Shown one piece after another: positions 1 through 37,430 of a stretch of DNA of 37,430 nt. Source of the DNA: a virus; IMG/VR virus record IMGVR_UViG_3300008108_000376, positions 1 to 37,430 of that record; one strand, given 5' to 3'. The stretch's first letter is position 1. Each line of letters starts with the position of its first letter. The translations under genes were made by a program, and so were the position numbers. Under the pieces are notes generated by a model. The model was not told the DNA's origin and ran no database searches. It saw only the letters and a program-made list of their open reading frames with translations.

Positions 1-1
1 A

Positions 2-631
2 TATGCAGGTACAGGATACGGGTATCAAGCATTGTTTGATAGCTTTGGATTTGGATCATTTTCCCCTGCTATCAACTTTTTAATGATGCCTCTAAACTAT
101 GATCTACAAACATTGCAAGCCATTGAGTTAAATGATATGGTTCGTAGATCTAACTATAGTTTTGAGATGAAAAACAATGTGTTAAGAATATTCCCTATTC
201 CTAATAATTCAGAGGCAAAAATGCACTTTGAATATATTAGAGAAAGTGAAAGAATATCAAGCCAAACTTCGTCTGATACTAGTGGTGGTGCTAGTAATGT
301 ATCTAATATGCCTTACACTAATCCTTCATATATTATAATTAATAGTGTAGGTCGTCAATGGATTTTTGAATATACTTTAGCTTTAGTTAAAGAAATATTA
401 GGTTTGGTTAGAGGAAAATACACTAATATACCTATTCCCGGCTCTGAGGTAACATTAAATCAACAAGATTTGTTAGCACAAGCCGCGGCTGATAAAGTAA
501 GATTAATTGAAAAATTAAGACAATATTTAGATGAAACTTCTCGCCAAGCTGGTTTAGAACGTAAAGCCGCTGAAGCAGATTTTGCACTTAATGAATTAGC
601 TAAGGTTCCATTTACCATTTACGTAGGATAA
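2..631 (+). CDS. Neck protein, T4 gp13-like (5' end cut by window)
   Basis: The reading frame is open from base 2 with no start before the window edge, so the gene begins upstream. The TTG at 32 is probably internal. The visible 209 residues have an aromatic segment, then a beta-rich stretch (LRIFPIP, MHFEYI near residues 65-80) and a long charged, probably helical C-terminal half. This mix of 'numeric value/physical dimension' strands followed by a helical tail resembles the neck/head-completion proteins of T4-like phages that sit directly before a gp14-like gene. The assignment leans on position: the next two genes look like gp14 and gp15. It stops one base before the next start codon, so the genes are probably co-translated. 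It could instead be another virion structural protein; no catalytic motif is visible. Confidence 0.5.
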   Translation, partial: YAGTGYGYQALFDSFGFGSFSPAINFLMMPLNYDLQTLQAIELNDMVRRSNYSFEMKNNVLRIFPIPNNSEAKMHFEYIRESERISSQTSSDTSGGASNVSNMPYTNPSYIIINSVGRQWIFEYTLALVKEILGLVRGKYTNIPIPGSEVTLNQQDLLAQAAADKVRLIEKLRQYLDETSRQAGLERKAAEADFALNELAKVPFTIYVG

Positions 632-632
632 T

Positions 633-1151
633 ATGTGTGCAATGTTTGGAGGCTCTCGAGATGTGAGCTTAATTAGAAAGATGAATCGTGAATTGTTAGG
701 TAATATAATTACCCAACAAGCAGCTTTCTATAAATACAAATTGCAAGAAACCAAAGTAAATTTATATGGTGAGGCCGCAGGGGTAAAATATTACGATGGT
801 CCATTTCTGTTTAACTGTTTAGTAACTAGAATAGATCAACAATATCCAGTAAGTGATATAGGTGTAGAATACCAACAAGGCATGACATTTGCTTTCTTTA
901 GAGACGATCTAGTAGATGCCAATATAGTACCTGAAGTAGGAGATATTATATTGTATCAAGATAGTTACCATGGAGTACAATCTACAGTAATTAACCAATA
1001 TTTTACAGGTAAAAACCCAGATTATCCAAATAACGAGAACCCATTAAATCCAGGATTAGAAAACTTTGGTTCAAGTATATCTATAATATGTGATACTTAT
1101 TACATTCCAGCAGATAAAGTTGCAATTTCTCCATATAAAGAACGTATGTAA
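633..1151 (+). CDS. Neck / head-completion protein, T4 gp14-like
   Basis: This 172-residue protein would sit at the head-tail junction. Its features parallel T4 gp14: an N-terminal helix, a segment of the type ETKVNLYGEAAGVKYYDGP (compare the RGVECYYVPRE region of gp14), and a central strand GDIILYQDSYHGV that matches the GDLIYFPMDNSLFEI strand of gp14. It is shorter than T4 gp14 (about 256 residues) and lacks most of its C-terminal half. An alternative start lies three codons in (ATG at 642), giving MFGGSRDV; no Shine-Dalgarno sequence decides between them. The stop TAA overlaps the next gene's ATG by one base (TAATG), which indicates translational coupling with the gp15-like gene. Confidence 0.6.
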   Translation: MCAMFGGSRDVSLIRKMNRELLGNIITQQAAFYKYKLQETKVNLYGEAAGVKYYDGPFLFNCLVTRIDQQYPVSDIGVEYQQGMTFAFFRDDLVDANIVPEVGDIILYQDSYHGVQSTVINQYFTGKNPDYPNNENPLNPGLENFGSSISIICDTYYIPADKVAISPYKERM

Positions 1152-2164
1152 TGGCTCGACCAAGAAAACCTGTACCCAAATCACAACGAGAAATTAGCGA
1201 AAATCTCCAAAAAGCAACCGATCCGGTTAGAGGTAATCCTAATGCTAAAATAAATCCAAACGAAAATGAAACGGGTATAGATTTTAACCGTTCTACCAAA
1301 TTAAGTTTTAAAGACGATACTACAAAGCCATTAGCTATTGGCATACAAGATTTAGATGAGGCGGTATTCTATTATTTTAAAAATGTAATACAACCTTTTG
1401 TATATCAAAATGGTCAAAGAATTGAAGTACCAGTTATATATGGTTCCCCTGAAAGTTGGAAATCATTTCAAAAGGATGGATACTATAGAGATAAAAATGG
1501 AGCAATAATGCTTCCCTTAATAGCAGTAAAACGAGATTCTATAGCTAAAGACAGGTCTGTAGCAAACAAACTAGATTCAAATCAACCCAATCTATATGCT
1601 ACATTCCAGAAGGCATTCAACCCTAAAAACTTTTATAGTAATTTTGCTGCTCTAAACAACAGAATCCCGGTTAAAACATTTCATGCTGTAACTGTTCCCG
1701 ATTACGTTACTCTAGAATACAGTTGTATTGTGCAAACATATTACATGGAGCAATTAAATAAAGTAATTGAAGCCATTGAATATGCTTCTGATGCATATTG
1801 GGGTGATCCTGAACGCTTTAAGTTTAGAGCATTTATAGACCAATTCACTACTGCTACAGAATTAACAGCTGGTCAAGATAGACTAGTAAAAGGAACATTT
1901 ACTATCCGTTTACGCGGTTATATTATACCAGATACATTACAAAAGGATTTGAATTCTATTAAGAAGGTAAACTCCAAATCCAAAATTATTATACAAGTAG
2001 AAACAGTAACCAATTCCGATATATTTGATCCTAACACTAGAAAACTAAGTGATGGTAGAACTAGAAAAGATAGAGATACCAAAGGAAAAATTAACAGTGT
2101 TGGAGACGTAACACCAGGGAGAGAAACACAATCACCTGCCCCTGGATCAGAATTAAAATCATAA
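1151..2164 (+). CDS. Tail terminator / sheath stabiliser, T4 gp15-like
   Basis: This 337-residue protein probably caps the tail tube and sheath and joins tail to head. Residues 1-60 are basic, Asn/Pro-rich and likely disordered. The core then follows T4 gp15 block by block: VPVIYGSPESW (gp15 VPITYASKEHF), a LPLIAVKR strand, the YSCIVQTYYMEQLNKVIEAI helix-strand block (gp15 YELSIFTRYEDDMFQIVEQI), and a FTIRLRGYIIPDTL strand before the C-terminus (gp15 LTFEVNGWMYPP). The C-terminal 60 residues are a charged, disordered tail. The start overlaps the previous stop by one base. The order gp13-14-15-like is the classical T4 order, which supports all three calls. Confidence 0.72.
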   Translation: MARPRKPVPKSQREISENLQKATDPVRGNPNAKINPNENETGIDFNRSTKLSFKDDTTKPLAIGIQDLDEAVFYYFKNVIQPFVYQNGQRIEVPVIYGSPESWKSFQKDGYYRDKNGAIMLPLIAVKRDSIAKDRSVANKLDSNQPNLYATFQKAFNPKNFYSNFAALNNRIPVKTFHAVTVPDYVTLEYSCIVQTYYMEQLNKVIEAIEYASDAYWGDPERFKFRAFIDQFTTATELTAGQDRLVKGTFTIRLRGYIIPDTLQKDLNSIKKVNSKSKIIIQVETVTNSDIFDPNTRKLSDGRTRKDRDTKGKINSVGDVTPGRETQSPAPGSELKS

Positions 2165-2165
2165 G

Positions 2166-2279
2166 ATGCCAAATATTAGATTTATAGATTCGTTAAATGT
2201 AGGAGTATACACTGTTGAACCCACCCGTGGTAGTATTAACACATCAGATAATGTCAACAGTAAAAACATATTTTTATAA
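2166..2279 (+). CDS. Small hypothetical protein (37 aa)
   Basis: ATG one base after the gp15-like stop, with an uninterrupted frame of 37 codons to TAA at 2277-2279, six bases before the first fibre gene. The product begins MPNIRFIDSLNVGVYTVEP and ends in an Asn/Ser-rich tail. The tight packing on both sides suggests a translated gene rather than spacer. I do not recognise it. It could be a short virion accessory protein or the remnant of an anchor domain once joined to the fibre. No membrane segment or catalytic motif is present. Confidence 0.45.
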   Translation: MPNIRFIDSLNVGVYTVEPTRGSINTSDNVNSKNIFL

Positions 2280-2285
2280 TATAAA

Positions 2286-5200
2286 ATGGCAACCTGGAAG
2301 AAAATAATTGTTAGCGGTTCAAACGCTCATCTAGCCCAAATCACCTCCTCTGTTTTAACAAATGGAAATTTAGTAATGGCAGGAGTTGGTGGTGCCCTTA
2401 AAAATAGTGGTCTTTCCTTTAGTGGGAGTAGTTTTAATATTGGATCTAATTCTATTATTTCCACAGGCACAGGTTCAATATTAACAGGTTCATTTAGTGG
2501 TTCATTTGTTGGTACTACTAACCTACCAGACTTAACAGCAGGAGCTGGTATTAGCACATTCACTTATGATGGTGGTGCTACTGCTAACGTGGCTGTATCT
2601 GGAGCTGCTACTTTAGTAACTAACCGATTAACAAGATGGAGTGGAAATGCGTTTATTACCTCTTCTCTTTCAGATAATGGTACTATAGTATCAGGTGCTT
2701 CTTCACTCCAATTAACTGGAGCTAGCTCAGCTTTAACAGGTTCGCTACACGGAACCGCTTCTTGGGCCGATCTACTAGACGGTAGAGACAGTTCCGTGTT
2801 TGCAACCACAGGTTCAAATCAATTTAACGGAAACCAAGCTATAACCGGCTCTCTTACCGTAACCGGACAAATTACCGCACAAACCTTAAACGTTCAACAA
2901 GTTACCTCTAGCATAGTATATTCTAGTGGCTCCAACGTGTTTGGAAGTAGTTTATCTAACACACAACAACTTACGGGCTCGGTTAGTGTAACAGGAAGCT
3001 TTACAGTTACAACAACAGGAACTGAGTTACAAGTTACAAGCACAGGAGTAAATTTAGGAAATATTGTAACAGATAACCACAACGTAACAGGTAGCCTGCG
3101 AGTATCCGGTTCTGCTACTATAGTAGGTAACACTTTTATAACAGGTTCTACTAACATAACCGGCTCTGCAAGGGTACAGGGATCTATTAATATAGGAAGT
3201 TCTTTGAGCACTATATCTTATAATCTACCCCTGTCAATAACTCTACCCGCAATAGGAACAAAAGTAGCATTCCTTAATGTAGGCATAAATTCAGTTGTTA
3301 AAGTAGAATTAAATGGAAGTGAAAACGGATTCTATCAACCTATACTTTTAACAATTGCTAGAAATTCTACAGGTGCTTCTATTACCATAAATAAAGATAA
3401 TCCTTTCTTTCATGAGCATTCCAATGATATTGCTTTCTCAAGTGACACTACTACGGGTGACATTTTTGCAGAAAAACTATTATATACAACTGGAAGAAAC
3501 TTTAGAATAAGTAAAGTAGAAACACTATTTGGTACAGCAACTGTATTAAATGGTACTTTGACTTCAACAATTGGGGTAGGAACTGATCAAAGTGTTACTA
3601 GAATTGGAAAAGCACTTTACATAACTGGAGCTAATACCGCAGCCCAAGGTAATCTAGATGTCAGCGGTACCGCTCGAATACAAAACAACACTCAAGTTAC
3701 CGGCTCCTTTACCGTAACAACAGGCAGTGCGATTGAACTCCAAGTTACAAATTTAGGAGTAAACATTGGAAACGCTACTACAGATACTCACAACGTGACA
3801 GGTAGCTTAAGAGTATCTGGCTCCTCTACTATAGTAGGTAATACCGCTATAACAGGTTCTACTAACATAACAGGAAGTTTTATAGTTACAACAACTGGAA
3901 CTGAACTTCAAGTTACAAGTACTGGAGTAAATTTAGGAAATGCCATAACAGATGTTCACAATGTAACAGGTAGCTTAAGAGTATCTGGTTCAAATACATT
4001 TGTAGGCAATCAAACCGTAACAGGTAGCTTACTTACTACTGGATCTAATACTTTAATTGGTACAACTTTTCTAACAGGTAGCCTAAACATATCAGGTAGT
4101 GAAACAATTAAAGGATATATTCAATTTGAACCTGTAACTGCAAATATAAATACAGCTATCTCAGCATCGTACATTTATGTATCTGGTTCTACAAATGACT
4201 TATATTTTTCTCAAAATAGTAAAGGCTACTCTAACACAACTCGTTTACGTTGGTTAGAAGGTAATTTATATACTGGTCTATTACATGGTGGTTTAATAAC
4301 AACCCAATCATCTACTGTTTATCAAATATCAAGTGGTAGTGGTATTATAGTTGACTTAAATGCAAGTTTAAATGACGATCCTTACCCCGTAATACAATTT
4401 TTAGAATGGGGGAATTTATCTGCAAGTATTGCTCCCTTAACCGCTTCTTTCCAACAAGCATTTGTTGGTATTGATTCAACTAATAATATTTTTGCTCAAG
4501 GTACACCATTTTCAAATGGTCAATTTGATAATATAATTAATATAGGTGGAGTATTTTTCCAAAACCAATCTACAATTAACGGTGTTAAAACACAACCTTC
4601 TGTAGCATATGGATTTGAGCAATCACAAAACGTATTTAATAGAGCATTTGGACCTTTAAAACTATCAGGATACACTTTAGCGCCAAGTGGTTCTTCAACT
4701 GGTAGTTTAATAGTAGGAAGTGGTACAGCTTATGCTCCTGGTTCTAACTATGCAATAGATCCAAACGAACCTTATTATAGTGTTGATAGTGGAACTAATA
4801 TATCTAAAATATTTAGATATCACCAATCTGGTTCTACTTGGGTATACAATACAAATGGGGGTGTAGGATTTCCTACCATAGATCCTGAACAATATTCAAA
4901 TAACGGTACACTTACAACTGTCCAACCCAATGACTGGTCAATACAACGTGTATTCTGGTTTCCAAATTCCGTTATTAAAGCAATAGTTGTTTATTATGGT
5001 AACCAATCATATTCAACAGAAGCAGATGCTATTGCTAATATAAACATTGAATCATTTGTTGAAGCTCCTAACACCGCTGCTAACGCCATTTATTTAGGGT
5101 CTATAGTAATTAGAGGTAATGGTTCATTAGATACTCCTGCAGATTTTACAATTGTACCCGGTGGATTATTTAGACAAGTAGGAGGATCAGGTGGTGGAGG

Positions 5201-8200
5201 CTCTATAATAACCCAAACATTAGCCGGCTTATCTGATGTTAACATATCAGGACCTACAGATGGTCAAGCATTAGTATACAATAGTACTGCTGCTAAATGG
5301 GAAAATAAATCTTCTATTAGCGCTTCTATTACGGGAAATGCTGCTACTGCTACTAGTGCTTCATTTGCTACTACTGCTTCTTATACATTTAATGCTGTTA
5401 GTGCTTCCTTTGCTACCAGTGCATCCCTTGCTCAAAATGCTAACACCGCAAGCTATGTGCTTAATGCCGTGTCTGCTTCATTTGCAACCTCGGCTTCACA
5501 AGCACAAAACGCCAACACAGCTAGCTATGTGCTTAATGCCGTGTCTGCTTCCTTTGCAACGTCTGCCTCGTTTGCAACGTCTGCATCGTTTGCAACCTCG
5601 GCTTCACAAGCACAAAATGCTACTACTGCGAGCTATGTACTAAACGCCATATCTGCTTCATATGCATTAAATGCTGATTTACTAGACGGTAGAGACAGCT
5701 CTGTATTTGCAACCACAGGTTCAAATCAATTTAGCGGTTCTCAAGCTATAACAGGTTCCCTTACCGTAACCGGGCAAATCACAGCACAAACCTTAAACGT
5801 TCAACAAGTTACCTCTAGCATAGTATTTTCTAGTGGCTCTAACGTATTTGGAAGTAGTTTATCTAACACACAACAACTCACAGGTAGTGTTTCTGTAACA
5901 GGAAGTTTTGTAGTTACCACAACGGGAACCGAACTACAAGTAACAAACACAGGAGTAAATTTAGGAAACATTGTAACAGATGTTCATAATGTAACAGGAA
6001 GTTTGAGAGTATCCGGTTCTATGAACGTAAACGGAACACCTGTATCGTTAGGTACCGGATCAAATGGGCAAGTAACTTTTTGGAATGGCACAACTACACA
6101 AACTGGCTCAAATAATTTGTTTTGGGATAATACTAATGGGTTGTTGGGGGTTAAACGCACTAACCCACAGGTTGAAATTGATGTAATTGGGTCTATTCGT
6201 TCCACTAGTACCATATTTAGTACTACAAATCAAACCAACAATATTCAAACGAATGGTCAAAACTTGGTATTTTTAGGATCATCGTCTATTAGTTACATGA
6301 CAATGTTTCAATCGACAGGCAACCTAATTCTACAAAACGGAGGCACATTCACAGACGCAGGCTTTCGACTAGATGTAAGTGGTAGCACAAGATTAAATGG
6401 TAATACAGTCGTAACCGGCTCCTTTACCGTAATAACAGGTAGTGCCGTTGAACTTCAAGTTACAAATTTAGGGGTAAACATTGGAAATGTTACAACAGAT
6501 ACTCATAATGTAACTGGTAGCTTAAGAGTATCCGGCTCCTCCACTATAGTAGGTAATACTGCTATAACCGGTTCACTTACTGCAACAGGGGGTATAACAG
6601 GCTCTCTATTTGGTACTGCTAGTTGGGCTCAAAACGCAGTAACCTCATCTTATATACTAAATGCGGTTAGTGCCTCGTTTGCTTCCACTGCCTCCTATGT
6701 GTTAAACGCAGTTAGCTCCTCATTTGCAACTACTGCCTCCTATATACTAAATGCAGTATCTTCCTCGTTTGCAACCTCAGCTTCACAAGCTCAAAATGCT
6801 AATACTGCATCATATGTACTAAATGCTGTTAGTGCCTCTTTTGCTACAAATGCCTTAAGTGCCTCGTTTGCAACCTCGGCTTCACAAGCCCAAAATGCTA
6901 ACACAGCTAGTTATGTGCTTAATGCCGTGTCTGCTTCCTTTGCAACGTCTGCCTCGTTTGCAACATCGGCTTCATTTGCAACATCAGCTTCATATGCCGT
7001 CAACGCTGATTTACTAGATGGTAGAGACAGCTCTGTATTTGCCACAACGGGCTCAAACCAATTTAGCGGTTCTCAAGCTATAACAGGTTCTTTAACCGTA
7101 ACAGGACAAATCACAGCCCAAACATTAAATGTACAACAAGTAACCTCTAGTATTGTATTTTCTAGTGGTTCCAATGTGTTTGGTAGTAGCTTAGGTAATA
7201 CACAACAACTTACAGGTAGTGTTTCTGTAACAGGAAGCTTAACTGTTAACAATATCCCGGCCATATTAGGTTCAATTACAAGTGGTCAAGTAGCGTTTGG
7301 AACCGGAAGCAATATTTTGGGTGGGGATAGTGGGTTTACTTGGGATAATACAAATAAGGTTCTCTCTTTAGGAGGATCTACTACAACTCTTCCAAAATTT
7401 TCAATAAACCATGAATCAACTAGTACTACTTTTGTAGGAGATAATCAACAAGCCGCACTAAGATTAAGAAATAGTAATGCAACTAATAACAACTTTACTA
7501 TAATTCAATCCAACTCCTCTACTGGTAATATTGCAGATGCTGTTATAGGATTTAGACATGTTGACCATACAAATAGTTACGGAGAGATATTTTTTGGAAC
7601 AAGAGGTGCATCAGGATTTGCAGCAAGGTGGATTATAGGCACTGGTGGTATTTTACAATCCAACGGAGCACAAACTATTCAAACCTCAACTGGTAATCTT
7701 ACTCTAACAACTGCTGCTGATAATGGTAATATTATATTAAGCCCAAATGGAACAGGTAGTGTTCTTGTTAATACAACTACAAACTCAGGCTTCCGCTTAG
7801 ATGTGAACGGTACTGCAAGAGTAAGTGGCAACACAATCGTAACCGGCTCCTTCACCGTAACAACCGGCAGTGCTGTTGAACTACAAGTTACAAATTTAGG
7901 GGTAAACATAGGAAATGCTACAACCGACGTTCACAACGTAACAGGTAGCTTAAGAGTATCCGGTTCCATGGATCTAACAGGTAATGCTAGAATAAGTGGC
8001 TCAAGTGTATTTAGCGGAAGTGTTGTAATAACAGGCACCCCTAACACTTCTATCAGTTCCTCTCTTATAGTATATGGATCCGGTTCTTCCCAACCCGTAT
8101 TTACAGTACAAGGTTCACAAGGTGAACTATTCTCTATAACAGATAGTTTATCCGGCTCACTATTCTCTGTTAACGATATTTCGGGCTTACCAATACTAGA

Positions 8201-8555
8201 GGTATTCTCCAATGGAGATACACTTATAGGAGACTACATGGCTCCAGCAGTATACACAACTCGAAGAGTAGCTTCTACTACCGCGGGTGTAAACGTAATA
8301 TATTCTTTAGCTACTTCCTCGTACGACGGAGTATTTGTAGATTATACAATTAGATCTGGTTCCGTTGGTCGAGCCGGAAATTTCATGGCTATGTGGTCAG
8401 GTACAAGTGCGGACTTTACAGATAACTCTATAAACGGATTCGGCATCACTACAAACTTTGTGTTTGGAGCTTCAATTTCTGGTAGTAACTTAATAGTATC
8501 TGGTTCAGGTTCAACCGCAGGTTGGACAGTTAAAACAATAATAAGAGGTATATAA
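2286..8555 (+). CDS. Giant modular tail fibre 1 (2089 aa)
   Basis: A very long, Ser/Thr/Asn/Gly-rich, Lys-poor protein built of repeated units. These include many VTGSLRVSGS-type beta units, Ala/Ser-rich tracts with the units SASFAT and QAQNANTASYVLNAVS (DNA about 5330-5665 and 6640-7005), and three copies of a module beginning ADLLDGRDSSVFATTG, a pattern common in phage fibres. Two larger non-repeated insertions sit at about residues 310-460 and 608-980. The second ends with LAGLSDVNISGPTDGQALVY, a motif seen in many marine phage fibres, and these insertions may be binding domains. The C-terminal ~115 residues (DYTIRSGSVGRAGNFMAMW onward) form a knob-like domain without S74 motifs. The start (ATGGCAACC) lies 6 bases after the small gene. 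A role in host adhesion is inferred; receptor unknown. Confidence 0.85.
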   Translation: MATWKKIIVSGSNAHLAQITSSVLTNGNLVMAGVGGALKNSGLSFSGSSFNIGSNSIISTGTGSILTGSFSGSFVGTTNLPDLTAGAGISTFTYDGGATANVAVSGAATLVTNRLTRWSGNAFITSSLSDNGTIVSGASSLQLTGASSALTGSLHGTASWADLLDGRDSSVFATTGSNQFNGNQAITGSLTVTGQITAQTLNVQQVTSSIVYSSGSNVFGSSLSNTQQLTGSVSVTGSFTVTTTGTELQVTSTGVNLGNIVTDNHNVTGSLRVSGSATIVGNTFITGSTNITGSARVQGSINIGSSLSTISYNLPLSITLPAIGTKVAFLNVGINSVVKVELNGSENGFYQPILLTIARNSTGASITINKDNPFFHEHSNDIAFSSDTTTGDIFAEKLLYTTGRNFRISKVETLFGTATVLNGTLTSTIGVGTDQSVTRIGKALYITGANTAAQGNLDVSGTARIQNNTQVTGSFTVTTGSAIELQVTNLGVNIGNATTDTHNVTGSLRVSGSSTIVGNTAITGSTNITGSFIVTTTGTELQVTSTGVNLGNAITDVHNVTGSLRVSGSNTFVGNQTVTGSLLTTGSNTLIGTTFLTGSLNISGSETIKGYIQFEPVTANINTAISASYIYVSGSTNDLYFSQNSKGYSNTTRLRWLEGNLYTGLLHGGLITTQSSTVYQISSGSGIIVDLNASLNDDPYPVIQFLEWGNLSASIAPLTASFQQAFVGIDSTNNIFAQGTPFSNGQFDNIINIGGVFFQNQSTINGVKTQPSVAYGFEQSQNVFNRAFGPLKLSGYTLAPSGSSTGSLIVGSGTAYAPGSNYAIDPNEPYYSVDSGTNISKIFRYHQSGSTWVYNTNGGVGFPTIDPEQYSNNGTLTTVQPNDWSIQRVFWFPNSVIKAIVVYYGNQSYSTEADAIANINIESFVEAPNTAANAIYLGSIVIRGNGSLDTPADFTIVPGGLFRQVGGSGGGGSIITQTLAGLSDVNISGPTDGQALVYNSTAAKWENKSSISASITGNAATATSASFATTASYTFNAVSASFATSASLAQNANTASYVLNAVSASFATSASQAQNANTASYVLNAVSASFATSASFATSASFATSASQAQNATTASYVLNAISASYALNADLLDGRDSSVFATTGSNQFSGSQAITGSLTVTGQITAQTLNVQQVTSSIVFSSGSNVFGSSLSNTQQLTGSVSVTGSFVVTTTGTELQVTNTGVNLGNIVTDVHNVTGSLRVSGSMNVNGTPVSLGTGSNGQVTFWNGTTTQTGSNNLFWDNTNGLLGVKRTNPQVEIDVIGSIRSTSTIFSTTNQTNNIQTNGQNLVFLGSSSISYMTMFQSTGNLILQNGGTFTDAGFRLDVSGSTRLNGNTVVTGSFTVITGSAVELQVTNLGVNIGNVTTDTHNVTGSLRVSGSSTIVGNTAITGSLTATGGITGSLFGTASWAQNAVTSSYILNAVSASFASTASYVLNAVSSSFATTASYILNAVSSSFATSASQAQNANTASYVLNAVSASFATNALSASFATSASQAQNANTASYVLNAVSASFATSASFATSASFATSASYAVNADLLDGRDSSVFATTGSNQFSGSQAITGSLTVTGQITAQTLNVQQVTSSIVFSSGSNVFGSSLGNTQQLTGSVSVTGSLTVNNIPAILGSITSGQVAFGTGSNILGGDSGFTWDNTNKVLSLGGSTTTLPKFSINHESTSTTFVGDNQQAALRLRNSNATNNNFTIIQSNSSTGNIADAVIGFRHVDHTNSYGEIFFGTRGASGFAARWIIGTGGILQSNGAQTIQTSTGNLTLTTAADNGNIILSPNGTGSVLVNTTTNSGFRLDVNGTARVSGNTIVTGSFTVTTGSAVELQVTNLGVNIGNATTDVHNVTGSLRVSGSMDLTGNARISGSSVFSGSVVITGTPNTSISSSLIVYGSGSSQPVFTVQGSQGELFSITDSLSGSLFSVNDISGLPILEVFSNGDTLIGDYMAPAVYTTRRVASTTAGVNVIYSLATSSYDGVFVDYTIRSGSVGRAGNFMAMWSGTSADFTDNSINGFGITTNFVFGASISGSNLIVSGSGSTAGWTVKTIIRGI
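2769..3020 (+). repeat. Fibre module copy 1 (LLDGRDSSVFA...VTGSF)
   Basis: First of five long direct copies, in fibre genes 1 and 2, of a module reading LLDGRDSSVFATTG, then SLTVTGQITAQTLNVQQVTS, then SSGSNVFGSSL and TQQLTGSVSVTGSF. Similarity is visible at DNA level. This copy differs slightly (NQFNGNQAI instead of NQFSGSQAI). Confidence 0.85.
5330..5665 (+). repeat. Ala/Ser tract with 18- and 72-bp units in fibre 1
   Basis: Tandem repeats coding for SASFAT (6 residues) and a 24-residue unit SYVLNAVSASFATSAS plus QAQNANTA. DNA copies differ mostly at third codon positions. The same unit recurs at about 6640-7005 in this gene and in both other fibres. Confidence 0.85.
5676..6018 (+). repeat. 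Fibre module copy 2
   Basis: Second copy of the LLDGRDSSVFA module, full length, followed by the shared continuation TTTGTELQVTNTGVNLGN and VHNVTGSLRVSGS. It directly follows an Ala/Ser repeat tract, as do copies 3, 4 and 5. Confidence 0.85.
6640..7007 (+). repeat. Second Ala/Ser tract in fibre 1
   Basis: Same 6- and 24-residue units as the tract at 5330, again leading directly into an LLDGRDSSVFA module. Tract plus module therefore form one duplicated super-unit. Confidence 0.8.
7008..7245 (+). repeat. Fibre module copy 3
   Basis: Third copy. It matches copy 2 up to SVSVTGS and then diverges into a unique segment (SLTVNNIPAILGSITSG), marking a module boundary near 7240. Confidence 0.8.
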
Positions 8556-8556
8556 T

Positions 8557-9193
8557 ATGGCATTTAACTATTCGCCTAAAGTTGCAACAGACGGTCTAGT
8601 ATTGTATCTAGATGCGGCTAACCCAAAATCATATGTAAGTGGTTCAACCACATGGGGAGATTTATCACGAGGTGGAAATAATGGTACTTTAGTAAATGGA
8701 CCAACGTTTGATGGTGGAAATGGTGGGTCGATTGTATTTGATGGGGTAAATGATTATGGAACTGTTCCAACAAATCCTCTATTAATTACTACTGAGTTTA
8801 CAAAATCCATTTGGTTTAATATTATAAGGTCTATACTTTCTTATATCATATAGAGCAGACTTAAATCCCAAACTTTGGCAAATTGGGTTTACAGATTCTA
8901 CTTCTGCAAAATATTGGCAACCCTCTACACTACCCTTAAATACGTGGCAAAATATTACATTAACCGGGAATGGGTCTAATTTTGGAATATACTATAATTC
9001 AACTTTACAAGCTAGTGGCACATATTCTGGGATATTTAGCAGTGGAACAGGTGATATTTTTATAAGCTCATTTACATCAACTTCGCGATTCATTAATTCC
9101 AAAATTGGACTAATTAAATACTATAACCGCGCCCTCTCCGCTACCGAAGTCCTCCAAAACTATAACGCAACAAAAACCCGATTCGGACTATAA
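8557..9193 (+). pseudogene. LamG/concanavalin-like lectin gene, frameshifted
   Basis: The first 98 codons (8557-8853) begin MAFNYSPKVATDGLVLYLDA and carry the N-terminal part of a LamG-type jelly-roll fold (YVSGSTTWGDLS, NGGSIVFDG). That frame stops at TAG 8851-8853. The remainder of the fold continues one frame later from about 8850 to the TAA at 9191-9193 (ADLNPKLWQIGFTDS ... YYNRALSATEVLQNYNATK). Removing one base near 8845-8853 would give a single protein of about 212 residues, colinear with the intact paralogue that follows (220 residues). The shared C-terminal motif NRALSAxExLQNYNATKTRFGL closes both. This is a real disruption, a recoding event or an assembly error; no slippery sequence is obvious. 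It starts one base after the fibre stop. Probable role: fibre-associated glycan binding (inferred). Confidence 0.75.
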
Positions 9194-9196
9194 CAT

Positions 9197-9859
9197 ATGG
9201 CAGGAATAGTAGCACCAAATATAGTAACAAATGGATTAGTGTTGTATCTAGATGCAGCTAATGTTAAATCATATGTAAGTGGTTCTACTACATGGGCTGA
9301 TATTAGTGGAAATGGAAGAAATGGAACATTAACAAATGGGCCAACCTATAGTTCTGCTAATGGTGGAAATATTGTGTTTGACGGAAGTAATAAGAGGGCA
9401 ATTTTAACAACTCCTTTTGGTCAATCTGGGTTTACAACTGTATCTACTTGGTATAATAGAGTAGAAGGCTCTAGTTCAACTACTTGGAGAACTCTTTTAG
9501 CCACAACCTCTACTAATGTTCACCATTTAATTAGTCAAGACCCTTCTAGAGTATTAGGATTATGGGATGGTTCTTTTAGAAGTTTTGGATATACCCCATT
9601 AATAGATGGAAAATTTCATAACTATACAGTTATTTACCAAAGTGGAATTAATGCTACTCTATACGTAGATGGAATATTTATATCTACTATAACAATAGTT
9701 TTAAATTTAACAACATCTCCAATAGGGTCAATTGGTAATTGGAATAGTGGAAACTATTGGGTGGGGAATATAGCTCAAACCCTAATCTATAACCGCGCCC
9801 TCTCAGCTCAAGAAATCCTCCAAAACTACAATGCAACAAAAACCCGTTTTGGGCTATAG
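9197..9859 (+). CDS. LamG/concanavalin-like lectin-domain protein
   Basis: An intact 220-residue protein made almost wholly of one LamG-like (LamG_3 type) jelly-roll domain. The N-terminal strand NGLVLYLDAANVKSYVSG is followed by TTWADISGNGRNGTLTNGP and NGGNIVFDGSN, then central strands around VSTWYNRVEG and LYVDGIFIS, and the typical C-terminal ending LIYNRALSAQEILQNYNATK. Such domains bind carbohydrates and are common as phage receptor-binding or decoration proteins. It is a tandem paralogue of the frameshifted gene just upstream (three bases between them), so this copy may have taken over the function. No signal peptide, as expected for a virion protein. Target sugar cannot be read from the sequence. 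Confidence 0.8.
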   Translation: MAGIVAPNIVTNGLVLYLDAANVKSYVSGSTTWADISGNGRNGTLTNGPTYSSANGGNIVFDGSNKRAILTTPFGQSGFTTVSTWYNRVEGSSSTTWRTLLATTSTNVHHLISQDPSRVLGLWDGSFRSFGYTPLIDGKFHNYTVIYQSGINATLYVDGIFISTITIVLNLTTSPIGSIGNWNSGNYWVGNIAQTLIYNRALSAQEILQNYNATKTRFGL

Positions 9860-9861
9860 CA

Positions 9862-9871
9862 ATATTTATAA
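9862..9871 (+). promoter_or_regulatory. ATATTTATAA motif before the 57-aa gene
   Basis: Intergenic copy of the recurrent motif, 3 bases after the lectin gene stop and 17 bases before the ATG at 9889. Candidate phage promoter or RNA-processing element. Confidence 0.4.
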
Positions 9872-9888
9872 CTAACAACAACACAAAC

Positions 9889-10062
9889 ATGCAATACTAC
9901 GTTTTAAAACAATTCATTGCCGATTCCCAAATATGGGTATGGAAACTTAACGAGGAAGATACAGGATATGTCTATGACAATCCAGAACAAGCCGAAGATA
10001 TGTGTATATATCTAAAGTCTCAAGATCCATCTCGCGACTATAAAGTATCTACAACAATTTAA
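9889..10062 (+). CDS. Small hypothetical protein (57 aa)
   Basis: Uninterrupted 57-codon frame starting MQYYVLKQFIADSQIWVWKL and ending with DYKVSTTI. It is aromatic and acidic, unlike its repeat-rich neighbours, with a predicted strand-helix layout (strand YYVLKQF, strand IWVWKL, helix PEQAEDMCIYLKSQ). It is preceded by the ATATTTATAA motif and followed by a second copy, so it may be its own transcription unit between the lectin and fibre 2 genes. The leader is A/C-rich without Shine-Dalgarno. I do not recognise a family; the fold could be a small regulatory or accessory protein. Confidence 0.55.
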   Translation: MQYYVLKQFIADSQIWVWKLNEEDTGYVYDNPEQAEDMCIYLKSQDPSRDYKVSTTI

Positions 10063-10072
10063 GTAGATACAC

Positions 10073-10082
10073 ATATTTATCA
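10073..10082 (+). promoter_or_regulatory. ATATTTATCA motif before fibre 2
   Basis: Variant copy of the recurrent motif (C at position 9), 49 bases before the fibre 2 start. A weak stem (10102-10107 pairing with 10118-10123) lies between it and the ATG. Confidence 0.35.
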
Positions 10083-10131
10083 CAAAATAATAAGTTACGA
10101 ACCTTTTGGACAGTGAAAAAAGGCACGCACA

Positions 10132-13100
10132 ATGAATGAATTTATAGCACGCAATGGACTAATTGCGTTAGATAATAGTACAATTACAGGTTCTTTAAAC
10201 GTAACTGGTGGAATCACTGGTAGTTTATTAGGTACGGCTTCGTATGCTACTCAAGCCCTATCTAGTTCCTTTGCTATTACTGCTTCACATGTGTTGAATG
10301 CCATATCTGCCTCATTTACAGTATCCTCATCTTTTGCAACCTCGGCTTCACAAGCACAAAACGCCAATACCGCTAGTTATGTGCTTAATGCCGTATCTGC
10401 TTCATTTGCTGCGTCTGCTTCACAAGCACAAAATGCTAATACCGCTAGCTATGTACTTAACGCCATATCTGCTTCGTTTGCTACAAATGCCTTAAGTGCC
10501 TCGTTTGCTACTAGTGCATCTCTTGCTCAAAACGCTAACACAGCTAGCTATGTACTTAATGCCGTATCTTCTTCATTTGCTACGTCTGCATCTTTTGCAA
10601 CTTCTGCTTTACAAGCTCAAAACGCTAACACAGCTAGCTACGTACTTAATGCCGTATCTGCTTCATTTGCAACTTCGGCTTCACAAGCACAAAATGCTAC
10701 TACTGCTTCATATGTGTTGGATGCAGTATCTGCATCTTTTGCAACCTCGGCTTCACAAGCTCAAAACGCCAATACCGCTAGCTACGTACTTAATGCAGTG
10801 TCTGCTTCATTTGCTACGTCTGCATCTTTTGCAACTTCGGCTTCGTATGCTCTAAATGCTGATCTATTAGACGGCAGAGACAGTTCCGTGTTTGCTACTA
10901 CGGGATCAAACCAATTTAGCGGCTCTCAAGCTATAACCGGTTCCCTTACCGTAACAGGTCAAATTACTGCCCAAACACTAAACGTTCAACAGGTAACATC
11001 CTCGATAGTATTTTCTAGCGGTTCTAACGTATTTGGAAGCAGTTTATCCAATACACAACAACTTACTGGTAGTGTTTCTGTAACCGGAAGCTTTGTAGTT
11101 ACAACAACTGGAACTGAGCTGCAAGTTACGAACACTGGGGTAAATTTAGGAAATACCATAACAGATATTCATAATGTAACCGGTAGCTTAAGGGTATCTG
11201 GCTCTACTGCTATAGTAGGTAATACTGCTATAACCGGTTCATTAGCTGTAACTAGAGGTATAACAGGCTCTCTATTTGGCACTGCTTCTTGGGCTCAAAA
11301 TGCAATAACAGCATCATTTGTTCTAAACGCGGTTAGCTCCTCGTTTGCAACTACTGCTTCTTATGTATTGAATGCGGTTAGCTCCTCGTTTGCTACAAAT
11401 GCCTCGTTTGCAACATCGGCCTCACAAGCTCAAAACGCTAACACAGCTAGCTATGTACTTAATGCCGTATCTTCTTCATTTGCTACGTCTGCATCTTTTT
11501 CAACTTCGGCTTCACAAGCTCAAAATGCTAACACTGCTTCTTACGTACTAAATGCTGTTAGTTCCTCGTTTGCTACTACTGCTTCTTATGTATTAAACGC
11601 GGTTAGTGCTTCGTTTGCCTCTACTGCATCTTTTGTTAACACACTTAACCAAAGCGTATTAATAACAAATACTTTAACAGTAGGTACTTCATCATTAGGA
11701 GCTACTGAAAATACATTAGTTGTAGGACCTCCCCCAGCAGGAGGTTTAGGTGAAGGGGGACAAATATTATTACAAGCAACAGGTGGCACGTACACCTCAG
11801 CTTCAATGCTAGATAACTGGCAAGATTATACAAGATTATTACGTGGAAGCAATGCATCAAGTGATGCTGTGGTAGCTCAATGGAATATGCACTCAAAGCA
11901 AGCAGCATTTCCTGCATACAACAGTGTTTCTGCATTTACCGGAACTGCAGTAGCTAACTTAGCAGTAGATTCTAATGGTAATATTCTTACTGTATCTACT
12001 TCTTCTGGTGGATCTGCATTTCCATATACAGGAATTGCATCTATAAATGGTGGATTAGTAGTAACCGGTTCTATAACTTCATCGGGTGCTATTTATTCAC
12101 TTGCAAATGGTGCAATGTATTTTAGAGGTGGTGATGATGCAGAATTTTGGGATATAAATGTAGCAAATACAGTTGGCATTTACGGGCAACAAGATCAAAG
12201 TGTAGCTTCTATAAAACTAGGATCTAGTGGAGGAACAATCTCAGGAAGAAATGGGAATATTGGTATAGGAACTATCACACCAAACTCAGCTTCATTGCAT
12301 GTAAATGGAAATGTATTTGCTACATCATTTACAGGATCATTACTTGGAACAGCTTCTTTTGCTGCATCATCCTCCCAAGCTCAAAATGCTAACACAGCTA
12401 GCTATGTGCTAAATGCAGTGTCTGCTTCTTTTGCAACCTCAGCTTCACAAGCCCAAAACGCTAACACAGCTAGCTACGTACTAAACGCCGTGTCTGCTTC
12501 ATTTGCTACTACTGCCTCTTATACATTTAATGCTGTTAGTGCATCTTATGCCTTCAACGCAGATTTACTAGACTCTTTAACCGTAACAGGACAAATTACC
12601 GCACAAACCTTAAACGTTCAACAAGTAACCTCTAGTATTGTATTTTCTAGTGGTTCCAATGTGTTTGGAAGCAGCTTAAGTAATACACAACAACTCACAG
12701 GTTCGGTTAGTGTAACAGGAAGTTTTGTAGTTACAACAACAGGAACCGAATTACAAGTTACAAATACCGGTGTAAATATAGGAAACATCTCAACCGATGT
12801 TCACAACGTAACAGGTAGCTTATTAGTATCTGGCTCTACTCGCTTAATAGGTAATACTGCAATCACTGGTTCCTTAGGTGTAAGTGGTGGGATTACGGGT
12901 AGCTTGCTAGGTACCGCCTCGTATGCTGCTCAAGCATTATCTTCCTCGTTTGCAACAACTGCTTCATATGTGTTGAATGCAGTATCTGCATCTTTTGCAA
13001 CCTCGGCTTCACAAGCACAAAATGCTGATACTGCTAGCTATGTACTTAACGCCATATCTGCCTCGTTTGCAACTTCTGCTTCACAAGCTCAAAACGCTAA

Positions 13101-16100
13101 CACAGCCAGCTATGTGCTAAACGCTGTATCTGCTTCGTTTGCAACCTCGGCTTCATACGTTGCTGTTTTTCCATACACCGGTTCTGCTATCATATCCGGC
13201 AGTTTAGATATAACCGGCTCGTTTGCTACCACACAAGACATTATAGTAAACGGGGTAGATATTGGAGAAGGTGGAGGTAGTGTAACTACAAATACTAGAA
13301 TTGGTACTAGTGCACTAGCTAATAATACTACTGGAGCAGAAAATACGGCAGTAGGTAGAGCAGCATTACAATGTAATACAATAGGTTCATCTAACACAGC
13401 AGTTGGTAGAAGTGCACTATTTGCTAATACAACAGGTGTAGACAATACCGCAGTAGGTGCAAATTCACTACAATGTAATACAATAGGTATAAACAACACA
13501 TCAGTTGGTAGATGTTCATTGTTTAACAATACAACCGGTAATAATAATACCGCAGTAGGTTTTTATGCACTCCGTCTTAACACAACAGGAGGAAGTAATA
13601 CCGCAGTAGGTAGAAATGCACTACAAGCCAATACAACAGGTGGTAGTAACTCTGCACTAGGTGGTGGTGCACTTGCATCCAACACAACCGGCCTTAATAA
13701 CTCCGCAGTAGGATTGGGTGCACTTGGAGCTAATACAACAGGTGTTAACAATTCAGCATTAGGTGTAAATGCACTTCGTTGTAATACAACAGGTGCTAGT
13801 AACTCTGCATTAGGTTACTATGCACTTCTCTGTAATACAACAGGTGGTAGTAACTCTGCATTAGGTTTAAGATCACTTTGTGCTAATACAACAGGTGTTA
13901 GCAACTCTGCAGTAGGTGTTGATGCACTTCGTAATAATACAATCGGTAATAATAACTCCGCATTAGGTCAAAATGCACTCTTTACTAACACAACAGGTAT
14001 CAACAACTCAGCAGTAGGTGTAAATGCACTTCTTTCTAATACAATAGGCGCTAGTAACTCTGCAGTGGGTGTAAATGCACTTTGTGCTAATACAACAGGT
14101 ACCAATAACTCAGCAGTAGGAGTAAATGCACTTTGTGCTAATACAACAGGTGGTAGTAACTCTGCATTAGGTGTTGATGCACTCCGTAATAATACAACAG
14201 GTGCCGCAAATACTGCTGTAGGTAGATGTTCACTTGCTTCAAATACAACCGGCGCTAGTAACTCTGCAGTAGGTAATTATACACTTCGATGTAATACAAC
14301 AGGTGCTGGTAACTCTGCATTGGGTCTAAATGCACTCCAACAAAATACAACAGGTGGTTGTAACTCTGCATTAGGTGCAAATGCACTTTTTGCTAACACA
14401 ACAGGCGCTAGTAACTTGGCAGTAGGTTCATCTGCACTCCAAAGTAATACAACAGGCACCTCCCAAGTAGCAATAGGACATGAAGCACTTTGTGCTTCAA
14501 ACTTCGGTTCTACTTCCGCAAACGCCAACGTAGCAGTTGGCTACAGATCACTGCGTGCTAATACAACTGGATACAGCAATACCTCCGTTGGAACTAGAAC
14601 ATTAGAAGCTAATACAACTGGAACAGGTAATTCCGCATTGGGTGATGATGCACTTCGTAACAACACAACGGGTACTAATAACTCAGCATTGGGTTTAAAT
14701 GCACTTCTTACTAACACAACCGGCTTTAATAACTCAGCATTAGGAGTAAACGCACTTCTTGCTAATACAACAGGTGCAAATAATGTTGCTATAGGTATTG
14801 ATACACTTCGATGCAATACAACAGGTGTTCAAAACTCTGCATTAGGCGCATACGCACTCTGTTGCAATACAACAGGTACTAGTAACTCTGCAGTAGGGTT
14901 TGGCACACTTAGATTTAATACAACGGGCACAGCCCAAGTAGCAATAGGTAGAGATGCACTTTGTGCTTCAAACTTTGCCTCTACTTCCGCAAACGCCAAC
15001 GTAGCAGTTGGCTACAGATCACTGCGTGCTAATACAACAGGAAACAGTAATACCGCGGTTGGTACTAGAACATTGGAAGCTAATACAGAAGGTGTAAATA
15101 ATACTGCGGTTGGATTGTATGCATTAAGAAGTAACACAACAGGCAATGGTAATGTTGCAATTGGTTTAAATACCTTAAGAGATAATACAACTGGTACAAG
15201 TAACACCGCAGTAGGTTTAAATGCACTTGTGCTTAATAATATTGGAACCCAAAACACCGCAGTTGGTTACAATGCACTTTGTGCCAATACAACGGGAGCA
15301 TTTAATACTGCAGTTGGTCTAAGTGCATTAAGATGTAACACAATAGGTACCAGCAATACGGCTGTAGGACGTAGTGCTTTAAACTCAAATACAACCGGTG
15401 CAAATAATACTGCATTAGGTGGGTGTGCGCTTTTAAACAACACAACAGGTATTAGTAATTCTGCAGTAGGTGTTTATGCACTTCGATTTAATATAACAGG
15501 TATTAATAACTCCGCATTAGGTGTAAATGCACTTTGTGCAAATACAACAGGCAATGCCCAAGTAGCAATAGGTAGAGATGCACTTTGTGTCTCAGACTTT
15601 GCCTCCACTTCCGCAAACGCTAACGTAGCAGTTGGTTATAGAGCATTAAGAGCTAATACAACAGGAAACAGTAATACTGCAGTTGGAACTAGAACATTAG
15701 AAGCTAATACAACAGGTATAAACAATACCGCAGTAGGTGATGATGCACTTTTAAGTAATACAACAGGCACTGGTAATACAGCTGTTGGACTTTATGCATT
15801 AAGATCCAACACAGTAGGATATAATACAGCTGTAGGAGCATTTTCTCAAAGACTTAATACAACTGGATGTGACAATACTTCATTAGGATCTAGTACACTA
15901 TTTAACAACACAACAGGTGGTTGTAATACAGCTGTAGGAAATGGTGCTTTATGTTCAAATACAACGGGTACTAGAAATACTGCTGTAGGACGTAGTGCTT
16001 TGACTTCAAATACAACAGCAGTCGGCAACACCGCATTAGGTTATAATTCTCTATCTGCAAACACAACAGGTGGATCTAATACAGCAGTTGGTTTCTGTTC

Positions 16101-17235
16101 ATTAAGAAATAATACAACAGGTGGTTGTAATACAGCAGTAGGTTTTAATGCCTTAGTAAATAATACAACAGGTACTAATAACTCTGCATTAGGTGTAAAT
16201 GCACTTATTACTAACACAACAGGAGCAGGTAATACAGCAGTAGGAGAGAGTGCTTTATCAGCAAACACCACAGGAGGCTCTAATGTGGCCCTTGGTCGTT
16301 CTGCTCTTGGAAGTAACACCACCGCACCAGCTAACACCGCAGTTGGAACATTTGCAGGTCTAAATTCAACAAATAGCGATAACTTATTCTTTGGGTTTAA
16401 TGCTGGTAGATTTATTGCAGATGGTGTAACTGCAAACACAGGTCCAAGCACATCTATTTTTATTGGAAATGACACAAGACCAAATGCTGATAGTCAAGGC
16501 AATCAAATAGTAATAGGTCACACCACAATAGGTTTAGGTTCAAACACAACCGTAATCGGTAACACTTCTACTACTCACGGTAGATGGTTTGGGAATTTAC
16601 TAGTAGGCACTTCAACAAATGCCGGCTTTAACTTAGATGTATCCGGTTCTACAAGATTAAATGGTAATGCAGTTATAACCGGTTCTCTCACTGTAACCGG
16701 GGGTATAACAGGCTCTCTGTTTGGTACTGCTAGTTGGGCTCAAAATGCCACAACAGCATCATTTGCTACAAATGCAATTAGTGCTTCATTTGCTACAACA
16801 GCATCATATGTGTTAAATGCCGTGTCTGCTTCCTTTGCAACCTCGGCTTCACAAGCTCAAAATGCAGTTACTGCATCTTATGTGTTAAATGCTGTATCTG
16901 CTTCATTTGCAACATCTTCCTCATATACTTTAACCGCATCTTACGTTGAGGGAGGGGCAGGAACACCAATATATGTGCATACCCAATCATCTCCGTCAAG
17001 TACGTGGTCAATTACACATAATTTGGGAACATTATTCCCTATAGTGACCGTGTATGACAGTGTAAACAATGTAATTATCCCTCAAGAAATTACTTCTCTT
17101 ACCACATCAAGTTTATCTATAACCTTTCCTCTACCTCTTACAGGATATGCATCTATTGCCGGAGGGACATTTATCTCTATAACACAAGGAATAACTCAAA
17201 ACGAATCAATTATAAACGCATTTATTTTTGGATAA
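10132..17235 (+). CDS. Giant modular tail fibre 2 with YadA-head-like repeats (2367 aa)
   Basis: The largest gene in the window. Order: short N-terminus (MNEFIARNGLIALD); Ala/Ser 24-residue repeats (to about residue 243); LLDGRDSSVFA module; further Ala/Ser tracts; a unique domain (about residues 500-740, DNA 11640-12350); a second, internally deleted module; the linker DIIVNGVDIGEGGGSV; a tract of roughly 60 copies of a 17-residue repeat NTAVGxxALxxNTTGxx (DNA 13291-16365), akin to the left-handed beta-roll of YadA heads; a capping segment (LFFGFNAGRFIADG, SIFIGNDTRPNADSQGNQIV); and a C-terminal domain (WSITHNLGTLFPIVTVYDS ...) typical of phage fibres. It has no S74 domain. The start is preceded by a 50-base leader with a motif copy. 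Probably a trimeric adhesin fibre; receptor unknown. Confidence 0.85.
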   Translation: MNEFIARNGLIALDNSTITGSLNVTGGITGSLLGTASYATQALSSSFAITASHVLNAISASFTVSSSFATSASQAQNANTASYVLNAVSASFAASASQAQNANTASYVLNAISASFATNALSASFATSASLAQNANTASYVLNAVSSSFATSASFATSALQAQNANTASYVLNAVSASFATSASQAQNATTASYVLDAVSASFATSASQAQNANTASYVLNAVSASFATSASFATSASYALNADLLDGRDSSVFATTGSNQFSGSQAITGSLTVTGQITAQTLNVQQVTSSIVFSSGSNVFGSSLSNTQQLTGSVSVTGSFVVTTTGTELQVTNTGVNLGNTITDIHNVTGSLRVSGSTAIVGNTAITGSLAVTRGITGSLFGTASWAQNAITASFVLNAVSSSFATTASYVLNAVSSSFATNASFATSASQAQNANTASYVLNAVSSSFATSASFSTSASQAQNANTASYVLNAVSSSFATTASYVLNAVSASFASTASFVNTLNQSVLITNTLTVGTSSLGATENTLVVGPPPAGGLGEGGQILLQATGGTYTSASMLDNWQDYTRLLRGSNASSDAVVAQWNMHSKQAAFPAYNSVSAFTGTAVANLAVDSNGNILTVSTSSGGSAFPYTGIASINGGLVVTGSITSSGAIYSLANGAMYFRGGDDAEFWDINVANTVGIYGQQDQSVASIKLGSSGGTISGRNGNIGIGTITPNSASLHVNGNVFATSFTGSLLGTASFAASSSQAQNANTASYVLNAVSASFATSASQAQNANTASYVLNAVSASFATTASYTFNAVSASYAFNADLLDSLTVTGQITAQTLNVQQVTSSIVFSSGSNVFGSSLSNTQQLTGSVSVTGSFVVTTTGTELQVTNTGVNIGNISTDVHNVTGSLLVSGSTRLIGNTAITGSLGVSGGITGSLLGTASYAAQALSSSFATTASYVLNAVSASFATSASQAQNADTASYVLNAISASFATSASQAQNANTASYVLNAVSASFATSASYVAVFPYTGSAIISGSLDITGSFATTQDIIVNGVDIGEGGGSVTTNTRIGTSALANNTTGAENTAVGRAALQCNTIGSSNTAVGRSALFANTTGVDNTAVGANSLQCNTIGINNTSVGRCSLFNNTTGNNNTAVGFYALRLNTTGGSNTAVGRNALQANTTGGSNSALGGGALASNTTGLNNSAVGLGALGANTTGVNNSALGVNALRCNTTGASNSALGYYALLCNTTGGSNSALGLRSLCANTTGVSNSAVGVDALRNNTIGNNNSALGQNALFTNTTGINNSAVGVNALLSNTIGASNSAVGVNALCANTTGTNNSAVGVNALCANTTGGSNSALGVDALRNNTTGAANTAVGRCSLASNTTGASNSAVGNYTLRCNTTGAGNSALGLNALQQNTTGGCNSALGANALFANTTGASNLAVGSSALQSNTTGTSQVAIGHEALCASNFGSTSANANVAVGYRSLRANTTGYSNTSVGTRTLEANTTGTGNSALGDDALRNNTTGTNNSALGLNALLTNTTGFNNSALGVNALLANTTGANNVAIGIDTLRCNTTGVQNSALGAYALCCNTTGTSNSAVGFGTLRFNTTGTAQVAIGRDALCASNFASTSANANVAVGYRSLRANTTGNSNTAVGTRTLEANTEGVNNTAVGLYALRSNTTGNGNVAIGLNTLRDNTTGTSNTAVGLNALVLNNIGTQNTAVGYNALCANTTGAFNTAVGLSALRCNTIGTSNTAVGRSALNSNTTGANNTALGGCALLNNTTGISNSAVGVYALRFNITGINNSALGVNALCANTTGNAQVAIGRDALCVSDFASTSANANVAVGYRALRANTTGNSNTAVGTRTLEANTTGINNTAVGDDALLSNTTGTGNTAVGLYALRSNTVGYNTAVGAFSQRLNTTGCDNTSLGSSTLFNNTTGGCNTAVGNGALCSNTTGTRNTAVGRSALTSNTTAVGNTALGYNSLSANTTGGSNTAVGFCSLRNNTTGGCNTAVGFNALVNNTTGTNNSALGVNALITNTTGAGNTAVGESALSANTTGGSNVALGRSALGSNTTAPANTAVGTFAGLNSTNSDNLFFGFNAGRFIADGVTANTGPSTSIFIGNDTRPNADSQGNQIVIGHTTIGLGSNTTVIGNTSTTHGRWFGNLLVGTSTNAGFNLDVSGSTRLNGNAVITGSLTVTGGITGSLFGTASWAQNATTASFATNAISASFATTASYVLNAVSASFATSASQAQNAVTASYVLNAVSASFATSSSYTLTASYVEGGAGTPIYVHTQSSPSSTWSITHNLGTLFPIVTVYDSVNNVIIPQEITSLTTSSLSITFPLPLTGYASIAGGTFISITQGITQNESIINAFIFG
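10200..10860 (+). repeat. Ala/Ser repeat tract in fibre 2
   Basis: Longest tract of the 72-bp (24-residue) unit SYVLNAVSASFATSAS plus QAQNANTA, about nine imperfect units. Shorter tracts of the same unit follow at about 11290-11640, 12360-12560, 12910-13160 and 16735-16945. Confidence 0.85.
10861..11205 (+). repeat. Fibre module copy 4
   Basis: Full-length copy of the LLDGRDSSVFA module with the same continuation as copy 2 of fibre 1, including TTTGTELQVTNTGVNLGN. It indicates exchange between the two genes. Confidence 0.85.
12561..12835 (+). repeat. Fibre module copy 5 with an in-frame 69-bp deletion
   Basis: Reads NADLLD directly into SLTVTGQITAQ. The 23 residues from GRDSSVFA through SQAITG present in the other copies are missing, exactly in frame. 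Confidence 0.85.
13291..16365 (+). repeat. 51-bp tandem array coding 17-residue YadA-like repeats (fibre 2)
   Basis: About 60 degenerate 51-bp units, consensus NTAVGxxALxxNTTGxx. Three longer inserted units (about 14455-14570, 14930-15050 and 15555-15670) read AQVAIGxxALCxSNFxSTSA then NANVAVGYRxLRANTTG. Cys is frequent just before the NTTG turn. Confidence 0.85.
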
Positions 17236-17238
17236 CAC

Positions 17239-17742
17239 ATGAAAGAATTTATAACACCACGATATGTCTTTTCTCCCGGATCCCCGGGAGTTGGCTATGT
17301 TGATCTAGTAGGCATAAATAATTTTGATATAGCAAGATTAGTAATTATAATTAACCAAACAGATGGAACATTAATATATTCTACAGCTTCAGAAACTAAC
17401 AAATATACATCTGTATCCGGAACCAAAGTATATCTAAACGTAGATACATCAACACAATCATCAAGTGATCAGCTCCAAATTGTGTATAATAATGAAACAT
17501 CTACTGTTGATATGATTGTAATGTTAAATAATTTGTTGAATATAATTGCAAGCCCGGGCATTAGGGATAAAACGGTTAACGCTGATAGAGTTACTTTAGT
17601 AGGTGGATCTACCACTATAAGTTCAGGAACTGTAACAACGGTATCAAATCTTGCTACTATAGCAAACTATCAAGGCCAAATGCAAATAATTCACAATAAT
17701 ATTAATGCATGGGCAAATACTTGTAGAAGAACAATTTCATAA
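17239..17742 (+). CDS. Hypothetical virion structural protein (167 aa)
   Basis: A 167-residue protein opening MKEFITPRYVFSPGSPGVGY, with alternating short strands (ARLVIIINQTDGTLIYSTAS, KVYLNVD, DQLQIVYNNE), a central hydrophobic helix (VDMIVMLNNLLNIIASPG) and a C-terminal helix. It starts four bases after the fibre 2 stop and lies 11 bases before the next structural gene, so it is likely co-transcribed with both. I read it as a fibre- or baseplate-associated structural protein by context, with no recognised domain. No signal peptide is apparent. Confidence 0.6.
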   Translation: MKEFITPRYVFSPGSPGVGYVDLVGINNFDIARLVIIINQTDGTLIYSTASETNKYTSVSGTKVYLNVDTSTQSSSDQLQIVYNNETSTVDMIVMLNNLLNIIASPGIRDKTVNADRVTLVGGSTTISSGTVTTVSNLATIANYQGQMQIIHNNINAWANTCRRTIS

Positions 17743-17753
17743 ATAATAAAAAT

Positions 17754-19361
17754 ATGGCAAATAATTTCAAAAAAGTAATAGATAGGCAGATGTGGGTAGT
17801 AACATCACCTACTCCCAACGCACATGCTGCTGGGGCTTCACAATGTTCTGATTTAAGAAATGACATATCTCGAAATCCATTTGTTTATCAACTGGTATCA
17901 AATACTGTTCTTAACAGATATAATATTGTTAGTAAAGCTTGGAATTTTATAGGTTCTCCGGGTTTAGGAGGTACTTTTGGTGTAGGAGCTGCTGCAATTT
18001 TTGCTCCTTCTAGAGCATTGATTGGAAGTATAGGTTCAGGGGCTTCTACAACATTAGTTCCAACTACAACAACTATAACAGCAGTTGGAGCTAACATGTT
18101 AGCAAATAGAGGAGGATCTGGTGAATATGGATTCAAAATAAGAATCATTGGGTTAACAGCAGGTAAAATTGAAGAAAGATTTATTGTAGGAAATACAGGT
18201 GGAACTACTCCAACTTTTGAACTAGATAATCCTTTAACATTTACGCCATCATCTGGAGACCAATATGAAGTTCTAGGTGGAAGAGTTTTTATGTTAGGAG
18301 CAGGTACTATAGCAGCTACATCATTTAGATCTTTTGAACTTGCCGCTAACTTGTTTGCTAACGGTGGAACAACAAACTTACCTACTATTGGAACTGATTC
18401 TGCAATGGTCGCTTTAGATGAACAATACACTCCATATGATTGCAATCCTGGAGAAGGTTTTATAAAAGGTACATTTAAATATGATGAAAATTTAGTAGAA
18501 AGATTTGCCTTAACAGCTACTGCAACTGCAGCTGGTACTTTAACAGGACAAGCTGCTGGTGGAGATGCTACAGTTGTAGCAAATGAGTATAGAAATTTCC
18601 AAATTAGAATTGTACAAGATTTAACTAATCCTACAGCAGTAAATCAAAGAAGAATTATTGCTTCTCACACAGCAGGCACATCTCCTGTTTATACTTTAGG
18701 GTCAAACTGGTCTGTAACCCCCTCAAGTACCGCTAAGTATGTGATTGAATACCCAAATTTAATACTACTACGTACTTCTGCTAACACAACAGTATACACA
18801 TATAATTACAATAACGCCACTGTAACAAACGGTACCAACTCTATAACAGCTGACACATGGTCAACTACATATTTTGGAGTTGGACCCGCTAACGCGGGTG
18901 CAGGTTGTTTGTTAATGCCTTCACATGGAATTAGACCAGATACACAAAAGAATGCAAGACATTCATTTATTTACTTCATTAGAGGAGGTGGTGTATCAAC
19001 AATAGATTTGCTAGATATATCAGCTGCTATTGCAGGTACTTGGACTGGGGCTATAGTATATGATGGTGGTGTAACTTTTACTACAGGTACGTGTGGAAGT
19101 TATGCTCCTTGCAATAGTACAGGTCGTTTCTTTTACATAAATTCATATGTAGCAAGTGCAATTAACCAAATTTATAGATTCGATACTCAGAACAGAGTAT
19201 TATCTCCTTATACTCCTACAGATTGGATACAAGCAGGTACCGCTACAACTGGAAATAGAATATCTACTTTCTGTGCGTTTGATGGAAATGATAAGTATGA
19301 TGTTGTATTTTTAACATCCCTCCTTTCTACAATCACTCAAGAATTAGTAGTTCAAGTGTAA
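17754..19361 (+). CDS. Putative virion structural protein, beta-rich (535 aa)
   Basis: Begins MANNFKKVIDRQMWVVTSPT and is dominated by Thr/Gly/Ala-rich strands with few charged residues. Two internal segments look alike: one with FKIRIIGLTAGKIEERFIVG then TTPTFELDNPLTFTPSSGDQYE, and one with FQIRIVQDLTNPTAVNQRRI then SPVYTLGSNWSVTPSSTAKYV. This suggests a duplicated domain near residues 125-170 and 280-330. The C-terminal part has blade-like repeats (RFFYINSYVASAINQIYRFD), so a propeller-like fold is possible. No catalytic motif is visible. Position among fibre genes argues for a fibre connector or baseplate-distal protein. The leader is A-rich with no Shine-Dalgarno. Confidence 0.6.
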   Translation: MANNFKKVIDRQMWVVTSPTPNAHAAGASQCSDLRNDISRNPFVYQLVSNTVLNRYNIVSKAWNFIGSPGLGGTFGVGAAAIFAPSRALIGSIGSGASTTLVPTTTTITAVGANMLANRGGSGEYGFKIRIIGLTAGKIEERFIVGNTGGTTPTFELDNPLTFTPSSGDQYEVLGGRVFMLGAGTIAATSFRSFELAANLFANGGTTNLPTIGTDSAMVALDEQYTPYDCNPGEGFIKGTFKYDENLVERFALTATATAAGTLTGQAAGGDATVVANEYRNFQIRIVQDLTNPTAVNQRRIIASHTAGTSPVYTLGSNWSVTPSSTAKYVIEYPNLILLRTSANTTVYTYNYNNATVTNGTNSITADTWSTTYFGVGPANAGAGCLLMPSHGIRPDTQKNARHSFIYFIRGGGVSTIDLLDISAAIAGTWTGAIVYDGGVTFTTGTCGSYAPCNSTGRFFYINSYVASAINQIYRFDTQNRVLSPYTPTDWIQAGTATTGNRISTFCAFDGNDKYDVVFLTSLLSTITQELVVQV

Positions 19362-19365
19362 AATT

Positions 19366-19515
19366 ATGGAAAATAACCTAGAAATATTAAAAAATAAACT
19401 TGCATTTTTAAACGACCAACTGCATATATATACCCAACAAGGTCAATTAGATGTAGTTGAACGTTTAATAGGAGAAATAGAAGATACAGAAAATCAAATC
19501 CATAAATTACTATGA
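19366..19515 (+). CDS. Small coiled-coil protein (49 aa), coupled to fibre 3
   Basis: A 49-codon frame of heptad-like pattern (LEILKNKLAFLNDQLHIY ... VERLIGEIEDTENQIHKLL), strongly suggesting a helical coiled coil. Its stop overlaps the start of fibre 3 in the sequence ATGA (19512-19515), a hallmark of translational coupling. It begins four bases after the upstream stop. Plausible roles are a trimerisation adaptor or fibre-assembly chaperone for fibre 3; this is inference from size, coiled coil and coupling. Confidence 0.6.
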   Translation: MENNLEILKNKLAFLNDQLHIYTQQGQLDVVERLIGEIEDTENQIHKLL

Positions 19516-22500
19516 AAATATTTTCACCAAATATAACAGGCTCTTTAATAGTAACTGGTAGTATTAACACTATTACAGGTTCATTAACAGTTACACAAGG
19601 GATTACTGGTTCTTTATTTGGAACAGCTTCATTCGCAATCTCAGCTTCACACGCCCAAAATGCAGCTACTGCTTCATTTGTACTAAACGCAGTTAGTGCC
19701 TCGTTTGCTACAAATGCCTTAAGTGCCTCGTTTGCTACTAGTGCATCTCTTGCTCAAACTGCTAATACTGCTTCTTATGTGTTAAATGCTGTATCTGCCT
19801 CGTTTGCTCCTATTTTCCCATTTACTGGATCGGCCCAAATAACAGGCAGCTTGGGAGTAACAGGTTCTATTAACAGCTCACAAGATATTATAGTAAACGG
19901 AGTAGATATAGGAGAAGGTGGAGGTAGTGTAGTTACAAATACTAGAATTGGTACTAGTGCACTAAGATGTAATACTACGGGTAATAACAACTCAGCATTA
20001 GGTAGAGATGCACTTTGCGCTAATACAACAGGGTGTTTTAACTCTGCAGTAGGAGTAAGTGCACTTTGTAATAATACAACAGGTAGATATAATTCGGCAT
20101 TAGGTGTTTATGCATTGCAAGCCAATACAACCGGTATTAGTAACTCTGCAGTAGGAGTAAGTGCACTTCGATGTAATACAACTGGTACTTGTAATTCTGC
20201 ATTAGGTGTAAGTGCGCTTTTTGCTAATACAACAGGTGCTAGTAACTCTGCAATAGGAGCAAGTACACTTCGATGTAACACAACAGGCACAGCCCAAGTA
20301 GCAATAGGACATGAAGCACTTTGCTCCTCAAACTTTGGCTCCACTTCCACAAACGCTAACGTAGCAGTTGGTTATAGAGCATTAAGAGCTAATACAACCG
20401 GGATAAACAATACCGCGGTTGGAACTAGAGCACTAGAAGTTAATACAGAAGGCATTAACAACTCTGCAATAGGACGTTATACACTTCGTAGTAACACAAC
20501 GGGTACTAGTAACTCTGCAGTAGGAGTAAATGCACTTTTAAATAACACAACTGGTACTTTTAATTCAGCACTAGGTGTAAATGCACTTTGTGCTAATACA
20601 ACTGGCAACGCTCAAGTAGCAATAGGTTATCAAGCACTTATTTGCTCAAACTTCGGCTCTACTTCCGCAAACGCCAACGTAGCAGTTGGTTATAGAGCAC
20701 TAAGATTTAATACAATAGGAGCATTTAATACTGCAGTTGGAACCAGAGCATTAGAATTAAATACAACAGGAGTAAGTAATGTCGCTATAGGTAGATACTC
20801 TCTTAGTAATAATACTATAGGTGCTAATAACTCTGCAATAGGTGCAGGTGCACTTCGATATAATACAACAGGTGTTAGCAACTCAGCAGTAGGTGTAAAC
20901 ACACTTCGTAGCAATACAACAGGTACTAATAACTCGGCATTAGGTGTCTATGCGCTTTGTGCTAACACAACAGGCACAGCCCAAGTAGCAATAGGTAGAG
21001 ATGCACTTTGTGCTTCAAACTTCGGCTCTACTTCCACAAACGCTAACGTAGCAGTTGGTTACAGAGCATTAAGAGCTAATACAACCGGAATATGCAATTC
21101 TGCAGTTGGAACCAGATCACTGGAAGCTAATACAACAGGAGGAAGTAATGTTGCATTCGGTTTATACACATTAAGAAATAATACTACTGGTAATTTTAAC
21201 TCTGCGGTTGGGGTAAGGGCACTTCTTTATAATACAGCAGGTAGTTCAAATACAGCAATGGGTTTAAACGCTCTTTGTATCAACACCCTGGGTAATGATA
21301 ACTCTGCATTTGGGGCAAGGTCACTTCGTGATAATACAACTGGCACACAAAATACTGCTGTGGGAACTGATGCACTTAGAAGTAATACAATAGGTGTAGT
21401 AAATACCGCAATAGGAGTAAATGCTCTTGCAGCCAATACAACCGGCACCCGAAATACAGCGATAGGTTTTAGTTCCCTCTGTAAAAATACAGCTGGAGCC
21501 TGCAATGTTGCATTGGGTATCTATTCACTCTATAACAACACAACCGGAAACAATAATATAGCAATAGGTCACTATTCATTATTTTGTAACACAGTATCAG
21601 ACAACACAGCAGTAGGTACCTGTGCATTAAGAAGTAATACAACAGGAGCATGTAATACTGCAGTAGGCTTAAATGCACTTTGTGCTAATACAATAGGTAT
21701 ACGTAACACAGCAGTCGGATTTTGTACTTTAAGAGCTAATACTACAGGTTATAATAACACTGCATTAGGTGTATATGCACTAAGAGATAATACTACTGCT
21801 TGTGGCAATACCGCAATTGGTGATAATGCTTTATACCGTACTACAACAGGTGGTTACAATGTTGCTATTGGAAAGGCAGCTTTATCGTTTAACTGTATAG
21901 GCACATACAATGTTGCAGTTGGTATGAATTCTATGCTTTTTACTACCGGTTGTAATAATACAGCTATTGGAGCAAGAGCTCTCCAAACAAATACTACGGG
22001 AAGAGCACAAGTAGCAATTGGATATCAAGCCCTTTGTGCCTCAAACTTCGGCTCCACTTCCGCAACTGCCAACGTAGCAGTAGGCTACAGAGCACTACGT
22101 GCCAATACAACAGGTACAAATAATACAGCATTAGGCACAAGAGCATTAGAAGCAAATACAACAGGAGCAAACAACACCGCAGTAGGATTGTATGCGTTGA
22201 GAAGTAATACAACAGGTACACAAAATACAGCAGTAGGACAAAATTCATTAGTTTTAAATACAACAGGAGGTTGTAATACAGGATTAGGTACAAGTGCATT
22301 AGGATCCAATACAATAGGTACTTACAACGTTGCTGTTGGTAGAGGTTCATTATTTGGAAATACAACAGGAGCTTCTAATACCGCCGTAGGATTTAATACA
22401 TTAAATGCTAATATAACAGGTACAAATAATACCTCACTAGGATTTAGAGCATTAGAAGATAACACAGCATCAAACAACACAGCAGTTGGTTTCTGTGCAT

Positions 22501-24995
22501 TAAGAAGTAATACTACGGGTACATTTAATACAGCACTTGGGCATACAGCTTTAAGATATAATACAACAGGAGCTCGTAATATTGCTATAGGTCACAATTC
22601 TTCACGTTCAAATACAGTAGGTAGCAATAATGTATCTGTAGGTTATCAATCATTATTTTCTAATATATTAGGTGATAACAATATTTCAATTGGATTGTGT
22701 GCTTTATTTTCAAATACAGCATCAAACAACACAGCAGTTGGTGCAAGTGCATTAAGAGCTAATACAACAGGTACAGAAAATACCGCTGTAGGTTTAAGTG
22801 CATTAAGATGTAATACAATAGGTGATCTCAATACAGCACTTGGTTCTAGTGCTTTAGAACAAAATACAACAGGTAGAGCAAATGTAGCTGTGGGGGTAAA
22901 TGCATTAGCTTGTAATACTACAGGTAAGTATAACACAGCTCATGGTTTGGCTGCTTTAAGACTTAACACAATAGGAGGGGGCAATACCGGTATAGGATTT
23001 TATGCCTTAAGAGCCAACACCGCATCCAACAATACAGCAGTTGGATTAAATGCTTTAGTAGCGAATACAACAGGTGCATATAACGTAGCAGTTGGGGCTG
23101 GTGCATTAGCCGCCAATATCGGAGGTCAACAAAATATTGCTATGGGTAATAGTGCTTTAGCAAGTAATACCGCAGGTGTATTTAACATATCTATAGGCAC
23201 ATCAGCACTTCAAACAAACAGTACAGGTAACAATAACGTTGCACTTGGACATCAATCTTTATTTAGCAATACAGCAGGTAATAACACTGCAGTAGGAACA
23301 TATGCTCTTCGTCAAAACACAACAGGCACCAACAACTCTGCATTTGGTTTATGTGCTTTAAGAAATAATACTACAGGTGCATACAACACAGCAGTTGGTT
23401 TCTGCACATTAAATGCTAATACAACTGGTGCATCTAATGCTGGTTTTGGAGATAGTGCCTTGTTAAGTAATACTACAGGTGTTAGAAATACGGGTTTAGG
23501 CAACAGTACCTTAAGAGGAAATTCATCGGGAAATGATAATACAGCTGTAGGTCATAATGCTTTAAGATGTAACACAACAGGTGTTAATAACACTGCAGTA
23601 GGTTCTAATGCTTTATACTCTAACGTAACAGGCTACTGCAATACTGCACTTGGTTTCTGTGCATTAAGAAGTAATACTACAGGAGGTTTTAATACGGCCG
23701 TTGGATATGGAGCTTTAAGAGCTAATACAATAGGTCTTAGAAACGTAGCTGTAGGTATAAATTCATTATGTTCTAACACAACAGGTAATAACAACACTGC
23801 AGTAGGAGAATTTGCTTTAAGATATAATACAATTGGAATAAATAATACCGCAATAGGTATAAAAGCTTTAAGATCAAATACAACAGCATCAAATAATACT
23901 GCACTAGGTACAAGTGCACTCTATTGTAATACAACAGGTATTAACAATACTGCAGTAGGTGTATATTCACTTTTTTCCAATACAACAGGAGCATGCAACA
24001 CAGCAGTAGGTTTCTGTGCATTAAGAGCTAATACTACTGGTACACTAAGCACCGCAATTGGTTTATGTGCTTTAGCAGCTAACACATACGCTTCTCTTAA
24101 TACTGCTATTGGAGCTTATGCTTTACGTTCTAATGTTGGAACAAATTATTTAGGTTGTTGTGGTAATGTTGCGGTAGGAACTAGATCTTTATGTTCTAAT
24201 ACTATAGGATTTGATAATGTTGCTGTAGGAAATGATGCATTGTGTTCTAACACAATAGGTGATCGTAATGCTGCATTAGGTATGAGAGCCTTAGGAAGCA
24301 ACACAACCGGTTTTGAGAATACAGCAGTAGGCACAAATGCTCTATTCAGCAATACAACCGGTACTAGAAACACTGCATTAGGTTGTGGTGCACTTAGAAT
24401 AAATTCAACAGCATGTTGCAACACTGCATTAGGTATGAATGCCCTAGAACTAAATACAACAGGAAATTGCAACACTGCAGTTGGTTTTGGTGCACAATGT
24501 AGTTTAGCAACTGGTGTAAATAATACAATAGCAGTAGGACATACAGCGTGTACTACAGCAACAACAGGTCATACAGTTTGGGGCAACAGTGGTAACAATC
24601 AATGTAACTGTGTTTACAAGGCATGGGAATTAGCATCTGACTGTCGAGATAAAGCAAACATTCAAACACTTCCTACTAAATTAGGACTTCAATTCATCAA
24701 TAAACTACGTCCTGTATCCTTTAATTGGGACTACAGAGACACTTACGTAAGAGAATGTAAATATAGTTACGGAGAAAAAGATGGATCATTTATAAGCGAG
24801 AAAAAGTCATATGGTGTAATTGCTCAAGAACTAAAGCAAACACTAGAAGAATTAGACGTTAAATTTGATGGTTTAGGGCATGATGAAGAAAAAGATGCTT
24901 ATAGATTAGGTTACGAGGAACTAATCGCTCCGATCATCAAAGCAATACAAGAGTTAAACACTAGATTAACAACAGTAGAAGAAAAGGTTGGATAA
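19512..24995 (+). CDS. Giant tail fibre 3 with YadA-like repeats and S74 chaperone (1827 aa)
   Basis: Order: N-terminal VTGS-type units; a short Ala/Ser tract (DNA 19640-19810); the linker DIIVNGVDIGEGGGSV shared with fibre 2; roughly 90 copies of the 17-residue repeat NTAVGxxALxxNTTGxx (DNA 19938-24580); and a C-terminal peptidase S74 intramolecular chaperone domain from residue 1709. The S74 domain shows SDCRDKANI, with Ser1709 and Lys1714 spaced like the Ser-Lys catalytic dyad of this family, then LRPVSFNWDYRD, YGVIAQELKQ, and a C-terminal coiled coil (IIKAIQELNTRLTTVEEKV). In this family the domain drives trimer folding and cleaves itself off before the Ser, so the mature fibre would end near residue 1708. 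It is the only S74 domain in the window. The start overlaps the small upstream gene (ATGA). Confidence 0.9.
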   Translation: MKIFSPNITGSLIVTGSINTITGSLTVTQGITGSLFGTASFAISASHAQNAATASFVLNAVSASFATNALSASFATSASLAQTANTASYVLNAVSASFAPIFPFTGSAQITGSLGVTGSINSSQDIIVNGVDIGEGGGSVVTNTRIGTSALRCNTTGNNNSALGRDALCANTTGCFNSAVGVSALCNNTTGRYNSALGVYALQANTTGISNSAVGVSALRCNTTGTCNSALGVSALFANTTGASNSAIGASTLRCNTTGTAQVAIGHEALCSSNFGSTSTNANVAVGYRALRANTTGINNTAVGTRALEVNTEGINNSAIGRYTLRSNTTGTSNSAVGVNALLNNTTGTFNSALGVNALCANTTGNAQVAIGYQALICSNFGSTSANANVAVGYRALRFNTIGAFNTAVGTRALELNTTGVSNVAIGRYSLSNNTIGANNSAIGAGALRYNTTGVSNSAVGVNTLRSNTTGTNNSALGVYALCANTTGTAQVAIGRDALCASNFGSTSTNANVAVGYRALRANTTGICNSAVGTRSLEANTTGGSNVAFGLYTLRNNTTGNFNSAVGVRALLYNTAGSSNTAMGLNALCINTLGNDNSAFGARSLRDNTTGTQNTAVGTDALRSNTIGVVNTAIGVNALAANTTGTRNTAIGFSSLCKNTAGACNVALGIYSLYNNTTGNNNIAIGHYSLFCNTVSDNTAVGTCALRSNTTGACNTAVGLNALCANTIGIRNTAVGFCTLRANTTGYNNTALGVYALRDNTTACGNTAIGDNALYRTTTGGYNVAIGKAALSFNCIGTYNVAVGMNSMLFTTGCNNTAIGARALQTNTTGRAQVAIGYQALCASNFGSTSATANVAVGYRALRANTTGTNNTALGTRALEANTTGANNTAVGLYALRSNTTGTQNTAVGQNSLVLNTTGGCNTGLGTSALGSNTIGTYNVAVGRGSLFGNTTGASNTAVGFNTLNANITGTNNTSLGFRALEDNTASNNTAVGFCALRSNTTGTFNTALGHTALRYNTTGARNIAIGHNSSRSNTVGSNNVSVGYQSLFSNILGDNNISIGLCALFSNTASNNTAVGASALRANTTGTENTAVGLSALRCNTIGDLNTALGSSALEQNTTGRANVAVGVNALACNTTGKYNTAHGLAALRLNTIGGGNTGIGFYALRANTASNNTAVGLNALVANTTGAYNVAVGAGALAANIGGQQNIAMGNSALASNTAGVFNISIGTSALQTNSTGNNNVALGHQSLFSNTAGNNTAVGTYALRQNTTGTNNSAFGLCALRNNTTGAYNTAVGFCTLNANTTGASNAGFGDSALLSNTTGVRNTGLGNSTLRGNSSGNDNTAVGHNALRCNTTGVNNTAVGSNALYSNVTGYCNTALGFCALRSNTTGGFNTAVGYGALRANTIGLRNVAVGINSLCSNTTGNNNTAVGEFALRYNTIGINNTAIGIKALRSNTTASNNTALGTSALYCNTTGINNTAVGVYSLFSNTTGACNTAVGFCALRANTTGTLSTAIGLCALAANTYASLNTAIGAYALRSNVGTNYLGCCGNVAVGTRSLCSNTIGFDNVAVGNDALCSNTIGDRNAALGMRALGSNTTGFENTAVGTNALFSNTTGTRNTALGCGALRINSTACCNTALGMNALELNTTGNCNTAVGFGAQCSLATGVNNTIAVGHTACTTATTGHTVWGNSGNNQCNCVYKAWELASDCRDKANIQTLPTKLGLQFINKLRPVSFNWDYRDTYVRECKYSYGEKDGSFISEKKSYGVIAQELKQTLEELDVKFDGLGHDEEKDAYRLGYEELIAPIIKAIQELNTRLTTVEEKVG
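19938..24580 (+). repeat. 51-bp tandem array coding 17-residue YadA-like repeats (fibre 3)
   Basis: About 90 degenerate units of the same consensus as in fibre 2. Four longer inserted units (near 20287, 20608, 20982 and 22008) repeat the AQVAIG ... NANVAVGYR super-unit. Some units are shortened by loss of the TTG turn (ANTASNNTAVG type). Confidence 0.85.
24636..24992 (+). other. Peptidase S74 domain with self-cleavage site
   Basis: Domain region inside fibre 3. The predicted cut is just before the Ser codon at 24636-24638 (LAS before, SDCRDK after the alanine). The released chaperone would be 119 residues. Confidence 0.8.
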
Positions 24996-25022
24996 CCAAA
25001 AAAAATATATTACATTTAAGTT

Positions 25023-25679
25023 ATGCGAAGAGTTCTAATAGGTACACCATCATACGATGGTAGAATTGATGTGTGGTTTGCTAACTCCTTAGTTAGCACT
25101 GTAAAAATAGCCGAGAAAAAAGGTATATTTGTACATGCAATCTACACCTCATACGATTCATTAATACAACGTGCACGAAATAGTCTATTCCGCCTTGCTT
25201 TGCAAGGTGGATATGACGATCTATTTTTTATTGATTCGGACTGTGAATGGGAACCAGAATGGTTCTTTAACCTGTTGGATCGACCAGAACCAATTGTAGG
25301 TGGGGCACTAATCAAAAAATCCGAAAAAGAAGGCTATACCGTAAAGCTAACAGACAAACAATTAAAATATTCCCAAGACAAAAAATTAATAGAGGTTGAT
25401 GGTGTAGGCACAGGCTTCATGAAAGTATCTAGATTTGCATTAGAAAAATTATGGGATATGTCCGACCCATACACATCTGAAGATGAAGAACACAGGATGA
25501 TATGTGATATTAAAGTTGAAAACGGAGATTTGATATCCGAGGACTATGTAATAGCAAACAAGTGGAAATCACTAGGCTACAAAATATGGCTAGATCCAAC
25601 AATTACACTCAACCATATAGGTATTAAAAAATATACCGGTGATTTTGCTAAATTCATTAAAAATATAGGATATGAATGA
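25023..25679 (+). CDS. GT-A type glycosyltransferase (family 2-like), 218 aa
   Basis: Probable sugar transferase using a nucleotide-sugar donor. The start MRRVLIGTPSYDG is the typical first strand and loop of the GT-A nucleotide-binding fold. The metal-binding DxD motif is visible as DSD at residues 71-73 in YDDLFFIDSDCEWEPEW. A downstream GVGTGFMKVSR loop and a SEDYVIANKWKSLGYKIWLD segment, then LNHIG, match the acceptor side of compact phage and viral GT-A enzymes. No membrane helix, so cytoplasmic. It is the first gene of the glycan cassette, 27 bases after the fibre 3 stop, and overlaps the next glycosyltransferase by 8 bases. Donor and acceptor cannot be read from sequence. Confidence 0.8.
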   Translation: MRRVLIGTPSYDGRIDVWFANSLVSTVKIAEKKGIFVHAIYTSYDSLIQRARNSLFRLALQGGYDDLFFIDSDCEWEPEWFFNLLDRPEPIVGGALIKKSEKEGYTVKLTDKQLKYSQDKKLIEVDGVGTGFMKVSRFALEKLWDMSDPYTSEDEEHRMICDIKVENGDLISEDYVIANKWKSLGYKIWLDPTITLNHIGIKKYTGDFAKFIKNIGYE

Positions 25680-26589
25680 TAAACCAATGGGCGGAACAGA
25701 GTTGATGTATGAGGAGTTAATGAAACGATTACCTCAAGAATACAAAGATAAATTCTCTATATTTACATATCCAGCAAATGCAGATGATACTAAATACTCT
25801 ATATATTGGAACCATTTATCATACGATCAACCTTCAGTTCAATTCCTATCTGAACCGACCAATGTAGATAAAATCAACAATTTTGTGTTTATATCACATT
25901 GGCAATCCGAGCAGTTCCGTAAGGTATATAACGTCCCGGGCTACAAAACCCAAGTAATAAAAAATGCATGTTTTGACGTAGAACAACGAAAAACTGGCCC
26001 TAGAGAAAAAGTAAAAATATGCTATACCTCTACACCTTGGAGAGGATTAGATGTGCTATTGCATGCGTGGGAATTAGCAAATACTACAGATTGTGAACTA
26101 CACGTATTTTCTAGTACAAAAATATACGGTAAAGATTTTGCAATCAACAACGAAAACTATTATCAAGAATTGTACGACAAATGCGAGGCGCTAGAAGGAG
26201 TAGTGTACAGAGGATTTGTTTCAAACGAAGAGTTAAGGAAAGAACTTTCTAGCTTTGATATACTAGCCTACCCTTGCACATTTGAGGAAACTTCATGTAT
26301 AGCTGTAATAGAGGCATTATCTGCCGGATTAAGAGTAGTAACATCAAATCTAGGAGCATTACCTGAAACAACTGAAGGTTGGGCTAGAATCTATCCTTAT
26401 TTAGCAAATAAAAAGTTACATGCTTTACATTTTGCTGATATATTGGAGGAGGAGATAAACAAGATTAAAAGTGGAGAATTAGATTCACATCTAGAACTTC
26501 AAAAACAGGTATATGCACCCCGATGGAGCTGGGATCAAAGAATTAAAGAATGGATAAGCTATTTAAACACATTAACCCCAAAAGGGTAA
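25672..26589 (+). CDS. GT4-family glycosyltransferase (GT-B fold), 305 aa
   Basis: Sugar transferase of the GT-B fold. The N-terminal half starts MNDKPMGGTELMYEELMKRL, where GGTE is the glycine-rich loop usual near the start of GT4 enzymes. The C-terminal half shows KVKICYTSTPWRGLDVLLHAW (start of the donor-binding domain) and the E-x7-E motif at E205 and E213 within CTFEETSCIAVIEALSAG, then VVTSNLGALPE. It is somewhat short for GT4 (often 350-400 residues), with a trimmed N-terminal domain. It overlaps the upstream GT by 8 bases and the downstream FkbM gene by 40 bases. No signal peptide or membrane helix. Substrate unknown. Confidence 0.85.
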   Translation: MNDKPMGGTELMYEELMKRLPQEYKDKFSIFTYPANADDTKYSIYWNHLSYDQPSVQFLSEPTNVDKINNFVFISHWQSEQFRKVYNVPGYKTQVIKNACFDVEQRKTGPREKVKICYTSTPWRGLDVLLHAWELANTTDCELHVFSSTKIYGKDFAINNENYYQELYDKCEALEGVVYRGFVSNEELRKELSSFDILAYPCTFEETSCIAVIEALSAGLRVVTSNLGALPETTEGWARIYPYLANKKLHALHFADILEEEINKIKSGELDSHLELQKQVYAPRWSWDQRIKEWISYLNTLTPKG

Positions 26590-27158
26590 TAGATGTAGGA
26601 GCACACGTAGGGAACTTTACTAAACAAATCTACTACAAGTATCCAACTTGCGAAATTGTAATGGTAGAAGCCAACCCAAACTGTGAACAATATCTAAGAC
26701 TTTTAGGTAAACCATATGACATGGTTGCTTTGTCCCACAAAGAAGGATATGGAGATTTATATATAGAAAAAATAAACCCAACTCCAACTGGTGCTTCTTT
26801 ATATAAAGAAAACACAGAGTGGTATGGAGAAGGCAAATACGAAACTATAAAAGTACCTACCTCAACACTAGATGCTAAAAACTATTTCCCCAACCAATCT
26901 ATAGATTTACTTAAATTAGATACTCAGGGAGCAGAATTAGACATATTAAACGGGGGACAAGAAACATTAAAACGTACACAGTATGCTTTAATAGAAACTT
27001 CACTAGCAGAATACAATCAAGGTGCTCCTATGATTGATAAAATAGTAGATAAAATGAACGAATGTGGATTTCATATAGTTGATATAATAGAGTATCATAT
27101 TTATAATGGATTAATCTTCCAGATGGACATTTTATTTAAGAAAAACCAATATTTATAA
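26550..27158 (+). CDS. FkbM-family SAM-dependent methyltransferase, 202 aa
   Basis: Class I methyltransferase fold. Motif I is DVGAHVGNF at residues 15-23 (SAM glycine loop), followed by the acidic strand end VEANP at 39-43 and the FkbM hallmark KLDTQGAELDILNGG from about residue 122. FkbM enzymes methylate hydroxyls of sugars and other small molecules and are frequent in polysaccharide and flagellin-glycan loci. The gene begins 40 bases inside the upstream GT4 gene, so the start MDKLFKHINPKR is fixed by the frame and by the short distance to motif I. Together with the two glycosyltransferases it suggests an O-methylated sugar. Its last codons overlap a copy of the ATATTTATAA motif. Confidence 0.85.
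   Translation: MDKLFKHINPKRVIDVGAHVGNFTKQIYYKYPTCEIVMVEANPNCEQYLRLLGKPYDMVALSHKEGYGDLYIEKINPTPTGASLYKENTEWYGEGKYETIKVPTSTLDAKNYFPNQSIDLLKLDTQGAELDILNGGQETLKRTQYALIETSLAEYNQGAPMIDKIVDKMNECGFHIVDIIEYHIYNGLIFQMDILFKKNQYL
27149..27158 (+). promoter_or_regulatory. ATATTTATAA motif before the 114-aa gene
   Basis: The copy overlaps the stop codon of the FkbM gene and lies 24 bases before the ATG at 27183. Another core copy lies inside the FkbM gene at 27098-27105. Confidence 0.4.
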
Positions 27159-27182
27159 TAAACATTTAAACACAATAAAACT

Positions 27183-27527
27183 ATGATCTTTGGTCAAATC
27201 AATCCTGTACTTAGCATGGTTAAACAGGATACCCTATTTAACCCAACTCCAGAATTTATCACTGGTTCTTACATGACTGCGGTTGCAAATCAATATGCTT
27301 TGGGAGCCCATCAAGTAAATTTCCGCGTAATGTACGGAGAATGTATCTTTGAAAACGGAAGCGTAGTAGATTTTAAAGTTATCCACGCAGACAATGTAGT
27401 ACTTTCTGGTAGCGCTATTGAAACTTGGGGAACAGATGATTCTATTATTTTAGAAGCTATTGCCGCAGAGCAAGGAACTACTGTTGATGCTATTGTATCT
27501 GGCAGCATGAAGAACGGTATGTTCTAA
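27183..27527 (+). CDS. Hypothetical protein (114 aa)
   Basis: Not recognised. It opens MIFGQINPVLSMVKQDTLFN and has a central beta-rich part (HQVNFRVMYGECIFENGSVV, FKVIHADNVVLSGSAIETWG) and an acidic C-terminal helix. The even composition and virion-protein style (VNF, GSYMTAVANQYALG) allow a small structural or decoration protein. Its position inside an enzyme cassette instead allows an accessory or target-specificity factor. It has its own upstream ATATTTATAA copy and a 29-base gap to the sulfotransferase. It is not visibly coupled to its neighbours. Confidence 0.6.
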   Translation: MIFGQINPVLSMVKQDTLFNPTPEFITGSYMTAVANQYALGAHQVNFRVMYGECIFENGSVVDFKVIHADNVVLSGSAIETWGTDDSIILEAIAAEQGTTVDAIVSGSMKNGMF

Positions 27528-27541
27528 TATAATTTGTAAAC

Positions 27542-27549
27542 TATTTATA
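27542..27549 (+). promoter_or_regulatory. TATTTATA core motif before the sulfotransferase
   Basis: Core copy only (flanks differ: C before, T after), with just 7 bases to the ATG at 27557. If a promoter, the mRNA would be almost leaderless; alternatively it is a processing or spacer element. Confidence 0.3.
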
Positions 27550-27556
27550 TAAAGTT

Positions 27557-28378
27557 ATGCTTAAAAAAGTGTTTTATAATAGCTCTTTACCAAGAGCAGG
27601 TTCTACTTTAATCCAAAATATACTAGGACAGAATCCAGACATCCATACAACCCCAACATCGGGGTTGTTTGAGATGATGACTACATGCCGAACATTGTTT
27701 TCAAATGGGATTGAGTTTAAAGCCCAAGATGTAAAACAAATGGAAGATGGTTTTAAAGGATTCTTGAAAGAAGGTATTTACGGATTTTACAACAACATCA
27801 CAGACAAACCCTACGTTATAGATAAATCCAGGGGTTGGGGAATGGAACGCGACTTTATAAACGCGTACGACCCCAACCCCAAAATTATCTGTATGGTGCG
27901 AGATCTTAGAGCCATCTATGCTTCTTTAGAAAAGAAATACAGAAGTAACCCACTAGTAGAAACCAACATTGCAAATTGGGGGGATTTAACAGGAACTACT
28001 ACAGACAAACGTATGCTAGTTTGGGCTAACAACCCACCAATAGGCCCTTCAATGGATAGGCTATACCAAACATTGGTAGCAGGTACTCACCAACATATTT
28101 TATTTGTTAAATTTGAAGAATTATGTATAGATCCAGAATCTCAAATGAAACGTATCTACGATTATCTAGAAATTCCATATTTCAAACACGACTTTGATAA
28201 TATTGAACAGATAACCTATGAAGATGATAAATGGTATGGTATATTTGGGGATCATGTTATTAGAGGTAAATTAAAGCCTGTTAAAAACGATTTTTACGAG
28301 GTACTAGGATCAAATGCTTGTAAAATAATTGAAGATAATAATAGATGGTTTTTTAACGATTTCGGGTATCAAATATAA
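27557..28378 (+). CDS. PAPS-dependent sulfotransferase, 273 aa
   Basis: Transfers a sulfuryl group from PAPS to a hydroxyl or amine acceptor. The 5'-phosphosulfate-binding loop is visible at the N-terminus as SLPRAGSTL (residues 10-18), and the 3'-phosphate-binding motif as VRDLRAIYAS near residues 114-123. A typical C-terminal KFEELCIDPESQMKRIYDYLEIP block follows (residues about 190-215). No signal peptide or membrane helix, so it would act in the cytoplasm, unlike Golgi-type carbohydrate sulfotransferases. It is the first gene of a tightly packed run (sulfotransferase, GT9-like, APS-kinase-like, nucleotidyltransferase, DUF2061), which suggests that the phage also supplies the activated sulfate. 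Acceptor unknown: glycan on fibres or host envelope are the main options. Confidence 0.85.
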   Translation: MLKKVFYNSSLPRAGSTLIQNILGQNPDIHTTPTSGLFEMMTTCRTLFSNGIEFKAQDVKQMEDGFKGFLKEGIYGFYNNITDKPYVIDKSRGWGMERDFINAYDPNPKIICMVRDLRAIYASLEKKYRSNPLVETNIANWGDLTGTTTDKRMLVWANNPPIGPSMDRLYQTLVAGTHQHILFVKFEELCIDPESQMKRIYDYLEIPYFKHDFDNIEQITYEDDKWYGIFGDHVIRGKLKPVKNDFYEVLGSNACKIIEDNNRWFFNDFGYQI

Positions 28379-28382
28379 AAAA

Positions 28383-29345
28383 ATGAATATAGGTTACAAG
28401 ACAGAAACAGATTTGCTAAAAGAAGAAACACTAGCAGTTCTAGAAGACAAGTCCAACGACAGTACTAAGTATGTTGTATGGCACATTGAAGGAGGGTTAG
28501 GTAAAAATGTAGCAGCTACAGCTCTTATCTCTTCAATAAAACAAAAACATCCGGATAGAAAATTAATCCTTGTGGTATCGTACCCCGAAGTATTCCTAAA
28601 CCATCCAGACATTCATAGGGTATATAGAGTGGGAGCAACATCTTATTTTTATGATGATTATATCAAAGATAAAGATACAGTTGTATATAAACACGAACCA
28701 TACTTTCAATCTGATCATATAATGCGTAAAAAACATTTGATCGAAAACTGGTGCGATCTGTTAGGAATTAAATTCGAAAAACAATTGCCTATTTTATACC
28801 CAAATATGCTACAAAAGGATATGGCATACGGGTGGAAACGTGATAAACCTACTATGGTTTTGCATACTAATGGAGGTCCACTTACGCAAAACAATCTATA
28901 TTCTTGGACCCGAGATATGCCATATGGTGTAGCCCAAGCTATTGCTGAAAAATACTCAAACAAATACCATATTATCCAAATAGGTAGAGATGAAAGACAA
29001 GCAGTACCTGGAGTAGAGTTTGTAAATGTTCAAATGACTAACCACGAGCTATTCAGCATGCTAGTTTTATCGGATAAACGTGTGTTAATCGATTCAAGCT
29101 TGCAACATGCGGCGGCCGCAATGCAATTAAAATCAACAGTATTGTGGGTTGGTACTACCCCTAAAAACTTTGGATATGAAATGCATTCAAATATTGTAGC
29201 AAATCCTCCTAAAGGTAATGTAAAAATGATCGATTCCTATTTGTTCGATTACTCTTTTGATGGTATCTTCCATGAATGTCCTTATATGGATATGAATGAA
29301 ATGTTTAATATTAACGATATCTTTAAATCAATAGATGCACAATGA
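28383..29345 (+). CDS. GT9-like (heptosyltransferase-type) glycosyltransferase, 320 aa
   Basis: A GT-B fold enzyme resembling GT9. The N-terminal loop HIEGGLGKNVAATALISSIK parallels the glycine-rich GDxxxT-type loop of heptosyltransferases. In the C-terminal domain MVLHTNGGP and then VLIDSSLQHAAAAMQLKST and VLWVGTTP parallel the DSGxxHxAAALxxPxVxLFG signature. The frame is open back to ATG 28329, but that start would lie inside the sulfotransferase gene. I prefer ATG 28383 (MNIGYKTETDLL), five bases after the sulfotransferase stop. The stop overlaps the next start in ATGA. No membrane segment. Donor sugar unknown. Related proteins occur in surface polysaccharide and phage glycan loci. Confidence 0.72.
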   Translation: MNIGYKTETDLLKEETLAVLEDKSNDSTKYVVWHIEGGLGKNVAATALISSIKQKHPDRKLILVVSYPEVFLNHPDIHRVYRVGATSYFYDDYIKDKDTVVYKHEPYFQSDHIMRKKHLIENWCDLLGIKFEKQLPILYPNMLQKDMAYGWKRDKPTMVLHTNGGPLTQNNLYSWTRDMPYGVAQAIAEKYSNKYHIIQIGRDERQAVPGVEFVNVQMTNHELFSMLVLSDKRVLIDSSLQHAAAAMQLKSTVLWVGTTPKNFGYEMHSNIVANPPKGNVKMIDSYLFDYSFDGIFHECPYMDMNEMFNINDIFKSIDAQ

Positions 29346-29758
29346 TAACAGTTTTGTTTGGTCAACCCCATTCCGGAAAGTCTACTTTAGCTAATGAGCT
29401 AAAAGGACACAATATAGACGGAGATAAATTAAGAGAATTATTTAAAAACAAAAACTTCACTCGTGAAGGTCGTATACAAAACCTAAACAGAGCCAGCGAT
29501 ATTGCCCACTACTTAAATAGTACAGGAACAGATGTGGTTTTGTCTTTGGTATACCCCTATAAAGAAGCAAGAGATTACTTAAGAAGTTTGACTAGCGAAG
29601 TAAAGTTCGTACATTTAACCTACGAGGTAGATAGAGGTAGAGAACAATATCACGTATCGGATTTTGAATATCCACAAGATGAAGATGTACTACATTTAAA
29701 TACTGAATGGCTAGAAATAAACGATTGTATAAAACAAATTTTAGAATATGTGGGATAA
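29342..29758 (+). CDS. APS-kinase-like P-loop protein, 138 aa
   Basis: Predicted to phosphorylate adenylylsulfate to PAPS, the donor for the sulfotransferase upstream. The Walker A loop is GQPHSGKST (residues 7-15). IDGDKLRE (25-32) matches the conserved LDGDNxR of APS kinases. FTREGRIQNLNRASDIAHYL then matches the FSxEDRxxNIRRxxExA block, followed by VVLSLVYPYKEARDYLR (family: SxISPYxxxRxxxR). At 138 residues it is shorter than usual (about 170-200), lacking part of the lid and C-terminal region, so activity or specificity may differ; another small-molecule kinase is possible. The start lies in an ATGA overlap with the GT9-like gene; the end overlaps the nucleotidyltransferase by 11 bases. 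Confidence 0.72.
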   Translation: MITVLFGQPHSGKSTLANELKGHNIDGDKLRELFKNKNFTREGRIQNLNRASDIAHYLNSTGTDVVLSLVYPYKEARDYLRSLTSEVKFVHLTYEVDRGREQYHVSDFEYPQDEDVLHLNTEWLEINDCIKQILEYVG

Positions 29759-30146
29759 AAAATTACACGTTAAATCATCATTGACCAAAAAACCAAATCA
29801 ATGGTCTTTGTTTATAGGCAGATGGCAACCTTTACATGAAGGGCACAAACAATTGTTCCGCCAAGTAATAGATGAAGGTGGTAAAGTGTGTGTTGCCATT
29901 AGAGAAGTAGAAATAGATGATAAAAATCCATTTACCTCTCACGATATAATGCTTAATATTGCTAGAGAAATGCAAACCGAAATCCGAGCCGGCAAACTAA
30001 AAGTAATCACTATACCCGATATCTGTTCAGTTGAATTTGGTAGAGGAGTAGGATACGATATTATAGAACATATCCCACCACAAGAAATAGCTGAAATATC
30101 TGCTACTAAAATAAGAGAAGATTTACGTACAAATGGTAAGCTTTAA
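29748..30146 (+). CDS. HIGH-motif nucleotidyltransferase (possible sulfate adenylyltransferase role), 132 aa
   Basis: Small Rossmann-like nucleotidyltransferase. The HxGH-type motif is visible as GRWQPLHEGH (residues 24-33) and the second signature, ISxTxIR, as ISATKIR (117-123). The family includes NMN adenylyltransferase, phosphopantetheine adenylyltransferase and glycerol-phosphate cytidylyltransferase, and the fold is shared with the single-chain ATP sulfurylase. Sequence alone does not fix the substrate. Its 11-base overlap with the APS-kinase-like gene and 14-base overlap with DUF2061 make an APS-forming (ATP + sulfate) role attractive. That is inference; a nucleotide-sugar activation role (CDP- or ADP-linked) would also fit. 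An N-terminal extension of about 18 basic residues precedes the first strand. Confidence 0.7.
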   Translation: MWDKKLHVKSSLTKKPNQWSLFIGRWQPLHEGHKQLFRQVIDEGGKVCVAIREVEIDDKNPFTSHDIMLNIAREMQTEIRAGKLKVITIPDICSVEFGRGVGYDIIEHIPPQEIAEISATKIREDLRTNGKL

Positions 30147-30342
30147 AAGACACATTGCAAAAACAATATCTTATAGAATAATAAGTACCAGTATTGGATT
30201 TGCTACAATGTGGGCAGTTACCGGTTCTATTAAAATGGGAGCCGCTTTTAGCATTGTAGAGCTACTTTGGAAACCCATTCAGTACTATATACACGAAAGA
30301 GTATGGTACAAATGGGTTAAATATGGAATAAAGAATGAATAA
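30133..30342 (+). CDS. DUF2061 small membrane protein, 69 aa
   Basis: Matches the DUF2061 pattern: basic N-terminus (MVSFKRHIAKTISYRIIST), a first hydrophobic segment (SIGFATMWAVTGSIKMGAA), a second weaker one, and the conserved ending YYIHERVWYKW. Two membrane passes are likely, about residues 12-35 and 38-55. To my knowledge DUF2061 proteins are often encoded beside sulfate-activation genes in bacteria, including Bacteroidota; their function is not established. Here the gene overlaps the nucleotidyltransferase by 14 bases and ends the cassette, which repeats that association in a phage. A role in sulfate uptake, enzyme anchoring or regulation is speculation. Confidence 0.85.
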   Translation: MVSFKRHIAKTISYRIISTSIGFATMWAVTGSIKMGAAFSIVELLWKPIQYYIHERVWYKWVKYGIKNE

Positions 30343-30348
30343 CCTTAT

Positions 30349-30358
30349 ATATTTATAA
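30349..30358 (+). promoter_or_regulatory. ATATTTATAA motif before the 86-aa gene
   Basis: Exact copy, 7 bases after the DUF2061 stop and 28 bases before the ATG at 30387. It separates the enzyme cassette from the tail genes. Confidence 0.45.
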
Positions 30359-30386
30359 CCACACAAAATTAAATTACAAATTATCT

Positions 30387-30647
30387 ATGCAAACCACAGA
30401 AAAAATTCAATTAACTCCTGAGGAGCTATCTAAACTACAAGAAGGAAACAATAAAGTAGCAGACATTGTAGCTTCCTTAGGTCAAATTGAAATACAAATA
30501 TCTCTTCTACAGAAAAACAAAGAGTCTTTATTGGCAGCTTTTTCCCAAACCCAACAGGATCAAAACCAATTAGGAGCAGAATTGACCCAAAAATATGGGG
30601 ATGGTACAATAGACATGACTTCCGGAGAATTCACTAAGGCAGGATAG
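30387..30647 (+). CDS. Hypothetical coiled-coil protein (86 aa)
   Basis: Mostly helical: TPEELSKLQEGNNKVADIVA and then LGQIEIQISLLQKNKESLLA have heptad-like spacing of Ile/Leu, followed by a Gln-rich stretch (SQTQQDQNQLGAELTQKYG) and the C-terminal motif DGTIDMTSGEFT. Small coiled-coil proteins of this kind are common in marine phage structural regions; function unknown to me. It is bracketed by two ATATTTATAA copies, so it may be an independent transcription unit just before the tail sheath gene. It could be a small virion or scaffold factor. Confidence 0.65.
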   Translation: MQTTEKIQLTPEELSKLQEGNNKVADIVASLGQIEIQISLLQKNKESLLAAFSQTQQDQNQLGAELTQKYGDGTIDMTSGEFTKAG

Positions 30648-30666
30648 TTTTTTGAAAGAGTTTCTC

Positions 30667-30676
30667 ATATTTATAA
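30667..30676 (+). promoter_or_regulatory. ATATTTATAA motif before the tail sheath gene
   Basis: Exact copy, 27 bases before the ATG at 30704, in a gap of 56 bases. The gene it precedes should be strongly and late expressed, which fits a late promoter role. Confidence 0.45.
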
Positions 30677-30703
30677 CAAAACAATATAAAATAACTTAAT
30701 AAA

Positions 30704-32428
30704 ATGGCAGAAACTCTATTATCTCCCGGTGTATTAGCAAGAGAGAACGATCAATCTTTTATACAAGGTCAGCCACTTGAAAGAGGAGCAGCTATAATTG
30801 GACCCACTACAAAAGGACCAGTTGAAACCCCAACACTAGTAGGTTCATTTAGTGAATTTACTAATATTTTTGGTGGAGCTGTTCAAAGTGGATCTAACGT
30901 ATATTCTTACCTTACTTCAATTGCAGCTAACAACTACTTCCAAAATGGTGGTACTTCTTTACTAGTAACTAGAGTAGTCACTGGTTCTTTCACCTCCGCA
31001 ACTAGCTCATTGATGCCAACAGGATCAGGTGGCCCAACTACTGGTTTATCTCCATTTGTACTTGAAACAATTTCTGAAGGTATTATTATGAATAGTACTA
31101 GTACTGAAATTTTAGGTTCTTTACCTTCAGGTTCAAGCGATAACATTAGATGGGAAATTCCAACTGTTAACACTGCTTCTGGGACATTTGCATTGTTGAT
31201 TAGAAGAGGAGATGACAATAACGTACAAAAAGTAGTACTAGAATCTTACAACAACTTATCACTAGATCCATACTCTTCTAACTATATTTCTAAAGTAATA
31301 GGTGATGTGAATTTCAATTTAGTTAATGATGGTAATGATTTTTTCATTCAACAAACTGGTTCTTATTCTAACATTTCTAAATATGTAAGAGTAAGACAAG
31401 TAAACTTTAATACTCCAAAATACTTTGACAATAACGGTATTGCTAAAGTAGCCTTTACAGGATCTTTACCAGCTGTAAGTTCAGGTTCATTTGGTTCTGC
31501 TGTTGGATCTAATATCCCTATAGGTAGAGCAGCTAACTTCTATAATAATATTAACGCTGTAGATAGCCAAGGACTAACAGGTGGTAACTATACAAATGCA
31601 ATCGCATTGTTATCAAATGAAGATGAATACAAATACAATGTAATATCTATTCCTGGTCTATTAGCTTCTACTCACGCTACTCAAACCACAGCCTTAGTAA
31701 ATAATACAATTAAAAGAGGTGATTCTATTGCAATTATAGACTTAGTAGGATATAACTCACAAATAAATGCAGTAATAAACCAAGCATCTGGATTTGATTC
31801 TAGCTATGCTGCTGCATACTGGCCTTGGTTGCAAACTATCGACCCTAATACAGGTGAGGCAGTTTGGGTACCAGCTTCAACAATGATCCCAGGTGTATAT
31901 GCATTTACTGATGCTTCAAGTGATCCATGGTTTGCCCCCGCAGGTATTACTCGTGGCGCATTAGGCCAAGTAATTAGAGCTGAAAGAAAATTAACCGCTG
32001 GAAATAGAGATGATATATATGAAGCAAATGTTAACCCAATTGCTACATTCCCTGGAAGTGGAGTAACAGTATTTGGCCAGAAAACACTTCAGAAACGTGC
32101 TTCTGCACTTGATAGAGTAAACGTGAGAAGATTGTTGATTGCTCTTAAGGGCTTCATCGGCCAAGTAGCAGAAGGATTGGTATTTGAACAAAATACAGCC
32201 GCTACTAGAAATAACTTCTTAAGCCAAGTAAATCCATACTTAGAATCTGTACAACAAAGACAAGGTTTATATGCTTTCAAAGTAGTAATGGATGAAACTA
32301 ACAACACACCTGATGTAGTAGATAGAAACGAGCTAGTAGGTCAAATATTCCTACAACCAACTCGTACTGCTGAATTCATTGTGTTGGATTTCAACGTGTT
32401 GCCAACTGGTGCAGTTTTCCCTGCATAA
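30704..32428 (+). CDS. Tail sheath protein, T4 gp18-like (574 aa)
   Basis: Forms the contractile sheath around the tail tube. The N-terminus LLSPGVLARENDQSF and then GAAIIGPTTKGPVETPTLVG, EFTNIFGG is the classic sheath opening. The C-terminal sheath domain is clear: DRVNVRRLLIALKGFIGQVA, FEQNTAATRNNFLSQVNPYL, and a closing FKVVMDETNNTPDVVDRNE, GQIFLQPTRTAEFIVLDFN. The middle (residues about 100-330) is the variable, surface-exposed domain region. The length is somewhat below T4 gp18 (659). Followed by the tail tube gene after 45 bases. It identifies the phage as a myovirus. Confidence 0.95.
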   Translation: MAETLLSPGVLARENDQSFIQGQPLERGAAIIGPTTKGPVETPTLVGSFSEFTNIFGGAVQSGSNVYSYLTSIAANNYFQNGGTSLLVTRVVTGSFTSATSSLMPTGSGGPTTGLSPFVLETISEGIIMNSTSTEILGSLPSGSSDNIRWEIPTVNTASGTFALLIRRGDDNNVQKVVLESYNNLSLDPYSSNYISKVIGDVNFNLVNDGNDFFIQQTGSYSNISKYVRVRQVNFNTPKYFDNNGIAKVAFTGSLPAVSSGSFGSAVGSNIPIGRAANFYNNINAVDSQGLTGGNYTNAIALLSNEDEYKYNVISIPGLLASTHATQTTALVNNTIKRGDSIAIIDLVGYNSQINAVINQASGFDSSYAAAYWPWLQTIDPNTGEAVWVPASTMIPGVYAFTDASSDPWFAPAGITRGALGQVIRAERKLTAGNRDDIYEANVNPIATFPGSGVTVFGQKTLQKRASALDRVNVRRLLIALKGFIGQVAEGLVFEQNTAATRNNFLSQVNPYLESVQQRQGLYAFKVVMDETNNTPDVVDRNELVGQIFLQPTRTAEFIVLDFNVLPTGAVFPA

Positions 32429-32443
32429 GGAGTTAGAATTTAG

Positions 32444-32453
32444 ATATTTATAA
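32444..32453 (+). promoter_or_regulatory. ATATTTATAA motif before the tail tube gene
   Basis: Exact copy, 20 bases before the ATG at 32474, between sheath and tube genes. It would allow tube protein to be made independently of sheath. Confidence 0.45.
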
Positions 32454-32473
32454 TAAAATAAAGCACATATAAA

Positions 32474-32962
32474 ATGGCAGTATTAGATCCAAACGAAATA
32501 TTCTTCACAGCTTTTGAACCAAAGCAGGCGAATAGATTTATAATGTATATAGATGGTATCCCCTCCTATACCGTAAAAGGTATGGGAGCGGTAACATTAA
32601 CTCAAGGAACAGTAGCTCTTAACCACATTAACGTTCAACGTTTTGTTAAAGGCAAAACTACTTGGGGACCAATCCAATTTACCCTATTTGATCCAATCAC
32701 TCCTTCCGGTGCACAAGCGGTAATGGAGTGGGTTAGATTGCACCACGAATCTGTAACTGGTAGAGATGGATACTCTGATTTCTACAAGAAAGACTTAACA
32801 TTCAACGTGTTGGGTCCAGTTGGAGATGTGGTATCCGAATGGATTATCAAGGGAGCAATGATCACTGATGCGGGCTTTGGTGAATATGGTTGGGATACAG
32901 AAAACACAGCCGTTAACATTACAATGACTGTCCAACCAGATTACTGTGTGTTAAACTTCTAA
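32474..32962 (+). CDS. Tail tube protein, T4 gp19-like (162 aa)
   Basis: Subunit of the inner tail tube. At 162 residues it nearly equals T4 gp19 (163). It shows the usual layout: ANRFIMYIDGIPSYTVKGMG as first strands, the QRFVKGKTTWGPIQFTLFDP block, helix AQAVMEWVRLHHESVTGRDG, YKKDLTFNVLGPVGDVVSEW, and a final AVNITMTVQPDYCVLNF strand. It lies directly after the sheath gene, as in T4, and is followed by an intrinsic terminator, so sheath and tube mark the end of a transcription unit. Confidence 0.93.
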   Translation: MAVLDPNEIFFTAFEPKQANRFIMYIDGIPSYTVKGMGAVTLTQGTVALNHINVQRFVKGKTTWGPIQFTLFDPITPSGAQAVMEWVRLHHESVTGRDGYSDFYKKDLTFNVLGPVGDVVSEWIIKGAMITDAGFGEYGWDTENTAVNITMTVQPDYCVLNF

Positions 32963-32986
32963 TTAAATTTTTTACATAAATTTTTT

Positions 32987-33016
32987 AACCTACCCCATAT
33001 CGGGGTAGGTTTTTTT
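32987..33016 (+). terminator. Rho-independent terminator after the tail tube gene
   Basis: A perfect 10-bp inverted repeat, AACCTACCCC (32987-32996) and GGGGTAGGTT (33002-33011), with a 5-base loop (ATATC), directly followed by a run of T to 33016. It lies 24 bases after the tube stop codon. This is the only clear intrinsic terminator I find in the window. Confidence 0.92.
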
Positions 33017-33064
33017 ATATATTAAAAAAATAGTTTGGATTCGTCAAAATCCTTTATTACCTTC

Positions 33065-33074
33065 ATATTTATCA
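33065..33074 (+). promoter_or_regulatory. ATATTTATCA motif before the gp26-like gene
   Basis: Variant copy, 29 bases before the ATG at 33104 and downstream of the terminator. A fresh promoter is needed here if the terminator is efficient, which supports the promoter reading of the motif. Confidence 0.5.
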
Positions 33075-33103
33075 TAGAACAAAAGTTATTTTAAAACAAG
33101 TAT

Positions 33104-33832
33104 ATGACCGAATTTAAGTTACCTACCGAAACAATCGAATTACCCTCCAAAGGCTTATTGTATCCTTCCGACAGCCCACTTGCTAGTGGCACTATTGAAA
33201 TGAAATACATGACCGCTAAAGAAGAGGATATCTTAACCAACCAATCCTATATTCAAAACGGAACAGTATTAGACAAATTGCTCCAATCCCTAATTGTTAC
33301 CAAAATTAGCTACGATGATTTGCTAATTGGGGATAAAAATGCAATTATGATCGCAGCCCGTGTTTTAGGATATGGTAAAGATTATAAATTTACATACCGT
33401 GGAGAAGAAGAAACAGTTGATTTGTCCAAAATAGAAAATTCCCCATTACACGAGGAGATACAAAAAGCTAAATCTAACGAATTTGCTTTCACACTCCCAG
33501 GTTCAGGTAACGTGGTTACTTTTAAACTATTAACTCATGGTGATGAGAAAAAAATAGAACAGGAAACAAAAGGGTTAACTAAAATAAACAAAAACTCTTC
33601 TACTACCATCACTACCCGATTAAAACATCAAATTCTTTCCGTTAACGGGGAAACAGAAAAACCCAAAATCCGAGAATTTGTAGACAATTACCTCTTAGCT
33701 CAAGATTCAAGAGCATTAAGAGAAAGAATAAAAGAATTAAGTCCGGACGTAGATTTAACTTTTTTTCCCGAAAATGGGGACAACCGAGTCGATATTCCAA
33801 TTGGACTTAACTTTTTTTGGCCTGACCTCTAA
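33104..33832 (+). CDS. T4 gp26-like baseplate/tail-assembly protein (242 aa)
   Basis: Resembles the T4 baseplate protein family (gp26 type) widespread in marine myoviruses. The N-terminus has LPSKGLLYPSDSPLASG and IEMKYMTAKEEDILTNQSYI, followed by LDKLLQSLIV, DLLIGDKNAIMIAARVLGYG, a beta-rich middle (FAFTLPGSGNVVTFKLL), and the conserved ending IPIGLNFFWPD. It lies just before a small protein and the tape measure gene, the position of tail-assembly chaperones in many phages. The last 59 bases overlap the next gene in another frame, with two T7 runs in the overlap, so a fused frameshift product is possible. Preceded by terminator and motif copy. Confidence 0.72.
   Translation: MTEFKLPTETIELPSKGLLYPSDSPLASGTIEMKYMTAKEEDILTNQSYIQNGTVLDKLLQSLIVTKISYDDLLIGDKNAIMIAARVLGYGKDYKFTYRGEEETVDLSKIENSPLHEEIQKAKSNEFAFTLPGSGNVVTFKLLTHGDEKKIEQETKGLTKINKNSSTTITTRLKHQILSVNGETEKPKIREFVDNYLLAQDSRALRERIKELSPDVDLTFFPENGDNRVDIPIGLNFFWPDL
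33759..33832 (+). other. Candidate recoding region between tail-assembly genes
   Basis: In this overlap both the upstream gene frame and the downstream gene frame are open. Two T7 runs (33760-33766 and 33812-33818) lie inside. A +1 or -2 shift would join the two proteins; -1 would not. Confidence 0.3.
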
Positions 33833-34112
33833 TACAGCCCCCGAATTTCGATTAGCAGTATTTAAACAGATCCATGAAATCGTATTCCACGGACAAGGTG
33901 GATACGATTGGGATACTGTTTACAATATGCCGTTATGGCTACGTAGATTCACGTTTAATGAAATTCGCACATACTATGAACAGCAAAACGAGACCGTTAA
34001 AAAACAACAGTCATCCAACGCTAAAAGCTTAGTTAGCCCTGATGGTACGGTAAATACCCCTGAGTTTATGAAAGCATCCAAAGAATTTAAAGGTAAAACA
34101 AACTATAAATAA
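33774..34112 (+). CDS. Small tail-assembly protein upstream of tape measure (112 aa)
   Basis: The recognisable block runs from EFRLAVFKQIHEIVFHGQGG through YDWDTVYNMPLWLRRFTFNE to IRTYYEQQNE, a pattern of small helical proteins encoded between gp26-like and tape measure genes in T4-like marine phages. A Lys/Ser-rich, probably disordered tail follows. By position it resembles tail-assembly chaperones (compare T4 gp51 or lambda gpT); exact equivalence is uncertain. The ATG at 33774 lies 59 bases inside the upstream gene. Residues before about 14 (MGTTESIFQLDL) have no clear conserved pattern, so the natural N-terminus may instead come from frameshifting or another start. Confidence 0.6.
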   Translation: MGTTESIFQLDLTFFGLTSNTAPEFRLAVFKQIHEIVFHGQGGYDWDTVYNMPLWLRRFTFNEIRTYYEQQNETVKKQQSSNAKSLVSPDGTVNTPEFMKASKEFKGKTNYK

Positions 34113-34114
34113 TC

Positions 34115-34124
34115 ATATTTATAA
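34115..34124 (+). promoter_or_regulatory. ATATTTATAA motif before the tape measure gene
   Basis: Exact copy, 2 bases after the upstream stop and 18 bases before the ATG at 34143. Confidence 0.45.
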
Positions 34125-34142
34125 CATATACCTTAATAATAT

Positions 34143-36269
34143 ATGGCTAGTCAGGAAGAATTAAATAGACAACAAAAATTTAACGACGAAAAAAATGAGC
34201 AAATTTCTCTAGAAAAAGAGCTAATTGCCGTACTAGCACGTAGAGCAGGGATTGATTCTAGCATACTTAGTGACCAACAAGATATATCTAATACTTTAAA
34301 AGATCAAGTTAAGTTTTTAAAATTTCAAAATGCTGAAAAAACACTATTAACTAGTCTTACTACTAAAATTAATAATATAGCTAGACAAACTTTAAAAACT
34401 AGTTTAATACTATTAGATCAACAACAAGTAAAATTTTCTAAAGAAAACGATGAACTTAGCAAAAGTATAGCGGATAGTATTGGAGAACAAGTAAAAGAAA
34501 CTCAAAAACTTCTTGATAATTTAGATAAAGTAGAAAAAACTTCTAATGCCGTATCTAAAAACTTTGGAGTAAAGACATTTGATGCTCTTTCAGATATAAC
34601 TAAGAAACTACCAGGTTTAAATAAATTTTCCGAGCCATTCCAACAAGCAAGTGAAGCTGCCCGTTCTACGTCGGCTAACATAGAAATGGCAGCTAAAAGT
34701 GGAGGAAAAGGTCTTACTGCTGAAAAAATTAAACAGTTAGGATTAGAAAAACAAGTTGGAGATCTTACTGGAAGTGCAGCCGCTAATAAACTTAAGGGAA
34801 TGAGTGGATTTTCTAAAGGATTAGTTGCGGCGCAAGCCGGATTTAAAGCTTTAGGTCCTATGATAAAAAAAGCATTAGGACCCGCTGTATTAATTGCTGA
34901 ATTAGTTAAGGGTATAATGCAAGCAGATAAAGAAACTACTGAATTGCAAAAATCAATGGCTTTATCTAAAACTGAAGCAGCAGGCTTTAGATTAAATTTA
35001 GGGATGGCTGCTTCTGCTTCCGGGAATATTAACATTACAGCTTCTAAATTATTAGAAACATTTAGTGCTTTAAATAAACAATTTGGTTTTATAACTAATT
35101 TTGCTACTGACACATTAGTTACAATGACTAAATTGACAGGTGTGGTAGGAGTTAGTTCCGAATCTGCAGGAAATTTAGCTGCTGCTTCTGAAGTTACAGG
35201 AACAAGTTTTGAATCCAACTATAAAGATGTACTAGCTACAAGTTATGAGCTCCAAAGACAATCTGGGGTTCAAATGGATCTAAGAGATATTTTAGAACAA
35301 ACTGGTAAGGTAACAGGTACTGTTAGAGCTAATTTAGGTGCTAATCCATCACAAATAGCTAAAGCAATTACTCAAGCTAAATTATTTGGTGCTTCTTTAG
35401 ATCAAGTAGCAAATGCCGGTAAATCTTTACTTGATTTTGAATCCTCCATTACCGCTGAACTAGAAGCAGAATTATTATTAGGTAAAGACATAAATCTTGA
35501 AAGAGCAAGAGCAGCAGCTTTAGCAGGAGATCAAGTTACATTAGCACAAGAATTACAGAAAGAAGCTGGTAATTTCTCCGACTTCACCAAAATGAATGTT
35601 ATCCAGCAAGAAGCATTAGCTAAAGCTATGGGAATGACTTCAGATCAACTAGCTGATATTTTATTCCAACAAGAGGTACAAGGTAAATCTGCTAAAGAAT
35701 TACGAGCATTAGGTAAAGAAGATTTAGCTCAAAGAGTAGAAGCTCAAGATCTTCAAACCAAATTCAATGCTACCGTAGAAAAATTACAAGGAATATTTGC
35801 AGATGTAGGTACTGCAATCACCCCAATATTGCAAATACTTGGATCAGCTTTATCTATAGTAGGAGCATTAGTTGGATTAATAGGTGATATTGTTAAAATG
35901 TTCCAAGGAGATTTTAGTTTCTCAGGATTTACAGGAGGATTAAAATCTGCTGCATCTGGAATAGCAGGAGCATTTGGAGCTACTCAATCAGTACAAGATG
36001 GTATAGCTCCTCCAGATAGAGGCCCATTCACAGTCACAGATAGTTATGGAGCTACCGCAATTACTGCTAAAGGTGATGGGATAGCAGTATCTCCTAATAT
36101 AAATCAAGGATCAGATAATACTGAAACAAAACGTACTAATCAACTACTTGAATCATCTGTAAAGGCATTAGAACAATTAACTCAACTATCAGCTAGACCA
36201 TCAGTATTCCAAATAGGAACAGATGAATTCTATACAGCTACCTCAAAATATAGCTATCAAGTTCAATAA
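34143..36269 (+). CDS. Tail tape measure protein (708 aa)
   Basis: Sets tail length and is packed inside the tube. The first ~220 residues are long charged helices (EELNRQQKFNDEKNEQISLE; KETQKLLDNLDKVEKTSNAV). Then come a Gly/Ala hydrophobic helix (about residues 226-260, GFKALGPMIKKALGPAVLIA), a long helical middle typical of tape measure proteins (LLETFSALNKQFGFITNFAT, AITQAKLFGASLDQVANAGK), a second hydrophobic stretch (about 556-595, ILQILGSALSIVGALVGLIG) and a short beta-rich C-terminus. It is larger than T4 gp29 (590), implying a somewhat longer tail. Order sheath, tube, assembly proteins, tape measure matches myovirus practice. Confidence 0.88.
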   Translation: MASQEELNRQQKFNDEKNEQISLEKELIAVLARRAGIDSSILSDQQDISNTLKDQVKFLKFQNAEKTLLTSLTTKINNIARQTLKTSLILLDQQQVKFSKENDELSKSIADSIGEQVKETQKLLDNLDKVEKTSNAVSKNFGVKTFDALSDITKKLPGLNKFSEPFQQASEAARSTSANIEMAAKSGGKGLTAEKIKQLGLEKQVGDLTGSAAANKLKGMSGFSKGLVAAQAGFKALGPMIKKALGPAVLIAELVKGIMQADKETTELQKSMALSKTEAAGFRLNLGMAASASGNINITASKLLETFSALNKQFGFITNFATDTLVTMTKLTGVVGVSSESAGNLAAASEVTGTSFESNYKDVLATSYELQRQSGVQMDLRDILEQTGKVTGTVRANLGANPSQIAKAITQAKLFGASLDQVANAGKSLLDFESSITAELEAELLLGKDINLERARAAALAGDQVTLAQELQKEAGNFSDFTKMNVIQQEALAKAMGMTSDQLADILFQQEVQGKSAKELRALGKEDLAQRVEAQDLQTKFNATVEKLQGIFADVGTAITPILQILGSALSIVGALVGLIGDIVKMFQGDFSFSGFTGGLKSAASGIAGAFGATQSVQDGIAPPDRGPFTVTDSYGATAITAKGDGIAVSPNINQGSDNTETKRTNQLLESSVKALEQLTQLSARPSVFQIGTDEFYTATSKYSYQVQ

Positions 36270-36275
36270 TATTTA

Positions 36276-36285
36276 ATATTTATAA
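36276..36285 (+). promoter_or_regulatory. ATATTTATAA motif before the 59-aa gene
   Basis: Exact copy, 7 bases after the tape measure stop and 21 bases before the ATG at 36307. Confidence 0.45.
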
Positions 36286-36306
36286 TAAATTAAAAACCCA
36301 TACACA

Positions 36307-36486
36307 ATGGCACTATTAGATAAACTACAAAAAGAGGGTACAGTATTAACTCCTTTAAGAGGCACTAGACCAACAGCTACTTTAGTAAAAGATGTAATTC
36401 AAGTAAATGATACTTTTTCTAAAGGACAATATCAAAGCTATGTTGTTAATACCCCTAGATCTTTAGATCTTACAGGTAACAAGTAA
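36307..36486 (+). CDS. Small hypothetical protein (59 aa)
   Basis: A 59-codon frame with a motif copy upstream and a 6-base gap to the next gene. It begins MALLDKLQKEGTVLTPLRGT and ends with NTPRSLDLTGNK. The middle is LVKDVIQVNDTFSKGQYQSY. Position between tape measure and a structural/baseplate gene suggests a small virion or baseplate component. I do not recognise a family with confidence. No membrane segment. Confidence 0.65.
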   Translation: MALLDKLQKEGTVLTPLRGTRPTATLVKDVIQVNDTFSKGQYQSYVVNTPRSLDLTGNK

Positions 36487-36492
36487 TATTAA

Positions 36493-36912
36493 ATGGCATT
36501 AATAAGCCGAAATACAGACCTAAAATCTTTACGGTACGGAAAGGATCGAGTAGGTGGTGGGAACAGTAATCAACCTTACATCAAATCCCCTATCCCCGAA
36601 AACAGAAACCAACTAGACCGTAGTGGGGGAATTGACTTTCTCTTACGTGGTGGAACGTTAACCCCTTCTAGAGCTGTTGAGGATGTATCTAGGTTAACTA
36701 AAATGTTTGGTGATTTTAAATCTCCAAACGGAGTACTTTTTACTGCCAAGCAAAATTTACTCTCTAGAACCGGTGTAAAAACCCAAGCTAGTGGAATTTT
36801 AAATGAAGGTGTTTATTTACCAACTTCAACTTTACTGCAAGCCGCAGGTAATGCTTTTGGCATCTCCAACATCTTTTTCACCTCTAGGGGCAATTATAGG
36901 TGTAGTTTCTAA
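36493..36912 (+). CDS. Structural/baseplate protein, N-terminal part (139 aa before a frame break)
   Basis: Begins MALISRNTDLKSLRYGKDRV. It carries a conserved-looking phage pattern: SNQPYIKSPIPEN, GGIDFLLRGGTLTPSRAVED, VSRLTKMFGDFKSPNGVLFT, KQNLLSRTGVKTQASGILNE and GVYLPTSTLLQAAGNAFG. After this the frame gives only ISNIFFTSRGNYRCSF and stops at 36912. The text that should continue the protein lies one frame later (see the next entry). Dropping one T from the T5 run at 36874-36878 would join them smoothly (NAFGISNIFSPLGAIIGVVS). I therefore think this is the 5' part of one longer gene, broken by a real frameshift or a homopolymer error. Exact virion role unknown. Confidence 0.65.
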   Translation: MALISRNTDLKSLRYGKDRVGGGNSNQPYIKSPIPENRNQLDRSGGIDFLLRGGTLTPSRAVEDVSRLTKMFGDFKSPNGVLFTAKQNLLSRTGVKTQASGILNEGVYLPTSTLLQAAGNAFGISNIFFTSRGNYRCSF

Positions 36913-37430
36913 TATTTTATCTACTTCCCCACAAATTTCTTCTAATCCTAATGAAATTTTAAATTATGGAGGAGGACCAGGTTCTACTTTGGGCATAGGA
37001 AAAACATCTATAAAAAGATATAGCTATACTACACAGGGTGTAACAGATAGTAAAAATTCATCATATAATAAAAAATATTACGGTGTAACAAATTTTTCTA
37101 ACATTACTCCTACACAAACTAGTGAAAAAGGAGTATTTACTTTAAGAACTGACTATCAAATAGATAAAAAAACTAACACTGATAGAGGTTTAAATTTTAC
37201 TATAGTAGGGAATGATGTTTTTAAAGGAAGATATTATGTTTTAGATGCTAAAACTATATTTAATAAGCCTTCTTCTAAAGATGATTCAATTATCCAACCA
37301 GATTTTAGAAAAGATTTATTACCTCAACAATACAGTAATCTTAAAAAAAACATATTATCTAAATCCCCAGATTACACAACTAAAAATATAGAAAATAGAG
37401 TTAATCTAGGAGATCCAGGTAAACGAAGTA
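36851..37430 (+). CDS. Structural/baseplate protein, C-terminal continuation (runs off window)
   Basis: This frame is open from 36803 to the window end. ATG codons at 36803 and 36851 are possible starts, but I think the segment is the continuation of the preceding gene. From about 36870 it reads FSPLGAIIGVVSNILSTSPQ, then NYGGGPGSTLGIGKTSIKRY, a motif expected in the same structural family, then YYGVTNFSNITPTQTSEKG, DSIIQPDFRKDLLPQQY and a charged end. About 185 residues are visible with no stop. Fused with the upstream part this would be a protein of more than 310 residues. It could instead be a separate overlapping gene starting at 36851. Confidence 0.6.
   Translation, partial: MLLASPTSFSPLGAIIGVVSNILSTSPQISSNPNEILNYGGGPGSTLGIGKTSIKRYSYTTQGVTDSKNSSYNKKYYGVTNFSNITPTQTSEKGVFTLRTDYQIDKKTNTDRGLNFTIVGNDVFKGRYYVLDAKTIFNKPSSKDDSIIQPDFRKDLLPQQYSNLKKNILSKSPDYTTKNIENRVNLGDPGKRS

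Follow-up and report, generated by a model that had tools for sequence, protein, structure and literature searches.

The locus examined here raises the question of whether a phage can encode its own sulfation of a glycan and, if so, where that glycan is placed. The window is a 37,430-nucleotide stretch of viral DNA (IMG/VR record IMGVR_UViG_3300008108_000376), and an initial annotation, made from the sequence alone, interpreted a group of its genes as one pathway for building a sulfated and/or methylated glycan on the virion fibres or the host surface. Our main reading is that these genes form a phage sulfo-glycan cassette, which would use its own activated sulfate to decorate a sugar, probably on the tail fibre. 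All of the chemistry is inferred, and we place the probability of this reading at roughly 0.6.

The gene cluster proposed in the initial annotation was confirmed, with its open reading frames located where they had been placed. That list of eight genes had missed a ninth, a 114-aa protein of unknown function (27183..27527) which has neither a Pfam nor a PHROG match and is found in 17 of 57 viral loci. Together the nine form one gapless cluster at 25023-30342, with every ORF on the plus strand and overlaps or gaps of no more than 30 nt throughout. The cluster is flanked on one side by a tail fibre of 1827 aa with a C-terminal S74 chaperone (19512..24995, plus strand; Peptidase_S74, 4.5e-9, residues 1709-1781) and on the other by a tail sheath (30704..32428, plus strand; phrog_23 tail sheath, 2.6e-74). 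Promoter and terminator scans of the locus were uninformative. No near-identical DNA was found among named phages, and most of the viral context was therefore drawn from IMG/VR contigs.

The conserved core of the cluster comprises a PAPS-dependent sulfotransferase (ST, 27557..28378), a short APS-kinase-like P-loop kinase (KIN, 29342..29758), a compact HIGH-superfamily adenylyltransferase (NT, 29748..30146), the small predicted membrane protein DUF2061 (30133..30342; PF09834, 3.2e-15) and, usually, a glycosyltransferase of GT9/heptosyltransferase fold (GT9, 28383..29345). This core and the modularity of the cluster are shown by 57 dereplicated NT-bearing viral loci, in which NT is accompanied by KIN in 57, DUF2061 in 56, ST in 49 and GT9 in 47. 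In 47 loci NT is found with all four partners, arranged mainly in three gene orders, and KIN and NT are direct neighbours with overlapping reading frames in 45. The relative positions of ST and GT9 vary among loci while the gene set stays the same, as would be expected of a functional unit. Among the eight loci lacking ST, one has a Sulfotransfer_2 gene and no other sulfotransferase was identified in the remaining seven. An alternative explanation is that unrelated auxiliary genes have piled up at a hotspot behind the fibre; phage tail regions do gather cargo, and the GT2, GT4 and FkbM genes are variable. Against this, KIN, DUF2061 and ST accompany NT in 49 of the 57 loci, in varied genome settings and orders, and we consider the hotspot explanation very unlikely. 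The initial annotation had named a lack of co-occurrence among close relatives as an outcome that would refute it; its reading passed this check, as the genes strongly co-occur across diverse phages. The set turns up again in many phages that are uncultured.

Three genes outside this core were shown to be a replaceable add-on. The first, a GT2-like protein with a DSD motif (25023..25679), had been called a glycosyltransferase, a call that is only weakly held as its Pfam GT2 match is below threshold (19.1 bits against a cut-off of 23.3); a strong match (3.5e-25) is to phrog_1574, whose function is unknown. The second is a GT4 glycosyltransferase (25672..26589; Glyco_trans_1_4, 3.2e-12; phrog_2170, 8.5e-34) carrying the E-x7-E motif in EETSCIAVIE, and the third is an FkbM-type methyltransferase (26550..27158; PF05050, 2e-25). 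The reading of a single pathway for a sulfated and/or methylated glycan is supported, with these three genes demoted to its replaceable part.

The enzymes of sulfate transfer and activation differ in how firmly they can be assigned. ST matches Pfam Sulfotransfer_3 (1.6e-17; 65 bits against a cut-off of 27) and bears a 5'-PSB-like motif (SLPRAGSTL) and a 3'-PB-like motif (RDLRAIYASL), with PR.GSTL and K..mvRd.R....S kept across 45 representatives; a distant resemblance to tyrosylprotein sulfotransferase was also found. KIN matches APS_kinase (1.8e-12; score 48 bits, cut-off 21.1), contains the P-loop GQPHSGKS, and has APS kinases as its best PDB profile matches (2e-15). Its residues DGD26-28, R31, F39, R44 and N47 align with those of canonical APS kinases, and the DGD..R, the aromatic residue, the R and the N are established APS-binding positions of the family. 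By residue comparison, the phage KIN and also the short bacterial KINs compared lack a lid/APS-contact segment, KGLYKKARAGEIKNFTG, that is typical of canonical APS kinases; the NT fusions of L199 and L200 do contain it, as do the kinases adjoining NT in L196 and L198. Because this segment is missing, KIN is described as APS-kinase-like and not as a canonical APS kinase.

NT carries the motifs HEGH and ISATKIR (CTP_transf_like, 7e-7), and its N-terminal half is NMNAT-like (profile 2.5e-8), with NMN adenylyltransferases as the nearest solved relatives. Invariant features include GRWQ..H..H, R52, NP, PDI.S...GRGVGYD and IS.T..R. The HxxH and ISGTxxR active-site motifs of Sat-type ATP sulfurylase are present, with core residues invariant in 49 sequences. 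These motifs are common to much of the HIGH superfamily and are thus not specific to ATP sulfurylases. No match was obtained between NT and ATP-sulfurylase profiles, including PF01747; the QxRNPxH sulfate-binding motif of Sat is absent, with GRWQPLH in its place; and a Foldseek search of the NT model returned nothing below 1e-3, which is too weak to decide the substrate. We nevertheless propose NT as an APS-forming enzyme, a mini ATP sulfurylase, an inference with only indirect support from gene fusions and phyletic complementarity. The lack of a lid in KIN and of an ATP-sulfurylase profile match in NT both count against the main reading.

In bacteria, NT is fused to APS kinases in both orders, lying N-terminal to the kinase in Omnitrophota, Planctomycetota, Scalindua and WWE3 and C-terminal in Staskawiczbacteria; the kinases are full-length in most, and the neighbours of these genes include sulfotransferases in some loci. 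The initial annotation held that it would be refuted if the kinase, nucleotidyltransferase and sulfotransferase belonged to unrelated reactions; the fusions and sulfotransferase neighbourhoods join all three to one pathway. The distribution of NT relative to Sat and CysD was evaluated by Fisher test in two bacterial classes. In the class containing Marinimicrobia, NT is present in 11 of 12 genomes with APS kinase or KIN and without Sat/CysD, versus 1/64 (p=2.5e-11), and the corresponding values for the Omnitrophota class are 6/14 versus 0/33 (p=2.8e-4). The genomes are small, incomplete and not phylogenetically independent. Most NT genomes of Marinimicrobia pair NT with a short KIN, a canonical APS kinase being found only in G018, and this test is partly circular for that reason. 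Two Marinimicrobia neighbours considered as sulfate-assimilation enzymes were dropped: a 305-aa candidate CysD, judged by sequence to be aminotransferase-like, and a 236-aa candidate CysH, which is a Sulfotransfer_5 protein.

Certainly, other substrates for this pair must be considered. KIN and NT could represent a NadR-like NAD salvage pair of nucleoside kinase and NMN adenylyltransferase with no role in sulfation, as the closest solved relatives of NT would allow and as a fused Stenotrophomonas phage KIN-NT near a NADAR-annotated gene might suggest. However, KIN matches APS kinases and not riboside kinases and keeps the APS-position residues, a sulfotransferase is present in 49/57 loci, and NT is fused to canonical APS kinase; this highly improbable reading was rejected on kinase identity and gene context. 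The kinase/cytidylyltransferase pair of MeOPN synthesis, Campylobacter Cj1415/Cj1416, has a nucleotidyltransferase of another fold, and a pairing of this type was set aside on that background alone. A third alternative, which remains possible, retains the sulfo-glycan module but not an ATP sulfurylase: KIN would take host APS, the substrate activated by NT would be a sugar phosphate or some other acid, and the association with APS kinase would reflect a different 3'-phosphorylated nucleotide. The resemblance of NT to NMN adenylyltransferases, the many substrates used by HIGH enzymes, and the occurrence of KIN without NT in some cassettes (L089-L091, L118, L160) favour it. Against it stand the fusions with full-length APS kinase, which occur in both orders, the concentration of NT where Sat and CysD are missing, the complete absence of NT without KIN (0/57) when KIN can occur without NT, as expected if NT feeds KIN, and the sugar nucleotidyltransferase already owned by loci with ADP-heptose-like genes. 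The "self-sufficient" sulfation of the initial annotation hinges on APS formation by NT, which is inferred.

The GT9 call in the initial annotation has no Pfam support, and no PDB profile match to a solved GT9 was obtained; the call is supported by structure only. An AF2 model (pLDDT 86) has as its best Foldseek matches WaaF (1psw, 9.6e-11), 3tov, TibC (4rap/4rb4) and WaaC, and the predicted GT-B fold agrees with heptosyltransferases (TM about 0.57). A start at 28383 is probably correct in preference to 28329, because homologues begin there and model residues 1-41 are disordered. In some relatives a cupin, HAD-like protein, HldE-like nucleotidyltransferase, PfkB kinase and epimerase are inserted between KIN and NT, a set that resembles the genes of ADP-heptose synthesis. 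The HldE-like inserts raise the possibility that GT9 uses ADP-heptose, although this substrate is inferred.

The proposed glycan acceptor, inferred from gene position only, is the fibre at 19512..24995, whose head-like NTAVG repeat contains the motif 57 times and whose composition includes 13.9% N, 14.2% T and 7.9% S. In most of the 57 loci the cassette is preceded by a long ORF for a fibre or structural protein, and the fibre architectures differ. Conceivably, the target could instead be the LPS or capsule of the infected host, for instance to block superinfection, and not the virion: the classical role of GT9 enzymes is in making LPS core, DUF2061 is predicted to be a membrane protein, and bacterial relatives lie near surface-polysaccharide-type genes. 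Against this, in many different phage contigs the cassette sits within the late tail module and immediately follows fibre genes of varied kinds, and TibC-type GT9 enzymes glycosylate proteins (PMC4358343). The choice between virion fibre and host surface is undecided, with the position beside varied fibre genes favouring the fibre.

Under the sulfo-glycan reading, NT would join ATP and sulfate to give APS, which KIN, as inferred from homology, would phosphorylate to PAPS; ST, at the family level, would then transfer sulfate from PAPS to a hydroxyl. At the level of fold, the TibC/WaaF-like GT9 would add the first (hepto)sugar, most likely on the upstream repeat fibre, and in the sub-lineage with the add-on, GT2 and GT4 may lengthen the glycan and FkbM methylate it. 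DUF2061 may be a membrane helper of sulfation by an unknown mechanism, and the predicted product is a virion-fibre glycan that is sulfated and in some cases also methylated. A bolder inference, which we neither favour nor discount, is that NT founds a third class of ATP sulfurylase, compact (about 110-130 aa) and NMNAT-like, and forms with KIN a minimal PAPS synthase carried by many uncultured aquatic phages for sulfated heptose-based fibre glycans. In this locus a phage sulfotransferase is linked to a fibre gene and a heptosyltransferase-like enzyme through a conserved, mobile module that brings genes of its own for activating sulfate, and sulfated virion glycans become a testable prediction. 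If NT does make APS, it would be a third and far smaller ATP sulfurylase in biology, bacterial genomes that seem to lack sulfate activation would have to be reinterpreted, and a two-gene PAPS synthase of roughly 270 aa would be useful in sulfation biotechnology.

Phage enzymes are known to glycosylate virion proteins in mycobacteriophages (Freeman 2023, cited in PMC12619734), as proposed here, but those glycans are on the capsid and tail tube, and sulfation is unmentioned in PMC12619734. The sulfotransferases of cyanophages and OM43 phages, whose function has been called unclear, are also Sulfotransfer_3 proteins with about 30% identity to ST (PMC10580990); tblastn found no match to KIN or NT in those records, nor to KIN or DUF2061 in named phages. 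In Stenotrophomonas phages a single protein (phrog_10255) combines the domains of KIN and NT; its neighbours are DNA-metabolism genes, no sulfotransferase is annotated within 5 kb, and tblastn gave no match to ST. These phages count against the main reading, as do the seven loci in which neither ST nor another sulfotransferase was identified.

The predicted fold of GT9 is that of the TibC/AAH autotransporter heptosyltransferases, of which TibC glycosylates a repeat adhesin (PMC4358343), but identity is very low (10-17%) and the phage enzyme is phage-encoded and followed by sulfation genes. As is proposed for NT-KIN, the bifunctional PAPS synthases (Sat-APS kinase, human PAPSS, CysNC) place a sulfate-activating domain beside or fused to APS kinase, whereas NT has no PF01747 match and would be a third independent partner, one that is joined to the kinase in either order in bacteria. 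For DUF2061, the literature searched yielded only iron-response expression tables. On two Mesorhizobium plasmids, DUF2061 has a sulfotransferase on one side and cysD-cysN (the NodPQ position) on the other, beside nodBCIJ, and nodPQ is needed for sulfated polysaccharides in M. loti (PMC6192434). The rhizobial NodP-NodQ-NodH system resembles the proposed phage cassette in clustering sulfate activation, a sulfotransferase and DUF2061, while the phage has, in place of CysD/CysN(C), a far smaller pair made up of a HIGH enzyme of 132 aa and a kinase of 138 aa, and its proposed target is a fibre glycan.

The gene cluster at 25023-30342 belongs to a 37.4-kb virus record from a contractile-tail phage. 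Its ORFs all lie on the + strand with no gap greater than 30 nt, flanked upstream by a fibre gene, whose 1827-aa product has an S74 chaperone, and downstream by the tail sheath gene. The initial annotation had assigned these genes to glycosyltransferase, FkbM methyltransferase, sulfotransferase, APS-kinase-like, nucleotidyltransferase and DUF2061 families, and those assignments held with three corrections. The first of its two adjacent glycosyltransferases was only partly supported, with a weak GT2 match; its GT9-like enzyme has no Pfam match and probably starts at 28383; and its gene list omitted a 114-aa ORF at 27183-27527. The 114-aa product has no known function and accompanies the cassette in 17 of 57 loci. 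Elsewhere in the window, a 2089-aa ORF of structural size (2286-8555) contains a low-complexity stretch whose match to a Plasmodium histidine-rich protein profile falls below the cut-off and is probably compositional.

Viral contigs were scanned with the HIGH-motif nucleotidyltransferase (NT, 29748..30146), the sulfotransferase (ST, 27557..28378) and the short P-loop kinase (KIN, 29342..29758), which returned 295, 29 and 97 related stretches, respectively, and the fetched loci were annotated using profiles made from the window proteins. A set of 57 loci was obtained by dereplicating those in which NT was preceded by 3.5 kb or more of sequence and followed by 1.5 kb or more. KIN is present in all 57, the small predicted membrane protein DUF2061 (30133..30342) in 56, ST in 49 and the heptosyltransferase-fold enzyme GT9 (28383..29345) in 47, and all four occur together in 47/57. 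Because loci were retrieved by searching with members of the set, the informative counts are those for ST, GT9 and DUF2061 around NT. Three arrangements recur: ST-GT9-KIN-NT-DUF2061 and GT9-ST-KIN-NT-DUF2061 (16 of the 57 loci each), and ST-KIN-NT-DUF2061-GT9 (14 of the 57). The KIN and NT reading frames overlap in 45/57 loci, no NT without KIN was found among the 57, and KIN without NT is limited to a few loci (L089-L091, L118, L160). GT2, GT4 and FkbM are each found in 12-15 of the 57 loci. The cassette thus behaves as one unit.

The gene content, linkage, folds and motifs of the cassette are shown directly, and the reaction steps assigned to NT, KIN and ST are inferred. NT would form APS from ATP and sulfate, KIN would convert APS to PAPS, and ST would use PAPS to yield a sulfated sugar on a fibre glycan primed by GT9. 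Counting against this sulfation reading, ST of the window type is absent from 8/57 loci; one of the eight has a Sulfotransfer_2 gene in its stead, and no sulfotransferase was identified in the other seven.

The N-terminal half of NT is similar to NMN adenylyltransferase and the remainder is unusually short. Its invariant residues (GRWQ..H..H, R52, NP, PDI.S...GRGVGYD and IS.T..R) indicate that it is in all likelihood an active adenylyltransferase of the HIGH superfamily, an activity that remains inferred. Proteins from Omnitrophota, Planctomycetota and Scalindua combine an NT N-terminal half with a canonical APS kinase C-terminal half (PF01583 at 1.7e-56 and 1.6e-54 in the two fusions scanned), a Staskawiczbacteria fusion has the reverse order of APS kinase then NT, and the genes near such bacterial fusions include sulfotransferases. 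We surveyed 120 genomes of the Marinimicrobia-containing class for NT, APS kinase or KIN, and the ATP sulfurylase types Sat and CysD. NT occurred in 11/12 genomes with APS kinase or KIN but without Sat/CysD, versus 1/64 others; the corresponding figures for an Omnitrophota class were 6/14 versus 0/33. These genomes are incomplete and mutually related, the orphan kinases accompanying NT in Marinimicrobia are the short KIN in all but one case, and CysD-type proteins in Omnitrophota were told from other PP-loop matches by match length. Given these reservations, NT probably takes the place of the missing ATP sulfurylase. In Marinimicrobia loci (L186, L184, L189 and others), KIN-NT often has a Sulfotransfer_5 gene and a gene resembling class-IV aminotransferases nearby, and the product might be a sulfated amine.

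The best PDB matches of KIN are APS kinases, and it retains the APS-site DGD..R, an aromatic residue, R and N; by residue comparison, the lid segment of APS kinases is missing. KIN is therefore best described as APS-kinase-like, not as a canonical APS kinase. A HAD phosphatase of ~115 aa that weakly resembles PNKP phosphatase is found repeatedly, either in the interval from KIN to NT or in that from NT to DUF2061 (L086:6110-6448, L016:5348-5695, L151:8805-9146, L065:7655-8008, L077:7634-7990) and could recycle the by-product PAP.

Stenotrophomonas phages DLP6 and Bhz60 (L177, L178) encode KIN and NT fused in one protein among DNA-metabolism genes. No annotated sulfotransferase lies around this fusion, which weakens the sulfation reading, and the phages may put the same enzymes to a different use; Bhz60 also has a NADAR-annotated gene nearby. 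At L022, L029 and L031, an ST-less KIN-NT-DUF2061 set adjoins a NodU-type carbamoyltransferase gene, accompanied in L022 and L029 by a nucleotide-sugar dehydrogenase-like gene, and these loci likely represent a further decorated-sugar setting. For DUF2061, two Mesorhizobium plasmids carry sulfotransferase, DUF2061 and cysD-cysN in that order beside nodBCIJ. The link with sulfation is not exclusive, since DUF2061 had no sulfur-activation neighbour in the five other plasmid records examined.

Most of the 57 loci have a long ORF of variable architecture upstream of the cassette; in many it has an S74-like end or is a repeat fibre. Because this long ORF precedes the cassette so widely, the fibre is favoured as the target and is the likely glycan acceptor, an inference from gene position. 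In several relatives KIN and NT are separated by five genes, for a cupin, a HAD-like protein, an HldE-like nucleotidyltransferase, a PfkB kinase and an epimerase (L155:8392-11005; also L131, L095, L153, L167-L169, L172), and from gene content this insert resembles, tentatively, ADP-heptose synthesis.

The literature searched, with partial coverage and hence as weak evidence of absence, described neither a PAPS-synthesis cassette in phages nor an ATP sulfurylase of the NMNAT-like type. Phage sulfotransferases are already known from annotation, with unclear function (PMC10580990). In structure, the AlphaFold2 model of GT9 (pLDDT 86) matches WaaF, a GT9 enzyme from Veillonella, TibC and WaaC, and TibC is a heptosyltransferase whose substrates are autotransporter adhesins (PMC4358343).
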